Of a stretch of DNA of 64,000 bases, positions 1 through 64,000 are shown piece after piece. Source of the DNA: Subsaximicrobium wynnwilliamsii (GTDB lineage: Bacteria; Bacteroidota; Bacteroidia; Flavobacteriales; Flavobacteriaceae); assembly GCF_007997225.1 (NCBI RefSeq), contig NZ_VORM01000023.1:1-64000 (forward strand). Reading direction: 5' to 3'. Every line of letters begins with the position of its first letter. The first letter of the stretch is position 1. The translations under genes and the position numbers were made by a program. The notes beneath the pieces are model-generated. The model was not told the origin of the DNA. It did no database searches and saw nothing but the letters and a program-made list of their open reading frames with translations.

Positions 1-119
1 GTGAGTAATTCCGCAACTTGCTTTTTGGCTTCCGTTTCGGGATTGTCCAATTTTCGGATTTTAAAAGATTGTTGGTTAATTGGTTGAATTTGATGCTTTC
101 TAGAAAGCCCGAGTATTAC

Positions 120-251
120 TTGCAACGCTCTTGAGTATGATTAGTTGCGCGTCTCAAGCAGTAAATTTAGCAAATAAAAACGAACTAGCGAATCCACGAG
201 GATTTTCGGAAGAAGAACAAGCCAAGCAATTAATTATACGCGATGTTGTGA
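120..251. repeat. attC-like folded repeat A
   Basis: Left core is CAAC at 123-126 and right core is GTT at 245-247. The inner arms GTATGATTAGTTG and CAATTAATTATAC pair with few mismatches after a 3-base asymmetry. The centre contains a small hairpin (AATCC-ACG-AGGATT). It is nearly identical to repeat C. It could fold as a long imperfect cruciform, as attC bottom strands do. Confidence 0.6.
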
Positions 252-566
252 AAAGTGGCCTGGAATTATTGTGTTTTGTTGTTGCTTTCCCTGAGATAGT
301 GGGATTGAGTGAGTTCCGCCGTTCCCAAAATCCGCGAACTACTTGATTCCGTTCGAGTGGGAAATTCCGTGTGAGTGAGTAATTCCGCAACACGATTTTA
401 TTCAGAGTGGATTTGAACAATTCAAGATTCCGCCAACTTTTCTGATTTTGTAATTCCGTTTTTCATTTATGATACTGGTTTAGAAATCGAATAAAATTCC
501 GCGACCGCAAAAAAGAATGCTTTTTTGAATTCCGATTGTCTATTTATGAGTGAATTCCGCCATTTT
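252..566. other. Cassette without a convincing gene
   Basis: This stretch between repeats A and B has no ORF I can support. It carries several copies of a short word around ATTCCGCAAC/ATTCCGCC (near 381, 430, 494, 552). The ends are complementary: GTTGTGAAAA after repeat A and TTTTTACAAC before repeat B. It may be a decayed or promoter-only cassette. Confidence 0.4.
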
Positions 567-699
567 TTACAACGTTTTTGTATATGGTTTGTTGCGTATT
601 TTAAGCACTTAATTTAGTAAATAATTACCAACCAAGAAAGTCCGCGAGGACTTTCGTAAGTAAGCTAGAATTAGCAATAAATTATATACGGTGTTACCA
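567..699. repeat. attC-like folded repeat B
   Basis: Left core AAC is at 571-573 and right core GTT at 693-695. Arms GTATATGGTTTGTTGC and GCAATAAATTATATAC pair. An internal perfect hairpin AAAGTCC-GCG-AGGACTTT sits near 641-657. It lies just downstream (minus strand) of the RDD gene, where the attC of a coding cassette would be. Confidence 0.6.
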
Positions 700-708
700 T
701 ACGTTTTT

Positions 709-1170
709 TTATTCCGTTTTATTTAATTCAGATGTTTTCACAACAATTGTATTTCCCCAAATATCTCCTAATCGTTGATTTTTATCTGTATTTTTTATTG
801 TTATAATTCCGATTAGTCCAAAAAAGAACATATCGATTGGGTCAAGTAAATGTCTTTTAAAAGATTCTCCAAAAGTCAGTTTTCGGTTTGTTCCGTTTTT
901 CGGAATCGCTTTTAGTCCGACTAATGAATTTCCGATTGTTGCTCCGAAACCAATTTCAAGTCCAACAGTCATAATCAGCCAAAAAATAATTGGTATTAAT
1001 CCAGGCAAACCATTTAAAGAATATCCACCTTCATCATTCGGTTCTCCAAATGTGAAAATTAAAAAGAAAGTTACTCCGTAAATTATTATATAATCTACTA
1101 ATCCAGCAACAAATCGATTTCCAATATTCGGTTCAGTTTTTATTTGTAAAGTTTGTCTTGATTCGTTCAT
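709..1170 (-). CDS. RDD family membrane protein
   Basis: The 153-residue protein has the RDD-family pattern: an Arg/Asp-bearing first membrane segment (R19, D26 in NRFVAGLVDYIIIYG), a second hydrophobic segment near 55-80, a third near 111-125, and the closing motif QRLGDIWGNTIVV (132-144) with R133 and D136. RDD proteins are integral membrane proteins, mostly of unknown role; some are implicated in ion transport. The start codon directly abuts the stop of the barstar-like gene upstream (no spacer), so the two are translated together inside one cassette. A second, unrelated RDD protein lies at 46276. Family call is firm; function is not known. Confidence 0.85.
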   Translation of the reverse strand: MNESRQTLQIKTEPNIGNRFVAGLVDYIIIYGVTFFLIFTFGEPNDEGGYSLNGLPGLIPIIFWLIMTVGLEIGFGATIGNSLVGLKAIPKNGTNRKLTFGESFKRHLLDPIDMFFFGLIGIITIKNTDKNQRLGDIWGNTIVVKTSELNKTE

Positions 1171-1464
1171 TTAATAATCTGTTGCAATTATAAGATTTGG
1201 TTTTTCTCCAACTTCTATTTTTCTGTAGTTTACAAAAGCTCCACATTCCAAGATTGCATTAAACAATTCAGGAACATTTTCTTTTAAGTATTTTCCGTTT
1301 TCAATTTGTAAAATGGTCGGTTCATCAGATAGTTCATCAATGCAGTCAATCCAAGCATCCATATTTTCTCCATAATAATCTGGAAAGTGCATTTCTTTTT
1401 TAAATTCAGCGTGAAATGTCTTCCAATTTTTTAATCTTTTTCCTTTAATTATGAATGTTTGCAT
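1171..1464 (-). CDS. Barstar-like ribonuclease inhibitor
   Basis: The 97-residue protein matches the barstar fold. The segment FPDYYGENMDAWIDCIDEL (27-45) is the counterpart of the barnase-binding helix and loop, with D36, W38 and D40 in the place of the acidic and aromatic contact residues of barstar. The start at 1464 (MQTFIIKG) was chosen because upstream codons would run into the folded repeat; this leaves 20 bases between the GTT core and the ATG, as in a cassette gene. Barstars bind and block small guanyl-specific RNases in the cytoplasm. No barnase-type toxin is present here, so this is a stand-alone inhibitor, perhaps protecting against imported nuclease toxins. It forms a two-gene cassette with the RDD protein. 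Confidence 0.8.
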   Translation of the reverse strand: MQTFIIKGKRLKNWKTFHAEFKKEMHFPDYYGENMDAWIDCIDELSDEPTILQIENGKYLKENVPELFNAILECGAFVNYRKIEVGEKPNLIIATDY

Positions 1465-1480
1465 TTCGTTCTTAAATGTA

Positions 1481-1612
1481 TGGTAACGCTCTTGAGTATG
1501 ATTAGTTGCGTGTCTCAAGCAGTAAATTTAGCAAATAAAAACGAACTAGAGAATCCGCGAGGGTTTTCGGAAAAAAAACAGGCCAAGCAATTAATTATAC
1601 GCGATGTTGTAA
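1481..1612. repeat. attC-like folded repeat C
   Basis: Left core GGTAAC ends at 1487 and right core GTT is at 1606-1608. Apart from a few bases it is a copy of repeat A. Its left flank GTATGGTAAC is the inverse of GTTACCATAC beside repeat B, which delimits the barstar-RDD cassette. Confidence 0.6.
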
Positions 1613-1952
1613 AATGTAGTTTCGTGAATTTCAGACTTTAGATAAAATACTCATTTGAGTTGTGCGCTCGAGTAAGCAAATCTGCGAACTGCTTAAGTTC
1701 CGCATTGTGCATAATTCTGCATCTGGCTAAATTCCGCATCTTGAGAAATTCCGCAAACTTTATAGGATCCGTTATTTATTCCGCAAACTTGTTTTAGAAA
1801 ATCCCTCGTTAATAGACTGTTTTTGAAATAACATCCGATTTTAAATTCCGCAAACTTGCTCAAATTTCCGCAACAGTTGGTTTTCTGGAATAGTTCAGAT
1901 CAGACAGTTTTCAGAGTCTGGATTTTCGGATCTGAGTAAATTCTGCTATATT
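1613..1952. other. Cassette without a convincing gene
   Basis: No supported ORF lies between repeats C and D. The word ATTCCGCA(A) recurs near 1733, 1746, 1783, 1846 and 1866. Its ends match as GTTGTAAAAT and ATTTTACAAC, a perfect 10 bp inverted pair. Confidence 0.4.
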
Positions 1953-2083
1953 TTACAACGTTGATGTATATGAGCTGTGGCGTTTTTTAGCACGAACCTC
2001 TCCAAATATAAACTATCTTTGAGAAATCCATAAATTTTCCAAATGAACACAGACCAAGCCATAGCTTATATACGGTGTTGGCA
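1953..2083. repeat. attC-like folded repeat D
   Basis: Left core AAC is at 1957-1959 and right core GTT at 2077-2079. Arms GTATATGAGCTGTGGC and GCTATAAGC-type complement pair across the site. It follows the stop codon of the pentapeptide gene (minus strand) by about a dozen bases. Confidence 0.6.
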
Positions 2084-2094
2084 TTTCGTTTTTA

Positions 2095-2772
2095 TTATTC
2101 AGTTTCTATTATCCAATCATTAAATTCAGTTTGTCCAATTCCTTTTGCGGAATGATTATAATTATCAATAAAGATAAATCCATTCGTTTTTGCACCTTTA
2201 AATCTCGTTGCTTCAAAGGATACATTTTGCATAAGTGCATTAGTCAGATTAGCATTCCGAAAGTCAGAAGTTTTGATATTACTTTTTATAAACTTTGTAT
2301 TCGTCAAATCTGAATTTCTGAAATCCGCTGAAATAAAACAGTTTTTAAAGGTTATTCCTGATAGTTTCTGATTTCTCAAATCCATATTTTCCAAGTCAAT
2401 TTCTTCGAATACTACTTTTCCAGATTGTATTTGTTGTAAAAATTCCGTTTTTGATAATTGATAATCGAATGAGTCAGATTCGTTGTCTTTAATTCCGTTT
2501 AGCGTTTCATCAATTAATTCAACAAGTTCATTATGTGCATCAACAAAGTCTTTTCTAATTCCGTTAAATTTTAATTCATCCCATAGATGCTTCTCTTTCA
2601 AAGCAGGCAAACCGTCAAAACCATTCAAGTAGAAAAGAGCAATCGGTTTTAGTTGAGTAATTCCGTTTGAGTATTCAGAGTATATCTTTTGTAAAAGAAA
2701 AATATGGTCAACTTTTTCAGAAGACGGTTTTTCCTTTAATTTAGTTAGTATTTCGATTGTTTCTCGGTTCAT
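2095..2772 (-). CDS. Pentapeptide-repeat protein in a cassette
   Basis: The start at 2772 (MNRETIEIL) gives 225 residues. A longer reading frame begins upstream but passes through the folded repeat, so I reject it. Residues 1-125 are charged and probably helical. From about 130 to 200 come pentapeptide repeats of the A(D/N)LXX type (for example DLRNQ, ISADF, NSDLT, NANLT), which form a right-handed quadrilateral helix. Such repeats occur in many unrelated proteins and do not give a function by themselves. The ATG lies about 14 bases after the GTT core of repeat E and the stop lies just before repeat D, so the gene fills one cassette exactly. The N-terminal part is not recognised. Confidence 0.75.
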   Translation of the reverse strand: MNRETIEILTKLKEKPSSEKVDHIFLLQKIYSEYSNGITQLKPIALFYLNGFDGLPALKEKHLWDELKFNGIRKDFVDAHNELVELIDETLNGIKDNESDSFDYQLSKTEFLQQIQSGKVVFEEIDLENMDLRNQKLSGITFKNCFISADFRNSDLTNTKFIKSNIKTSDFRNANLTNALMQNVSFEATRFKGAKTNGFIFIDNYNHSAKGIGQTEFNDWIIETE

Positions 2773-2782
2773 CTTTAATGAA

Positions 2783-2916
2783 TGCCAACGGTTATGTGTA
2801 TGGACCGTTGCGTGTCTCACACACGAACCAATCCAAATATAGACAAACTTTTGCGCATTCCCATAATATTCCAAAAAAAGCACAGACCCAGCAATGGTCT
2901 ATACACGGTGTTAGCA
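2783..2916. repeat. attC-like folded repeat E
   Basis: Left core GCCAAC ends at 2789 and right core GTT is at 2910-2912. Arms GTGTATGGACCGTTGC and GCAATGGTCTATACAC pair with only two mismatches. It is almost identical to repeat F, 600 bp away. Confidence 0.65.
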
Positions 2917-3382
2917 CACGGTTTATTCTTTCCTTCGCTATTATTTTTTAACTACAGAATAAAGTCCTACATAATTTTATTTAGAAATCCAGGTTAAAAA
3001 TTTCCTCTTAAATTCCGCTGTTATTTTTCGCAATGAGTTTTAAAATAAACTTTTTTCAGATTTGGTAGGGAAGGGCAAAGTTTCGGTTTCGCACTTAAAA
3101 AACCAAAAAAAATTCGGTTTCTTTTCGCGGTTTTTTCCGTTAGATTTGATTTCCGCGTATATCTAAAATAAAATTTTGCCCAAACTTTGGTCAAGCACAG
3201 GTTTTTCAAGTGATGCGACTTATTATTGGAAGGCCAAGAAATAAAATTGTTCACACGAGTGATAATTCCGCTGTTTTGGTTTTTCCGTATCTATTTCAAT
3301 TTCGGTGTGGTTTTTCAGTTTCTGCTCTTAAAAATCAGAAGATTTTGTTGTTTATCTGTGTTTTCTGGAGCAGACAACTGTG
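2917..3382. repeat. Duplicated cassette body, copy 1
   Basis: This about 465 bp stretch is repeated with small differences at 3517-3986. Short ORFs on either strand do not survive the comparison: runs of A differ by two and other indels shift the frame, so the duplicated sequence does not look protein-coding. Ends match as GTTAGCACAC and GTGTGCTAAC. Confidence 0.6.
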
Positions 3383-3516
3383 TGCTAACGTTGATGTGTA
3401 TGGACCGTTGCGTGTCTCACACACGAACCAATCCAAATATAGACAAACTTTTGGGCATTCCCATAATATTCCAAAAAAAGCACAGACCCAGCAATGGTCT
3501 ATACACGGTGTTAGCA
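3383..3516. repeat. attC-like folded repeat F
   Basis: Left core GCTAAC ends at 3389 and right core GTT is at 3510-3512. The arms are the same as in repeat E. The repeat plus the following cassette body is a tandem duplicate of E plus its body, with a period of 600-603 bp. Confidence 0.65.
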
Positions 3517-3986
3517 CACGGTTTATTCTTTCCTTCGCTATTATTTTTTTCACGACAGAATAAAGTCCGACATAATTTTGTTTAAAAATCCAGATTAATT
3601 ATTTCCTTTTAAATTCCGTTGCCATTATTCGCAATGAGTTTTAAAATAATTTTTTCAGATTGTAGGGAAGGGCAAAGTTTCGGTTTCGCACTTAAAAAAC
3701 CAAAAAAAAAATTCGGTTCCTTTTCGCAGTTTTTTGCCGTTAGATTTGATTTCCGAGTATATTTAAAATAAAATTTTGCCCAAACTTTGGTCAAGCACAG
3801 GTTTATCAAGTTATGCGACTTATTATTGGAAGGCCATGAAATAAAATTGTTCACACGAGTGATAATTCCGCTGTTTTGTTTTTTTTTCCGTATCTATTTC
3901 AATTTCGGTGTGGTTTTTCAGTTTCAGCTCTTAAAAATCAGAAGATTTTGTTGTTTATCTGTGTTTTCTGGAGCAGACAACTGTGT
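3517..3986. repeat. Duplicated cassette body, copy 2
   Basis: Near-copy of 2917-3382. It ends at a left half-site GTGTGCTAAC (3983-3992) that is not followed by the rest of a folded repeat, so this marks the edge of the array. On the minus strand this edge is where an attI-type site would sit. Confidence 0.6.
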
Positions 3987-4240
3987 GCTAACTGGTTATA
4001 TGTCAACAAATATATGTGTTTAATTGTAAATTTCACGGGATAAACCAATGTTTGACTAGTATTATAAAACACCTGAACCATCATATACTGCATTTTATTC
4101 GAGATAAAAGGCATGTATTAATTTTAAGAGGTAAATATAAACGGAATGGGAGAAAGAATAAACGGTGCTTTTTGTCAACCAAATTGTCAACCAAAAAAAT
4201 AACCCATCAACCATCATGTGGTTAGTGGGTTGAATGCAGT

Positions 4241-4252
4241 GAGGAAGGGATT
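4241..4252. repeat. 12 bp copy of tRNA-Ser 3' segment (possible att relic)
   Basis: GAGGAAGGGATT occurs here and inside the tRNA-Ser T-arm/acceptor region (4424-4435) in the same orientation. Integrating elements that use tRNA 3' ends leave such direct repeats. Twelve bases is short, so this is suggestive only. Confidence 0.35.
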
Positions 4253-4383
4253 AGCTCCGCTGTTCCCATGTGGGAATCTTGAGCAAGCATAGACATCCCG
4301 AAACACGACGAAGGGTCGTGTTGGATTCTTTTTTTGAAAAAACACCTTCAAACCTTTGGTTTGGGAGTTTTTTCAAAACAAAA

Positions 4384-4410
4384 ATCCCGCAACTTTTCAA
4401 GTTGCGGGAT
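4384..4410 (-). terminator. Terminator of tRNA-Ser
   Basis: Perfect stem ATCCCGCAACTT / AAGTTGCGGGAT with a 3-base loop, followed on the minus strand by a T-rich tail. It lies about 10 bases after the tRNA 3' end. Confidence 0.75.
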
Positions 4411-4419
4411 GCCCTTTCG

Positions 4420-4504
4420 CAGAGAGGAAGGGATTCGAACCCTCGAAACGTTGCCGTTTACACGCTTTCCAGGCGTGCGCCTTCGACCGCTCGGCCACCT
4501 CTCT
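4420..4504 (-). tRNA. tRNA-Ser (anticodon GGA)
   Basis: On the minus strand the molecule opens with acceptor strand AGAGAGG, then TG and the D-arm GCCGAGCGGTCGAAGGC. The anticodon arm carries CTGGAAAGC (anticodon GGA). A long variable arm typical of Ser tRNAs follows, then the T-loop GTTCGAATC and CCTCTCT closing the 7 bp acceptor stem, with G as discriminator. CCA is not encoded. A TACTTTTG -7 box lies at 4517-4524 and a strong terminator follows, so it is transcribed alone. Confidence 0.92.
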
Positions 4505-4516
4505 ATTTTGAGTTGG

Positions 4517-4524
4517 CAAAAGTA
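4517..4524 (-). promoter_or_regulatory. -7 box of tRNA-Ser
   Basis: TACTTTTG on the minus strand, an exact match to the Bacteroidota TAnnTTTG box, placed 12 bases before the tRNA 5' end. Confidence 0.6.
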
Positions 4525-4788
4525 CAATTACCAACAGACTTAAAAAATTTTAAGGCTGCTTTTTTACGATGTACTCTCAAATAAACTAATAGTGTTAGCT
4601 AAAGTGCTTGATCTGTGCTCACACTAAAAGCCTTCCAAGGTTTAAGCTTCTTTAAAATACTTCTTGATTAGTACACTCTGTTTTGGTTCTTGATTCTTAT
4701 TTCTTGCTTCTTTATCGTTAAATGATATAAGCGCAAATAACTAAAGATCCACGTAAACCAAGCATTTAGTCGCTTTATATCCTAAATA

Positions 4789-5820
4789 TCAGCTCATTTC
4801 ACCACGCAAGGAGGTCTCAAAAATGGTCTTGAATGAGTTCATCGAGACTTCCTCGCCAAGCATGAACATCAATTTGGTCAAAGCAGCTTCTGTAGTAATG
4901 TCTTTTCCCGATGTGAGCCCAATGGCCCTTAATTGTGTACTGGTCTCATACTGGCCCATGGCGACGCTTCCACCAGAACATTGGGTCACATTGATTATGG
5001 GTATGCCTTTTTTAATGGTGGCTTTCAATAAATCAATAAACCAATCTTCCGTAGTGGTATTTCCCGCACCATAGGTCTCCAAGACAATGCCTTTAATGGC
5101 TTCGCAAGCAAACATGCCCTTGAGAATGTTTTCAGAAATACCCGGAAACATCTTGACCAATAAAATGGAAGTCTCAAATTTTTTATGCACGACCATTTTT
5201 TTTCTTGTATTCGGCACAAAAAGCGCGTCATTGTTGACTTTGAGATGCACTCCTGATTCTGCCAAATGGGTGTAATTCAACGACTCAAAAGCCTCAAAAT
5301 GCTCGGCATTGATCTTGGTGGTTCTATTGCCTCTAAACAATTTGTATTCAAAATACAGTCCCACTTCACGAATTACCGGTCGCCCGTAAGTTTGTAAGCT
5401 GGCCATTTGTATGGAGGTGATCAAATTCTCCTTGGCATCGGTTCTCAAATCCCCTATGGGCAATTGCGAGCCTGTAAAAATGATGGGCTTGGTCAAATTC
5501 TCGAACATAAAGCTTAAGGCAGATGCCGAATAACTCATGGTATCACTACCATGCAACACCACAAACCCATCAAAATCATCATAATTGCTTTCAATGAGCT
5601 CTGCAATCATGACCCAATATTCGGGCCTCATGTTACTGGAGTCGATAGGCTGTTCAAAAGAAACGGTCTCAATCTCGCAAGCCAAAAGTCGCAACTCGGG
5701 AATGCGTTTCAACAAATTCTTAAAGTCAAAACTCTTGAGCGCAGCGGTCTTGGAATCTTTGATCATCCCGATGGTGCCTCCTGTATAAATCAATAAAATA
5801 TTGGGTTGTCTTACTGCCAT
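4789..5820 (-). CDS. ansA: Type I L-asparaginase
   Basis: Hydrolyses L-asparagine to aspartate and ammonia in the cytoplasm. The 343-residue protein has the usual length. The first catalytic motif TGGTIG is at 13-18 with the nucleophilic Thr16, and the second motif HGSDTM is at 90-95. GSQLPIGDLRTDAKEN follows near 117-132. No signal peptide is present, in keeping with the cytoplasmic type I enzymes rather than secreted type II. The start codon is one base from the stop of tatD, so the two form an operon with tatD first. Confident call. Confidence 0.93.
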   Translation of the reverse strand: MAVRQPNILLIYTGGTIGMIKDSKTAALKSFDFKNLLKRIPELRLLACEIETVSFEQPIDSSNMRPEYWVMIAELIESNYDDFDGFVVLHGSDTMSYSASALSFMFENLTKPIIFTGSQLPIGDLRTDAKENLITSIQMASLQTYGRPVIREVGLYFEYKLFRGNRTTKINAEHFEAFESLNYTHLAESGVHLKVNNDALFVPNTRKKMVVHKKFETSILLVKMFPGISENILKGMFACEAIKGIVLETYGAGNTTTEDWFIDLLKATIKKGIPIINVTQCSGGSVAMGQYETSTQLRAIGLTSGKDITTEAALTKLMFMLGEEVSMNSFKTIFETSLRGEMS

Positions 5821-5821
5821 G

Positions 5822-6589
5822 TCAAATCTTGAATATCGCCTTGGAATTTTCGGTCGTGATTTCTGCTATTTTTTCTTCTGAAACTGAATAGATTTCAGCT
5901 AATTTCTCCAAAACCTTAACGATATACGCACTTTCGTTTCGTTTTCCGCGGAAGGGTTTTGGTGCCAAATACGGTGAATCGGTTTCCAAAACAATGTGTT
6001 TGAGATCAATCTGGTTTAGAAATTGATCGATCTTTCCGTTTTTAAAAGTGGCCACACCCCCAATCCCCAATGTCATATTATAAGAAATCGCTTGCCGCGC
6101 CTGTTCTAAAGTGCCTGTGAAGCAATGAAAAATTCCGAAGAGCTTTTCATCCTTTTCATCTGCCAAAATCTCGAAAATTTCGTCGAAGGCTTCCCTGCAA
6201 TGAATCACAATGGGCAAGCCATGCTGCTTTGCCAATTGAATTTGACGCCTGAAGGCCTTCTGCTGCATCGCCAATGTGGTTTTATCCCAATACAAATCAA
6301 TGCCTATTTCGCCAATGGCATAATACTGATGATTCGCCAATTGCTCCTCTACATGCTGCAATTCGGCTTCATAATTCTCCTTCACATGCGTAGGATGCAG
6401 CCCTGCCATCAAAAAAACTTGATCTGGGTGGTCCAATTGCAATTGTAACATTGCTGGAGTGTAGGAAGAATCGATTGCAGGAATAAAAAAGCGCTTGACA
6501 TTTTGTGCCTGGGCGCGGGCAATCATTTCAGCCCTGTCTTCATCAAAAGCCTCACTGTAAAGATGGGTATGCGTATCTGTAATTGTCAT
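5822..6589 (-). CDS. tatD: TatD family metal-dependent hydrolase
   Basis: The 255-residue protein is a TIM-barrel metal hydrolase of the TatD family, reported to act as DNase/exonuclease. Metal ligands are visible: H7 and H9 in TDTHTHL, the Glu of GEIGID near 100, His of IVIHCREAF near 135, His of IFHCFTG near 160, and Asp of LETDSPYLAPKPFRGKRN near 210. Full length with no truncation. It is the first gene of the tatD-ansA operon and is divergent from the retropepsin-like gene, with only 51 bases between the two start codons. Confidence 0.93.
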   Translation of the reverse strand: MTITDTHTHLYSEAFDEDRAEMIARAQAQNVKRFFIPAIDSSYTPAMLQLQLDHPDQVFLMAGLHPTHVKENYEAELQHVEEQLANHQYYAIGEIGIDLYWDKTTLAMQQKAFRRQIQLAKQHGLPIVIHCREAFDEIFEILADEKDEKLFGIFHCFTGTLEQARQAISYNMTLGIGGVATFKNGKIDQFLNQIDLKHIVLETDSPYLAPKPFRGKRNESAYIVKVLEKLAEIYSVSEEKIAEITTENSKAIFKI

Positions 6590-6616
6590 GCTACAAACTT
6601 AATGGAATTAGAACAG

Positions 6617-6624
6617 TATATTTG
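6617..6624 (+). promoter_or_regulatory. -7 box of the retropepsin-like gene
   Basis: TATATTTG, 16 bases before the ATG at 6641. It falls inside the longer reading frame that could start at 6503 or 6602, which argues for the start at 6641. Confidence 0.55.
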
Positions 6625-6640
6625 CACAAATTTAAGGCTA

Positions 6641-7084
6641 ATGGACACAACTTTGAAAAATTTCCTGCTTGATAAAGGGTACACCAAGGTAAAATTGCAA
6701 CTCACAAAAACCAACCATTTTGAAGTCAAGGCCATCATCAATGGGGTTAAGGGCTTGTTCATTTTAGACACTGGTGCTTCAAATTCATGCGTTGGTTTTG
6801 AGGCGATAAAAACCTTTAAGCTCGTTGCAGAGGATTCTGAAATCAAGGCTGCCGGAGCTGGCGCGAGTGATATGTTGACCCAGATGTCTAACAAGAATGA
6901 GATCAAGATTGGCAAATGGAAAAACAAAAAGGTAGCCTTGGTGCTGTTCAATCTTAGCCACGTCAATGAGGCCTTGATCAACCACGACGCCCAACCAGTA
7001 GATGGGATCATTGGCGCAGACATTCTCAAAAAATCAAAGGCCATTATAGATTACGATAAAAAACAGCTCTACCTCAAATTATAA
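6641..7084 (+). CDS. Retropepsin-like aspartic protease family protein
   Basis: The 147-residue protein carries the aspartic-protease signature ILDTGASNS (41-49), with D43 as the catalytic Asp, and the matching C-terminal VDGIIGADIL motif that packs the active-site fold. It is single-domain, so like retropepsins it would act as a dimer. It has no signal peptide, so it would be cytoplasmic. The start MDTTLKNF was chosen because a TAnnTTTG box lies just upstream, within the longer frame. Substrate unknown; related bacterial proteins are annotated as aspartyl proteases or clan AA proteases without known targets. Confidence 0.8.
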   Translation: MDTTLKNFLLDKGYTKVKLQLTKTNHFEVKAIINGVKGLFILDTGASNSCVGFEAIKTFKLVAEDSEIKAAGAGASDMLTQMSNKNEIKIGKWKNKKVALVLFNLSHVNEALINHDAQPVDGIIGADILKKSKAIIDYDKKQLYLKL

Positions 7085-7164
7085 ATTTTATCGCAGTAAC
7101 CAATTGGAAACTGCGTATCTTTATAGACATAATCCCTTATAATCCCTCATAATTTAATAGAAAT

Positions 7165-7800
7165 ATGCCAGATTCTATTATCATTGCCGATGATCACCCG
7201 CTTATCCTTAAGGGCTTATCTGATTTTCTTCTTGAAAAAAAATACAACGTGCTCGCGAGTGCCAAAAACGGACGGGAAGCCTACACGCTCATAAAGGCGC
7301 ATACTCCAGAAATTGCCATCCTAGACATTCAAATGCCTTTTTTAACTGGCTTGCAGGTGGCAAAAAAATGCAAGGAAGATGGCATTGAAACTCGAATCAT
7401 CATCATCACTTTTGAAAAAAGCAAGGACGTGTATGACCAAGCCAAATCTTTAGGCATTTACGGTTACATCCTGAAGGAATTTGCCATTGAGGAACTTGAA
7501 CATTGCATCTCCGACGTGATGGAAGAGCGCTCTTATTTTAGCCCTGAATTGCTAAAACACCTCGAAATCAAAGAAACCCCAAATATACTTAAGACACTAA
7601 CCGTTACCGAATTGAAGGTCTTGCATTTGGTTGCAAAAAACAATACTGCAAAAGAGATTGGGCTAAACCTTTTTATTTCAGACAGAACTGTCGAAAAACA
7701 CAAAAGCAACATTAGGGAAAAACTGAAACTGTCCTCCAATGCCCAAAGCATAGCCATATTTGCAAAAGAACATGAATCATTTTTAGCAGAATATACGTAG
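7165..7800 (+). CDS. NarL/FixJ-type response regulator
   Basis: The 211-residue protein has a receiver domain (1-120) with acidic pair D9/D10, phospho-acceptor D54 in AILDIQMP, and the conserved Lys in GYILKEF. A LuxR-type helix-turn-helix follows at 145-205 (LTVTELKVLHLVAKNNTAKEI then TVEKHKSNIREKL). No histidine kinase lies nearby, so it is an orphan. Its stop codon sits inside the first of three copies of an 18 bp dyad (7793-7810, 7929-7946, 8082-8099), of a size suited to a NarL-type dimer. I infer these are its binding sites and that it drives the short units downstream. A TATCTTTA -7-like box is at 7116-7123. Confidence 0.9.
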   Translation: MPDSIIIADDHPLILKGLSDFLLEKKYNVLASAKNGREAYTLIKAHTPEIAILDIQMPFLTGLQVAKKCKEDGIETRIIIITFEKSKDVYDQAKSLGIYGYILKEFAIEELEHCISDVMEERSYFSPELLKHLEIKETPNILKTLTVTELKVLHLVAKNNTAKEIGLNLFISDRTVEKHKSNIREKLKLSSNAQSIAIFAKEHESFLAEYT

Positions 7801-7810
7801 AACTACGTAT
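7793..7810. promoter_or_regulatory. Dyad operator, copy 1
   Basis: ATACGTAG-AA-CTACGTAT, perfect 8 bp arms with a 2-base spacer, overlapping the stop codon of the response regulator. A TTTA core of a -7-like site begins 28 bases after the TACGTA end (7837), and CTATTAAT begins 9 bases later (7846). Confidence 0.65.
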
Positions 7811-7845
7811 TGGTTCCCACGGCATAATAGTGCATCTTTATATTA

Positions 7846-7912
7846 CTATTAATTCTTTAGGGAGAATTAAATTTATCTAAAACCTGAATTGTCATTGATT
7901 CAGGTTTTTTTT
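7846..7912 (+). ncRNA. Candidate small transcript 1
   Basis: Begins around CTATTAAT after an operator and -7-like site, and ends at the hairpin AACCTGAAT / ATTCAGGTT (7881-7908) followed by eight T. No ORF of note. Predicted length about 65 bases. Could instead be the terminated 3' end of a transcript that starts upstream. Confidence 0.4.
7881..7912 (+). terminator. Intrinsic terminator after candidate transcript 1
   Basis: AACCTGAAT / ATTCAGGTT stem with a T8 tail. It also could end the response-regulator mRNA. Confidence 0.7.
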
Positions 7913-7928
7913 ATGCCTAGCTGCGAAT

Positions 7929-7946
7929 ATACGTAGTTCTACGTAT
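7929..7946. promoter_or_regulatory. Dyad operator, copy 2
   Basis: ATACGTAG-TT-CTACGTAT, perfect 8 bp arms. The TTTG of ATCTTTG begins 28 bases after the dyad (7973) and CTATTAAT again begins 9 bases after that (7982). The spacing is the same as in copy 1. Confidence 0.65.
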
Positions 7947-7981
7947 TGTTTGAGCTCCTATTATTACCCATCTTTGTAATG

Positions 7982-8051
7982 CTATTAATCAATTGCCTTT
8001 TTTATAAAGGATCAAAAATAGGCTCTGTGTTTTTTAAACCAGAGCTTTTTT
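7982..8051 (+). ncRNA. Candidate small transcript 2
   Basis: Begins around CTATTAAT and contains a small stem CCTTT/AAAGG (7996-8010). It ends at the hairpin GCTCTG / CAGAGC (8022-8045) with a T6 tail. No ORF of note. Confidence 0.4.
8022..8051 (+). terminator. Intrinsic terminator after candidate transcript 2
   Basis: GCTCTG / CAGAGC stem followed by TTTTTT. Confidence 0.65.
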
Positions 8052-8081
8052 AGTGCTATAAAAGCGCTAATCCATCAAAAT

Positions 8082-8099
8082 CTACGTAGTTCTACGTAT
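8082..8099. promoter_or_regulatory. Dyad operator, copy 3
   Basis: CTACGTAG-TT-CTACGTAT, with 7 bp perfect arms and one mismatch at the outer pair. Two -7-like sites follow: TATTTTTG at 8113-8120 and a TTTA core at 8126, 28 bases after the dyad as in the other copies. Confidence 0.6.
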
Positions 8100-8186
8100 T
8101 GTTTCACCTCCTTATTTTTGCGAATTTTACAGTGGAACTAAACCTGTAATTTTTACCGCTTATGTTCTATTAATTTGGGGAATACA

Positions 8187-8224
8187 AATCCTGGAGGTTG
8201 CCTAACTCACTTCCAGGATTTTGT
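8187..8224 (+). terminator. Hairpin in the leader of the 36-residue peptide
   Basis: AATCCTGGA / TCCAGGATT stem followed by TTGTT. The tail is poor, so it may be an attenuator or RNA structure before the small gene at 8263 rather than a full terminator. Confidence 0.5.
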
Positions 8225-8262
8225 TAAAAACAAAATCACTCACTCATTTAACACCTATAAAT

Positions 8263-8373
8263 ATGGAAACCATGAAAGACAAACAAAGCTTCACAAATAA
8301 AATATTTATTGTGGGCTTAATCTTGAGCGCCGTTTTAATCATAACCGTTAATGTCATTGTCAATTTTTTTTAA
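8263..8373 (+). CDS. 36-residue single-span membrane peptide
   Basis: ATG at 8263 opens METMKDKQSFTNKIF, then a hydrophobic span of about 20 residues (IVGLILSAVLIITVNVIV) and a short NFF end. A second ATG three codons on is also possible. It follows the third dyad operator and is closed by a strong hairpin at 8421-8456. No family recognised. A basic N-terminus plus one membrane span fits a small regulatory membrane protein; function unknown. Confidence 0.5.
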   Translation: METMKDKQSFTNKIFIVGLILSAVLIITVNVIVNFF

Positions 8374-8420
8374 GACATAAATATATCATCTAGTTAGTTT
8401 TAGTTATTTATTTGCACCGT

Positions 8421-8456
8421 AAAAGGCACAAACTTCAATTTGGGATTGTGCCTTTT
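8421..8456 (+). terminator. Terminator after the small peptide gene
   Basis: AAAAGGCACAA / TTGTGCCTTTT stem, 11 bp arms with an A/T-flanked base. Confidence 0.65.
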
Positions 8457-8667
8457 CCAATTATATAATTGGTGCTTAGCTCAAACAACTTTTACATGAA
8501 CACTGCAGCATCAAACATAAGTTGTCGTGTATAAAAAAATCTTGACACCCCGAGTGACAAGAAAAAAACATTCTAATTGATAGTTTACAGTAAACTATTG
8601 ACGAACTTAGTTCTTCTTAAAAAACAACTGTCGATTCTTCAAAAAAAAGATAGGTACTATAATTAAA
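8457..8667. other. Non-coding stretch with a perfect palindrome
   Basis: No gene seen. ATAGTTTAC-A-GTAAACTAT at 8580-8598 is a perfect 9 bp-arm palindrome of operator size, and a looser dyad CTTGACAC/GTGACAAG lies near 8551-8571. What they serve is unknown, as both flanking genes end toward this region. Confidence 0.45.
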
Positions 8668-8704
8668 AAAGCGCAATCCAAATCAATTTGGATTGCGCTT
8701 CTCT
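8668..8704 (-). terminator. Terminator of odhB
   Basis: AGCGCAATCCAAAT / ATTTGGATTGCGCT, 14 bp arms, T-rich tail on the minus strand. It may also work for + strand transcription. Confidence 0.75.
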
Positions 8705-8725
8705 TTATTCAGATAAACAATGCTG

Positions 8726-10009
8726 CTACATTTCTAAGGCACGTTTAACGTCACCATCCATCAACAAGGCTTCTGGGCTCTCAAGTGCTTCCTTAATGGC
8801 AACTAAGAAGCCTACACTTTCTTTACCGTCAATAATCCTGTGATCATAAGATAAGGCCACAAACATGATTGGTCTAATTTCCACATGGCCATCAATGGCA
8901 ACAGGACGTTCCACAATATTGTGCATTCCTAAAATGGCACTTTGTGGTGGGTTGATGATTGGGGTGGAAAGCATACTGCCAAACACGCCACCATTGGAGA
9001 TGGTAAAGGTACCGCCAGTCATTTCATCAACAGTGATCTTACCGTCACGTGCTCTAATTGCCAAGCGCTTCACTTCTTCCTCTACACCTCTAAAGCCCAA
9101 ATTTTCTGCATTGCGCATCACAGGTACCATCAAGCCTTTTGGCCCAGAAACCGCGATACTTATATCACAAAAGTCATAGCTAATCATTTCTTTACCATCA
9201 ATCATGGAGTTCACTGTAGGATACATTTCCAGTGCGCGAACAACTGCTAAAGTAAAGAAACTCATAAAGCCAAGACTAACGCCATGTTTGGATTTGAAAT
9301 CCTCTTTATATTGTTTACGCAACTCGAAGATAGGTTTCATATCCACCTCATTGAAAGTGGTCAACATTGCGGTGGTGTTTTTAGCTTCCACCAATCGTTC
9401 TGCCACTTTACGACGTAACATTGACATTTTACTGCGTGATTCGCCACGTTTGCCACCGGTTGGTGTTCCCATGGAATGCTTAGCATTTACGGCATCATCC
9501 TTAGTAACACGACCATCTTTTCCAGTTCCCTTTACGGAAGTCGCCTGCATGTCTTTCTCAGCCAAAATTTTCTTGGCCGCCGGACTTGCCACGCCAGCAC
9601 TTTTTTGACTATCTGAAGAAGCTTCCTTTTTTTCTGAATCTTCTTTTTTAGGTTTATCAGATGAGCTTTCCTTTTTTTCTGCGGAAGCATCGCTGCTTTT
9701 CTCCTCTTTTTTGGAAGCCTCTTCTTCCGATTTATCGGAAGCCTTCTTATCAGAACTTCCGCCCGGTTTTTTACCTTCTGTATCAATAAGGCATACCACT
9801 GCCCCAACCTCAACAGCATCACCAACTTCCGCTTTAAGCGTAATGATTCCGCTGGCTTCGGCCGGCAACTCTAAAGTAGCCTTATCACTATCAACCTCAG
9901 CAACCGCTTGGTCTTTTTCAACATAATCGCCATCTGAGACTAACCAATCTGCTATCTCTACTTCTGTGATGGATTCTCCTGGCGAAGGAACTTTCATTTC
10001 TAAAATCAT
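8726..10009 (-). CDS. odhB: 2-oxoglutarate dehydrogenase E2 (dihydrolipoyl succinyltransferase)
   Basis: The 427-residue protein is the core of the 2-oxoglutarate dehydrogenase complex; it moves the succinyl group from lipoate to CoA in the TCA cycle. The lipoyl domain spans 1-76 with lipoyl-Lys43 in [13 protein letters not shown] Lys/Ser/Glu-rich linker (about 80-138) is followed by the peripheral subunit-binding domain (about 140-178, [12 protein letters not shown]). The catalytic domain (from about 195) ends with SYDHRIIDG, holding the active-site His. One lipoyl domain is normal for this enzyme. odhA is upstream on the same strand, 409 bases away, with a gene relic in between. Confidence 0.95.
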
Positions 10010-10096
10010 GGGTCTTATTGTTTTATGTCTTACTTATCCCTGCGAACGCAGGACTCTTTTTATTTTGTTCTATAATTTCTCACAAGTTATGGCTAC

Positions 10097-10380
10097 TTAA
10101 TTGTTTTTATAACCAATTGGCTTGCGTTGTTTTTGTTCTGTTTCTACTTTATCTTTTTGCACTAAAAAATTGAGGGCTTCAGCAACATCATTGAGAGCGT
10201 TAGAACACCTTGCTCGGTAAAAGCGAAAGGCTTCTACTTACTGTGTTCTCCTCTTCCCAGATTCTTTAAGGTCACAATTTATGATCTTAAAGAACTGCAC
10301 TCATCATTCGTAAGTTCAATCATAAAGTCTTTTGGAAAGCGATCGCTGTTCCGTCTTACGGCCTGCTTTAAGACTCTTGT
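10097..10380 (-). pseudogene. Decayed ORF6N domain gene between odhA and odhB
   Basis: Minus-strand translation from 10380 gives RVLKQAVRRNSDRFPKDFMI then ELTNDECSSLRS, a stop, IVTLKNLGRGEHSK, a stop, then KPFAFTEQGVLTLS. This is the ORF6N domain pattern seen in many phage- and Bacteroidota-encoded proteins. A frame change then joins directly to NDVAEALNFLVQKDK and a tail ending RKPIGYKNN, the usual C-terminus of this family. Two in-frame stops, a missing 5' end and a missing middle show it is dead. ORF6N proteins are thought to bind DNA; their role is unclear. It probably inserted into, and now decays within, the odh operon. Confidence 0.75.
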
Positions 10381-10418
10381 TTCAATTTGTGACCATAGAG
10401 AATCCTTCAGCAATTGGC

Positions 10419-13187
10419 TTAAATTCTCTGATTATCCTTCTCCTTATCAAACACAAAATCAATCACTTGTTGATGGCGTTTTTTAGAACGGACTGAACTT
10501 CCCGCTGCTGGCGCTCCATAAGGACGTCTGGATGCTACCCTAAAGGTTTTCGCTTCGTCCAAATGCATCAGTAAATAACTGTAAGCCCCCATATTTCTTG
10601 GCTCTTCCTGCGCCCAAACCACTTCTTCCGCTTTATTGTATTTCTTGATCATCTCCTTAATCTGCTTCTCTGGTAATGGGAACAACTGTTCTACTCTTAC
10701 CAAAGCCACATCCTTACGCTTCAACTCTTCTCTTGCTTCATATAAATCATAATAGAATTTCCCAGTCACGAATATCAAAGACTTGACTTCCTTAACTTTC
10801 ACATTCGCATCATCAATGACCATTTGAAAACTGCCGTTGGCAAATTCATCTACTGTGGATACTACCATTGAATGACGCAACAAACTCTTCGGCGTAAAAA
10901 CAATCAATGGTTTTCTAAAATTGCCTTTCATCTGTTTACGCAATAAGTGGTACATGTTTGCTGGCGTGGTACAATCCATTACAAACATATTATCCTTCGC
11001 ACACATTTGCAAATAACGCTCCATACGCGCCGAGGAGTGCTCTGCACCTTGACCCTCATAACCGTGAGGCAACAACATGACCAGACCGTTTTGCAGTTTC
11101 CACTTATCTTCAGCTGCAGAAATATATTGGTCCATCATAATTTGTGCACCATTGCTGAAATCGCCAAACTGGGCTTCCCAAATGGTCAAGGTTTTCGGAC
11201 TTGCCATGGCATAACCATAATCAAAACCAACCACTCCGTATTCTGATAACAACGAGTTGTAAATGAAGAAGCGTCCTTGCTTATCACTAATCTCATTCAA
11301 TAGCACAATCTCCTCCTCACTATCTTCCACTTTTATGACTGCGTGACGGTGAGAAAAAGTACCACGCTCTATATCTTGACCAGACATTCTCACATCGTAT
11401 CCTTCTTCCAAGAGCGTCCCATAAGCCAAATGCTCGGCCATAGACCAATCCAGTTTATCTTCATCAAACATGGTTTGTCTGGATTGTACCAAACGTTCTA
11501 TTTTTTTGATAAATTTCTTGTCTTCAGGCAAATTGCTTATCACTTTGGCAATCTTTTCGAGACCTTCCTTGGAGTAGGTGGTGTCGATTTTCGTAATCAT
11601 TTGGTCTTCTGTAACATTGTTATAGTTCTCCCACTCACCTTGCATGAACGGGGTAATGACCGTCTTATCTATTTTTCTGGAATCCTCAAGATTTTCCTCG
11701 AGTTTGTCTTTATATTCCTTTTCTAATTTATCAACATGATCCTCATCAATAACCTTTTCAGAAATGAGCTGTTCTGCATAGATATCTCTTGGGTTTTTGT
11801 GATTTGAAATAGCCCTATACAACTTTGGTTGGGTAAAGCGTGGTTCATCCCCTTCATTATGACCATATTTTCTATAGCCCAATAAATCAATAAACACGTC
11901 ACGTTTAAATTTCATTCTAAAATGAAGCGCAAACAGCATAGCATGTACCACAGCTTCTGCGTCGTCTGCATTAACGTGCAATACCGGCGATAAGGTCACT
12001 TTAGCCACATCGGTACAATAGGTACTTGATCTTCCATCTAGGTAATTTGTGGTAAACCCAATTTGGTTATTGACCACAATATGTATGGTGCCGTTGGTTT
12101 TATAGCCCTCCAGATTAGACATTTGAATGATCTCATATACAATGCCTTGACCCGCTATGGCTGCATCACCATGAACAATGATTGGCAAGACTTTTGAAGG
12201 ATCATCGGCATATTTATCATCCTGTTTGGCTCTTGTAATACCTTCAACCACAGCGCCAACAGCTTCTAAATGCGATGGATTGGGAGCGATATTAAGGTTG
12301 ATTTCATGGCCAGCTTGCGTTTTACGGTTACTGGTCCAACCCAAGTGGTATTTGACGTCGCCATCAAAAATTTTCTGTTCGTAGTCTTTTCCGTCAAATT
12401 CACTGAAAATATCCTTGGCCGATTTACCGAAGATATTGGTAAGCGTGCTCAAGCGCCCACGATGCGCCATGCCCATCACAAATTCTTTGACTCCATGATT
12501 GGCAGCGTTTTCAATAAGCGAGTCCAATGCTGGGATCAAGGTTTCATTACCTTCCAATGAAAAACGTTTTTGACCTACGTATTTGGTATGTAAGAAGCTT
12601 TCAAAAGCGACGGCTTCATTTAATTTTTTTAGAATGTGTTTTTTTTCGTCGGAAGAAAAATCGGGCTGAAAATCATTAACGTTGAGTTTTTTCTGAATCC
12701 ACTCAATCTCATCAGGGTTTCGAATGTACATGTACTCAACGCCAATCGCATCGCAATAGATGCTTTTGAGGTGCCTGATGATTTCTTTTAAACTTTGTTT
12801 CCCAATGCCCAAAATATCGCCAGCACTAAACTCTGTTTCCAAATCAGATTCTGACAAACCAAAATTTTGAATATCCAAGGTTGGCGAATATTGGCGCCGC
12901 TCCCTTACCGGATTGGTTCTGGTAAAAAGGTGCCCTCTATTTCTGTAGCCATTGATCAATTTAAGCACCTGAAATTCCTTGGTAATGCCTTCTGAAACAT
13001 CGTCACAGGAAAAAGCTTCTGTAGGTATGTCTTCAACCATCTCAGAGCCACTTTCGCTACCAAAGTCGAAACCTTGGAAAAAAGCCCTCCAACTTGGCTC
13101 AACAGAGTCTGGGTTTTTTAAATATTGATCGTATAATTCGGCGAAATATGCTGTATGTGCTGCGTTTAAAAAAGAGTATTTATCCAT
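10419..13187 (-). CDS. odhA: 2-oxoglutarate dehydrogenase E1 component
   Basis: The 922-residue thiamine-diphosphate enzyme decarboxylates 2-oxoglutarate and passes the succinyl group to E2. The start at 13187 (MDKYSFLN) was chosen; an upstream in-frame ATG at 13217 adds ten residues that look like leader sequence. The N-terminus FLNAAHTAYFAELYDQY matches the E2-docking segment of OdhA proteins. The TPP/Mg site GDAAIAGQGIVYE lies in the first half and the transketolase-like C-terminal domain in the second. A TATTTTTG -7 box at 13226-13233 drives the operon. The spacing to odhB is unusually large because of the ORF6N relic. Confidence 0.95.
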   Translation of the reverse strand: MDKYSFLNAAHTAYFAELYDQYLKNPDSVEPSWRAFFQGFDFGSESGSEMVEDIPTEAFSCDDVSEGITKEFQVLKLINGYRNRGHLFTRTNPVRERRQYSPTLDIQNFGLSESDLETEFSAGDILGIGKQSLKEIIRHLKSIYCDAIGVEYMYIRNPDEIEWIQKKLNVNDFQPDFSSDEKKHILKKLNEAVAFESFLHTKYVGQKRFSLEGNETLIPALDSLIENAANHGVKEFVMGMAHRGRLSTLTNIFGKSAKDIFSEFDGKDYEQKIFDGDVKYHLGWTSNRKTQAGHEINLNIAPNPSHLEAVGAVVEGITRAKQDDKYADDPSKVLPIIVHGDAAIAGQGIVYEIIQMSNLEGYKTNGTIHIVVNNQIGFTTNYLDGRSSTYCTDVAKVTLSPVLHVNADDAEAVVHAMLFALHFRMKFKRDVFIDLLGYRKYGHNEGDEPRFTQPKLYRAISNHKNPRDIYAEQLISEKVIDEDHVDKLEKEYKDKLEENLEDSRKIDKTVITPFMQGEWENYNNVTEDQMITKIDTTYSKEGLEKIAKVISNLPEDKKFIKKIERLVQSRQTMFDEDKLDWSMAEHLAYGTLLEEGYDVRMSGQDIERGTFSHRHAVIKVEDSEEEIVLLNEISDKQGRFFIYNSLLSEYGVVGFDYGYAMASPKTLTIWEAQFGDFSNGAQIMMDQYISAAEDKWKLQNGLVMLLPHGYEGQGAEHSSARMERYLQMCAKDNMFVMDCTTPANMYHLLRKQMKGNFRKPLIVFTPKSLLRHSMVVSTVDEFANGSFQMVIDDANVKVKEVKSLIFVTGKFYYDLYEAREELKRKDVALVRVEQLFPLPEKQIKEMIKKYNKAEEVVWAQEEPRNMGAYSYLLMHLDEAKTFRVASRRPYGAPAAGSSVRSKKRHQQVIDFVFDKEKDNQRI

Positions 13188-13225
13188 TATAGGGTGTAAG
13201 TCATTTGGCTTCAACAAAATTTAAC

Positions 13226-13233
13226 CAAAAATA
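13226..13233 (-). promoter_or_regulatory. -7 box of odhA
   Basis: TATTTTTG on the minus strand, about 39 bases before the chosen odhA start. Confidence 0.5.
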
Positions 13234-13300
13234 CAACTTTTACCTATATTAGAGGCAGTTTTGGTATATTTATAGACCTTTTTAACTCAAATTTTGAATT

Positions 13301-13834
13301 ATGGAATTTTTAAGACTGCCTGCCATATTGAAATTAAGTACCGTCTCTGTCTTTCTGCTCTTATCCCATTTCATTGGCGCCCAAGACTTGCGTCAAAACA
13401 CTGATTTTTGGAGTCATGTGCGATTTGGTGGAGGCGTTGGGCTTAATTTTGGCGACGGGTTTTTTAGTGGCACTTTGGCACCAAGTGCCATTTATGATTA
13501 TAACAGGCAATTTTCAATGGGCATAGGACTCAACGCGACTTACAGCAGCCAAAAAAACGTATTCAACGCCACCGTTTTGGGCGGAAGCTTGATTGGCCTG
13601 TTCAACCCCATTGATGAAATCCAGGTTTCTGCAGAATTTGAACAACTCAACGTGAGCCAGAATTTTGACGACCCCGTTTTTAGAGATGACAATTATTGGT
13701 ATCCAGCCTTATTTATGGGCGTTGGCTATCGTTCAAGAAACGTGACCATAGGTGTGCGTTACGATTTGCTTTATGACGATAACAAAAGTATATATGCAAA
13801 CGCCTGGGCGCCATTTATGCGCTTCTTTTTTTAA
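13301..13834 (+). CDS. Predicted outer-membrane beta-barrel protein
   Basis: The 177-residue protein opens with a signal-like hydrophobic stretch (about 10-27, ending IGAQ) and continues with alternating hydrophobic/polar strands rich in Gly and aromatic residues (FGGGVGLNFGDGFFSG, GIGLNATYSS, GVGYRSRNVTIGVRYDLLYD), ending in FFF. The aromatic end is usual for outer-membrane barrels. Homologues beside odhA are often labelled alpha-ketoglutarate decarboxylase in databases, a label that seems to come from the neighbour and that nothing in this sequence supports. Divergent from odhA. Function unknown. Confidence 0.7.
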   Translation: MEFLRLPAILKLSTVSVFLLLSHFIGAQDLRQNTDFWSHVRFGGGVGLNFGDGFFSGTLAPSAIYDYNRQFSMGIGLNATYSSQKNVFNATVLGGSLIGLFNPIDEIQVSAEFEQLNVSQNFDDPVFRDDNYWYPALFMGVGYRSRNVTIGVRYDLLYDDNKSIYANAWAPFMRFFF

Positions 13835-13905
13835 GACACCAATCACTGCGCATTGAAAAGAAGTATTTGCAAATCTATTCGTGATCATTAGTAAGCGCCG
13901 TGGCT

Positions 13906-14259
13906 TTAACTCGAGTGCTTATTCCTTAGCCAGACTTTTTGCCATTCGCGCTGCAAAATCAAGAAACTCACTTGTTCTGATAATTTCACAGGATCACTCC
14001 CATCCAAGCTTCTGATCTTTTCTTCGGAAACATCTATGATGTAAAGCAGGTTGAGATAATCGGCAAATTTAGAGGCAATCAATTTATATACGGTTTCGTG
14101 AAGCATGAATTTTAAACTCGACGGAAGGATGTCCAGCTCAAAATCGAGATCGATATTCGCCAATAAAAAATCCTTGTTGATTTGGACAATGAGTTTGTGG
14201 TAGAGTGCTAATTCTTCCGCCTGTTCAATAAGCTCGTTAAAATGCGCTGGTACCATCAT
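13906..14259 (-). CDS. Hypothetical protein downstream of polyprenyl synthase
   Basis: The 117-residue protein is predicted mostly helical and acidic in the middle (DLDFELDILPSSLKF), with no signal peptide or membrane span. Its ATG overlaps the last base of the polyprenyl synthase stop, so it is translationally coupled and co-expressed. I do not recognise a family. Confidence 0.7.
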   Translation of the reverse strand: MMVPAHFNELIEQAEELALYHKLIVQINKDFLLANIDLDFELDILPSSLKFMLHETVYKLIASKFADYLNLLYIIDVSEEKIRSLDGSDPVKLSEQVSFLILQREWQKVWLRNKHSS

Positions 14260-15233
14260 TACACGTCCCTTTTCATCAAACCCTTGCCAAAGGTCTTCAA
14301 AGCCGCCTTCCCTTGCTCAGAAATTTCGATACCCTCCAACACCGCAAAGGCTTTTTCGGTATAACGTGAAATCTCTTGACTTGTAGCTTCCGCAGCCGCA
14401 CTTGAGACAAATAACTGCTTTACGGCTTCTATTTTATCTGAAGGGTCTGATGGGTTGATCCCATAAAGATGCTCCAATTGCCGCCTATCTGAAACATTCG
14501 AGAACTCCAGCGCCTTCAAGTATAAAATGGTTTTTTTATTTTCAATGATATCTCCACCAACCTGCTTGCCAAAAGTTTCTGGGTCGCCAAAAGCATCGAG
14601 ATAATCATCTTGAAGCTGAAACGCGATGCCCAAGTTTTTTCCGAAATCGTAAATCGCTTTTTGGCATGCTTCCGAAGCATTAGCCACAATGGCACCCATT
14701 TGCATGGCTGCACCAACCAAGACTGCAGTTTTGTACTCAATCATTTTGAGATATTCTGCAATGGTCACATCGTCGCGGGTTTCAAAATCCACATCGTATT
14801 GTTGGCCTTCACAGACTTCTAAAGCTGTTTTGCTAAAAAGTTTCGCCAAATCCCTAAACGTTTTTGGCTCGTAATTCTCAAACAATTGGTAGGCCATGAT
14901 AAGCATGGCATCACCAGACAAAATCGCGGTATTGACGTCCCATTTTGTATGTACCGTTTCTTGGCCTCTTCGCAGTGGCGCAGCGTCCATGATATCATCA
15001 TGCACCAACGAGAAATTGTGAAAGACCTCCACACTCAAGGCTGCATCCATGGCTTTTTTATAATCACCACCAAGAATCTCGGTGGTCATGAGTGTTAAAA
15101 TGGGTCTGAGCCGCTTTCCGCCCAATTGCAGGATGTATTGAATGGGCTCATACAGCGCTTTGGGCTCCTTGGGCTCCACAAAATCACTGAGGTAAGTCAC
15201 GAAGGCATCGTGGTAGGATTCTATTGTTTGCAT
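14259..15233 (-). CDS. Polyprenyl (geranylgeranyl/farnesyl-type) diphosphate synthase
   Basis: The 324-residue trans-prenyltransferase joins isopentenyl diphosphate to allylic diphosphates. The first Asp-rich motif is DDIMD (79-83) and the second is DDYLD (209-213); GGKRLRP at 38-44 is also typical. The chain length of the product cannot be settled from these motifs; in this phylum such enzymes supply quinone and carotenoid pathways. A TATTTTTG box (15238-15245) ends only four bases before the ATG, so the message may be leaderless. First gene of a two-gene operon. Confidence 0.9.
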   Translation of the reverse strand: MQTIESYHDAFVTYLSDFVEPKEPKALYEPIQYILQLGGKRLRPILTLMTTEILGGDYKKAMDAALSVEVFHNFSLVHDDIMDAAPLRRGQETVHTKWDVNTAILSGDAMLIMAYQLFENYEPKTFRDLAKLFSKTALEVCEGQQYDVDFETRDDVTIAEYLKMIEYKTAVLVGAAMQMGAIVANASEACQKAIYDFGKNLGIAFQLQDDYLDAFGDPETFGKQVGGDIIENKKTILYLKALEFSNVSDRRQLEHLYGINPSDPSDKIEAVKQLFVSSAAAEATSQEISRYTEKAFAVLEGIEISEQGKAALKTFGKGLMKRDV

Positions 15234-15237
15234 GCTG

Positions 15238-15245
15238 CAAAAATA
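15238..15245 (-). promoter_or_regulatory. -7 box next to the polyprenyl synthase start
   Basis: TATTTTTG on the minus strand, four bases upstream of ATG 15233. Confidence 0.5.
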
Positions 15246-15361
15246 ACAGATTGTTTTGAATTGTTACATCATTTAATGAAAGCGATTTCAAGTTTTAAAC
15301 AGCAGCACCGCCGTTCCCCTTTCACAGCATCAAAAAAATCATAAAACTTAGGAAACTTTTA

Positions 15362-15391
15362 TTGTTTTTAAAGTTTCCTGTTGTACTTTTG
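15362..15391 (+). promoter_or_regulatory. Promoter of the TetR-efflux operon
   Basis: TTG (15362-15364), exactly 19 bases, TACTTTTG (15384-15391): a full match to the Bacteroidota housekeeping promoter. It places the transcript start near 15396-15398 and excludes the longer reading frame that begins at 15381. Confidence 0.75.
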
Positions 15392-15431
15392 CGCGCTCAA
15401 GAAGCTATATAAGTTTGAAGGCCTTTCAAAA

Positions 15432-16049
15432 ATGCGAGACACCATTATTCATAAGAGTGCAGAATTGTTTATAAACTTCGGCTTCAAGAGCGTCACCATG
15501 GACGATATTGCGAACCAGCTAGGCATTTCAAAGAAGACGATTTACCAGCATTTTGCCAACAAGACCAAGTTAATCGAGGCTACAACCAATTTCATGTTCG
15601 ATACCATTTCTTGCGGCATCGACGAGATTAGGGAACTCGATAAAAACCCGATTGCTGAAATCTACGAAATCAAGCAGTTTGTGATGGAACATTTAAAGAA
15701 TGAAAAATCCTCACCTCAATACCAATTGCAAAAATACTATCCGAAAATTTTCTCAAGCCTGAAGCTGAAACAGTTTGAAATCATGCAAGACTGCGTGACC
15801 CATAATTTGCATCGCGGTGTTGCCCTTGGATTATATAGAGAGCATATCAATATTCAGTTTATTTCCAGGATTTATTTCAATTGCATGATCGCCTTAAAAG
15901 ACCAAGAACTATTTCCCTTAAAGGATTTTTCAATGAGCAGCCTTATGGACAATTACCTAGATTACCATTTGCGGGGCATATGCACCATCAAAGGTCTTGA
16001 ATTACTCAATACAAACACATCACAACCAACCAACAATACCCCTTTATGA
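15432..16049 (+). CDS. TetR/AcrR family transcriptional regulator
   Basis: The 205-residue protein has an N-terminal DNA-binding domain: MRDTIIHKSAELFINFGFKS then VTMDDIANQLGISKKTIYQHF (helix-turn-helix about 24-44), and an all-helical C-terminal ligand domain. The start at 15432 follows from the promoter position. It overlaps the TolC gene by four bases (ATGA), so regulator and pump are translated from one message and the regulator likely controls its own operon, perhaps by binding near 15362-15420. Ligand unknown. Confidence 0.9.
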   Translation: MRDTIIHKSAELFINFGFKSVTMDDIANQLGISKKTIYQHFANKTKLIEATTNFMFDTISCGIDEIRELDKNPIAEIYEIKQFVMEHLKNEKSSPQYQLQKYYPKIFSSLKLKQFEIMQDCVTHNLHRGVALGLYREHINIQFISRIYFNCMIALKDQELFPLKDFSMSSLMDNYLDYHLRGICTIKGLELLNTNTSQPTNNTPL

Positions 16050-17392
16050 TAAAAAAAGTGATCCTCCTCGCGATATGCATCGCTTGCCAATACAGCCATG
16101 CCCAAGAAGCACCAACTCGCCTGTCTTTGCAAGAGGCTATTGATTTTGCGCTGGAAAATAATCGTACCGTTGTCAACGCCGCACGTGATATTGATGCAGC
16201 CAAAGCCCAAAAGTGGGAAACCACTGCAAGCGGTCTCCCACAAATTAGCGCTACAGCAGATTATCAAAACTTTTTAAAACAGCAAGTACAAGTGATTCCT
16301 GCCGAGTTTTTTGGTGGTGCGCCTGGTGAGTTTGCCGAAGTGATCTTTGGCACCAAACAAAGTGCCTCTGCCTTTGCGACCCTAAACCAAAAGATCTTTG
16401 ATGGCTCTTACATTGTTGCATTACAATCGGCCAAGGTGTTTTTGCAAATCTCCAAAAATGCTAAGACCAAGACCGATTTACAGGTGCGCCAATCGGTTAT
16501 TGATGCCTATGGAAATGTGTTGCTTGCTGAAGAAAGCATCGCCATTTTAAACCGAAACATCACAGTCTTGGAGAAAAACCTCTATGAGACCAACAAGATT
16601 TTTGAAAACGGATTGGAAGAAGAGGAAAGCGTAGAACAGTTGAAAATCACACTTTCTGGCGTTGAGAGCAGTTTGAACAACACCGAACGTTTGAAAAAAA
16701 TCGCCTATCAAATGCTCAACATCAATTTAGGCCTAGATGTTTATAACCCCTTGCTGCTAACCGACACCTTAGAACTGCTTACAGAACAGAATCGATCGCT
16801 TTCACTTTTAGAAACCGATGAAAATCCAGAGAATACCGTCGATTACCTAATTGCCGAAAATGACACCGAAGCCAAGGCGCTCATGTTGAAACTTGAAAAA
16901 AGTAAGGCTTTGCCTTCGCTAGATGTGTTTATCAACGGTGGTTATACCGGTTTTAATAACGATTTCAATTTCTTCAACAAAGAGCAGCAATGGTTTGGAT
17001 CCTCCTTATTTGGACTAAACCTCAGCGTTCCCCTTTTTAGTTCAGGGATGCGAAATTCGGCAACCCAACGCGCTCAAATCAATCTCGAAAAAGCCAAGAC
17101 CGATTTGGAAGAAACCGAACAACGTATAAAGCTGCAAATCGCTTCTGCCAAAAGTGATTATCAATTTGCTTTGGAAGACTATGAAAATAAAAAGGAAAAC
17201 CTTGCCCTAGCCCAGCGCATCGAAGAAAAGAACCAAACCAAATTTTTTGAGGGCATTGGTTCCAGCTTTGAATTGAGACAAGCGCAAACCCAATTGTATG
17301 GCGCACAGCAAGAATTATTGCAAGCCATGTTAGATGTAATCAATTCTAAAACAGCCTTAGAAACTGCCTTAAATTCAGTGATTCTAAATTAA
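16046..17392 (+). CDS. TolC family outer-membrane efflux protein
   Basis: The 448-residue protein has a signal peptide (1-19, ending YSHA) and two repeats of the outer-membrane efflux fold with long coiled-coil helices (about 130-215 and 330-400). It forms the outer-membrane exit duct of a tripartite pump. It is coupled to the TetR gene by a 4-base overlap and followed after 23 bases by the membrane-fusion protein. Confidence 0.92.
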   Translation: MIKKVILLAICIACQYSHAQEAPTRLSLQEAIDFALENNRTVVNAARDIDAAKAQKWETTASGLPQISATADYQNFLKQQVQVIPAEFFGGAPGEFAEVIFGTKQSASAFATLNQKIFDGSYIVALQSAKVFLQISKNAKTKTDLQVRQSVIDAYGNVLLAEESIAILNRNITVLEKNLYETNKIFENGLEEEESVEQLKITLSGVESSLNNTERLKKIAYQMLNINLGLDVYNPLLLTDTLELLTEQNRSLSLLETDENPENTVDYLIAENDTEAKALMLKLEKSKALPSLDVFINGGYTGFNNDFNFFNKEQQWFGSSLFGLNLSVPLFSSGMRNSATQRAQINLEKAKTDLEETEQRIKLQIASAKSDYQFALEDYENKKENLALAQRIEEKNQTKFFEGIGSSFELRQAQTQLYGAQQELLQAMLDVINSKTALETALNSVILN

Positions 17393-17415
17393 TCAACTTA
17401 CAAAACCAACTTATA

Positions 17416-18606
17416 ATGAAACATATATATCAACTTTTTATTCTTGCGTTTATCTTGGTCTCTTGTTCGGGAGGCGGTAAAAATTCTGTAGAAAATGTCA
17501 TGGAGAACGGCAATATTGAGACCGTTAGAGAAAAGAGAGCCGAGCTTGTAAATCAACAACAGGCCATAAACGACAAAATCCTACTATTGGATGAGCGCAT
17601 TGCCACCCTGGATACCGTAAAACACATCCCATTGATCACTACTTTCACTGCCACTCCTGAGGTTTTTAACCATGTGGTAGAACTTCAAGGCAACGTGACC
17701 ACTAAGGCTCTTTTGACCATCACACCCGAGTACAACGGTATTCTAACCAATGTGTACGTCAAGGAAGGCCAAAAAGTAAGTAAGGGACAAATTCTTGGGA
17801 AAATAGACGACGGCGGGTTGAGCCAACAATTGGCTCAGTTAAAAATACAGTCTGAGTTGGCAAAAACCACCTACCAACGCCAAAAACGACTTTGGGATCA
17901 GAATATTGGTAGTGAGATTCAGTTTTTACAAGCTAAATCCACTTACGAGTCCCAGCAGGAAGCAGTGAACCAACTCAATCAACAAATTTCAAAAACCACT
18001 GTAAAAGCACCCTTCAACGGCACCATAGACGATGTGATCACTGAGCAAGGAAGTGTGGTTGCTGCAGGGCAAACCCCGTTGATGCGTATTGTAAACCTTG
18101 ATGACATGTATATTGAGACCGAAGTGCCAGAACGCTATGTCGGTAATGTGGTTGAAGGCAAGGACGTCACCGTAGATCTCCCAGTATTGGGCAAAACACT
18201 AGAGACTAAAGTGCGTCAAGCATCGAGTTTTATCAATCCGGCCAATAGAACTTTCAAAGTAGAAGTTGCTGTGCCAAATAAAGACCAAAGCATAAAACCC
18301 AATTTGACTGCACGACTCAAAATCAACGATTACACCAATGAGGCGGCTTTATTGATTCCGCAAAGTGTGATTTCTGAAAATGCTGACGGCGAGCAATACG
18401 TCTATATTGTGACTGGCAAGAATTCTGAAGGCATTGGAACCGTAAAACGTATGATTGTTGAAACAGGAAAAGTACAAGGCGATGTGATCGAGATCCTAAA
18501 AGGACTTGATGCAGGCGCAGAAATCATCAAGGAAGGCGCAAGAAGCGTTAGAGCAGGCCAATTGGTAGAGGTAATCAACTTTAAAAACCAACAGGATGAA
18601 AATTAA
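17416..18606 (+). CDS. RND efflux membrane-fusion (periplasmic adaptor) lipoprotein
   Basis: The 396-residue adaptor links the RND pump to TolC. The N-terminus ends at the lipobox LVSCSGGG with Cys17, so it is a lipoprotein. A coiled coil lies near 30-62, followed by a lipoyl/barrel-sandwich half (TPEYNGILTNVYVKEGQKVSKG, a 20+ residue stretch around 110), the alpha-hairpin (about 140-190), the second lipoyl half (VKAPFNGTIDDVITEQGSVV) and a beta-barrel. It overlaps the RND gene by 11 bases. Confidence 0.92.
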   Translation: MKHIYQLFILAFILVSCSGGGKNSVENVMENGNIETVREKRAELVNQQQAINDKILLLDERIATLDTVKHIPLITTFTATPEVFNHVVELQGNVTTKALLTITPEYNGILTNVYVKEGQKVSKGQILGKIDDGGLSQQLAQLKIQSELAKTTYQRQKRLWDQNIGSEIQFLQAKSTYESQQEAVNQLNQQISKTTVKAPFNGTIDDVITEQGSVVAAGQTPLMRIVNLDDMYIETEVPERYVGNVVEGKDVTVDLPVLGKTLETKVRQASSFINPANRTFKVEVAVPNKDQSIKPNLTARLKINDYTNEAALLIPQSVISENADGEQYVYIVTGKNSEGIGTVKRMIVETGKVQGDVIEILKGLDAGAEIIKEGARSVRAGQLVEVINFKNQQDEN

Positions 18607-21600
18607 GAAGAAAAAAAATACCGAAAAGGAATTTGCTTGGGCATCGTGGGCCATCAATAATAAAACCACGATGTATGTGCTTATCGCCATGTTTTTTTAT
18701 TTGGGTATAACGGCTTTCTTCAGCATGCCAAGAGAGAACTTTCCTGAGGTTAATGAGACCAAGATCTATGTGAGCTCCATTTATCCTGGAAACACGGCGG
18801 AAGACATTGAAAAATTAATTACCGATCCCTTAGAGGATAAACTCAAAACGGTGAGCAATGTGGTTGAAATCACCTCAACATCCCAAGAAGATTTCTCTAT
18901 GTTGGTTGTTGAATTTGACGAGCACGTTAGTGTAGAGCAAGCCAAACAAAAAGTCAAGGACGAAATAGACTCTGAAACTTCCGGCGAAGATTGGCCAACC
19001 TTTAACGATGCAAAAGTGGAGCCCGATGTGTTTGAGTTGAGCCTATCTGAAGAGATGCCCATTTTAAACATCAATATTTCTGGCGATTACACGGTTGAAA
19101 AACTGAAGGACTACGCCGAATATCTACAAGATGAAATTGAAGATTTGCAAGAAATAAAAAAGGCAGATATTCGTGGCGCCCAAGAAAAAGAGGTCGAAAT
19201 TGCTGTAGACATCTTTAAAATGATGGCAGCCAAAGTGACGTTCAATGATATCATTAGCGCCATAAATAATGGTAATGTGACCATGTCTGCAGGAAATCTA
19301 GTGGCCAGTGGCCAGCGACGTACCATTAGAATTTTGGGAGAGATCGATTCACCTTCAGAACTGGAAAATTTTGTCGTCAAAGCTGAAAACGCAAACCCCA
19401 TTTACCTAAAAGATGTGGCCTCTGTGTCGTTTCAAGAGGAAGACAAAACCACTTTTGCACGAAAATCTGGCAAACCAGTGGTCATGTTGGATGTCAAAAA
19501 ACGTGCTGGCAAAAATATGGTCGCTGCGGCCGAACAAATACAGGATATTGTAAGCGATGCTGTGGCCAACGAGTTTCCGCCAGACCTGGAAGTTTCCATA
19601 ACCAATGACAAATCCTCTGTTACCATTGGTCAAGTAGACGACTTGGTCAATAACATCATTTTTGGGGTTATTCTTGTGGTTACGGTTTTAATGTTCTTTT
19701 TAGGCTTTAAAAACGCCCTTTTTGTGGGTTTCGCCATCCCAATGTCTATGTTTATGTCGCTTATGGTTTTGAATCTCATTGGCTATAGCTTGAACACCAT
19801 GGTGCTATTTGGACTTATTATGGGGCTAGGTATGCTGGTGGATAACGGGATTGTTGTGGTTGAAAACGTGTATCGTCTCATGGAAGACGAAGGCATGAGC
19901 AGGATTGAAGCTGCCAAAAAAGGGATTGGAGAGATCGCTTTTCCCATCATCATTTCCACAGCGACTACGGTTGCTGCGTTTATTCCGTTAGGTCTTTGGC
20001 CTGGGATCATGGGAGAGTTCATGAAGATTTTACCCATCACGCTATCCATTGTTTTAGGCTCCTCACTGTTTGTGGCTATATTCTTCAATTCGGTGCTGGT
20101 GTCGCGCTACATGACCATTGAAGATAAAGACATGCCATTATCACAAATCATAAAGATCACAAGTATTGTGGCAGTTATTGGACTACTCATTCTCCTTTTT
20201 GGAGGCGCCTATCGCGGTTTGGGAACCATCATGATCTTTACAGCGATCATGTTATGGGCTTATCGTTTTTTCATTCGAAACTGGGCCAATAACTTTCAAA
20301 ATAAATCTTTGGTCAAATTGGAGAATTGGTACGAAGTGCGATTGAGAAATGCGCTGTCTAAAAAGCGTCCCTACATATTAAGTATTGGCACATTTTTACT
20401 GTTGATTGCAGCCTTCGTGGCCTTTGGGATTTCATTGAACGCACAACGCACAAAAGTGGAGTTTTTCCCAGACAACAAGCCCAATCAAATCATTGTTTAT
20501 ATCGAATACCCTCAAGGCACCGATATCAATAAAACCAACGCCATAACCAAGCAAATAGAAAGTCGCGTGTACGATGTGATCAACCAGGATCAATACATGG
20601 ATGGGGATCGCAATTTCATGGTAGAAAGTGCAGTTTCCCAAGTTGGGGAAGGCGCAGGTAACCCACGCAACGATGCCGGATCTGCCGCCGAAATGCCACA
20701 CAAGGCAAAAATCACAGCGTCCATGCGGGAATACAAGTACCGTCGTGGCGAGGACAGCGAGCTTTTGAGACAAAAAGTACAACAAGCTCTGGCAGGCATT
20801 TATCCAGGGGTGTTGATCTCGGTTGAAAAAGATGCCAATGGCCCTCCTGCAGGTTCGCCCATCAACATTGAATTGGATGGCAATAACTACAATGACCTCA
20901 TTGCCACTGCAGAGCAAATGCGAGAGTTCATCAACTCCAGAAATATTGCAGGAATAGACGAATTGAAAATTGATGTCAATAAAGACAAACCTACCATGCA
21001 AGTGGAAGTGGATCGTGAAAAGGCCGGGGAGTTGGGCATTAGCGCCTCTCAAGTTGGGCAACAATTACGTAATTCCATATTTGGTGCGAAAGCAGGGATT
21101 TATAAGGAAGCCGGTGATGATTATGACATTTATGTACGTTTTAACGAGGCCAATAGATACAATACCAGCGCCTTGTTTAACCAAAACATCACGTTTAGGG
21201 ACAATACAGGAGTCATTAAAGAAGTCCCATTATCTGCAGTTGCCAAGCAAAAAAACAATTCAGGTTTTAGCGCCATCAAGCACAAAGCCACGAAACGTGT
21301 GGTTACTGTTTATTCCGCATTGGCACCTGGATTTACGGATGCTGGCGCGATTGTAACGCAGATTCAAAATGAGATGAAAAGCTTTAAAGGCTTGTCGGAA
21401 GAAATCCATATTGATTATACTGGACAAATTGAGGAGCAAAACAAGCAAATGACCTTCTTGATGGGCGCGTTTTTTATTGGTCTGGGTTTGATTTTCTTTA
21501 TTTTGATTTTCCAGTTCAATTCCATTTCAAAACCAGCCATCATTATGATCGCTATCTTTTTGAGTTTTATTGGCGTCTTTGGTGGCATTGTGATTTCTGG

Positions 21601-22135
21601 TTCTGCATTTGTGATCATGATGACCATGGTGGGTATCATTTCGCTCGCAGGGATTGTGGTTAACAATGGGGTGGTGCTTTTAGATTATGCCCAATTATTG
21701 ATAGACCGAAGAAAGAACGAGCTCAATATGGAGGAGGAAGAATTTTTGGAAACCGAAGACCTTTTTGAAAGTATCGTCAAAGCAGGAAAAGCGCGTTTGA
21801 GACCCGTGCTGTTAACAGCCATTACCACCATTCTAGGTTTGATTCCCTTGGCAATTGGTTTAAACATCAACTTCTTTACCTTGTTCGCCGATTTTGATCC
21901 TAACATTTACATGGGTGGCGACAATGTTGTGTTTTGGGGACCATTGGCCTGGACGGTCATCTACGGACTCTTGGTGGCCACCTTCCTTACCTTGATCGTT
22001 GTACCTATTTTGTTCTTTTTAAGTGTGAAACTTAAAATGTGGGGACGTTTGAAATTCACCTCAACCCCATTGAGACATTCTGAAGAGAGCGAGATTGATG
22101 AGATTGGGGCAAGACAAGTAGCGTTAGACAAATAA
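18596..22135 (+). CDS. RND family efflux transporter permease
   Basis: The 1179-residue inner-membrane pump shows the RND layout: TM1 near 25-45, a large periplasmic loop, TM2-6 at about 345-560, TM7 near 590-610, a second loop, and TM8-12 at about 950-1150. The TM4 segment GLGMLVDNGIVVVENVYR holds the proton-relay Asp. The AcrB-type HAE layout suggests export of hydrophobic or amphiphilic compounds driven by the proton gradient; the substrate cannot be read from the sequence. It is longer than typical 1050-residue members because of insertions around TM6-7 and the C-terminus. Last gene of the operon, followed by a hairpin. Confidence 0.93.
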   Translation: MKIKKKKNTEKEFAWASWAINNKTTMYVLIAMFFYLGITAFFSMPRENFPEVNETKIYVSSIYPGNTAEDIEKLITDPLEDKLKTVSNVVEITSTSQEDFSMLVVEFDEHVSVEQAKQKVKDEIDSETSGEDWPTFNDAKVEPDVFELSLSEEMPILNINISGDYTVEKLKDYAEYLQDEIEDLQEIKKADIRGAQEKEVEIAVDIFKMMAAKVTFNDIISAINNGNVTMSAGNLVASGQRRTIRILGEIDSPSELENFVVKAENANPIYLKDVASVSFQEEDKTTFARKSGKPVVMLDVKKRAGKNMVAAAEQIQDIVSDAVANEFPPDLEVSITNDKSSVTIGQVDDLVNNIIFGVILVVTVLMFFLGFKNALFVGFAIPMSMFMSLMVLNLIGYSLNTMVLFGLIMGLGMLVDNGIVVVENVYRLMEDEGMSRIEAAKKGIGEIAFPIIISTATTVAAFIPLGLWPGIMGEFMKILPITLSIVLGSSLFVAIFFNSVLVSRYMTIEDKDMPLSQIIKITSIVAVIGLLILLFGGAYRGLGTIMIFTAIMLWAYRFFIRNWANNFQNKSLVKLENWYEVRLRNALSKKRPYILSIGTFLLLIAAFVAFGISLNAQRTKVEFFPDNKPNQIIVYIEYPQGTDINKTNAITKQIESRVYDVINQDQYMDGDRNFMVESAVSQVGEGAGNPRNDAGSAAEMPHKAKITASMREYKYRRGEDSELLRQKVQQALAGIYPGVLISVEKDANGPPAGSPINIELDGNNYNDLIATAEQMREFINSRNIAGIDELKIDVNKDKPTMQVEVDREKAGELGISASQVGQQLRNSIFGAKAGIYKEAGDDYDIYVRFNEANRYNTSALFNQNITFRDNTGVIKEVPLSAVAKQKNNSGFSAIKHKATKRVVTVYSALAPGFTDAGAIVTQIQNEMKSFKGLSEEIHIDYTGQIEEQNKQMTFLMGAFFIGLGLIFFILIFQFNSISKPAIIMIAIFLSFIGVFGGIVISGSAFVIMMTMVGIISLAGIVVNNGVVLLDYAQLLIDRRKNELNMEEEEFLETEDLFESIVKAGKARLRPVLLTAITTILGLIPLAIGLNINFFTLFADFDPNIYMGGDNVVFWGPLAWTVIYGLLVATFLTLIVVPILFFLSVKLKMWGRLKFTSTPLRHSEESEIDEIGARQVALDK

Positions 22136-22165
22136 CTTTTCTAGTATATTGGTTTGAGAAAAAAA

Positions 22166-22196
22166 TCTGAAGTCTTAGGGCTTCAGATTTTTTTTT
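22166..22196 (+). terminator. Terminator between RND operon and toxin gene
   Basis: AATCTGAAG / CTTCAGATT stem with a T8 tail on the plus strand and A-rich flank on the other, so it likely serves both convergent units. Confidence 0.75.
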
Positions 22197-22485
22197 ATTC
22201 TATTTTCCAGCGTTTCGGGTCTCGACTTGTATGAAAAATTGCAATCACTCGAACTGCATTTTCATCCAATAAAAAATGTATGCCAAATGGAAATTTTTTT
22301 AAGAAGGAAATCCTTAGGTCATGATGTCGTTTTTGAATTATTTCAGGATGCTTTCTAAGGAACGCAATTTCTTTTTTAAGGTCTTCCTTAAATCTATATC
22401 CTACTCCTTCTTGAATATTGTTAAAGAAAAATATAGCTTCTGCAATATCCAAGACTGTTTCATCAGAAATGTATAGCTCATACAT
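22195..22485 (-). CDS. ParE/RelE-family toxin
   Basis: The 96-residue protein has the type II toxin pattern: MYELYISDETVLDIAEAIFF, a helical hairpin with Tyr/Phe-rich turn (GVGYRFKEDLKKEI) and a beta-sheet end (FPFGIHFLLDENAVRVIAIFHTSRDPKRW). RelE toxins cut ribosome-bound mRNA and ParE toxins poison gyrase; which applies here is not clear. Its start follows the antitoxin stop without a gap. Confidence 0.85.
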   Translation of the reverse strand: MYELYISDETVLDIAEAIFFFNNIQEGVGYRFKEDLKKEIAFLRKHPEIIQKRHHDLRISFLKKFPFGIHFLLDENAVRVIAIFHTSRDPKRWKIE

Positions 22486-22713
22486 TTACAAAACCGCTTT
22501 CAATTTTTCCTCAACTTCCTCCCAACTATAAAATTTTGTTTCGCCGCTTTCATAACGTTTCAATCGGTAGTCTAATTCTGTCTCCTGTGCGCTTGAAAGC
22601 TTATGAGCTTCGTTATCTGCAATTAGAACAGCCCTAAGCTCTGCCAATGAACCTTCATTTTCAACATCTAACAACAACTTCATGAGTTCTATTTTTTCAG
22701 CTTTTATGTCCAT
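22486..22713 (-). CDS. Cognate antitoxin (addiction-module component)
   Basis: From the likely start at 22713 (MDIKAEKIELMKLLLDVENE) the protein has 75 residues; an upstream ATG at 22737 adds eight. The N-terminal helix is typical of antitoxins paired with RelE/ParE toxins in Bacteroidota, and the C-terminal part (WEEVEEKL) would wrap the toxin. The gene abuts the toxin start. Its first 20 or so codons recur as damaged copies in the 531 bp repeats that follow at 22759-24353. Confidence 0.8.
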   Translation of the reverse strand: MDIKAEKIELMKLLLDVENEGSLAELRAVLIADNEAHKLSSAQETELDYRLKRYESGETKFYSWEEVEEKLKAVL

Positions 22714-22758
22714 TCGTGCAAGTTTTAGGTTATTCAATCCTCTAATATAATCAAAATT

Positions 22759-24353
22759 GCCTGTTGATTATTCTGACTAGTGAAACTTACTTAAGTTGAA
22801 CTGCCGATGTTGGTAATTTCCACCAACAGCTTTTGTTTGATAAGATCCGTTTTGATCAATCCTAGTGAACCTAATTTGGATATGCTTTTACACTTCGAAC
22901 ACAAGCGAAGGGGATATTTGATACAAAAACCAAACAATAACGGGATCAAGGAAAGACCTACAAGGTTTTTGAAACCTTGCAGGTCGGTTAATTCTTGAAA
23001 AATTTCTTCGTGAATATGTACAAATAATTAATCAGTATTTACGATTCAGCAAACTGGCCGTATTCCACCTTCAACTTCCTCCCTACTCTAGCATTAAAGA
23101 AGGTCGCTCTTGGCATCGCTCTACTCAACAATTTCAATCAGCTTCCTAAATACTTATAGTTAAATGATATTCAGTAGTCCAAATAAAATTTTCAATAGCT
23201 AACAACAGCTTCGCAAGTTCTATTTTTTCAGCTTTAATGTGCTTTTTTCAGAATTTTAAGGGACACATTCGGCTATTCCAATCAAAGTTGCCTGTTAATT
23301 ATTCTGACTAGTGAAACTTACTTAAGTTGAAATGCCGATGTTGGTAATTTCCACCAACAGCTTTTGTTTGATAAGATCCGTTTTGATCAATCCTAGTGAA
23401 TCTAATTTGGATATGCTTTTCCTCTTCGAACACAAGCGAATGGGATATTTGATAAAAAAACCAAACAATAACGGGATCAAGAAAAGACCTACAAGGTTTT
23501 TGAAACCTTGCAGGTCGGTTAATTCTTGAAAAATTTCTTCGTGAATATGTACAAATAATTAATCAGTATTTACGATTCAGAAAACTAGCCGTATTTCAGC
23601 TTCAACTTCCTACCTACTCTAGCATTAAAGAAGGCCGCTCTTGGCATCGCTCTATTCAACAATTTCAATCAGCTTCCTAAATACTTATAGTTAAATGATA
23701 TTCAGTAGTCCAAATAAAATTTTCAATAGCTAACAACAGCTTCGCAAGTTCTATTTTTTCAGCTTTAATGTGCTTTTTTCAGAATTTTAAGGGACACATT
23801 CGGCTATTCCAATCAAAGTTGCCTGTTAATTATTCTGACTAGTGAAACTTACTTAAGTTGAAATGCCGATGTTGGTAATTTCCACCAACAGCTTTTGTTT
23901 GATAAGATCCGTTTTGATCAATCCTAGTGAATCTAATTTGGATATGCTTTTACACTTCGAACACCAGCGAATGGGATATTTGATAAAAAAACCAAACAAT
24001 AACGGGATCAAGGAAAGACCTACAAGGTTTTTGAAACCTTGCAGGTCGGTTAATTCTTGAAAAATTTCTTCGTGAATATGTACAAATAATAAATCAGCAT
24101 TTACGATTCAGCAAACTGGCCGTATTCCACCTTCAACTTCTTCCCTACTCTAGCATTAAAGCAGGCCGCTCTTGGCATCGCTCTATTCAACAATTACAAT
24201 CAGCTTCCTAAATACTTAGAAGTTAATGATCTTCAGCGCTCAAGTTGAAACCTTCAATAGCTAACAACAGCTTCGCAAGTTCTATTTTTTCAGCTTTAAT
24301 GTGCTTTTTTTCAGAATTTTAAGGGATACATTCGGCTATTCCAATCAAAATTG
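22759..24353. repeat. Three 531 bp direct tandem repeats
   Basis: Copies begin at about 22759, 23290 and 23821, with an exact period of 531 and few differences. Each carries a short + strand ORF start (22807/23332/23863), a GACCT(A)CAAGGTTT hairpin, and, on the minus strand, a damaged antitoxin start readable as HIKAEKIELAKLLLAIEN. A partial fourth copy runs into the aspS promoter region. I see no intact gene. It looks like a duplicated, decayed toxin-antitoxin upstream region. Confidence 0.7.
22955..22985. repeat. Palindrome in 531 bp repeat, copy 1
   Basis: GACCTACAAGGTTT-TTG-AAACCTTGCAGGTC. Equivalent palindromes are at 23486-23516 and 24017-24047. This hairpin type is common between Bacteroidota genes. 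Confidence 0.6.
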
Positions 24354-24385
24354 GCTTTTAATTATCAAGACGACTTAAACTTACT

Positions 24386-24393
24386 TAAATTTG
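24386..24393 (+). promoter_or_regulatory. -7 box of aspS
   Basis: TAAATTTG, about 49 bases before the ATG. The same neighbourhood in the 531 bp repeats reads TAAGTTGA, a decayed version. Confidence 0.55.
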
Positions 24394-24441
24394 CATCCTT
24401 TAACATCGAAATCATTCCGAAGAAAAATTTAAAACTACACA

Positions 24442-26196
24442 ATGTATAGAAGTCATAATTGTGGTGAATTATCAGCATCACATATAGATACAGAAGTTAC
24501 GCTTGCAGGTTGGGTGCAAAAATCCAGAAACAAAGGATTCATCGTTTGGGTCGATCTTCGCGATCGCTACGGGATCACGCAGCTCGTTTTTGACGAGGAT
24601 CGTACCCCAAAAGAAATGATGGCACGTGCCGAAGAATTGGGACGTGAGTTTGTGATCCAAGTGAAAGGCAAAGTCATAGAACGTGCCTCCAAAAACCCCA
24701 ACATGGCCACTGGTGACATTGAAATCTTGGTGTCTGAACTGACCATTCTCAACGAATCGAAATTGCCGCCTTTTACCATTGAGGACAACACCGACGGTGG
24801 CGAGGAATTGCGCATGAAATACCGTTATTTGGACATTCGTCGCAATCCGGTAAAGAACAATTTGATCTTTAGACATAAAGTCACACAGGCTGTGAGAAAC
24901 TATCTTTCAACCGAAGGCTTTATTGAAGTGGAAACCCCGTATTTAATAAAATCCACGCCAGAAGGCGCCCGGGATTTCGTAGTGCCTTCCAGAATGAATG
25001 AAGGTCAGTTTTATGCACTTCCACAATCGCCACAAACCTTTAAGCAGTTGCTTATGGTGGGCGGTATGGATAAGTATTTTCAGATTGTGAAATGCTTTCG
25101 TGATGAAGATCTTCGGGCCGATAGACAGCCAGAATTCACGCAGATTGATTGCGAAATGGCTTTTATTGACCAAGAAGACATCTTGAATGCCTTTGAAGGC
25201 TTGACCCGTTTTTTATTAAAGGAAATCAATGGTGTTGAAGTCGAGAAATTTCCACGACTGCTTTACGATGATGCGATGCGTCTCTACGGAAATGATAAGC
25301 CAGATATTCGCTTCGGAATGAAATTCGGGGAGCTCAATGCTGTTGCCCAACATAAAGACTTCAATGTGTTCAATGCTGCAGAATTGGTAGTAGGCATCGC
25401 AGTGCCGGGCGGAAACACTTACACCAGAAAGGAAATCGATAAATTGATTGAATGGGTCAGGCGTCCGCAAGTTGGCGCTTTGGGTATGGTCTATTGCAGA
25501 TATAATGACGATGGAAGCTATAAATCTTCCGTAGATAAATTTTACGACCAAGAGGATTTGGCCAAATGGGCCGAAGCAACCGGAGCTCAACCTGGCGACT
25601 TGATTTGTGTACTTTCAGGAGACAAACATAAAGTGCGCGCCCAATTGAGCGCACTGCGCATGGAATTGGCAGAACGTTTGGGACTGAGAAACCCCAAAGA
25701 ATTCGCGCCACTGTGGGTCATGGATTTCCCTTTATTGGAATGGGATGAAGACACAAAGCGTTACCACGCGATGCACCACCCGTTTACCTCACCAAAACCA
25801 GGACAGTTGGACTTGTTGAAAACCAATCCTGGAGAGGTCAAAGCGAATGCCTACGATTTGGTGCTCAACGGCAACGAGATTGGTGGTGGCTCCATTCGTA
25901 TTCACGATAAGGAAACCCAAGCCCTGATGTTTGAGTATTTGGGCTTTACAGAAGCTGAAGCCAAAGCACAATTCGGCTTCTTGATGGATGCCTTTCAATA
26001 TGGTGCACCTCCACATGGCGGACTTGCCTTTGGCTTAGACCGATTGGTGGCCATTCTTGGCGGACAAGAAACGATTCGTGATTTTATCGCCTTTCCAAAA
26101 AACAATAATGGTCGCGATGTGATGATTGATGCGCCTGCAAAAATTGATGAAGCGCAGTTGAAGGAATTGAGTTTAAAACTCGACCTAAAAGCATAA
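24442..26196 (+). CDS. aspS: Aspartyl-tRNA synthetase
   Basis: The 584-residue class II synthetase charges tRNA-Asp. The N-terminal OB-fold anticodon-binding domain covers about 1-110 ([20 protein letters not shown]). The catalytic domain has motif 2 ([20 protein letters not shown] near 219-238), the bacterial GAD insertion about 290-400 and motif 3 ([16 protein letters not shown] near 527-542). Full bacterial-type length. Stand-alone gene. Confidence 0.97.
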
Positions 26197-26231
26197 GAAT
26201 TCATTTTAATATTTAATTAGTATTTAATTAA

Positions 26232-28019
26232 ATGCCTAAAAACCCACTATTCAAGCGCTTTTTAATTTGGAGGGCCAAACACATCTCCCAGAAGCAATTT
26301 GTGTATTTGTTGAGTATTGTGGTTGGTTTTACATCTGGAGTAGGCGCTGTGGTTTTAAAAAATGCAACTCACTTTATCCAACACCTGTTGGAAAATAAGC
26401 TTGTGCAATATTACCATACTGCCTTTTACTTCGTTTTTCCCATCATAGGCTTCACTTTGGTTTACTTGATCATGAAATACGTGATTAGGCAAAAGGTTAG
26501 TCATGGCATCCCTTCTACCCTTTTTGCGATTGCCAAACGCAAAGGGCTCATGAAGCGCTATCAAATGTTCGGCTCCATTTTAACCGCACCCATTACGGTT
26601 GGTTTTGGTGGTTCAGTAGGTCTTGAAGGCCCAACGGTGGCTACAGGTGCAGCCTTGGGGTCCAATATCTCGCGCTTGTTCCATATGAACCAAAGCACGC
26701 GAAACCTGTTGGTGAGCTGTGCTGCTGCGGGGGCTATGTCGTCTATTTTTAAGGCTCCAATTGCCGCCATTATTTTTGCCATTGAAGTGTTTAGTCTCGA
26801 TTTGACCATTGCGTCGATGCTTCCCTTGTTATTGGCGTCGCTTTCGGCGATTTTGACCTCGTTCTTCTTTTTTGGCGACGACGTGCTTTTGCCGTTCAAA
26901 TTGGTGGATGAGTTCAATGCTTCAGACGCCCCTTTCTACGCCCTATTGGGGCTTGTGGCTGCTGCAGTCTCCATTTATTTTACTGAAGTCTATGATCGAA
27001 TACAGCGCTTCTTTGATAAAATTGGTTCGCCCTTTAAACGGGTGGCCTTTGGTGGCATCTGCATTGGTATCCTGGTGTATTTGATTCCGCCTTTATATGG
27101 TGAGGGTTTTGAAGTGATCAACAATTTGGTTGCTGGAAACCCAGAAAAAGCCTTGCAAAATAATTTTTTGAATTTGGACCTGTCTAGTTTTTGGGTGGTT
27201 ATCGCCTTGCTGGTAGGTTTAGTATTCTTTAAGATCATCGCAAGTGCACTTACCTTTGGCGCAGGTGGCGTTGGTGGCATATTTGCGCCAACACTGTTTA
27301 TGGGCAGTATCATGGGCAATTGCATTGCAAAAATCATCAACCATAGCGGATGGGTAAGCACACCTGTTTCAGAAAGCAACTTTACCTTGGTTGGCATGGC
27401 AGGCTTGTTGGCTGGTGTGCTACAAGCACCACTCACTGCCATTTTTCTCATTGCAGAACTTACGGGGGGTTACGATTTATTTATTCCCTTGATGATAACC
27501 GCAGCAATCGCGTTTAGCGTGACCAAATATTTTGTGCCACATTCCGTTTATACCATGGAATTGGGCAGAAAAGGCGACCTCATCACGCACAATAAGGACC
27601 ATGCAGTCTTGACCTTTATGGATATTGATTCGGTTATTGAGACCAATTTCCAGGCGATAAGTTCGAAAATGAACTTGGGCGAAATTGTGCGCGAAGCTGT
27701 TACCAAGTCCAACAGGAATATATTTCCGGTGATTTCAGAAAAGACCAAAAGGTTGGAAGGCATTATCCTTTTGGATGATATACGATCCATCATGTTTGAC
27801 CAAACGCTTTATGACGAAGTCAAAGCAAGTGATGTGATGCACAACCCACCAGACATTATCGATATAGAAAAGGACAAGATGACGGTCATCATGAAGAAGT
27901 TTCAAGATAGCAATGCTTGGAACCTGCCGGTTGTTAGGGACGGTGTTTATATTGGCTTTATTTCCAAATCCAAATTATTGACCGCCTACCGCAGAAAACT
28001 AATTGCCTTAACCCATTAA
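26232..28019 (+). CDS. ClC-family chloride channel/antiporter with CBS pair
   Basis: The 595-residue protein has a ClC membrane core (about 20-435) and two CBS domains (about 450-590). ClC filter motifs are visible: SHGIP (90-94, the GSGIP counterpart) and GLEGP (130-134) with the gating Glu132. GAGGVGGIFAPTLFMG is the GxFxP motif near 345-360. The gating Glu is present, but the second proton Glu of exchangers cannot be placed by eye, so channel versus exchanger stays open. CBS pairs usually sense nucleotides. Followed after 11 bases by a small membrane protein. Confidence 0.92.
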   Translation: MPKNPLFKRFLIWRAKHISQKQFVYLLSIVVGFTSGVGAVVLKNATHFIQHLLENKLVQYYHTAFYFVFPIIGFTLVYLIMKYVIRQKVSHGIPSTLFAIAKRKGLMKRYQMFGSILTAPITVGFGGSVGLEGPTVATGAALGSNISRLFHMNQSTRNLLVSCAAAGAMSSIFKAPIAAIIFAIEVFSLDLTIASMLPLLLASLSAILTSFFFFGDDVLLPFKLVDEFNASDAPFYALLGLVAAAVSIYFTEVYDRIQRFFDKIGSPFKRVAFGGICIGILVYLIPPLYGEGFEVINNLVAGNPEKALQNNFLNLDLSSFWVVIALLVGLVFFKIIASALTFGAGGVGGIFAPTLFMGSIMGNCIAKIINHSGWVSTPVSESNFTLVGMAGLLAGVLQAPLTAIFLIAELTGGYDLFIPLMITAAIAFSVTKYFVPHSVYTMELGRKGDLITHNKDHAVLTFMDIDSVIETNFQAISSKMNLGEIVREAVTKSNRNIFPVISEKTKRLEGIILLDDIRSIMFDQTLYDEVKASDVMHNPPDIIDIEKDKMTVIMKKFQDSNAWNLPVVRDGVYIGFISKSKLLTAYRRKLIALTH

Positions 28020-28030
28020 ACCCCAATATT

Positions 28031-28267
28031 ATGAAATATCTCATTCTCTTTTGTTTTATCGCTTCAGCCACCAGTATTATTTGTGGCTTGGCCTTAGAGG
28101 TTTCTTTTGCTGAAAAACTCGTCGGTTTTGGAACTGTCGGACTTTTTATAATCACATTTCCCTTGTTTGCCTATTACCGTTGGAAGGATAGAAGTCTTAA
28201 GGATTATATGCTGAATAAAGAAAACTTGGACAAGATGCGGGACAGTCAAAAGGAAAGTAAATATTAA
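28031..28267 (+). CDS. Small membrane protein downstream of ClC
   Basis: The 78-residue protein has two hydrophobic spans (about 2-20 and 28-49) and a charged tail (WKDRSLKDYMLNKENLDKMR). It lies 11 bases after the ClC gene, so it is likely co-transcribed. Family not recognised. Confidence 0.65.
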   Translation: MKYLILFCFIASATSIICGLALEVSFAEKLVGFGTVGLFIITFPLFAYYRWKDRSLKDYMLNKENLDKMRDSQKESKY

Positions 28268-28530
28268 ACAGAAGCACTTTCAAAATCGGTTTTTTTTGAA
28301 TACCTATAAAAGCCATAGGTTACAGCTGCCATGTTCCAACTAAAAATGTTGCTTCAGATGGTAAGTCTCAATCCGTGCATAGTGAGTTTTTAACTATTTT
28401 CCTTGCTTTATTAAAAGACAGTGTTGACTTTTTCGACTTAGAACCCTTTAAAACAGAGACATCCATAACCTCTAATTTTAGAATATCAAAAACATTACAA
28501 TTATTTAACTTTCAAAAAAATATAAAATTA
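28268..28530. other. Non-coding stretch before the cold-shock gene
   Basis: No supported ORF. I see no repeat or hairpin of note apart from T runs. Confidence 0.4.
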
Positions 28531-28538
28531 TAGCTTTG
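28531..28538 (+). promoter_or_regulatory. -7 box of the cold-shock gene
   Basis: TAGCTTTG, 25 bases before the ATG at 28564. The resulting leader would be only about 20 bases, far shorter than the long leader of E. coli cspA. Confidence 0.6.
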
Positions 28539-28563
28539 TGTCTTAATTAATATATCTTTTATC

Positions 28564-28755
28564 ATGACTGGAACAGTTAAATTTTTTAATGATTCTAAAG
28601 GATTTGGATTCATTACCAACGAAGAAACCGGAAAAGACATTTTCGTACACGTATCCAACCTCAATGGCGTAGAGTTGCGTGAAGGTGATCAAGTAGAGTA
28701 CACAGAAGAAGACGGCAGAAAAGGACTTGTAGCAGGAAACGTACAAGTACTATAA
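28564..28755 (+). CDS. Cold-shock domain protein
   Basis: The 63-residue protein is a single cold-shock OB fold with RNP1 KGFGFI (12-17) and RNP2 DIFVHV (25-30). It binds single-stranded RNA/DNA and acts as an RNA chaperone. Many family members are not cold-induced; the short leader gives no sign of thermoregulation. Followed by a terminator. Confidence 0.95.
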   Translation: MTGTVKFFNDSKGFGFITNEETGKDIFVHVSNLNGVELREGDQVEYTEEDGRKGLVAGNVQVL

Positions 28756-28778
28756 GAAGACATACTTTATTGCAGTTT

Positions 28779-28811
28779 CAGCGCTCAACCAATGGTTGGG
28801 CGTTTTTTTAT
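28779..28811 (+). terminator. Terminator of the cold-shock gene
   Basis: CGCTCAACC-AAT-GGTTGGGCG stem then a T7 run. Confidence 0.8.
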
Positions 28812-28814
28812 GGA

Positions 28815-29300
28815 TTATGATGCCACGATTAGTTCCAATTTGAGCTCTCCTGATTCCGTTTTTCTAGCCTCAACAGCAACCAATACCAGATCACCGATAT
28901 CATGTCCCCAAATACCGTAGCTGCCGTTTGTTTCATTTCTGTTTACCGTTCCTTCTCGTTCTTCAACAGGAATCGTTTTTATAATTGATGTTTCCAGTTC
29001 CTCTTTATAAATTCTATGGTAAGCTGCACTAACGGCACTCACTAATTCTGCCCGCGTAAAGCCAAGATTTGTTTTAGCATCGATATTAATTTCAGCAGGC
29101 TTAGTTAACGGGTATTCAATCACAAAGACTACTTTATTTTCACTAATGACAATCTCATCCCTGTCATGCAAATTGACTATTTCCAGTTTTGGGTCGTCTA
29201 TGGAAATCCAAGGAATGATCCCATTATCTATAATTTCTGAACCTTTTTTATCGGTCATCTGTACTTTAAAAGTAATATCATAAGGATATGTTTTGGTCAT
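28815..29300 (-). CDS. Hypothetical protein
   Basis: From the ATG at 29300 (MTKTYPYDITFKVQM) the protein has 161 residues; a further ATG at 29366 would add 22 residues without clear coding character. The sequence alternates beta-like strands with acidic loops and contains RAELVSAVSAAYHRIYKEE and NETNGSYGIWGHDIGDLVL. No signal peptide, membrane span or family that I recognise. Stand-alone gene. Confidence 0.65.
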   Translation of the reverse strand: MTKTYPYDITFKVQMTDKKGSEIIDNGIIPWISIDDPKLEIVNLHDRDEIVISENKVVFVIEYPLTKPAEINIDAKTNLGFTRAELVSAVSAAYHRIYKEELETSIIKTIPVEEREGTVNRNETNGSYGIWGHDIGDLVLVAVEARKTESGELKLELIVAS

Positions 29301-29434
29301 GATTTCTTGAGGTTTGGAGTCTTTACATCCTAAAAAAAACTCATTATTAGAATGCAAAGAGCACATTTAGTATTCATAATTATTGTTATCCGATAAAAGT
29401 AATACATGATTCTGGGAAACCCCATTCTATATTC

Positions 29435-29518
29435 AGTCCCTACGGGACTAGCCTTTGCAGGGGTTCTATTTAGTTACCCATATTAAATGCCTAACGGCAT
29501 ATTGTTCGCCGCGGCGGA
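29435..29518. repeat. Three small palindromes in a row
   Basis: AGTCCC-TAC-GGGACT (29435-29449), ATGCC-TAAC-GGCAT (29487-29500) and TTCGCCGCGGCGGA (29505-29518) lie in 84 bases between two minus-strand genes. They look like REP-type intergenic elements. Confidence 0.5.
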
Positions 29519-29561
29519 CATCATGTGGTGTTTAACCGGACAATACTGATTCATCATATAT

Positions 29562-30011
29562 TCAATTCAAATTGCGCTTCTCAATAAAGAAACGCTTCAA
29601 TAAAGCGGAAGCTTCTTCGGCAAGCAAGCCGCCGGTCATTGTGGTTTTGGGATGCAATGTTGTGTCCATCACGATACAGCCACGTTGCTCATCTCTTGCA
29701 GCGTAGATAATTTTTGGTATTTGACTCCAATATAAAGCGCCTGCGCACATCTGGCAAGGCTCTAAGGTAACATACAGGGTGCAATTATGGAGAAACTTTC
29801 CGCCTAAAAAATTGGAAGCAGCGGTAATGGCCTGCATTTCGGCGTGCGCAGTAACGTCATTTAACAATTCGGTAAGGTTGTGACCTCTTGCAATGATTCG
29901 GTCTTGGATCACAATCACAGCGCCCACGGGGATCTCGCCTTTCTCATAAGCCAATTCTGCTTCCTGCAGCGCTTTTTTCATAAAATAGGTATCGTCAAAA
30001 GGGTTTTCCAT
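29562..30011 (-). CDS. tadA: tRNA-specific adenosine deaminase
   Basis: The 149-residue zinc deaminase has HAE at 56-58 (Zn ligand H56 and catalytic E58) and PCQMC at 85-89 (Zn ligands C86 and C89). TadA converts A34 to inosine in tRNA-Arg(ACG). The N-terminal FMKKALQEAELAYEKGEIPVG matches TadA better than other cytidine-deaminase-like enzymes. A guanine-deaminase-like role cannot be excluded fully. A TATTTTTA -7-like site lies close before the start. Confidence 0.88.
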   Translation of the reverse strand: MENPFDDTYFMKKALQEAELAYEKGEIPVGAVIVIQDRIIARGHNLTELLNDVTAHAEMQAITAASNFLGGKFLHNCTLYVTLEPCQMCAGALYWSQIPKIIYAARDEQRGCIVMDTTLHPKTTMTGGLLAEEASALLKRFFIEKRNLN

Positions 30012-30580
30012 AGTTGTAAAAATACAATACTATATGCTGCTTCTCAACATCGGCGTGAAATTTGACGCTAAAAATTGAAACCTTCCAACATCACAGCACG
30101 CTATTCCATGATCATCTCATAAGCCTTCCCTTAATTTTATATAGTATCGAAAGGAAACCGTTAAGATCCTTCTACAAAAATTCATTCCGCACCAGAAGCA
30201 TTCCGAAAACGCAAAAGTATAGCAAGCCTTCCCCATCAGCTTCAAACCCTTGAAGTCGTTGATACTATAATTAAGCCATTCATTTAAGTCTCAACCGGTG
30301 TATCGTCAGGCCTAGGAATAAATCAATAGTCCTGATTTTGATAAACAAGGCTGTAGTTTAAAATGGCTATTATGGTTGAAATATCCGATTTTCGGTGTTA
30401 TGGCTCCCTTTAGTCCCGATATCTATCGGAAGGGGCAAGAACAAAATGCCGAAAATCCAATTAGTTTTACCTGACCCTAAAGTGAATAATCAGGTTTTAT
30501 GGGTTTGAGCCAACTTATAAGATCTATAATTTCAATTTTATTAATAATAGCAACGCTAGATTAAACTAGAGCAATAAACA
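30012..30580. other. Non-coding stretch, no gene seen
   Basis: About 570 bases with only short, unconvincing ORFs. A 10-base inverted pair CCCGATATCTATCGG lies near 30415-30429. Possibly decayed intergenic DNA. Confidence 0.4.
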
Positions 30581-30582
30581 AA

Positions 30583-30614
30583 AAAAAGGACAACCCGAAA
30601 GTTGTCCTTTTAAA
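30583..30614 (-). terminator. Terminator of the M36 peptidase locus
   Basis: AAAGGACAAC-CCGAAA-GTTGTCCTTT stem with a T run on the minus strand. Confidence 0.75.
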
Positions 30615-30634
30615 TACGAGTTGTGATACCCTAT

Positions 30635-33339
30635 TTATTTAATGATGATTTTTTCATTGATGTTGATGGTGTTGTTATTTACGTTCAAGATGTAGATTCC
30701 TGCTTGAAGTTGTCCGAAATTAACGGTTACAGTTCCGTTTAAATCCATCTGTTGTTTGTAAACAGAGCGCCCATTGATATCCACTAAAGACACCTGTGCT
30801 CTGCCGTAATTTTGTGTCACACGAATATTGATTTCGTTGGTTGCAGGATTAGGGTAAATCTTGTAGGTATCCATCTTGGATGCTTGCACACTCAAGCTCG
30901 TACAATTTGCCAATGAGGTATCACCACTTGGTGGCAAACTAAAGTCTTCCACTTGATCCTCCATATTGCCATCAAGTCCCTGTGAGGCATTAAAACCAAG
31001 GCCTCTGTTGGCAAACACTTCCCAAATCATACATTGGTCTTCTCCTCCAGTTAACATTTGATCTGCCATTAAAAGTGCATCTCTCCCATCTACAAATCCA
31101 GGGTTACAGGTTTGAAATTTAAGACCTCAATAACGAGCTGCATCACTTTATTGTTGCCACTAGTGCCATTATAAAGGTCTGCATCAAAACCATACTTCTC
31201 AATATAGGCCCAGTTTAAATCCCATAACATAGTTGCCCAAACAGCCCCAATGTTGTGTGGTATTTCGTTCCATGAAACGGTTTGGCCTTGAGAATTTGTG
31301 CCAAGTACGGTATCATCGTTTGTGGCAGCATAGGTAAAATTGTTGATGTTGAAATCTGTGGAATAATGAGCCTCTCTAATACCAACGCCGTCATTAGTCT
31401 GTCCTGAGGAATACGTCGCAATCCCTCTAGGATTTTCTGGAGTGTCTCCAGCGTTCATGGTAATCATCAAGGCAAACCAATCAGACCAGCCTTCACCCAT
31501 TTGTTCAGGGTTTGTTAAACAATTGGCACTAAAGCGACCACCAGCAAGTCTATTGGAGATGCCATGGCCATATTCATGGGCCACGATGCTATTATCAAGA
31601 CTCCCGTCAAGTTGGTATACATTGTAATCCTTAAGCGTTACATTCACTGTTTGACCATTGTTCAAAGCAGTTGCCATTGCAAGACCATCTTGATAATTCA
31701 CAAAAACAGAAGGAATCGTAAATGCAGGAGTAGAAGCACCTCCCATAGTTACGTAAGGTGCATAATTGGGATCGTTGTCTGGATTATTATGATTCATCAC
31801 AATAACACCAATAGCGCCCGCATTTTGAGCCTGCTGAATTTTTGCCACAAAGCTACAAGAGCCTCTTTTTATGAGTGCAATCTTGCCTGCAACCGAGGCA
31901 GCATTAACCAACGCATTACAGCCCTCAGTAGGTGCTGCAGTGCCATCGTCAACAACAATGAGATCGCCAGTGACCGGAAGCAGGAAAGCACCAGTTATAT
32001 TGTTGCCTATTGCTGTTGAAGGATTTAATGAAATGTATTGCCCAGCCAACGGCCCATTATTAACAGTAACCAATTCTTTAAATCGTGATTCACCCCACAA
32101 GTACATCGTCATGCCTGGAACATTGCCATCTGGCGGTGTGCCAAATGAGGCGTTGTTGAGACCCTGCCCATCTTGTCCAGATGCGAACACGGGATCATTG
32201 CCAGAGCCCCCTTTACCATAATTATTTTGTTGAAAATTACCACTGGCTTCATCAAAACCATATTGATACCAGATATCATGCATGGCATTGTTCATGTAAA
32301 ATAAATTGGTCAAAGAAGCGTCTTCATAAACAGCAGGTGCTTCATCGAGGTCGAGTTCAAAATTGAAGTTGAGATTTGCACCGCCATCTGGAGAATGACC
32401 TGTTGCCGTGGTAATGTCTCTATTTTCACTGGCAAAAACATTGTTCCCTCTAGTTATGGTATGCTCTGCACCAGGAAGGGCATTGGTATCATGCCATCCA
32501 AAGGGCGAAGCGGTTGCATTGGCAGGTTCTACCAATAAAGATCTATCACCGTGATTTGGGCTTTGTATTGGCAATGCAAATACGCTGTACTGCGAACCAT
32601 CCATAAATGTGGCACTTGGCTTGAACATAGAAAAGCCTTCCTGAGTCTTGTTATTGTGGTTGTTGGCAGCCTTCATATCCAATTCGCCAAAATCACAAGT
32701 ACGGATCCAATCTGCAACATTAATAATTTCCCCTGACACCGCGTCTACCCTAACACTCCACCAATGTAAATTGTCCAGTTTTTGAATGCTCAAATCCCAA
32801 GTCAAACGAATGTTTCCGTCCTCCAATGGTGTAAGATTAAGTGTTACAGGAATATCGATTTTCGAAACGTTACCGTTCGAAAACACGTAGGAATTACCTT
32901 CAGAAGAAAGCATCCTTAAATTTGTTGAACCTGAAATATCAAAATGATTCAAGGCCTTTAAAATGGCTTGCTTTGCATCGATATTAGGAGTCGTGGTATT
33001 GATTTTAGCATCGATTTGACCTAAAAAATTATTGGCAAGATAAAATACCTCGTCGTTTTAAATAACCACGGTTGAAACCGCGTTATGGATTTTAATGCCT
33101 TGAAATTGCTGATTGATATAAAGACTTGTTGTTTGTGAGTCTTTTGAAAACACTTCGCTGTTGATGTAAAGGTCTTTGACATCATTCGCCGTAAAGCCAT
33201 AGTCTTTGGCAACACTCTTTAAATGGTCTGAAACTAACGCCTCATAACTTGATTTGGAGAGCTGGGATTGGGAGAAACCGAAAGCAACACTTAAAAGCAG
33301 GGTTAAAGTCGTTAAAATTTTAAAGTAAACATTCTTCAT
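30635..33339 (-). pseudogene. M36 (fungalysin) metallopeptidase with T9SS signal, two lesions
   Basis: Three pieces read as one protein of about 900 residues. Piece 1 (33339-33058) has a signal peptide and FTP propeptide and ends at an in-frame TAA (33058-33060); downstream codons in the same frame continue NDEVFYLANNFLGQIDAKIN. Piece 2 (to 31090) carries the catalytic motif HEYGHGISNRLAGG and an inserted PA domain (GKIALIKRGSCSFVAKIQQA). Near 31106-31112 one base is missing: restoring it gives KPCNPGFVDGRDALLMADQ and joins piece 3 (31069-30635), which ends in a type IX secretion sorting domain (YKIYPNPATNEINI to NEKIIIK). The gene encodes a secreted zinc protease in relatives. Here it looks inactivated, unless both changes are sequence errors. 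Confidence 0.85.
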
Positions 33340-33471
33340 AGATTTCTAATTTTTTAACAAATATAACATTTAGTTGATAATAGCCATGGATCTCGAAATT
33401 TTCATGGATCTTATACCTATTTTTTTCTAAAGACAGCCTAGCCATTTCAATTTTCACCTGTCAAAATAGGA

Positions 33472-33500
33472 TTGAGGTCTAATTAATTCTCGTATTTTTG
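33472..33500 (+). promoter_or_regulatory. Promoter of dxs
   Basis: TTG (33472-33474), 18 bases, TATTTTTG (33493-33500). The GTG start is at 33505, so the transcript start falls on or next to the start codon. Confidence 0.65.
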
Positions 33501-33504
33501 GGAT

Positions 33505-35301
33505 GTGGAAAAACCCTATTTAAAGTATATTGACGCTCCTGAAGATTTAAGGACGCTTCCTTTTGAACAGCTGCCTGAACTTGCTGCAGAATTGCGACAA
33601 TTCATCATCGATATTGTCTCTACCAAAGAAGGCCATTTGGGCGCTAGTCTAGGCGTGGTAGAATTAACCATTGCCTTACATTATGTTTTTAATACGCCTG
33701 AAGACTTACTCATCTGGGATGTTGGGCACCAAGCTTATGTTCACAAAATTCTAACGGGCCGAAAAACGGTATTTGAAACCAACCGACAAAAAGGCGGGAT
33801 CAGCGGTTTTCCTAAAATTACCGAAAGTGCCTATGATGCTTTTGGCGTGGGGCACTCCTCTACATCCATCTCTGCCGCATTGGGGATGGCGATGGCCTCC
33901 CAATTACAAGGGAAGGATTTGTGCCACATCGCCGTTATTGGTGATGCTTCCATAGCAAGTGGGATGGCTTTTGAAGGCCTCAACCATGCTGGTGCTACCG
34001 ATGCCAATCTTTTGGTAATCCTCAACGACAATGCCATTGGTATTGACCCCAGTGTTGGTGCGCTCAAACAGTACCTTACCAATGTTAAAAAAGGCAAGGC
34101 CAAACAAGACAATATTTTTGAGGCCTTGAACTTCAATTACTCTGGGCCTATTGATGGGCACGATTTAACTGAATTGATTTCAGCTTTAAAACATCTTAAA
34201 ACTGTAAAAGGACCTAAATTTCTTCATGTCATTACCACAAAAGGCAAAGGCTTGAAACAAGCGGAAGAAGACCAGGTAAAATACCATGCACCAGGTAAAT
34301 TTGATGCACTCACTGGAGATTTACTTCCAAAGAGCGGCCTAAAACAGCCTTCTAAATTTCAGGATGTTTTTGGACATACCCTCGTTGAATTGGCAAGATT
34401 GAATGAAAAAATCGTGGGCATCACGCCTGCCATGCCTACCGGAAGCTCTCTAAAATACATGATGCAGGAAATGCCCAATCGCGCCTTTGACGTAGGCATT
34501 GCCGAGCAACATGCAGTGACTTTTGCTGCAGGAATGGCAACCCAAGGTCTCATGCCTTTTTGCAATATCTATTCCACCTTTTTGCAGCGGGCTTATGATC
34601 AAGTGATCCACGATGTGGCTTTGCAAAACCTAGCAGTGATTTTCTGTTTGGATCGCGCAGGTTTTGTGGGGGAAGACGGCGCAACACATCATGGTATATT
34701 CGATATGGCCTATTTGAGATGCATTCCCAATCTTATTATTTTTGCACCTAGCGACGAAATCGAATTGCGAAACATCATGTTTACAGCTCAGTTGGGCCTA
34801 GAATCTCCCATTGCGATTCGTTATCCCAGGGGTCGTGGACAATTGATGGACTGGCAAGTTCCTTTTTCTAAGATTGAAATAGGAAAGGCACGACCACTTC
34901 ACGAAGCATCTGATAAAAAAATCGCGCTGCTGTCTATTGGCACCATGGCCTTTCCAAGCTCAAAAGCGGTCTTGAAATGCAGCGATGCCGCGGTTTCCCA
35001 TTATGACATGCGTTTTGTTAAGCCCTTGGATGAAACTTTATTGCATGAGATCTTCAAATCCTATGAAGCGATCATTAGCGTTGAAGATGGCGTGATTGCT
35101 GGCGGATTTGGGAGCGCAATTTTAGAATTTGCCTCGAAAAATGAGTATCATTTACCGATCACATGTTTAGGCATTCCCGACGTGTTTATTGAACATGGCA
35201 GCGTTGAAGAACTACACCAAGCTGTGGGATTGGATGTGGAGTCCATCGCAAATACATTGCATGCACTGCTACTTAATCTCAATCAAAATCAGACTCAGTG
35301 A
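33505..35301 (+). CDS. dxs: 1-deoxy-D-xylulose-5-phosphate synthase
   Basis: The 598-residue thiamine-diphosphate enzyme condenses pyruvate and glyceraldehyde 3-phosphate in the first step of the MEP isoprenoid pathway. Motifs: WDVGHQAYVHKIL near 74-86, the TPP motif GDASIASGMAFEGLNHAG near 145-162, and GEDGATHHG near 388-396. The start is GTG at 33505; the N-terminus MEKPYLKYIDAPEDLRTL fits flavobacterial Dxs length, and no upstream ATG is in frame. The -7 box ends four bases before the start, so the mRNA is probably leaderless. Confidence 0.95.
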   Translation: MEKPYLKYIDAPEDLRTLPFEQLPELAAELRQFIIDIVSTKEGHLGASLGVVELTIALHYVFNTPEDLLIWDVGHQAYVHKILTGRKTVFETNRQKGGISGFPKITESAYDAFGVGHSSTSISAALGMAMASQLQGKDLCHIAVIGDASIASGMAFEGLNHAGATDANLLVILNDNAIGIDPSVGALKQYLTNVKKGKAKQDNIFEALNFNYSGPIDGHDLTELISALKHLKTVKGPKFLHVITTKGKGLKQAEEDQVKYHAPGKFDALTGDLLPKSGLKQPSKFQDVFGHTLVELARLNEKIVGITPAMPTGSSLKYMMQEMPNRAFDVGIAEQHAVTFAAGMATQGLMPFCNIYSTFLQRAYDQVIHDVALQNLAVIFCLDRAGFVGEDGATHHGIFDMAYLRCIPNLIIFAPSDEIELRNIMFTAQLGLESPIAIRYPRGRGQLMDWQVPFSKIEIGKARPLHEASDKKIALLSIGTMAFPSSKAVLKCSDAAVSHYDMRFVKPLDETLLHEIFKSYEAIISVEDGVIAGGFGSAILEFASKNEYHLPITCLGIPDVFIEHGSVEELHQAVGLDVESIANTLHALLLNLNQNQTQ

Positions 35302-35449
35302 TTACCAATTCTGGTTGTGACGCCTTCCCATAATTTGCTTTTTGATTTTGACTGGAAACCATTGGGTCTTTACGAATATCGTTAATGACTACCAATAAGG
35401 CAGAAATGACACCTAAGAAAATAATGCCGCGAAAAATAGAATCTTTCAT
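35279..35449 (-). CDS. 56-residue small membrane protein overlapping dxs 3' end
   Basis: Minus-strand ATG at 35449 opens MKDSIFRGIIFLGVISALLV, one membrane span (about 6-22), followed by a polar tail of about 33 residues ending TESDFD. It overlaps the last 23 bases of dxs tail to tail. Sequence character (Lys/Arg before the span, acidic end) supports a real small inner-membrane protein. Family not recognised. Confidence 0.55.
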   Translation of the reverse strand: MKDSIFRGIIFLGVISALLVVINDIRKDPMVSSQNQKANYGKASQPELVITESDFD

Positions 35450-35702
35450 CGTAGTAGGTTTTAAAGATTTGGGACTATAAATATAACCAATTCACGATAA
35501 AACACAAATTTATTCGATGAAACGCATGTTTTAAATTAAGCTGTTCATGTACTATTCGGTTTAGCATTGTGATTTTTCTATGGTCATGAAAGGATAACGG
35601 GTCTAAATCCTAGCCCCAATGCAAACGCGCTCATAAAAGAAAACTACCGCAAACAGCTTTAAAAAAGAGTCCTTCTCAACTAAAAGCATGATTGAGCACC
35701 AC

Positions 35703-37046
35703 TTAAATTTCCGCAGCATTGAGCTTCTTAAAGGTCAAGATAGCATTACTATCCGACATTTTTGAAATGCAGAAGCACACCGCCAACAACAGCTCATAGG
35801 TGGTTTCTTGATTCAAATTGATTTGTTTCTCCAAAACCTTTAAAACCAAACGGTCAAAATGCGAACTTTGATTTTTGTGATCGTTGATCACAGCCTCTGT
35901 AAAGACTTTCAATAACTCGTTGATGATTTTATAGCCCACCAGTTCTTTGTTCACCACTTCGCGGGATTGGTAAATATTCTCAATACTCACCTTGATGATG
36001 TCTTTGATTTGCGCCTCGTATTGGCTACAATCCATCAAACTTTTAGGAAACTCACCGTTTAAGATGGCCTCCTCATGTTCCATGAAAAGTTCTACCGCCT
36101 CGTTGATGAGCGTATTGATGGCCAAAGCCCTTAAATAGGTAAGCCTATCCTGAGTACTTTGAAGTTGGTTGTAAGTACTGGTTTGTATGGTGTGGCGCAC
36201 CAGATTGAGCAAGTATTCCAAAGCGAATTCCTCCTGGATCAAACCGAGGTTAATGCCATCTTCAAAATCAATGATGGTGTAACAAATATCATCTGCAGCC
36301 TCCACCAAATACGCCAAGGGATGGCGTGCATAACTAATATCGTCTTGATGCCCTCTTTTAAGAAGTCCCAACTCTTCCGCCAAATCCTGAAACTCCGCTT
36401 TTTCACTTTGGAAAAACCCGTACTTCTTATCGGCAACGTGATTAGTGGGTTTCTTCGGAAGGGATTCCTTAGGATATTTTGTAAACGCACCAAGTACCGC
36501 GTAGCTAAGACGCAATCCGCCGGGACGCCCTGCCCTAGATTCACACAACATCTTGAATCCGTTGGCGTTGCCTTCAAAATCACAAAGGTCTTGATATTCT
36601 TTTTCACTAAGCTGGTCTTCAAAATAGCGCCCATCGCCAGATTTAAAAAACTGCCCAATGGCTTTTTCTCCAGAATGCCCAAAGGGTGGATTCCCAATAT
36701 CATGCGCTAAGGCGGCAGCGGCAACAATGGCTCCAAAATCATTTATTTGATAGCCATGAGCATCCCGTAAGTGCGGGTGTTTCTCCAAAAGACGCTGCCC
36801 AACTTTGCGTCCTAATGAGCGGCCCACAACGCTCACTTCCAAACTGTGGGTCAACCGGGTGTGAACGAAATCGGTTTTTGATAAGGGCACCACCTGGGTT
36901 TTATCTTGAAGTCCCCTAAATTCCGAAGAAAAAATAATCCGGTCATAATCCACTTCAAAACCCAATCGTGTTTCATCCTGTTCCTTACGCAAGCGCTTAT
37001 TTTTATCTCCAAAACGCTTTAAGGAGAGTAATTGTTCCCAGTTCAT
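35703..37046 (-). CDS. dgt: dNTP triphosphohydrolase (dGTPase family)
   Basis: The 447-residue HD-domain enzyme splits dGTP (or other dNTPs) into nucleoside and triphosphate. Metal ligands are visible: H67 in RLTHSLEV, H115-D116 in ALAHDIGNPPFGHSGEKAI, and a later Asp in EAADDICYTIIDFEDG. Length and N-terminus (MNWEQLLSLKRFGDK) fit the longer dGTPase group. Divergent from the TonB receptor. Confidence 0.92.
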   Translation of the reverse strand: MNWEQLLSLKRFGDKNKRLRKEQDETRLGFEVDYDRIIFSSEFRGLQDKTQVVPLSKTDFVHTRLTHSLEVSVVGRSLGRKVGQRLLEKHPHLRDAHGYQINDFGAIVAAAALAHDIGNPPFGHSGEKAIGQFFKSGDGRYFEDQLSEKEYQDLCDFEGNANGFKMLCESRAGRPGGLRLSYAVLGAFTKYPKESLPKKPTNHVADKKYGFFQSEKAEFQDLAEELGLLKRGHQDDISYARHPLAYLVEAADDICYTIIDFEDGINLGLIQEEFALEYLLNLVRHTIQTSTYNQLQSTQDRLTYLRALAINTLINEAVELFMEHEEAILNGEFPKSLMDCSQYEAQIKDIIKVSIENIYQSREVVNKELVGYKIINELLKVFTEAVINDHKNQSSHFDRLVLKVLEKQINLNQETTYELLLAVCFCISKMSDSNAILTFKKLNAAEI

Positions 37047-37128
37047 AGTACCATATAGTTTGCCGGCAAGGTAGTTATTTTCAATGTTATCAAATTGTTT
37101 CCCTTTTCAAATATTTATTCATACTGGC

Positions 37129-37178
37129 TTAACCTTTACGTAACTTTTTGATTAAGTAGGTTTAATCTCAATTTAACC
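37129..37178 (+). promoter_or_regulatory. PHO-box-like repeats before the TonB receptor
   Basis: TTAACC (37129), GTAACT (37140), ATTAAG (37151), then TTTAAT (37161) and TTTAAC (37172): hexamers with an 11 bp period. The last pair ends 22 bases before a -7-like TTCCTTTG (37199-37206). PhoP boxes of Bacillus are TTAACA-type hexamers with the same period. Confidence 0.5.
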
Positions 37179-37231
37179 TCAAATACACAAACTATGAGTT
37201 CCTTTGCGGAAAATAATATTACTAGCATTTA

Positions 37232-40051
37232 ATGAAAAAATTGATAATACTTTTTACGCTTTTTACTACCTCCTTTATTATGGCCCAAAACACGGGCTCT
37301 ATTGTAGGAATGCTTACAGATAAGGAATATAATAACGAGCCTTTGGCTTTTGCAAATGTGCTGATTAAAGGGACTACAACAGGAACTACTTCTGATTTTG
37401 ATGGGATTTACAGTCTAGAAAATCTAGATCCTGGGCCGTATACTTTAGTTTTTAGTTTTGTGGGCTATGAAACCCAAGAACTAGTAGTTGAAGTTGTCGC
37501 CGGTAAAGTAACCACTATAAATGTGCCTATGGGAGCTAATCCTGGGGCTTTAGATGAAATTGTAATTACAACTACGGCTAGAAAGGATAGTGAGGTTGCG
37601 TTGCTATTAGATCAAAAGAAAGCCGTCGAAATAAAGGAAAGTATAGGGGCAGAGCAATTGACACAATTAGGAGTCTCTGATGCCTCAGGAGCTACAGCCA
37701 AGATTTCTGGAGTATCAAAATCAGAGGGCACAGGTCAAGTTTATGTAAGGGGACTTGGTGATCGCTATTTGACCACAACATTAAACGGGCTGCCAGTGCC
37801 CTCTGACAATATTGATAAGAAAAATATTGATTTAGGTCTTTTTCCTGCGCGATTCATTCAAAATGTGGCCGTCAGCAAAACTTTTTCACCAAAGAATTCT
37901 TCAGACCAAGCTTCTGGAAATATAGATATAGTCTCCAAGGAAGTAACCAAAAGGCGCACCTTTGGTTTGAGCGCTAACGGAGGGGTTAATAGTAACATAG
38001 CAAATGTGTTCGACAATTTCAAGGTAACCGCCAATAACAGTGATGTCAATTTTGGCCTGTATTCTCGAGCTTATGAATTTGACGAGCTTTCCAATGCTAT
38101 CACTGGGCAAAGTTGGACTCCTCAACAAATTTCGGCTCCTGTTAACTATTCATATGGTTTTAACGCTGGCGGGATAATTGGAGAGGCAAGAAAATTGCGC
38201 TTGTTTATCAGCGCGGGTCAATCTATAGAAAATGAATATCGCGAAGGTATTTTCAGAGAGTATGATCAAGGAAATTTAAGGGACTCTGTACCTGATGGTG
38301 ACAATATTAGATGGAGACGTGAGGTAAACACTACCGGGATGTTTCATGGGCAATTTAAATTTAATGACAATAATAAGGTAAGCCTGAATTCATTTATAAT
38401 TAATAAAGTTTTTGAAGAGACCTACGAGGCGGGGAGATCAGGTGGTGCGGTTATTTTTGAAGAACTTGATGGCCCTCAAGAAGGTTTTCAGTTTGTTAGA
38501 GATCAAAACCTTAAAAACACAATCATTTCAATTACTCAACTAATTGGCGAGCATAATTTTTCAGACGATAATAAGTTAGAGTGGGCTGCTGGATACAACT
38601 ATGTTATCGCCAACGAGCCTAACCGTATTAGAAATGAGGTAAATATTCTTAATGAGGACGACAGAATTCAGCTCGGCTTCACAGGGGGATTTCAACAGCG
38701 CAAATCTGCACAGGACATTACTGACAAAGAGTATAATGCAAGGCTTCAAGATGAGATCATCCTTAAAAAAAATGAAAACGACGATGCTATTTATAAAGTA
38801 TCATTTGGTGGAAATTACAGAAATAAGAAAAGAGATTTTCAGTCTCAGTTTATCGGTGCCGAAGAAGCGTTTACAGATGCGGCCAATCCATCTTCTATTG
38901 ATGCCATTTCAGAAATCTTTACACAAAGTAATTTTGACAATGGTATTCTACAACTTAATACGCTCCAGCCAGATACTTATGAAGGCGAACTCGTTTCATA
39001 TGCTGGATACGCCGATTTTATAGGGGTGTTCAATAAATTCACAGCTGAAGTTGGCCTTCGTTATCAAAGTGATGCAATTGATGTGGGATTTGATGTTGGT
39101 AATTATGTAGATCCTGCAACTGGCATATCAAGAATAGGCACATCAAATCAAAGCTATGAAAGGTTTTATCCTGCTGTTAATTTAAAATACAACTTTACTG
39201 ATAAGTTTGCTGTGCGTCTAGCAGGTAGTTTAAGCCAAACTTTGCCAGAGTTTAAGGAGATTGCACCGTTTCAGTATGTCTCCCCAGAAAATCAAGTAAC
39301 ACAAGGAAATCCTGATGTTGAAGCTTCGCGTGATCTTAATGTCGATTTGAAATTTGAGTTATTCCCAACCAATGAAGAGTTGCTCTCACTTACCGCTTTT
39401 TATAAGCAAATAAAAGACCCAATAAACAGAACGTTACAACGCGGCGGAGAAAACATTTTTTCATATTTTAATTCTGGAAATAAAGCTACAGTTATTGGAG
39501 TTGAACTCGAAGGCCGAATTTATGTGGTTAAAAAACAAGATTCCCTGCCAAATCTAAAATTATCTGGCAACATTTCTTATATAGACCACAAGCAAGATCT
39601 CAAAGAAATAAGAGATGGAGATGGCAACCTATTGAGAACCTTTAAATATGGCGGTAAAGATGAAATTGGATTAGAAGGTGCCTCAGATTGGATTACCAAC
39701 TTGGCATTGACCCTTAATACTGGTAGCAAATATCCTTATGAATTTACGTTAGCGGGAAACTATGCCTCTGATAGGATTTTCTCTTTGGGAGCGCCTAGAA
39801 ACCAGAACCAACCCGAAGTATTTTACAATGGCGAAATTACCGAACAAGGTGTTGTGGTCTTAGATTTTATTTTCAGTAAAGACATTGATGAGCGCTGGAC
39901 GATTGGTGCTACCGCAAAAAACCTTTTAAACCCCACCATCAAGCGGGTGCAATTAATTGAATCCGCCGTAGATGGCATAAGGTCAGAAGAAACCGTACTA
40001 TCTTACAGTACAGGAGTTAACGCTGCTGTAAGCATTAGCTATAAATTTTAA
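37232..40051 (+). CDS. TonB-dependent outer-membrane receptor
   Basis: The 939-residue protein has a signal peptide (1-18, ending IMAQ), a carboxypeptidase-regulatory-like domain (about 22-105, GTTTGTTSDFDGIYSLENL), a plug domain (about 125-235, VYVRGLGDRYLTTTLNGLPV) and a 22-strand barrel ending in ISYKF with terminal Phe. Such receptors import substrates too large for porins, driven by TonB. It has no SusD partner; instead a beta-helix lipoprotein follows after 71 bases. The 11 bp-period TAAC repeats upstream suggest induction in phosphate starvation, so an organophosphate or other P compound is a reasonable substrate guess (inference). Confidence 0.9.
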   Translation: MKKLIILFTLFTTSFIMAQNTGSIVGMLTDKEYNNEPLAFANVLIKGTTTGTTSDFDGIYSLENLDPGPYTLVFSFVGYETQELVVEVVAGKVTTINVPMGANPGALDEIVITTTARKDSEVALLLDQKKAVEIKESIGAEQLTQLGVSDASGATAKISGVSKSEGTGQVYVRGLGDRYLTTTLNGLPVPSDNIDKKNIDLGLFPARFIQNVAVSKTFSPKNSSDQASGNIDIVSKEVTKRRTFGLSANGGVNSNIANVFDNFKVTANNSDVNFGLYSRAYEFDELSNAITGQSWTPQQISAPVNYSYGFNAGGIIGEARKLRLFISAGQSIENEYREGIFREYDQGNLRDSVPDGDNIRWRREVNTTGMFHGQFKFNDNNKVSLNSFIINKVFEETYEAGRSGGAVIFEELDGPQEGFQFVRDQNLKNTIISITQLIGEHNFSDDNKLEWAAGYNYVIANEPNRIRNEVNILNEDDRIQLGFTGGFQQRKSAQDITDKEYNARLQDEIILKKNENDDAIYKVSFGGNYRNKKRDFQSQFIGAEEAFTDAANPSSIDAISEIFTQSNFDNGILQLNTLQPDTYEGELVSYAGYADFIGVFNKFTAEVGLRYQSDAIDVGFDVGNYVDPATGISRIGTSNQSYERFYPAVNLKYNFTDKFAVRLAGSLSQTLPEFKEIAPFQYVSPENQVTQGNPDVEASRDLNVDLKFELFPTNEELLSLTAFYKQIKDPINRTLQRGGENIFSYFNSGNKATVIGVELEGRIYVVKKQDSLPNLKLSGNISYIDHKQDLKEIRDGDGNLLRTFKYGGKDEIGLEGASDWITNLALTLNTGSKYPYEFTLAGNYASDRIFSLGAPRNQNQPEVFYNGEITEQGVVVLDFIFSKDIDERWTIGATAKNLLNPTIKRVQLIESAVDGIRSEETVLSYSTGVNAAVSISYKF

Positions 40052-40122
40052 AAACAAGAATCAGATTACAACTATTTAACTTTAAGCAGAAGATAAACTT
40101 TAATAATTAAAAATTAGAAATT

Positions 40123-42045
40123 ATGAAAATTATGAAATCGTTAAGCAAATTACTAGGTCTTTCCATTATGGCCGCTCTTTTAATCACTTCATGTAGTAAT
40201 GATGATGATAATGAACCAATTACCCCAACAGGTCCTGAAACGACTCTTACCGGGGTTATTACAGCTGATAGAATTCTAGACCCAACGAAGCAATATACCA
40301 TTAGTGGTCCAGTTTCTGTGGCAAGCGAAGTAAAATTGACCATACCAGCTGGCACAGTTATCGTTTCTGAAGTTGGTGTAGAAAATTATTTGGCAGTTTT
40401 ACAGGGTGGGGAAATTGACGTTCAAGGTACGGCTACTAGCCCAGTAGTTATGAAGTCTAACGGAGCATCAGGCTCTTGGGGAGGCCTTTTACTATGTGGC
40501 AATTCTACAACTACCGAAGGTGCTAACGCATCTGCAGAGGTGGCAGGATTAATCTACGGCGGTAACAACGCTGGCGATTCATCAGGTAACATTGATTACT
40601 TGATCATCAGAGATTCTGGCGCTCAGATCAATGCGAACTCACAGTTTAACGGTTTGACTCTATATGCTGTTGGATCTGGAACAACAATCGATAACGTAGC
40701 CGTTATTAATGGGACGGACGATGGTGTTGAGTTTTTTGGAGGCACTGTGAACGTGAACAACTTTTACGCAGAAAACTTAGAGGACGACGCTGTAGATTGG
40801 ACAGAAGGCTGGAGTGGTACGCTAACCAACACCTACGTTTTCAACTCAACCGCTAGCTTTTCTACTGCTATTGAAGCAGATGGGGTTAACAATAACCCAA
40901 CATTAATTAACTTTACAGCCATTTCTGCAACAGGTGGTGTTGCTGTTCAAATTAAAAACAATTCAGGCGCAACGATAAATGGTTTGACAATTACGGGTTT
41001 TGATACCTCATTTGATTTTAGAGATGACGCTCCTGCATCTAACTTACAAGTGGATGATGCGGATGCTGATACTGCTGATGACGCTGTATTTGCTTCTTCT
41101 TCAACAAATGCAAGTTTGTTCGCTTGGGTTACTAACGCAAGTGCATCTTCAGGTAACCAACTGCCAAGTAATATAACTGCAAGTGTAACTTTAGATGCTT
41201 CAGTAGAATACACTGTAGCTGGTCCCGTATTAGTTAATAGTGGCGCTACACTTACGATTCCTGCGGGGACACAAATTGTATCTCAATCTGGTACAGCAAA
41301 TTATATCGCTGTACTCAAAGGAGGCAAATTAGATATTCAAGGTACCGCTGCTAACCCAGTTGAAATGCGGTCAGGTGATGGTAATGCATGGGGTGGACTA
41401 TTACTGTGTGGTAACGCAAGTACAACCGAAGGTGTAAATGCCATAGCAGAAGTTGGTGGTTTGATTTATGGTGGAACCAACGACGCCGACGATTCTGGAG
41501 CTATCAATTATTTGATCTTAAGAAATACTGGAGCTCAGATCAATGCTGATTCTCAGTTCAACGGCTTGACCTTGTATGCTGTAGGTTCTGAAACAAGTAT
41601 TCAAAATGTGGCTGTAATTGGTGGTGCTGATGATGGTGTTGAATTTTTTGGAGGAACCGTAAGTATGACTAATTTTTATGCCGAGAACTTAGAAGATGAC
41701 TCCGTAGACTGGACAGAAGGCTGGAATGGCACTTTGACCAATACATTCGTGAAATTAACTATTTCAGGATTCTCAACAGCTATTGAAGCTGATGGTGTTA
41801 ACGCTGAACCAACACTAGTTAATTTTACAGCAGTTTCTACAACGGGTGGAACAGGCATCCAAATTAAAAACAATTCTGGTGCGATAATCAACGGTTTAAC
41901 TTTAACTGGTTTTGACACTCAATTTGATTTCAGAGATGGAGCTCCATCTTCGAATTTACCAATTGACGGTGTTAACGCTGCAGAAGAAGGAACGTTTGCC
42001 ACTTCAACTTCTGTTGAAGCTGATTTTGCTTGGATTAATAACTAA
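40123..42045 (+). CDS. Duplicated beta-helix surface lipoprotein
   Basis: The 640-residue protein has a lipoprotein signal with ITSCSNDDDN (Cys24) and the acidic stretch after Cys that often directs surface export in Bacteroidota. Two halves (about 45-345 and 355-640) are close copies: both contain LTIPAGT, WGGLLLCGN, TTEG, GLIYGG, GAQIN, SQFNGLTLYAVGS, DDGVEFFGGTV, NFYAENLEDD and VDWTEGW. The pattern of short repeated strands suggests right-handed parallel beta-helices. The Asp-rich turns (DDGVEFF, EDDxVDW) may bind metal. It lies 71 bases after the TonB receptor, in the place of a SusD-like binding protein, so it may be the receptor's surface partner. Substrate unknown. Confidence 0.8.
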   Translation: MKIMKSLSKLLGLSIMAALLITSCSNDDDNEPITPTGPETTLTGVITADRILDPTKQYTISGPVSVASEVKLTIPAGTVIVSEVGVENYLAVLQGGEIDVQGTATSPVVMKSNGASGSWGGLLLCGNSTTTEGANASAEVAGLIYGGNNAGDSSGNIDYLIIRDSGAQINANSQFNGLTLYAVGSGTTIDNVAVINGTDDGVEFFGGTVNVNNFYAENLEDDAVDWTEGWSGTLTNTYVFNSTASFSTAIEADGVNNNPTLINFTAISATGGVAVQIKNNSGATINGLTITGFDTSFDFRDDAPASNLQVDDADADTADDAVFASSSTNASLFAWVTNASASSGNQLPSNITASVTLDASVEYTVAGPVLVNSGATLTIPAGTQIVSQSGTANYIAVLKGGKLDIQGTAANPVEMRSGDGNAWGGLLLCGNASTTEGVNAIAEVGGLIYGGTNDADDSGAINYLILRNTGAQINADSQFNGLTLYAVGSETSIQNVAVIGGADDGVEFFGGTVSMTNFYAENLEDDSVDWTEGWNGTLTNTFVKLTISGFSTAIEADGVNAEPTLVNFTAVSTTGGTGIQIKNNSGAIINGLTLTGFDTQFDFRDGAPSSNLPIDGVNAAEEGTFATSTSVEADFAWINN

Positions 42046-42067
42046 TTTCAGTAAATAATATTTATTT

Positions 42068-42106
42068 CAAAAGGCTGTCTATTTATTTAGACAGCCTTTT
42101 TTTATT
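42068..42106 (+). terminator. Terminator of the receptor/lipoprotein unit
   Basis: AAGGCTGTCT / AGACAGCCTT stem followed by a T run. Confidence 0.75.
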
Positions 42107-42126
42107 TTTATTCTCAAAATTATTTA

Positions 42127-42486
42127 CTAATTGCTAAATGCCATTTCAGTCTTATTCTCCCACTCGTTAACACTCGCAATTCGAGAGTCCACATATTCAA
42201 CCTCCCGCAATTTGTTGTTAGTCCAAAACAACCATTTACCAACTTTCTTGTTATTGGCATAATTAGCAATTGCAGTTTTGTTGCCTACTCTGTCATAACT
42301 GATCCATACGCCGTGCAGTTGACCTTCTTTATTGAAAGTCCCTTGTTGTTCTACTGAGCCATCTGCATAAAAATAAGTTGCAGAGGTAAGGTCGCCATTT
42401 TTAGTGATTTCCACTTTTTTGCCATCTTTTTGGGCAAATGCAAAGCTCATGCTTAAGGTCAATATAAGGGCTAGTATCTTTTTCAT
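42127..42486 (-). CDS. YwqK/MORN-like periplasmic protein
   Basis: From the ATG at 42486 the protein has 119 residues with a clear signal peptide (MKKILALILTLSMSFAFAQ). MORN-type repeats of the YwqK family follow (YADGSVEQQGTFNKEGQLHG, GVWISYDRVGNKTAIANYAN, KVGKWLFWTNNKLREVEY). A longer ORF start at 42555 lies before the promoter-like TATCTTTA (42522-42529) and is rejected. It diverges from the PiT gene, and PHO-box-like repeats lie about 75 bases upstream. Function unknown; the repeats are usually protein-interaction surfaces. Confidence 0.75.
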   Translation of the reverse strand: MKKILALILTLSMSFAFAQKDGKKVEITKNGDLTSATYFYADGSVEQQGTFNKEGQLHGVWISYDRVGNKTAIANYANNKKVGKWLFWTNNKLREVEYVDSRIASVNEWENKTEMAFSN

Positions 42487-42559
42487 CGTCTTTAGTTTAG
42501 AATTATTTAATGATTTGATAATAAAGATACGATAAATTTCAGGAAAACAAAACATTTAG

Positions 42560-42587
42560 CTAACGTTTACGTAACATTAAATTAACA
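42560..42587. promoter_or_regulatory. PHO-box-like repeats, YwqK side
   Basis: CTAACG (42560), GTAACA (42571), TTAACA (42582), each 11 bases apart. Upstream of the YwqK-like gene (in inverse orientation) and far upstream of the PiT gene. Confidence 0.5.
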
Positions 42588-42717
42588 TTGAATACAGAAA
42601 CACTTGTTTATCAGTTGTATAATTAAAACCTGAATAATTATTATAATCTCTTTTTAGCTAAACTCTCAGCTAAAGATTATTTTGCCACAAAATTGTTGCT
42701 CTCATTTTAAATAGAAC

Positions 42718-42745
42718 ATAACGTTTAGGTAACATAAGGTACAAT
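42718..42745 (+). promoter_or_regulatory. PHO-box-like repeats before the PiT gene
   Basis: ATAACG (42718), GTAACA (42729) and weaker TACAAT (42740), 11 bp period. The first pair ends 21 bases before a -7-like GAAATTTG (42755-42762), close to the 22-base spacing seen before the TonB receptor. Confidence 0.55.
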
Positions 42746-42787
42746 ATAATATGTGAAATTTGCACACATTTAATTTAGAACGATTTT

Positions 42788-45085
42788 ATGGAAAACGTTT
42801 ATATCTACATGCTCATCGCTCTGGCCTTTTTGGCCGTTGCAGATCTTGTAGTTGGAGTTAGCAACGATGCGGTAAATTTCTTGAATTCTGCCATAGGCTC
42901 TAAGGCCGTATCGTTTAGAACCATTATCATTGTAGCCAGTTTGGGCGTTGCGCTAGGCGCCATGTCTTCGAGTGGGATGATGGAAGTTGCTAGAAAAGGC
43001 ATTTTCAATCCTGGCGAGTTTATGTTTGATGAGATCATGATCATTTTTACCGCGGTCATGATTACCGATATCTTGCTTCTGGATTTTTTCAACACCTTGG
43101 GCATGCCAACCTCCACAACCGTTTCCATTGTATTTGAGCTTCTGGGCGCTTCTGTTTGTGTGGCACTTTTGAAAATTTCGGCAAGTGATTCTGAGACCTT
43201 TTTGGATCTTGGCAATTACATCAACAATGAAAAGGCTATAGAAATCATTGTGGGCATCCTATTATCTGTGGTCATTGCTTTTACCATAGGTGCAATCATT
43301 CAGTTTCTTTCTAGATTATTATTGAGTTTCAAATTTGAAAGTAAACCAGATTATTATGGTGCTATTTTTAGCGGATTGGCAACGACATCAATTTTATACT
43401 TCATTTTAATCAAAGGCATCAAGAACGCATCGTTTATGAACGATACGGTTCAAGATTTTATTGGAGACCACCCATTGCAATTGATTGGCCTAAGCTTTTT
43501 AGTGCTTACCATCCTATCTTATCTTTTTATAAGTTTTACCAAAAAGAGTATTTACGTCGTTATTATCATTATCGGCACGTTCGCATTAGCGGTAGCTTTT
43601 GCAGGTAATGATTTGGTTAATTTCATTGGGGTGCCCATTGCAGCCTTCAATTCTTATGAAGCATGGTCTGTGAGTGGTAGTTTACCATCAGAATATGCTA
43701 TGGATGCCTTGAATCAACCCGTGGGCACAAAACCCATTTTATTGCTCATCGCGGGTCTTATCATGGTGTTGACCTTGTGGTTCTCCACAAAGGCTAGGGC
43801 CGTTGTGAAAACATCGGTTGATCTATCCAGACAGGACAATGTGAAGGAGCGTTTTGAGCCAAACTTCTTGTCCCGAACCATTGTAAGAGGAAGTATTGCT
43901 GCTTCTGAAGGCTTCAATAAGTTGTTCTCAAAAACTGGAAAGACTTACATAGATAAACAATTTGAGAAACCAACACAGGTCATAGCATCCAAAACCGAAG
44001 ACCAGCCCGCCTTTGATTTGGTGCGTGCTGCGGTCAACCTCATGGTGGCCAGCGTATTGATTTCTGTAGCAACTTCCATGAAGTTGCCTTTATCAACCAC
44101 TTATGTGACTTTCATGGTTGCCATGGGAACCTCTTTGGCCGATAGAGCATGGGGGAGCGAAAGCGCTGTATATCGCGTCGCTGGTGTGCTCAATGTTATT
44201 GGCGGATGGTTTTTCACGGCCTTTAGCGCCTTTCTTGCCGCTGCGATTATGGCGGTTATTCTCTACTACGGAAGGGCGTACGCGCTCACAGGACTTTTAG
44301 TTTTGGCCATCTTACTATTAGTTAAAAATTACATTGGCCACCGCAAGGAAACCAAAGAGCAAAAAGAAGTAGACAGCCTTGAGCGTGCCGAAAGCAGCTC
44401 TACCCAAGGCGTAATCATAGAAAGCGCTAAAAACATCGCAAACGTCGTAAAACGTGGCAACAAGATATATACCGGCGCGATCAATGGTTTGGCCACACAA
44501 AACCATAAGACGCTCAAAAAGAACAAAAAACAAGTTGCCAAACTCTCCAATGAGATTGACGATCTAAGGGACAACATCTTTTATTTTATCAAAAACCTGG
44601 AAGAGCCAAGCATGTCGGCCAGTAATTTCTACATCAATATACTAGGGTATTTGCAGGATATATCACAGTCTTTGGAGTTCATTTCCAAGATGAGCTATAA
44701 ACATGTGAACAATAACCATAAGAAACTCAAATTCAGTCAAATCAAGGAGCTCAAGGAAATTGATGAGGTTATGGAAACCTTGTTCGCCAATACAAAAAAT
44801 GCGTTTGATGCAGAATCTTTCGAGGAAATTGGCATAGTACTTACTGAAAAACAGAAGGTATTGAACATGGTCAACCAAAAGATCACCAAACAGGTAGAAC
44901 GCACCAGAACCGAAGAATCGAGTCCTAAAAACACGACGCTTTACTTTAGTTTGCTGTTAGAAACCAAAGACCTACTAAATGCTACCATGAACCTTTTGGA
45001 AGAGTATTACACGGCACACGACAGCAAGGTAGAACCGGCAAGATTGCCAGACACCAATGAAGACAGCACACCATCTGGATCTTAA
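42788..45085 (+). CDS. PiT-family inorganic phosphate transporter with PhoU-like tail
   Basis: The 765-residue protein has two copies of the PiT signature: GVSNDAVNFLNSAIGSKAVS (23-42) and LPLSTTYVTFMVAMGTSLAD near 434-453, in a membrane core of about 1-510. The C-terminal about 240 residues are soluble, helical and charged and resemble a PhoU/DUF47 domain, a fusion common in this phylum that may gate transport. It moves phosphate with a cation across the inner membrane. PHO-box-like repeats just upstream fit phosphate control. Confidence 0.92.
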   Translation: MENVYIYMLIALAFLAVADLVVGVSNDAVNFLNSAIGSKAVSFRTIIIVASLGVALGAMSSSGMMEVARKGIFNPGEFMFDEIMIIFTAVMITDILLLDFFNTLGMPTSTTVSIVFELLGASVCVALLKISASDSETFLDLGNYINNEKAIEIIVGILLSVVIAFTIGAIIQFLSRLLLSFKFESKPDYYGAIFSGLATTSILYFILIKGIKNASFMNDTVQDFIGDHPLQLIGLSFLVLTILSYLFISFTKKSIYVVIIIIGTFALAVAFAGNDLVNFIGVPIAAFNSYEAWSVSGSLPSEYAMDALNQPVGTKPILLLIAGLIMVLTLWFSTKARAVVKTSVDLSRQDNVKERFEPNFLSRTIVRGSIAASEGFNKLFSKTGKTYIDKQFEKPTQVIASKTEDQPAFDLVRAAVNLMVASVLISVATSMKLPLSTTYVTFMVAMGTSLADRAWGSESAVYRVAGVLNVIGGWFFTAFSAFLAAAIMAVILYYGRAYALTGLLVLAILLLVKNYIGHRKETKEQKEVDSLERAESSSTQGVIIESAKNIANVVKRGNKIYTGAINGLATQNHKTLKKNKKQVAKLSNEIDDLRDNIFYFIKNLEEPSMSASNFYINILGYLQDISQSLEFISKMSYKHVNNNHKKLKFSQIKELKEIDEVMETLFANTKNAFDAESFEEIGIVLTEKQKVLNMVNQKITKQVERTRTEESSPKNTTLYFSLLLETKDLLNATMNLLEEYYTAHDSKVEPARLPDTNEDSTPSGS

Positions 45086-45224
45086 GCAAATTGGCTTTGT
45101 GCATTTGAAATCAATAGCATTACTCTAAATTCGTTTTAAAAAAAGGGAAGGTGCTTTGCCGAATACCACGGGCATACATTCAATTTTGTTACATGTTGCT
45201 TTGCGAATCTCTTCGTGGTGGTTA

Positions 45225-46260
45225 TTTCACAGAGATGCGCGGAGTTTCACTGAGACACACAAAGAAGTGCATGGCTTTGCCCCTATATGAGATATGTCTC
45301 CAGAAAGGAGTTTCACTCCAATAGCTTCAGCCATAAAAAAATTCATTTGCTGGTTTAAACGCCAGATCTCACTTTGCTTTGTGAATCTCTGATTGATGGT
45401 TATTTCACAGAGATGCGCGGAGTTTCACTGAGACACACAAAGAAGTGCATGGCTTTGCCCTATATGAGATATGTCTCCAGAAAGGAGTTTCACTCCAAAA
45501 GCTTCAGCCATAAAAAAATTCATTTGCTGGTTTAAACGCCAGATCTCACTTTGCTTTGCGAATCTCTGATTGATGCTTATTTCACAGAGATGCGCGGAGT
45601 TTCACTGAGATACACAAAGAAGTGCTTGGGTTTGCTCTTTGATGAAATATGTCTCCAAAAAGGAATTTGACTCCAAAAGTTTCAGCCTTAAAAAAATTCA
45701 TTTGCTGGTTTTTAACGCCAGATCTCACTTTGCTTTGCGAATCTCTGCGTGATGGTTATTTCACAGAGATGCGCCGAGTTTCACGGAGGTACACAAAGAA
45801 ATGCATGGCTTTGCTCTTTGATGAAATATGACTCCAAAAAGGAATTTGACTCCAAAAGCTTTAGCCATAAAAAATTTCATTTGCTGGTTTAAACGCCAGA
45901 TCTCACTTTGCTTTGTGAATCTCTGCTTGATGGTTATTTCACAGAGATGCGCGGAGTTTCACTGAGATACACAAAGAAATGCATGGCTTTGCTCTTTGAT
46001 GAAATATGACTCCAAAAAGAAGTTTCACTCCAAAAGCTTTAGCCATAAAAAAATTCATTTGCTGGTTTAAACGCCAGATCTCACTTTGCTCTGCGAATCT
46101 CTGCGTAATAGCTGTTTCACAGAGATGTGTGGAGTTTCACTGAGATACGCAAAGGGAGTTGCTTGGTATTGGTGTTACTGAAAATAGGATCCCTTGAAGT
46201 AGGTCTATTGCCAAAAGCTTTAGCCATAAGGCATAATCAAAACAGGGTAAGCACGAGATG
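45225..46260. repeat. Six-copy 178 bp tandem repeat
   Basis: The landmark CACAGAGATG recurs at 45228, 45406, 45583, 45762, 45940 and 46118, a period of 177-179. Units share TTTCACTGAGA, CTTTAGCCATAAAAAAATTCA, and GCTGGTTTAAACGCCAGATC. ATCTCTG / CAGAGAT can form a stem in each. Copies diverge by a few percent and contain no conserved ORF. It fills the space between the convergent PiT and RDD genes. Confidence 0.85.
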
Positions 46261-46275
46261 CCTTCCGTGGTGTTT

Positions 46276-46785
46276 TTAGACTTCAACTGCTCTGCCAATT
46301 TCCTCTAAACCAATAACGGTATCTTTTTTAGCTTCATATTTCTTTTCATCCACCACGTAGGTTTTGGATAGGGAATCATGCCAGCCTTTGCCATCGGTCC
46401 CTAAAAAGGAAAACTGCTCAAACGGGATCAAACGACAAAGCGTGCGCAGTAAAATATCGGAAAAACCAGGTTTAGAGCCATCTTCGAGCACCACTTTGGT
46501 TTGGGTTATGTATTTACCAATGGATTTTGAAGTCAAGCTTTCAATGATGACGTAGTACACAAACAGAATTCCAAAACCGAAGACATAGTCCATTAATCGA
46601 CTTTCCGACTCCACCACAATATCATAGAGGGCGTAATCACCCGTTAGTTCGGCCATCAAAGCGATCACAACACCAATGCCTGCACCAATGATCATTTGTA
46701 TGATATAATCAACAATAAAGTTTCCGAAACGTTTGCCCTTACTGGCCAAAAGATCTGTTGTGATGGTAATGGACCGGGAATTCAT
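46276..46785 (-). CDS. RDD family membrane protein
   Basis: The 169-residue protein has RDD features: first span with R and D (about GKRFGNFIVDYIIQMIIGAG, 17-36), a second span near 68-90, and KGWHDSLSKTYVV (133-145) as the closing motif. Function unknown. It is not closely similar to the cassette RDD protein at 709. Stand-alone gene. Confidence 0.85.
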   Translation of the reverse strand: MNSRSITITTDLLASKGKRFGNFIVDYIIQMIIGAGIGVVIALMAELTGDYALYDIVVESESRLMDYVFGFGILFVYYVIIESLTSKSIGKYITQTKVVLEDGSKPGFSDILLRTLCRLIPFEQFSFLGTDGKGWHDSLSKTYVVDEKKYEAKKDTVIGLEEIGRAVEV

Positions 46786-46945
46786 AAGCGTTTAATTTGG
46801 GGGTTTAGCTCTCAAATATAAAAGTAAAAATCAAAACTCCACTATCCTTTCGACCATCGGCAAAAAAAAACAGCATCATGGAAACATCCAAATGCTGTTT
46901 TTGTTGCCAATACCTAATTTTATCGGCTCAATTTACTTACGTACT

Positions 46946-49438
46946 TTAACTGCCGCACATCAAACAATCATCGCCTTCTGCTTCTTTGGCTTGCACAATC
47001 AAGGCTTTCATTTCCTCAGCACTCATTGGCGCTACTTCCTCAGGTTCCGGAGTTGATTTATTTGCAAATTTCTCGGCCGTTTTTGCGGCAGTCTCTTTTT
47101 GTTTTGCCAAGACTTTGGTTTGCTCAACATTGTCACCCTCCACTTCTTCCTGGATTGGCTGCTCCAACTTTTTCTTGTTCAAAGTAAATTTGATGGCATC
47201 AACAGCGCTCTTTGTTCTCAGGTAATACATGCCTGTTTTGAGTCCGCTCTTCCAAGCATAAAAATGCATGGAGGTTAACTTGGCCATGTTTGCGCCTTCC
47301 ATGAACAAATTGAGCGATTGGGATTGGTCAATGAAATAACCTCTTTGGCGTGACATATCGATAATGTCTTTCATACTGAGCTCCCATACCGTTTTGTATA
47401 GTTCTTTGAGGTCCTGCGGAATGCCTTCAATATCTTGAACAGAGCCGTTGGCACGCATGATATCCTGTTTCAGGGTTTCGTTCCAAAGACCCAATTCCAC
47501 TAGATCCTCCAGCAAATGCTTGTTCACTACGATAAATTCGCCAGACAGCACACGACGTGTATAGATGTTTGAAGTATAAGGTTCAAAACACTCATTGTTA
47601 CCTAAAATCTGTGAAGTAGATGCGGTTGGCATAGGCGCCACCAATAAGGAGTTACGCACCCCGTGCTTCATGATGCTTTTTCGAAGTTTTGCCCAATCCC
47701 ATCTGCCGCTAAGATCTTCGTCTTTAACACCCCAAAGGTTGTGCTGAAATTCGCCTTGGCTTATAGGAGACCCTTCATAAGACTGATAAGGCCCATCGGC
47801 TTTTGCTTCTTCCATACTTGCGGTTAATGCCGCAAAATATAAGGTTTCAAAAATATCCTTGTTCAACTGTTTGGCCTCGTCACTGGTAAAAGGCAATCTC
47901 AATGTGATAAACGCATCTGCCAAGCCTTGCACGCCAAGTCCAACAGGTCTGTGACGGAAATTGGAATTCTCTGCCTCTTTTACCGGATAGTAATTGCGAT
48001 CAATCACACGGTTTAGGTTTTTGGTCACGCGTTTGGTAATCTTAAACAATTCCTTGTGATCAAACTCGCCGTTCTTGATGAACATTGGCAAGGCAATCGA
48101 TGCCAAATTACACACCGCAACCTCGTCTGGAGCAGTGTACTCCATGATCTCTGTACATAAATTCGAGGAACGAATAGTCCCTAAATTTTTCTGATTGGAT
48201 TTGCGGTTGGCTGCATCTTTGTACAACATGTACGGTGTGCCCGTTTCAATCTGTGATTCCAAGATTTTCTCCCAAAGCTCCCGAGCCCTGATGGTTTTGC
48301 GTCCTTTGCCTTCAGCTTCATATTTGAGATACAGTGCTTCAAACTCTTCGCTATGGGTTTCTGGTAATCCCGGACATTCATTCGGGCACATTAAGGTCCA
48401 TTTTCCATTTTCCTCAACGCGTTTCATGAACAAATCTGAAATCCACATGGCATAGAACAAATCCCTGGCGCGCATTTCCTCTTTTCCGTGGTTCTTTTTA
48501 AGGTCCAGAAAATCGAAGATATCGGCATGCCAAGTTTCGATGTAAATGGCAAAGCTTCCTTTGCGCTTGCCACCACCTTGATCTACGTAGCGAGCGGTAT
48601 CGTTGAACACCTTCAGCATGGGCACAATGCCATTAGAAGTTCCGTTGGTACCAGAGATGTAACTTCCGGTAGCGCGAACATTGTGTATGGCCAGACCAAT
48701 TCCGCCGGCAGATTGAGAAATCTTAGCGGTCTGTTTTAACGTGTCATAAATGCCGTCGATGCTGTCATCCTTCATCGTCAAGAGAAAACAGGAAGACATT
48801 TGCGGTTTAGGTGTGCCCGAGTTAAAAAGTGTTGGTGTAGCGTGTGTAAAGTATTTTTTAGACATGAGTTCATAGGTCTCAAGTGCCGATTCCAAGTCAT
48901 TCAAATGAATCCCGATGGAAACCCTCATAAGCATGTGCTGTGGACGTTCGGCAATCTCACCATTCAATTTTAGAAGGTAAGAACGCTCCAAGGTTTTAAA
49001 GCCGAAATAATCGTAGTTGAAATCGCGGTTGTAGATAATGGTCGAATCCAATTGATCCTTATTATCCATAATGACTTTATACACCTCATCAGAGAGAAGC
49101 GGCGCTTTCTTGCCCGTTCTCGGGTTCACATAAACGTACAGATCGTGCATGACCTCGCTAAAGGTTTTTTTGGTGTTTTTGTGTAAGTTAGACACAGAAA
49201 TTCGCGCTGCCAATTTCGCATAATCGGGATGTGAAGTGGTTAGGGTGGCAGCAACTTCTGCAGCCAAATTATCCAAGGCACTAGTGGTCACGCCATCATA
49301 CAAACCTTCAATTACTCGCATCGCCACTTTAACAGGATCTACAATTTCATTAAGGCCATAGCAGAGTTTGCGCACTCTGGCGGTAATTTTGTCGAACATC
49401 ATTGGTTCTTTTCTTCCGTCTCTTTTTATTACAACCAT
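46946..49438 (-). CDS. nrdA: Class I ribonucleotide reductase, alpha subunit
   Basis: The 830-residue catalytic subunit reduces ribonucleotides to deoxyribonucleotides. An N-terminal ATP-cone (about 1-90, [16 protein letters not shown]) gives allosteric activity control. Active-site residues lie in [14 protein letters not shown] (disulfide Cys) and [20 protein letters not shown] (thiyl Cys and Glu). The redox pair CLMCGS closes the C-terminus. A 40-residue acidic/Lys-rich stretch precedes it ([12 protein letters not shown] to [11 protein letters not shown]), longer than in E. coli. nrdB is upstream on the same strand, 217 bases away. Confidence 0.97.
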
Positions 49439-49655
49439 ACTTTCCCGTTTTTTCTTCTGAAATACAGGATTTCAGAATTTGTTAATTGATGAATGAATTT
49501 TGAACTAAAATCCTAAATTTATGCTTTGATTTTGAGATAAGAGATCCGCTTCCCTACTCAGGAATTCCAACAAACTCGACTTTAAATCTATAGTATTTTG
49601 AGGTGTCGCCTTTTAAGTTGATATAAAATTTCAACGGAAGGCCTTACCAATATCT

Positions 49656-50636
49656 TTAAAAGTCAGCGTCAAAACTGAACTTATCCTTCTCATCCTCTTT
49701 GCTCATTACACCTGCCTTTTGATACTCTGCAACACGTTTTTCAAAGAAATTGGTTTTTCCTTGCAGTGAGATCATATCCATAAAATCGAAAGGATTGGCC
49801 GTGTTGTATTCTTTCTCACATTCCAGCTCCACCAAAAGACGGTCGGTTACAAACTCGAGGTATTGGGACATTAGCTTGGCGTTCATCCCAATTAAACTCG
49901 CTGGTAGTGACTCTGTAATAAATTCACGCTCAATAGTTAAGGCATCCACTAGAATCTCTCTAATACGCGCCTTAGGGACTTTATTAATGAGATGCTTGTT
50001 ATGCAAATGCACTGCAAAATCGGCGTGTACGCCTTCATCCCTTGAAATCAGTTCGTTTGAAAAGGTCAATCCAGGCATTAAGCCTCTTTTCTTCAACCAG
50101 AAAATAGAACAAAACGCTCCAGAGAAGAAAATCCCCTCCACAGCAGCAAAAGCGATCAAACGCTCTGCAAAGCTTGGCGAATCGATCCATTTCAAGGCCC
50201 AGTCTGCTTTTTTCTTGATCGCAGGAAAATTTTCAATAGCGTTGAAAAGCAAATCTTTTTCTTCTTCATCCTTGACGTAAGTATCAATCAAGAGCGAATA
50301 GGTTTCACTATGAATGTTTTCCATCATGATTTGGAAACCATAGAAGAATTTCGCCTCACTATACTGCACCTCATTAACGAAGTTTTCCGCTAGGTTTTCA
50401 TTGACAATACCGTCACTGGCAGCGAAAAAGGCCAAAATATGTTTGATGAAATAACGCTCATCGTCGTTAAGCTTGTTTTTCCAATCGCTCAAATCCTGAT
50501 GCAGATCAATTTCTTCTGCAGTCCAAAAACTAGCTTCAGATTTTTTATACCATTCCCAAATATCATGATGTTTGATTGGAAAGATGACGAATCTATCTTT
50601 ATTTTCCTGTAAAATTGGTTCTGTGATTTGAGACAT
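49656..50636 (-). CDS. nrdB: Class I ribonucleotide reductase, beta subunit
   Basis: The 326-residue radical-generating subunit. Diiron ligands are in the helices around [15 protein letters not shown] and [16 protein letters not shown], with the earlier [20 protein letters not shown] segment. The radical Tyr sits in SETYSLL. C-terminal KFSFDADF matches the tail that docks to NrdA. It is read before nrdA in one unit. Confidence 0.96.
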
Positions 50637-50921
50637 GCCTTAGTTTTTTTTGGATTATTTGGATTGAAACATTGTTTCGACTTGGGACTAACAAAGATTG
50701 GAAAACGCAGTGAATATTTTCGGCATTTCGAACAAAGCTTTTCAACAAGTTTTTAACAATACGATTTTTATCCAAAAATCCAGCAGCTGTTTATATTTTA
50801 GAATAAAACATTAAAGACCAGATAGTTATTCGAGAAAGTAAGACTTTCATAAAGTAAGCAAATTACTGTTAAAACACCCTTCGACAGTGATGTTACCTAG
50901 CTTAGGAAGACTAAAAGACAC

Positions 50922-50950
50922 ATAAAAAAAAGAGCGTTAAAAACGCTCTT
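50922..50950 (-). terminator. Hairpin of twin unit 1
   Basis: AAGAGCGTT-AAA-AACGCTCTT, with T8 on the minus strand and C6 on the plus side. It reads as a minus-strand terminator for a short transcript rather than for nrdB, which starts beyond it. Confidence 0.6.
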
Positions 50951-51023
50951 CCCCCCTTAAATATTAACTAAACTAACTCAAATAAGTGATGAAAATAACT
51001 TCTCTTCTGTTCAATGAGAAATT

Positions 51024-51054
51024 GACAAAAAAGTCAGGCCGAGACCTGACTTTT
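51024..51054 (-). terminator. Hairpin of twin unit 2
   Basis: AAAAGTCAGG-CCGAGA-CCTGACTTTT, T-rich on the minus strand. Flanked by TTAAATATTAATAG, like unit 1. Confidence 0.6.
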
Positions 51055-51316
51055 AAATATTAATAGTAACTAAAAACTCAATAAATCCCCACATTCATAA
51101 AGTAAATAGAACTAATAATAGCTTGTCAAATTACTTTCAGTTCAAATATTAAAAATATAAGGGAAATGCCAAGCACCAAATGTATCTTTGGTTAAAAAAG
51201 CTGTATAACTGGTAAAAATTCGTAGTCCAGAATTACAAGGGGTGTTACAAAAATTCTCATTATACGCAAAATTGGACTAACCATACATTTAAGCTCTTAA
51301 TTACAGCAAATAATTC

Positions 51317-51324
51317 TATATTTG
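51317..51324 (+). promoter_or_regulatory. -7 box of the LytTR operon
   Basis: TATATTTG, five bases before the ATG at 51330; suggests a leaderless message. Confidence 0.55.
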
Positions 51325-51329
51325 ATATT

Positions 51330-52067
51330 ATGATCAAGGCAGTTATAGTAGATGATGAACCTAAAGCCATCCAAAGTTTATCTTGGGAGCTATCCCATTT
51401 TAGCAAAAATGTGCAAATCATCAATACGTTTACCAGCCCAGAAGAAGCCATAGTTTATATCAACAAAAACACCTTAGACTGTCTGTTTCTGGACATTCAA
51501 ATGCCCACTATGGATGGCTTTCAATTTTTAGAGCGCCTATCTAATAAGGAAATGGCTGTAGTAATTACCACGGCTTATGATGAGTTTGCCATAAAAGCCT
51601 TAAAGCACGAGGCTATAGATTACCTATTAAAACCTATTGACTCTGACGATCTTGAGCAAACCATTGAGAAAATAACCAAATTCAAATTGCGATCCAGTTC
51701 GAACACCTCCAAAATTGAGGAGGTATTGGAAAGTCTTACCGAACGTTTTGATAACAAAAAAATTACCATCAATACCGATGGCAGATTGTTATTTTTAGAC
51801 ATTGAGGATATTATTTTCGTGGAATCTGACGGCAACTATTCCATAATCTATACAATGGATAACAAAAAAATAGTGATTACAAAAAAACTCAAAGAAGTGG
51901 ACGCCTTATTGCCAGATCATTTTTTCTTTAGAATCCATAACTCCTTTATCGTGAACTTGACTAAAATTAAAGAATTCGTGAAAAATCACGGTTATGTGGT
52001 CATGACCTCCAATCATAAGATTCCTGTGGCCCGCCAAAGGAAATCTGAATTTTTAGAAAAACTTTGA
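51330..52067 (+). CDS. LytTR-family response regulator
   Basis: The 245-residue protein has a receiver domain (1-120) with acidic D8/D9, phospho-acceptor D55 (LFLDIQMP) and Lys in YLLKPID. A LytTR DNA-binding domain (about 145-243, IIFVESDGNYSIIYT, HNSFIVNL) follows. The stop is one base from the TTG start of the histidine kinase, so the two form a two-component pair. Confidence 0.93.
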   Translation: MIKAVIVDDEPKAIQSLSWELSHFSKNVQIINTFTSPEEAIVYINKNTLDCLFLDIQMPTMDGFQFLERLSNKEMAVVITTAYDEFAIKALKHEAIDYLLKPIDSDDLEQTIEKITKFKLRSSSNTSKIEEVLESLTERFDNKKITINTDGRLLFLDIEDIIFVESDGNYSIIYTMDNKKIVITKKLKEVDALLPDHFFFRIHNSFIVNLTKIKEFVKNHGYVVMTSNHKIPVARQRKSEFLEKL

Positions 52068-52068
52068 C

Positions 52069-54063
52069 TTGAAACTTTGCAAAACCCATAAGCGCATCCA
52101 GATACCACACTTGTATGTTTTGATGCTTTTGTGTGGCTTAATGTGCCCTTTAGGAAGCGGTGCACAGGATGATAAGGATCAGAACACAGTGTTTAAAACT
52201 GCTGTTGATCAATTGTTAGCCAATACTCCAAGAGACTATACCTCCATAAATGATGTTTTGTATCCCTATAGGGGTGACAGCATCAAACTCAAACAGTTCA
52301 TATCAAAAGCAAAAAACGAGAACTACTTAGAAGGCGAATCTTATGCACTCAATGTTTTAGGTGTTTTGTATCGAAATATTTCACAATATGAGCGTTCCAT
52401 AAAACTGCATAAAAAAGCAAGGGAATTGGCACAAGTTGCAGATAATGTAGAATTAAGGGTTATAAGCCTCAACAATGTTGGTGTTGCCTACAGGCGCATG
52501 AACCTTGTAAAACCGGCGTTGGACTTTCACACTAAGGCACTTGATATATCTAGCGCTCTAAAAAACCCATCGCAGGAGATCCAACACAATATTGCCGTTT
52601 CCCACAACAGTATTGGCAATATTTATCTTGTGCTTGAGCAGTATGATTTGGCAATGAAACAATTTCAAAAATCCTTGATCATTGAGAAAAAAGAAGGTAA
52701 TCAATTGGGCTTGGCAATCAATTACCAAAATATTGGCTATGCCTACGAGCAAAAAGGAGATCTTGAAAATGCACTTAGAAATTACAAGTTGTCTCTCGAT
52801 TTCAACAACCAGATCAATTCCAATTTGGGTCGCGTAATTTGCTATAACAGCATAGGCGCAGTTTACATCAAGCAAAAAAAGTACATTGATGCCAAAATGA
52901 TCATTGAAAAAGCGTTAGAAAAAGTGCTTATAATTGGCGACCAGTTTTACGTCGCCGAATCTTACATTAATTTAGGTTGGGTGCAAGAGGAAATGGGCCA
53001 ATTAGAAGCTTCAGAGCGCAACCTAAATAAGGGTTTGAATATTGCCAAAGCGCATAATCTAAACTTCTATATTGTTGAGGCTGGCAAACATTTATCAGAT
53101 CTTTATGCAAAAAAAGGGAACTACGAGCTCGCACTGCAACATTTCACGGAGGCCATAACCATTGAAAAAAACATCAATAACGATCGCAATTTACGCTACG
53201 TAAACGATGTGATTATCCAATACGAAAATGAAGTCAAGAACAGGGAAATCAAAGCACTTGCCAATGAGAACGAACTTGTAAAATTCAAACTTGAGCGCAA
53301 CAAAACCATTTTTTGGTACTCGATCTTAGGTCTTGCCATCATCGCAGCTTCCTTGATTGCCGTTTACCGCAACCGCCAATTGCAACAAGAAAAACAAATT
53401 CTAACGCTAGAACAAGACATGTTGAGAAATCAAATGAATCCACATTTTATCTTCAACTCGCTCAATTCCATTAAACTCTACATCATTAATAATGAGAAAG
53501 AAAATGCGGTGTATTATCTCAATAAATTTTCAAAATTAATACGTAAAATATTGGTGGCCTCCACAGAAAAGGAAACCACTTTGGCAGACGAGTTGGATAC
53601 CATGCAACTCTATATGACTATTGAGAACATACGATTTGATGACCAAATACTATTTAATATCAAAGTTGAGGACACCATTAATACAGCGAGCATTAAAATA
53701 CCATCGCTAATTTTGCAACCATTTTTGGAAAATGCCCTTTGGCACGGCTTATCTTCCAAAGCCGATGATAAAAAAATAAAACTGCATGTGTATCGCACAT
53801 CAGAAGATATGGTGGATATCGCTATAACCGATAATGGCATCGGCAGAAAAGAAGCTGCTAAAATCAAGAGCGGCAAGTACCTAAAACGCAAATCCATGGG
53901 CATCGCCATTACTAAAGCCCGATTAGCCAATTTCTCTAAAAGTTATACCGAAGACTATCAAATTAATATTGAGGATTTGTATGACAACTCTGGAAACAAA
54001 GCCATTGGCACGCGCATTTTGGTGAGAATACCAACGCGTACAACGGCTATGAGAACCGCTTAA
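52069..54063 (+). CDS. TPR-containing LytS-type sensor histidine kinase
   Basis: The 664-residue protein begins at a TTG codon (52069) that keeps a full signal sequence (MKLCKTHKRIQIPHL then a hydrophobic run to about residue 33); a later ATG at 52123 would lose its charged start. Tetratricopeptide repeats fill about 75-380 in the periplasm, followed by one membrane span (about 412-432), a HisKA-type box NQMNPHFIFNSLNSIKLYI (phospho-His in PHFIFNS) and a HATPase domain (DNGIGRKEA). The kinase partner of the LytTR regulator just upstream. Signal sensed unknown. Confidence 0.92.
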   Translation: MKLCKTHKRIQIPHLYVLMLLCGLMCPLGSGAQDDKDQNTVFKTAVDQLLANTPRDYTSINDVLYPYRGDSIKLKQFISKAKNENYLEGESYALNVLGVLYRNISQYERSIKLHKKARELAQVADNVELRVISLNNVGVAYRRMNLVKPALDFHTKALDISSALKNPSQEIQHNIAVSHNSIGNIYLVLEQYDLAMKQFQKSLIIEKKEGNQLGLAINYQNIGYAYEQKGDLENALRNYKLSLDFNNQINSNLGRVICYNSIGAVYIKQKKYIDAKMIIEKALEKVLIIGDQFYVAESYINLGWVQEEMGQLEASERNLNKGLNIAKAHNLNFYIVEAGKHLSDLYAKKGNYELALQHFTEAITIEKNINNDRNLRYVNDVIIQYENEVKNREIKALANENELVKFKLERNKTIFWYSILGLAIIAASLIAVYRNRQLQQEKQILTLEQDMLRNQMNPHFIFNSLNSIKLYIINNEKENAVYYLNKFSKLIRKILVASTEKETTLADELDTMQLYMTIENIRFDDQILFNIKVEDTINTASIKIPSLILQPFLENALWHGLSSKADDKKIKLHVYRTSEDMVDIAITDNGIGRKEAAKIKSGKYLKRKSMGIAITKARLANFSKSYTEDYQINIEDLYDNSGNKAIGTRILVRIPTRTTAMRTA

Positions 54064-54121
54064 GGTCTAAGGGGGTGATTCAATTGAATAGGGTCACTAT
54101 CAAACCCAAGTTTTGCCAGTC

Positions 54122-54685
54122 TTAAAGCTTATTCGCCACCTTTTCCAACTCGGCATACCAATCTTCTCCAAATTTTCTAATCAGCCCCTCTTTTACAAAT
54201 TTATAAATGGGCACCTGCAATTCTTTACCAAGTGTGCAAGCATCATCGCAAATTTCCCAACGGTCATAATTTACTGCTGAAAATTCAGAATAGTCCTTAA
54301 TCCTTACTGGATATAGATGGCACGACACTGGTTTTTTCCATGAGATTTCGCCTTGGTTATAGGCTTCTTCAATACCGCAGAGCGCAGTTTTGTTTTTGCC
54401 AAAAATCACGTATGCGCAATCGGCACCGTCTATCAATGGTGTTTCATGCTCGCCAAATTCTGTGGTAATGTGTGTGCCCTGTTTCTCTATGGCTTCAATG
54501 CCTTGCTTCCTAAGAAAAGGTTTTACTTTAGGATAGATATCTTTAAGGATCTGCGTTTCTTCAAGTTCCAGCGGCGCTCCAGCATCGCCATTAATGCAGC
54601 AAGCTCCTTTGCATGCGCTAAGATTGCACACAAAATCCTTCTCTATAATATCTTCTGAAACTATGGCCTTACCGAGTTGAAACAT
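54122..54685 (-). CDS. DUF3109 family Cys-rich protein
   Basis: The 187-residue protein carries conserved cysteines (FVCNLSACKGACCINGDAG, DCAYVIF, ALCGIEEA, SCHLYPVR, ICDDACTLG) suited to binding a metal or iron-sulfur cluster, as in DUF3109. No signal peptide. Function unknown. It diverges from marC; both have TACTTTTG -7 boxes (54714-54721 on minus, 54768-54775 on plus). Confidence 0.85.
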   Translation of the reverse strand: MFQLGKAIVSEDIIEKDFVCNLSACKGACCINGDAGAPLELEETQILKDIYPKVKPFLRKQGIEAIEKQGTHITTEFGEHETPLIDGADCAYVIFGKNKTALCGIEEAYNQGEISWKKPVSCHLYPVRIKDYSEFSAVNYDRWEICDDACTLGKELQVPIYKFVKEGLIRKFGEDWYAELEKVANKL

Positions 54686-54713
54686 CGCTGAATTTTAGTA
54701 AAATATTAGGTTG

Positions 54714-54721
54714 CAAAAGTA
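54714..54721 (-). promoter_or_regulatory. -7 box of the DUF3109 gene
   Basis: TACTTTTG on the minus strand, 29 bases before the ATG. Confidence 0.55.
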
Positions 54722-54767
54722 GGCAAACTTTACGATTATTTAACGTTATAAATCATAAGCTAAGCAG

Positions 54768-54775
54768 TACTTTTG
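54768..54775 (+). promoter_or_regulatory. -7 box of the MarC gene
   Basis: TACTTTTG, 17 bases before the ATG at 54793. Confidence 0.55.
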
Positions 54776-54792
54776 CCAAAAATTTTTTTAAT

Positions 54793-55386
54793 ATGGACCT
54801 TCAGCTCAACATAAAGGAAATATTTACCGCGTTCATGATTTTATTCGCGGTTATTGATATCGTTGGTAATATTCCCATTGTAATCGATCTTCGTAAAAAA
54901 GCGGGTCATATCGAGAGCGGAAAAGCATCCATAATCGCTGGTGTGATCATGGTGATTTTTCTGTTTCTGGGACAGACCATTTTATCATTGATTGGCTTAG
55001 GCGTCAACTCCTTCGCGGTTGCTGGATCTTTCATTCTGTTTTTTATTGCACTTGAAATGATTTTAGGCATAACCTTATACAAGGAAGATGAAAATGCGGC
55101 GATGACTGCATCGGTGTTTCCATTGGCCTTCCCGTTAATTGCTGGCCCTGGAAGTTTAACCACGCTACTGTCACTTAGGGCAGAATACCGTATAGAAAAT
55201 ATTATTGTTGCGGTGGTACTGAATGTTATCATTATCTTTGTGGTATTAAAAACCTCATCCAGAATTGAGCGTATGATCGGTCAAAATGGGATCAATATCA
55301 TAAGAAAAGTATTTGGTGTGATCTTATTGGCTATTGCGGTAAAACTATTTGCCTACAATATCAAGGCGCTCTTTGAACTGGTATAA
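54793..55386 (+). CDS. MarC family integral membrane protein
   Basis: The 197-residue protein has six hydrophobic spans, with MarC features FAVIDIVGNIPIVIDL (18-33) and PLAFPLIAGPGSLTTLLSL (about 111-129). The former link to multiple antibiotic resistance was not upheld for E. coli MarC; the role is unknown. A 67-residue membrane protein follows after five bases. Confidence 0.9.
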   Translation: MDLQLNIKEIFTAFMILFAVIDIVGNIPIVIDLRKKAGHIESGKASIIAGVIMVIFLFLGQTILSLIGLGVNSFAVAGSFILFFIALEMILGITLYKEDENAAMTASVFPLAFPLIAGPGSLTTLLSLRAEYRIENIIVAVVLNVIIIFVVLKTSSRIERMIGQNGINIIRKVFGVILLAIAVKLFAYNIKALFELV

Positions 55387-55391
55387 AATAA

Positions 55392-55595
55392 ATGAAAATG
55401 AAAATTCTTAGCATCATTCTTAGCGTTCTTGCGATTGCAATTGTGGTTTTCAACGTAACCAAATTAGATTTCAACAATTTATTTGCAGGAGATAGTCTAA
55501 CGGCATTGATTTGCATCACAGCCTCACTTTGTGCAATTTTACTGCTTCAAATCCTTAGCGTTTCCAAAAAAATAGAGCAGAAGGTTAAGTCTTAA
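55392..55595 (+). CDS. Small membrane protein downstream of MarC
   Basis: The 67-residue protein has two membrane spans (about 5-22 and 37-56) and a Lys-rich tail. It is spaced five bases from the MarC gene, so it is co-expressed. Family not recognised. Confidence 0.65.
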   Translation: MKMKILSIILSVLAIAIVVFNVTKLDFNNLFAGDSLTALICITASLCAILLLQILSVSKKIEQKVKS

Positions 55596-55720
55596 GACTT
55601 AGAACCTTTATAAAGTTACTTCCTAATTTGAGTGGTATAAAAACTTGTGGAGTTATAAAAGCAGTTCGCTAGATCTACCCAACCATCTGCCAATTGCTTT
55701 GTTTTCACTTCTGAAGGATT

Positions 55721-57094
55721 CTAAAACTGAAGGATCAATTTGGCAATCACAAAGTAGATTAAAATGCCAAAAACATCATTACTTGTGGTGATAAATGGCC
55801 CCGTGGCCACTGCAGGATCTATGCCCCTTTTATCCAAGAATATTGGAATAAATGTGCCAATCATTGCTGCCATTACGATTACAGATATTAAAGCAATGCC
55901 AACGGTAATTGAAACGATGTAAGGTGTGCCAAAGAGAAAATGGGTAATAACCAAGGCAATACAGGCAATTGCCAAGCCGTTGACCAAGCCCAACAATGCT
56001 TCCTTTAAAAGACGCTTAAAGATTTTACCATCCAAGCTATCATTTGCCAACCCTTGCACAATAATTGCAGACGACTGTACGCCAACGTTACCAGCAGTTG
56101 CTTGGATGAGCGGCACGAAACTGAGCAGCACTATAAAATCACCCATTTCACCATTGAAATACTCAATAATGCTGGCAGCTCCTAAACCACCAAACATACC
56201 AATCAATAACCATGGCAGGCGCGCTCGGGTCAATTTCAAAATACTATCATCGGCCTCAACACCTTGTGAAATACCGGCAGCCATTTGGTAATCCCTATCT
56301 GCTTCTTCCCTTATCACATCCACAATATCATCAATGGTGATGCGGCCCAGTAGTTTTTGATTACTATCCACCACAGGGATGGCCTCAAGATCATACTTTT
56401 GCATGATACGCGCTACGTCTTCTGCATCATCATCCACATGCACATAATCTACGGTTTTGATGTAGATATCGGCAATCTTATGCTCTGCCTTGGCCACGAT
56501 CAAATCCTTTAGGGACAGGCGACCTATGAGTTTATTCTTTTTATCGACCACATAAATGGAATGCACTCTGGTAACGTCTTTGGCCTGAACACGAATACGT
56601 CTTAAACAGCCCGCAACGGTCCAGGTTTCGTAAACCTTTACCAGCTCTTTTGCCATGAGACCACCTGCGGTATCCTCATCGTAGGCCAAGAGTTCTGTGA
56701 TTTCCTTCCGGTGCTCTTTATCTTCGATGTTTGAGATGACTTCTGCCTGGCGTTCTTCAGGGAGTTCTGCAATGATATCGGCCGCATCATCGGTATCGAG
56801 CTCTTCAATTTCCTCTGCGATTTCCTTGGCAGAAAGATTCCGAAGTACTTTTTCCCGGTTGTCCTCATCCATCTCAATGAGAATATCGGCAGTGGTCTCA
56901 GAATCCAACAGTTTGATGACATAGACCGAATCATCCAAATCGAGCTCATCCAAGATCTCTGCGATATCGGCATGGTGGAAATCTTCCAGCAAGCTTTTTA
57001 GCTCCTCGTCATTTCTTGTTTCAACCAAATGCTCCACCTGTGCGACAAGCTCATCGGTCAATTCAAACTGTATGTTTTCTTTCTCTTCGATCAA
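55721..57094 (-). CDS. mgtE: Magnesium transporter MgtE
   Basis: The 457-residue protein has the MgtE layout: an acidic N-terminal superhelical domain (about 5-130, EEIEELDTDDAADIIAELPEE), a CBS pair (about 140-265) that senses Mg, and five membrane spans (about 290-455). The pore motif lies in PLIQATAGNVGVQSSAI and the end FITTSNDVFGILIYF. It follows rsmA after 14 bases on the same strand. Confidence 0.95.
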   Translation of the reverse strand: MIEEKENIQFELTDELVAQVEHLVETRNDEELKSLLEDFHHADIAEILDELDLDDSVYVIKLLDSETTADILIEMDEDNREKVLRNLSAKEIAEEIEELDTDDAADIIAELPEERQAEVISNIEDKEHRKEITELLAYDEDTAGGLMAKELVKVYETWTVAGCLRRIRVQAKDVTRVHSIYVVDKKNKLIGRLSLKDLIVAKAEHKIADIYIKTVDYVHVDDDAEDVARIMQKYDLEAIPVVDSNQKLLGRITIDDIVDVIREEADRDYQMAAGISQGVEADDSILKLTRARLPWLLIGMFGGLGAASIIEYFNGEMGDFIVLLSFVPLIQATAGNVGVQSSAIIVQGLANDSLDGKIFKRLLKEALLGLVNGLAIACIALVITHFLFGTPYIVSITVGIALISVIVMAAMIGTFIPIFLDKRGIDPAVATGPFITTSNDVFGILIYFVIAKLILQF

Positions 57095-57108
57095 AGTGAG
57101 GCGTTTTA

Positions 57109-57900
57109 TTAAAGGTTGCTGTCTTCTTGGATAAGCGATGTGAGTTCCAGAAACAATGGGACACTAAGTTGCTCTGGGCGCTTGTCAAAGATAGTGTTTG
57201 CTTTCAAATTATCTGAAAGATTGAAGGTTTTTAAACTGTTTCGTAAGGTTTTTCGGCGCTGTTGAAATGCGGTTTTTACCACCCTGAAAAAAAGTGCCTC
57301 ATCACAAGGCAACTCAAAATTCGCCTTCCGTTTTAATAGCAATACACCAGAATCTACTTTTGGTGGCGGATTGAAAACATGAGGTGGCACAGTAAACAGG
57401 TACTCGGCATCATAAAACGCTTGGGTCAATACCGATAGGATGCCATAGACCTTACTGCCTTCCGAAGAACAAATGCGCAAGGCTACTTCTTTTTGGAACA
57501 TGCCCGAAAACTCCGGGATTTGAGCTCTCATCTCCAAGGTCTTGAACAAAATCTGTGAGGAAATATTATACGGAAAGTTTCCAATAATAGCGAACGGCTC
57601 TCCATTAAAAACCAAATTGAGGTCGTACTTTAAAAAATCCTGTTGGATGATGCGGTTAGACAAATTAAGATAATTGGCCTTGAGATAGTCCACCGATTCT
57701 GTGTCAATTTCTATCACATGCGTCGTCGTGTCCTTATTCAAAAGGTACTTGGTCAACACGCCCATGCCTGGGCCAATTTCTAAAATTTGGTCATAGCCTT
57801 TATAAGATAGGCTGTCGGCAATTTTCTCGGCAACCGATTCGTCTTTCAAAAAATGCTGCCCTAAATGTTTTTTGGCGCGTACTTGATTTTGGTTTGTCAC
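57109..57900 (-). CDS. rsmA: 16S rRNA dimethyladenosine methyltransferase
   Basis: The 263-residue enzyme dimethylates two adjacent adenines in helix 45 of 16S rRNA. The N-terminal [11 protein letters not shown] (11-21) and SAM motif [10 protein letters not shown] (about 41-50) are present. The catalytic [13 protein letters not shown] motif (near 106-118) replaces the common NxPYxx with Phe before Pro, which occurs in the family. C-terminal [12 protein letters not shown] is typical. In operon with mgtE. Confidence 0.95.
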
Positions 57901-58119
57901 GTTGACTTTTTTTTTTAAGCATCTATTTCAAAGATTGGGATAGAATAGATATCAAATTTATTTTAGTGTTGCAAAGTTGGCGGTTTTGCGTTATCAGTTG
58001 TCTGTTGTCTGTTGTGTGGTATCTGTTATCCGACTTTAAAGTAGGCATAGCTGTTATCGCAAGGGCTACTCAACTAATCCCCAATTCCTCAAAACCAGAA
58101 CTTCATGACCTCCCAATTA
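57901..58119. other. Intergenic stretch with low-complexity TTGTCTG repeats
   Basis: No gene seen. A run of TTGTCTGTTG-type words lies at 57995-58030. Confidence 0.4.
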
Positions 58120-58464
58120 CTAGTGCCTGAACCCAAAATCTTCATCCCCGGCATCGTACTCGTGCACAATTTCCATTTCTGTACGAAATGCCAATTGTTT
58201 ATCGCCAAATTTCTTGAGACCTTCAGCTCTTAGTTTTTCGGCATCTTCTTTATAATAGGCATTCAATGCTTCTCGCGATTTGCATCTGTACTGTACAGAA
58301 TACGTGATTCCGCCAAGATCTTCTTCTACGAGCACTTTAGAAAAGGTCGCTTTTTCAAATTTTCCAGTGGCTAATACCTGCGGAATGTGCTCGGTCTTCA
58401 TCCACTCCAGCCACTCGTCGTGAGCACTGTCGTCTATGTTTATGGTTACGTTGTATATGATCAT
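58120..58464 (-). CDS. DUF4286 family protein
   Basis: The 114-residue protein matches DUF4286: MIIYNVTINIDDSAHDEWLE, HIPQVLATGKFEKATFSKVL, YSVQYRCKSREALNAYYKED. The fold is probably an alpha/beta dimeric barrel-like domain. Function unknown. It follows the TPR gene on the same strand with an 84-base gap. Confidence 0.85.
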   Translation of the reverse strand: MIIYNVTINIDDSAHDEWLEWMKTEHIPQVLATGKFEKATFSKVLVEEDLGGITYSVQYRCKSREALNAYYKEDAEKLRAEGLKKFGDKQLAFRTEMEIVHEYDAGDEDFGFRH

Positions 58465-58548
58465 TGTATTGTTTGTTGGCTTAAAATACGGATTTTGTTA
58501 TTTATTCTACTGAAAACTTCGACCGAGATTGCAAACTGAAACTGAGAC

Positions 58549-60324
58549 TCAATTAATAGCATCCCCTCGAAGCATCCTAAAACGCTTCCGAGCCTCTACA
58601 AAATAAATACTGTCTTGATGGTTGAAGATGATTTTTTCGTAAAGGTCTTTCGCTTTTTCGGGCTGTGCCAATTGGGTTTCGTATAATTCAGCCAAATAAA
58701 AATAGGCGTCGTCGGCTAAAATCTCATCGCGATAATTAGCGATTATGTATTCGTAATTGGCAACTGCTTTTTCCAATTGGTTTGTTTTTTCAAATAATTT
58801 GGCTTGCATGTAAAGCGCTTGATCTTCGATGCTTTCGCCTTTATGTTCGGTAAGGATTTTATTCAGCAAAGTGATTCCTCTTTCATTTTTATTCTGAAAT
58901 GACATCAAATCGGCTTTGGCATACAATTTTAGTGCGGTTTGCAGAGAATCTTCATCCTTATTGTCTGAAATGAGCAATTTCAATTCCAAAGCATCATTGG
59001 CAATCAATTGTGAAGTCGAAGCTTTTAAGATCTTGAGTTGTGATTCTGCCCAATCAAAATCGCCTTTATAATAACTGGTCTTCGCGACTTTGAATCGCGC
59101 TTCTTGTGAAATGCTGCTGTTTTTAACATTCGCCTGAATCTGGGAATAATAAATCAGGGCCTCGTTAAAACGCTCTTGATAGACGAGAATATCGGCCAAT
59201 TTCATTTTAATTTCAGCCTCTTCGTAAACCGACAGTGGCAGCGACAGACTTTCTTTTAAAAATTGACTGGCTGCTTCTGGTTGATCATTGTAAAATGCGA
59301 GAAAATTACCGTAGCCAATTTGGAGTCCAAGGGTTTGCTCATTGATGCCATACTGCTCAATAAGCGCTTGATACTTGGCATCTACGGATTCCAGCGTTTT
59401 TATATCGGCATTCTCAACTTCCAGATCCAATAAGTACTGGTGAGCCAGCAACACGGTTTGGATGTCTTGAGAGTTCTCCAATATATAGTTGAAAATAGCT
59501 ATTGCAGTCTCATCGTCATTGGCGGTTAAGCTGGTCAAGGCCAAATCTATGATGCGCCTTAGACTTTCTGGATTGCGTTTATAAAGTGCCTTTTCTTGGG
59601 TAAAGGCTTTGTTATATTCCTTTTGCTGAATGAAGAGCCAACTCAAGAGATCGTACCAATACACATCAGGTTGCGCCTGTAACTCTTTAAGCAGAAGCAC
59701 TCTAAGAATACGATTGTTTTCGTTTTCCTTGTTTTCTGAAACAAAATCACTAAACGCACGTTTTGCGTTACCCAGAAAACTGGGGTTGAGCTCCAAATAA
59801 TCCAGATAGCTTGAAAATAGTTGTTCAATATTGCCTTGTTCCCCATAAATGCGCGCCATTTGAAGGCTAAAATTATAATCGGGATTGAGTGCCATGCCTT
59901 TTTTATAGACTTCCAAGGCATATTCTAAAAGTGAATAATCCTCAAAACGTCTCGCAATGCCAAAGCTGTAACTCGGGTTTTCGTCCACTCTGGCGATGGC
60001 TTTGTTATAATAGTCGTCCGCACTATTTTGATCGCCTTTTAATTGATAATTATAACCCAATTCCACCATCACAGGCGGATAGTTTTGCTTGGTCAAGCGC
60101 TGCATGAGCAACTTTTCAGACTCGTCATACCGCTCCAATTGCTGAAGAGACTCTACAATTTTCTCGAAATACGTGTTGTTCTTGCTCTGCTCATAGAGTT
60201 TTTGATAAGTAAGCAGTGCTTTCTCAAATTCACCACGCTCAAAGTAACCATTCGCCAAAATCTCATCCTGTGCATGAAGCGAGCCGGCAGCGAGTAACAA
60301 AAACAGGAGTACAATGCGTTTCAT
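58549..60324 (-). CDS. Periplasmic tetratricopeptide-repeat protein
   Basis: The start at 60324 (MKRIVLLFLLLAAGSLHAQ) gives 591 residues with a clear signal peptide. An upstream extension would translate the GT-rich repeat at 60430-60525 (as PPTTHDLLPTTH) and is rejected. Tandem TPR units run the whole length (NGYFERGEFEKALLTYQKLY, AENYEYIIANYRDEILADDA-type). Such proteins scaffold cell-envelope complexes; partner unknown. Confidence 0.85.
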   Translation of the reverse strand: MKRIVLLFLLLAAGSLHAQDEILANGYFERGEFEKALLTYQKLYEQSKNNTYFEKIVESLQQLERYDESEKLLMQRLTKQNYPPVMVELGYNYQLKGDQNSADDYYNKAIARVDENPSYSFGIARRFEDYSLLEYALEVYKKGMALNPDYNFSLQMARIYGEQGNIEQLFSSYLDYLELNPSFLGNAKRAFSDFVSENKENENNRILRVLLLKELQAQPDVYWYDLLSWLFIQQKEYNKAFTQEKALYKRNPESLRRIIDLALTSLTANDDETAIAIFNYILENSQDIQTVLLAHQYLLDLEVENADIKTLESVDAKYQALIEQYGINEQTLGLQIGYGNFLAFYNDQPEAASQFLKESLSLPLSVYEEAEIKMKLADILVYQERFNEALIYYSQIQANVKNSSISQEARFKVAKTSYYKGDFDWAESQLKILKASTSQLIANDALELKLLISDNKDEDSLQTALKLYAKADLMSFQNKNERGITLLNKILTEHKGESIEDQALYMQAKLFEKTNQLEKAVANYEYIIANYRDEILADDAYFYLAELYETQLAQPEKAKDLYEKIIFNHQDSIYFVEARKRFRMLRGDAIN

Positions 60325-60429
60325 TAGCAATATTTTAGGTAAATATAACACATGACACGTGTTCTTATTGTGAATGTTATGATAAAAGCTAAAGCGCAGC
60401 TTGTGCATTCGTTGATTTTGACTGTAGAT

Positions 60430-60525
60430 TAGGTTGTGGGTTGTTGGTAGTAGGTCGTGGGTCGTGGGTGGTGGGTAGTGGGTTGTGGGTAGTAGGTCGT
60501 GGGTATTGGGTGGTGGGTAGAATAG
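60430..60525. repeat. GT-rich low-complexity repeat
   Basis: Irregular repeats of GTGGGT(A/T/C)GT and GTAGGTCGTG units in about 95 bases, between serS and the TPR gene. Likely slippage-prone and non-coding. Confidence 0.7.
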
Positions 60526-60545
60526 ATGATTTTGATTATGAAGCT

Positions 60546-60577
60546 TGCAAAAAAAAAGCCCAAACCGAAGTTTGGGC
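60546..60577 (-). terminator. Terminator after serS and small peptide
   Basis: GCCCAAAC-TTCG-GTTTGGGC on the minus strand with a UUCG tetraloop and T9 tail: a very strong intrinsic terminator. Confidence 0.85.
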
Positions 60578-60672
60578 CTACCTATCAAAATAAATGCTAT
60601 TAATCAAATGTTTTTAATATTCAATTATTTATTTTGTTTGGGCTTCTTTGAAATGTGAGCGCTAATGATGAT

Positions 60673-60741
60673 TTAAAAAAAGACCTTGCTTGCCATAACA
60701 ATTAGTACAACGAGCAAAACAATGCGTTTTATGTTTTTCAT
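60673..60741 (-). CDS. 22-residue hydrophobic peptide (candidate)
   Basis: Minus-strand ATG at 60741: two Lys and one Arg, then IVLLVVLIVMASKVFF. It lies between the serS stop and the UUCG terminator, 129 bases after serS. It could be a small membrane peptide or chance. Confidence 0.3.
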   Translation of the reverse strand: MKNIKRIVLLVVLIVMASKVFF

Positions 60742-60869
60742 AATAAGTGGGATATCTCTTTCGATGGTATAAACATCAAGAAAAATCTACAAACTTCAAA
60801 ACAAATGGCAGGATAATCGTTAAACAACCTTATTTATTAACACTTTATCGAATGTAAAAGGTGTTTTTC

Positions 60870-62147
60870 TTACGAATTCTGAATTTTGGAAAAGCCCGTG
60901 TAAGGGATCAATACCTCGGGAATGTCAATACCGTCTTCGGTTTGGTAGTTTTCCAAGATCCCAGCCAACACTCTTGGCAGTGCCAATGCACTACCGTTTA
61001 GGGTATGGCAAAGTTCGGTTTTACCTTCTTTATTTTTAAAACGCAATTTCAAGCGGTTGGCTTGAAAGGTTTCAAAATTGGAGACACTTGAAATTTCCAA
61101 CCAACGGTCTTGCGCTGTGGAAAAGACCTCAAAATCGTAAGTTAACGCTGAAGTAAAGCCCAAATCCCCACCACAAAGTCTCAAAATACGGTAAGGTAAT
61201 TTAAGTTCCTTCAAGATGGTTTTCACATGCTCTACCATGTGCTCCAAAGCTTGGTAGGATTTTTCGGGATGTTCTATGCGTAGTATCTCTACTTTATCAA
61301 ACTGGTGCAAGCGATTTAGCCCTCTCACATGAGCGCCATAACTGCCAGCCTCACGTCTAAAACAGGGCGTGTAACCGGTTAACTGAATTGGCAAATCGGT
61401 TTCGGCCAATAGCGAATCCCGATACATATTGGTCGCTGGCACCTCGGCAGTTGGGATAAGATACAAATCATCTTCTCCCACATGATACATTTGGCCCTCC
61501 TTATCTGGCAATTGCCCAGTCCCAAAGCCCGAAGCTTCGTTGACCAAAAGTGGCAATTGGTATTCGGTATAACCTGCCGCTGTATTCTTGTCTAAAAAGT
61601 AGCTAATCAAGGCGCGCTGTAATTTGGCTCCCTTGCCTTTGTATACAGGAAAACCTGCGCCGGTTATCTTATTGCCCAATTCAAAATCAATGATGTCATA
61701 GGTTTTTGCCAATTCCCAATGCGGTTGTGCGGCGGCGTGTAATTTTGGGATATCGCCTTCACGATACACTTCTTCATTATCGGCTTCGCTATTTCCTGCT
61801 GGCACATCAAGATGAGGCACGTTTGGGATTTTATAAAGCAGCTCATTCAAGGCATTTACTTTTTCATTGAGTTGCTCTCCCAAAGCTTTGGAATCTTCCT
61901 TGAGTTGGGAAGTCTTAGCCTTGAGCTCGTTCGCTTCCGCAGCTTTGCCAGATTTAAAAAGGTTCCCGATTTCTTTTGAGATCGCATTGGATTCTGCCAA
62001 AGTATTGTCCAATTCGGTTTGGGTGGCGCGGCGCGCTTCATCCAAAAGAAGCACTTGATCAATCATCATGCTGGCATCAATCTGCCGTTTTGCCAAGCCC
62101 TTAAGCACTTCAGCCTTATGGTCTCTAATGTATGCAACTTGTAACAT
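60870..62147 (-). CDS. serS: Seryl-tRNA synthetase
   Basis: The 425-residue class II synthetase has an N-terminal antiparallel coiled coil that grips tRNA-Ser (about 28-105, rich in Lys/Glu/Ala). The catalytic domain has motif 2 FRREAGSYGAHVRGLNRLHQF near 272-292 and motif 3 near 385-405 (GSALALPRVLAGILENYQ). Usual length. Separate from, and downstream of, the HTTM gene by 69 bases. Confidence 0.96.
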   Translation of the reverse strand: MLQVAYIRDHKAEVLKGLAKRQIDASMMIDQVLLLDEARRATQTELDNTLAESNAISKEIGNLFKSGKAAEANELKAKTSQLKEDSKALGEQLNEKVNALNELLYKIPNVPHLDVPAGNSEADNEEVYREGDIPKLHAAAQPHWELAKTYDIIDFELGNKITGAGFPVYKGKGAKLQRALISYFLDKNTAAGYTEYQLPLLVNEASGFGTGQLPDKEGQMYHVGEDDLYLIPTAEVPATNMYRDSLLAETDLPIQLTGYTPCFRREAGSYGAHVRGLNRLHQFDKVEILRIEHPEKSYQALEHMVEHVKTILKELKLPYRILRLCGGDLGFTSALTYDFEVFSTAQDRWLEISSVSNFETFQANRLKLRFKNKEGKTELCHTLNGSALALPRVLAGILENYQTEDGIDIPEVLIPYTGFSKIQNS

Positions 62148-62216
62148 CTGTTCTAAAAATTTGATAAACGCCCTTTCATTCAGACGCTTAAATAAGCCTG
62201 CGAATTTAAGGATTTG

Positions 62217-63539
62217 CTACGGATTCTCATCCAGTTTTGAGGGTAAAATCCAGTCGTTGTGCTTAAAATGATGCCATTTCACAGCGCTCAAATCCACTTT
62301 GGGGTCTATAAAGCGTTGGCTCTTCTTCCCATTGATGCTTACAAAGGAACTCACATACACTTCCACATCCATGCCTTTTTCTGCAAAAACCGATTTCAAA
62401 CGTTGCGCAAACTGCCAGATCACATCGGGTTTTGCGCTAACCGACCGTATTTGTTTTGGCGTGAGATAATCTTTAAGCGAGATGGTAATGACCTCGTTTG
62501 TGGCTTTATCAACCACTCTGTAATTGGTGTTCCCGCTTCTAGAACGCAGCATCATGCGCCAAGAAAGCCGGTGGCCTTCTTCAGACCAGAGCACATTGTC
62601 TGGATATAGGTATTGACGCAAAGGCAAGGCGACTTGAATGACAAAATAGCTAACAAAAAGCAGCATGAAAAGCTTGGCGTGTTTGGGAGCTATGACTTCT
62701 GCTTCGGAATAAAAAGGTTTCCGCTTCAAAAATAGTTTCTGAATTAGCTTTGGTTCGAAAAAGAAGAGTGCAAAGCCCAAGGATAAATACGGAAAAATAC
62801 CTACCTGAAAAATAAACGAGTTGAACAGATGAAAAAAGATGGATGCAAAAAAGGCGAATTTCCGGGTGGGTTTCCACAGCAATAACGGAATGACCAAACC
62901 GTCAAATAAAATGCCGCCATAAGCTAGACCATAGTGCACCCAGCGGTTCTGCAGCAAATCGCCCACTAAAAAATAGTCCTTTTTGCTTCTCATCAACAGT
63001 TCTGGCACTGATAGATCCAACCAATCTGGATACATTTTTGCTTTTGCGGCATAAGTGTACACGATAATCATTTGAATGATAAACATCCACCGGCACCAAT
63101 TGGGCATGGAAATGGATCTTAAGCTTGGATTTCTATTGGCATCTACCGAAAAATAATGATGTGCAGGCACTATCACCATCATCGCGTTTAGCAGCATCAA
63201 CAAATAATAATGATTGTTGTATGAGGACTTTTGCATTAAGTACACACTGGCCCACATGAGCGTAAAACCCAACATGCTCCAACGGTATTTGTAACCCACC
63301 ATAACAAAAATACCCAGAAGGCCCATAATGGCATAATAGGCATACATCCAATTACCGGGCAGCGGTTGCAAAAACTCAAAACCAATAAAGTTAAAGGTGA
63401 AATCGGGATCTATGAGTGTTCGCTTGATCCAGCCGGTAAAAATGGAACCTACCGCTTCCAAGAAAATCAGAAACCCAAAAATAACCCTAAAAATAACGAG
63501 CGCGCTGTTATCGATACGTTTAAATAAAAAATCACGCAT
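62217..63539 (-). CDS. HTTM domain membrane protein (vitamin K-dependent carboxylase-like)
   Basis: The 440-residue protein belongs to the HTTM group related to vitamin K-dependent gamma-carboxylase. Several membrane spans lie between about 10 and 300 (RIDNSALVIFRVIFGFLIFL, YAYYAIMGLLGIFVMVGY), followed by a soluble C-terminal part (about 310-440). In bacteria the substrate is unknown and carboxylase activity is not established. The ATG overlaps the end of ribF by eight bases, so it is expressed with ribF. Confidence 0.85.
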   Translation of the reverse strand: MRDFLFKRIDNSALVIFRVIFGFLIFLEAVGSIFTGWIKRTLIDPDFTFNFIGFEFLQPLPGNWMYAYYAIMGLLGIFVMVGYKYRWSMLGFTLMWASVYLMQKSSYNNHYYLLMLLNAMMVIVPAHHYFSVDANRNPSLRSISMPNWCRWMFIIQMIIVYTYAAKAKMYPDWLDLSVPELLMRSKKDYFLVGDLLQNRWVHYGLAYGGILFDGLVIPLLLWKPTRKFAFFASIFFHLFNSFIFQVGIFPYLSLGFALFFFEPKLIQKLFLKRKPFYSEAEVIAPKHAKLFMLLFVSYFVIQVALPLRQYLYPDNVLWSEEGHRLSWRMMLRSRSGNTNYRVVDKATNEVITISLKDYLTPKQIRSVSAKPDVIWQFAQRLKSVFAEKGMDVEVYVSSFVSINGKKSQRFIDPKVDLSAVKWHHFKHNDWILPSKLDENP

Positions 63540-64000
63540 GGATTCCTAGAAGATTATGGGCGTTTAATTTATCGGTTTCAAGTTGGGCTTGCAATTGCTC
63601 CAAAGATTCAAATTTGTGCTCATCGCGCAACCTGTGGAGAATCTCTACCACCAAGTCTTGGCCATAGAGGTCTTTATCCAACTTGAAAAAATGCACTTCA
63701 ATGGATGGTTTATCTTTGGTTTCAACGGTGGGGTTGGTACCAATATTCATCATCCCATACACAGTTTTACCTTCTATATGCGCAGACACCACATAAACTC
63801 CATTCTTAGGGATGAGTTTATAAGCTGCTTCAATAAATAGGTTTGCTGTGGGAAAGTTGATGGTTTTACCCAGGCCTTTGCCTTTGATCACGCTACCGCT
63901 TAAAAAATACGCATAGCCTAAATAGGCATTGGCAGTTTGTACGTCACCTTCCGTCAAGGCAGTTCTGATTTTTGTGGAACTTACAGACACTTCCTCAATG
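63532..64000 (-). CDS. ribF: Riboflavin kinase/FAD synthetase (3' part, 5' end outside window)
   Basis: The open frame runs to the window edge; only the C-terminal about 155 residues are seen. The end of the FMN adenylyltransferase domain (IEEVSVSSTKIRTAL) leads into the riboflavin kinase domain, with GKGLGKTINFPTANL and GVYVVSAHIEGKTVYGMMN then NIGTNPTVETKDKPSIEVH. The enzyme makes FMN and then FAD from riboflavin. A GTG at 63990 is an internal Val, not the start. It overlaps the HTTM gene by eight bases. Confidence 0.93.
   Translation of the reverse strand, partial: IEEVSVSSTKIRTALTEGDVQTANAYLGYAYFLSGSVIKGKGLGKTINFPTANLFIEAAYKLIPKNGVYVVSAHIEGKTVYGMMNIGTNPTVETKDKPSIEVHFFKLDKDLYGQDLVVEILHRLRDEHKFESLEQLQAQLETDKLNAHNLLGIHA

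Follow-up and report, generated by a model that had tools for sequence, protein, structure and literature searches.

A response regulator gene followed by a row of predicted small RNAs in Flavobacteriaceae, and the same RNA family behind other regulators

A gene for a NarL/FixJ-type response regulator in Subsaximicrobium wynnwilliamsii is followed directly by a row of three predicted promoters, each preceded by the same dyad. The locus is very probably a self-contained regulatory module, consisting of the regulator, the promoter row, two small RNAs, the mRNA of a transmembrane (TM) peptide, and an RNA that is common to several sensors. Sibling RNAs driven by a response regulator are a known kind of system; the best reading of the present one is a new small-RNA family coupled to several sensors. 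This RNA family was found in about a third of the family genomes sampled. Comparison of the loci points to a single RNA signal open to activation by several sensors, the RNA being the putative common output of at least two further regulators, each of which has a palindrome of its own, placed at almost the same distance.

Results

The regulator locus and its three dyads

The window, i.e., the whole stretch of DNA that was analysed, comprises 64,000 nucleotides (contig NZ_VORM01000023.1, positions 1 to 64,000), and its locus is part of a 4.9 Mb genome in 132 contigs. Placement in the Flavobacteriaceae agrees with the named orthologues of the regulator. The regulator ORF has both a receiver and a GerE DNA-binding domain, and thus belongs to the NarL/FixJ response regulators. 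No kinase ORF adjoining it was seen in the ORF list for positions 1 to 16000. On its 5′ side lie a retropepsin-like protease ORF and then TatD and asparaginase genes; 3′ of the array, on the opposite strand, is a 2-oxoacid dehydrogenase E2 gene (sucB-like). Elsewhere in the window, a unit of about 600 bp occurs in tandem repeats at 2783–3992, in pieces that are 86–100% identical, and a 133-nt repeat has copies at 124–256 and 1485–1617. The features of the array are collected in Table 1.

Table 1. Positions in the window of the regulator gene and of the features read in the array behind it.
Feature	Position	Strand	Remarks
NarL/FixJ-type response regulator (receiver + GerE)	7165–7800	+	Response_reg E 1.6e-24; GerE E 8.7e-14
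Dyad 1	18-mer 7793–7810; 16-mer core 7794–7809	+	-51 to -36 of unit 1; predicted regulator site
-7 element CATCTTTA, unit 1	7833–7840	+	two bases off TAnnTTTG
Predicted small RNA 1	7845–7914	+	5′ end ACUAUUAAU; GGG-loop hairpin; terminator stem 7879–7908; T tail; z -3.92
Dyad 2	18-mer 7929–7946; 16-mer core 7930–7945	+	-51 to -36 of unit 2
-7 element CATCTTTG, unit 2	7969–7976	+	one base off TAnnTTTG
Predicted small RNA 2	7981–8052	+	5′ end GCUAUUAAU; CCUUU/AAAGG hairpin; terminator stem 8021–8046; z -3.00
Dyad 3	18-mer 8082–8099; 16-mer core 8083–8098	+	-51 to -36 of unit 3
Weak -7 element GAATTTTA, unit 3	8122–8129	+	read by eye; predicted start 8134
Predicted 5′ leader, unit 3	8134–8222	+	displaced CTATTAAT at 8167–8174; z -2.27
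36-aa single-TM peptide ORF METMKDKQSFTNKIFIVGLILSAVLIITVNVIVNFF	8263–8373	+	kin ORF in 58/62 loci
Hairpin AAAAGGCACAA...TTGTGCCTTTT	8421–8456	+	by eye, absent from hairpin scan; possible end of unit 3

The preliminary description had reported three identical dyads within 310 bp right behind a NarL-type regulator, the first lying over its stop codon. This arrangement was confirmed, dyad 1 overlapping the TAG stop (7798–7800). Identity holds for the exact 16-mer TACGTAGNNCTACGTA, which occurs three times, but the third copy has one mismatch to the 18-mer. The constant spacing noted for the first two copies was also observed: in both, the base in front of CTATTAAT, which is the predicted start, is 35 nt from where the 16-mer ends. 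When up to three mismatches to the 18-mer were allowed, the window gave 3 matches against 0.06 expected, and none of 100 shuffles reached 3. The exact 16-mer has four copies in the 4.9 Mb genome, three of them at the window locus, and a control pattern, the 16-mer written backwards, has no exact copy there. A chance origin of the window dyads was ruled out by these shuffles and by the exact-copy control. At two mismatches the backwards control was commoner in the genome than the dyad (13 versus 7), so only exact or near-exact dyads are meaningful.

A genome search for the dyad, as had been proposed, returned a single other exact copy (locus L008, 5914–5929), which ends 96 bp 5′ of an ORF for a 240-aa protein with a signal-peptide-like start (6026–6748). 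This secreted-looking protein is 64% identical to the product of a gene behind the regulator-RNA unit of L216, a locus described below; a secreted-looking protein thus adjoins such sites twice. Also in L008, the ORF translation at 4766–5047 has an ENPRGF stretch in common with the ORF at the window repeat 124–256. Together with the neighbouring GCCTAAC/GCGTTAGG sequences, this may point to gene-cassette (attC-like) repeats.

A scatter of the dyad away from promoters had been named beforehand as an observation that would speak against shared control. For genus relatives, 35 loci were read, namely two arrays (L112 and L141) and 33 regions outside arrays. The extra dyads were mostly intergenic, with two inside an ORF as called by a simple ORF finder (L117, L129), but they varied from species to species. 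As they differ between species of the genus, a wider regulon is not conserved. A conserved wider regulon as the main function was rejected, no gene common to the 35 loci being seen.

Promoters and units of the array

Flavobacterial sigmaA promoters have a box TAnnTTTG at -12 to -5, according to the sections of PMC9723704 at hand. In 113 units, A was found at -11 in 111, and T at -8, -7, and -6 in 110, 112, and 107, respectively. Position -12 was G in 53, T in 42, C in 16, and A in 2, and position -5 was A in 84 and G in 26. The nearly invariant A at -11 and TTT at -8 to -6 fit the published box; with G the commonest base at -12 and A at -5, the element would be a variant of it.

Start, hairpin and terminator suggest that units 1 and 2 are terminated small RNAs of one family, each about 70 nt long. 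The hairpin loop of predicted small RNA 2 is without GGG. In unit 3 the dyad and the weak -7 element keep the geometry when read by eye, the predicted start again being 35 nt behind the dyad, and CTATTAAT lies 32 nt further downstream (offset 67). The leader of this unit has a hairpin at 8187–8220 with a poor T tail, a possible attenuator.

The array in orthologous loci

Scanning with the regulator returned 76 loci. The 61 with at least 48% identity (L031–L091) were analysed; the other 15 were weak or partial matches. With patterns of the TACGTA or TACGTG form and one mismatch allowed, a dyad was found behind the regulator stop codon in 55 of the 61 orthologous loci and in the window, giving 97 units in 56 loci. 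No dyad was found under these patterns in 6 of the 61, and two to four copies were present in 26 of 62 loci. All unit counts given in this work are inflated by near-identical relatives. When a GCTATTAAT-like start was searched for over 50 positions with at most two mismatches, the distance from dyad to start was exactly 35 nt in 54 of the 63 units that had one. The central four bases of the dyad vary among genomes and are mostly alike inside one locus. The longest array among the loci read is that of L237 (genome G187), with six dyad units, one copy being without GGG in its loop.

Downstream of the regulator, 58 of 62 loci have a hydrophobic ORF of 25–75 aa. The reverse strand of these stretches gave such an ORF in 7 of 62, and shuffled sequences in a mean of 8.8. 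All 58 of these TM ORFs have, within the last 11 residues, an Asn directly followed by a hydrophobic residue; on the reverse strand this was so in one locus. Loci of the Ulvibacter and Altibacter type have a single dyad, often TACGTG-N4-CACGTA or TACGTG-N4-TACGTA, and then a small TM ORF, with no RNA between. The simplest history would be an older locus of regulator and TM peptide to which RNA units were added later, and the arrays hint at such growth by duplication from the simpler locus.

Phylogenetic co-occurrence of regulator and dyads had been expected if the regulator controls the units, and the array does track the regulator over many genera. Shared control of the three short units by the adjacent regulator, as first proposed, is thereby well supported at the level of genome comparison.

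A family of structured RNAs

Alignment A1 contains 54 of the 97 units; those with more than one mismatch in GCTATTAAT were dropped, as were one hairpin-less unit and three by hand. In A1, GCTATTAAT is almost invariant and is followed by a short hairpin and a terminator; the 5′ end GCUAUUAAU of the RNA is likewise nearly invariant. GCTATTAAT is more than a promoter element: L038 and L046 have it 60 nt downstream of the dyad, where it is presumably internal to the RNA. The terminator stem had changes on both sides in 11 of 11 pairs in A1. For the UAGGG hairpin, both-side changes occurred in 6 of 7 pairs among 13 distinct variants, against a shuffled mean of 1.8, and covariation was 0.474 against 0.241 in shuffles. 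Both stems thus have support from compensatory changes. At least four pairs next to the loop were present in 57 of 102 candidate units (shuffled mean 3.0). Of 17 distinct variants with at least three pairs, 13 make up alignment A2; as these variants were picked for pairing, the paired percentage is biased upward, and the both-side changes less so. Of the 13 aligned variants, 12 have the loop UAGGG and one has AAGGG. One GGG loop per RNA is the rule; first units like those of L038 and L046 have two GGG hairpins, and some units have no GGG in the loop, window unit 2 included.

The covariance model R1 was trained on units that include those of the window and L031, and the genomes searched may overlap the training loci. 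R1 matched in all 23 genomes of the genus. The search of 159 genomes from the family, which was taken as Flavobacteriaceae from named regulator orthologues, gave 116 matches in 56 genomes; 93 of the 116 lay downstream of the best regulator homologue, at most 2 kb away and on the same strand (50 genomes). The regulator itself was found in 82 of the 159 (E 1e-40). RNA and regulator were both present in 53 genomes, the RNA only in 3, the regulator only in 29, and neither in 74 (Fisher p 3e-17 for co-occurrence, uncorrected for kinship). The 29 of 82 regulator-bearing genomes were without an R1 match at E 0.001. Of 393 genomes from the order, 9 contained a strict 27-mer core with two mismatches, and all of these belong to the same family. 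The pattern is so strict that it misses many true copies, even in the own genome.

Within the own genome, units 1 and 2 were the sole R1 matches below E 0.02. At E 5 there were 21 matches, namely units 1 and 2 and 19 others, of which 8 were inspected. Two of these weak matches, L178 (contig C30, about 90152; E 0.02, with kinase-like and receiver-like frames downstream) and L181, begin with an exact GCTATTAAT. No palindrome was seen at the usual distance in either; they may be remote copies of the RNA. A permissive Rfam search of window positions 6500–9000 and 20 loci gave no match at the gathering score except tRNA genes, and weak matches (e.g., psbA-2 and rli40, E about 0.003) fell in or near array regions. 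Neither the RNA family, nor the array, nor the sharing between regulators was found described in those parts of the open-access literature that were surveyed.

Mode of action of the RNAs

CsrA was found in none of the 56 carrier genomes with a model that finds it in 3 of 14 controls, E. coli included, and Hfq in none of the 56 with a model that finds it in 5 of 14 controls. Both are therefore excluded as partners at the sensitivity of the search. Pairing with mRNAs is our first choice for the mode of the RNA, and slightly favoured; capture of an RNA-binding protein comes second and is distinctly less probable.

According to the latter explanation, which we regard as rather doubtful as the main function, the small RNAs would mainly soak up a protein through their UAGGG(A) loops in the manner of RsmX/Y/Z or CsrB, the partner not being CsrA. 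The NarL-type regulator, the upstream palindrome and the multi-copy RNAs all fit, and so does a loop that remains UAGGG in 12 of 13 variants while its stem covaries; an ANGGA motif is known in RsmA-binding RNAs from the available text of PMC2375449. The same text gives several GGA motifs as needed, whereas here there is usually one loop per RNA and some copies lack GGG altogether. The absence of CsrA from the 56 genomes weighs in the same direction, and the 5′ nonamer is conserved at least as well as the loop. Several GGA motifs in the hairpin loops of one RNA, as in the Gac/Rsm RNAs, were as a rule not found; a palindromic site with activator geometry is present, to which the NarL-type regulator would bind.

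The same RNA behind other regulators

Twenty-three R1 matches lay off the regulator locus, and 20 were fetched (G081:C21, G067:C2, and G116:C42 were omitted, the last being later read as L275). In 14 of the 20, the RNA was directly behind another regulator gene. The neighbour of 11 copies (L220, L221, L226–L229, L231–L235) is a PAS-GerE gene of about 256–260 codons (the start being uncertain in L228), with PAS and GerE domains checked in four of the eleven (L220, L235, L221, and L226). The palindrome in these loci is TACTCAA-N-TTGAGTA (TACTCAAAATGAGTA in L226), 35 nt before the RNA.

A search with PAS-GerE gave 41 matches in 39 genomes, and 30 were read as loci. The palindrome was present in 30 of 30 and the RNA start also in 29 of 30. 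From start to start, palindrome and RNA were 50 nt apart in 28 loci and 49 nt apart in L288. In L275 both lie about 250–300 nt behind the PAS-GerE gene; counted within 260 nt, the figures are 29 and 28. In L290 the palindrome is present and the RNA start absent in the 260 nt read. The own genome had no PAS-GerE homologue at E 1e-40. By their coordinates, the elements lie in series in genome G100: first the regulator and an RNA, then the PAS-GerE gene and again an RNA.

The remaining regulator neighbour is a second response-regulator-like gene, with the RNA behind it in L216 and L217 (one genome) and in L225. Here TACGG/CCGTA palindromes, imperfect in L225, lie 34–35 nt before the RNA. L225 is above the Response_reg cut-off of Pfam and L216 below it (19.2 versus 30.2 bits), and no GerE domain was seen in the second regulator of L216 or L225. 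As for the other fetched copies, L218 and L223 are the original locus minus the regulator gene, in L224 the regulator lies 8 kb upstream of an imperfect TACGTA dyad, and neither palindrome nor regulator was seen in L219, L222, and L230.

When PAS-GerE lies upstream, then, the palindrome changes, while its position and the RNA are unchanged. Since the palindrome tracks the adjacent regulator and the RNA is constant, the dyad would be the site of the neighbour, and one RNA would serve several sensors. Binding assays aside, this natural swap is the best available evidence that the dyad belongs to the adjacent regulator, and it favours the control by that regulator which the preliminary description had held most likely.

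A global regulator distinct from the neighbour could be proposed as the owner of the dyads, with the adjacent response regulator as a bystander; this seems quite improbable. In L218 (genome G083) dyads and RNAs are intact where no regulator homologue reaches E 1e-40, so another protein may bind there, and dyads occur at unrelated genes in genus relatives. A global regulator would, however, hardly account for a palindrome that switches with the class of the adjacent regulator at constant RNA and spacing, nor for L223, where the regulator is missing, no first dyad is left and the second one is imperfect. A further point concerns the recognition helix, which is VEKH in the NarL-class regulator and VDKH, VHKH, or IHKH in L236, L238, L240–L243, L245–L247, and L250. 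In all 10 loci (in L247, for one of three dyads) such a variant is accompanied by a half-site TGCGTA or TACGCA, a match that is suggestive only, as the loci are mutual relatives. It is a possible specificity switch.

The 14 of 20 off-array copies directly behind another regulator gene also bear on the proposal that the units are mere leaders, attenuators or dispersed repeats and no independent small RNAs. The TM-ORF units do share the 5′ end and the leader hairpin, but many units end in a T-tailed terminator without a recognisable ORF of their own, and the lack of any further R1 match below E 0.02 in the own genome does not suit a dispersed repeat; we consider this proposal very unlikely. That the short units are translated into peptides is hardly credible. 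Some units do have AGGGAGAATTATG, an ATG following a purine-rich run, but ATG is missing in many, no shared frame was seen, and the stems covary instead; ORFs in units 1 and 2 were rejected on these grounds.

Discussion

The control of the array by its adjacent regulator can be put together as follows. A kinase encoded elsewhere would phosphorylate the NarL-type response regulator. Geometry and comparison of loci point to binding of the regulator at the palindrome TACGTA-N4-TACGTA, centred near -43 (-51 to -36), from where it would activate the promoter row just behind its own gene. Two of the promoters would give the terminated small RNAs of about 70 nt and the third the mRNA for the single-TM peptide. 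The small RNAs probably act post-transcriptionally and without Hfq, and would expose two conserved elements predicted to be single-stranded, namely GCUAUUAAU at the 5′ end and the hairpin loop UAGGG. By analogy with MgrB, a membrane sensor may be subject to feedback from the TM peptide.

A broader proposal, which we put forward tentatively and hold to be on the improbable side, is that sensors with different input domains and palindromes each own a copy of the RNA just behind their regulator gene, and that the RNA is a shared second messenger, free of Hfq and CsrA, which works via an RNA-binding protein.

Post-transcriptional control in Flavobacteriaceae is little explored. The present RNA family can be traced through dozens of genera, each copy with a predicted start, end, activator, and site, so that its targets and a helper protein are directly testable. 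Moreover, one RNA behind several regulators, each with its own copy and palindrome, amounts to an experiment set up by nature, in which it can be followed how an RNA output that already exists is taken over by regulators.

Several known systems resemble the module. GacA, like the present regulator, is of the NarL type. The GacA - RsmX/Y/Z system of Pseudomonas has in common with it a response regulator, a palindromic upstream site, and sibling small RNAs with GGA motifs, as far as the sections of PMC2375449 at hand describe it; control of Rsm RNAs by a response regulator is known from the same source. The present system differs in that no CsrA was found in the 56 carriers, the RNAs stand in tandem directly behind the regulator with one GGG loop each as a rule, the array contains a TM-peptide ORF, and other regulators carry the same RNA.

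The Qrr RNAs of Vibrio depend on Hfq and sigma54. In contrast, no Hfq was found here, the predicted promoters are sigmaA-like, and the regulator is NarL-type. LuxO - Qrr is alike in that a response regulator drives multi-copy sibling RNAs with a conserved core, and both Qrr and Csr/Rsm are response-regulator-driven sibling RNAs in the portion of PMC4211561 consulted; the Qrr genes are distal according to the same portion, whereas the window RNAs lie behind their regulator.

The csRNAs of Streptococcus are controlled by CiaR, an OmpR-type regulator that uses direct repeats, and a further regulator carrying these RNAs is not known to us. They resemble the present RNAs as siblings, some of them in tandem (PMC4211561, same portion). 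Rfp18 of Flavobacterium psychrophilum is likewise a conserved flavobacterial small RNA; compared by description only, it has a third stem-loop and is conserved in the genus, according to the available sections of PMC9723704.

For the third unit, the known parallel is the MgrB type, in which a small single-TM peptide is under a response regulator. The predicted small single-TM peptide in the response-regulator array described here would resemble it in this respect.
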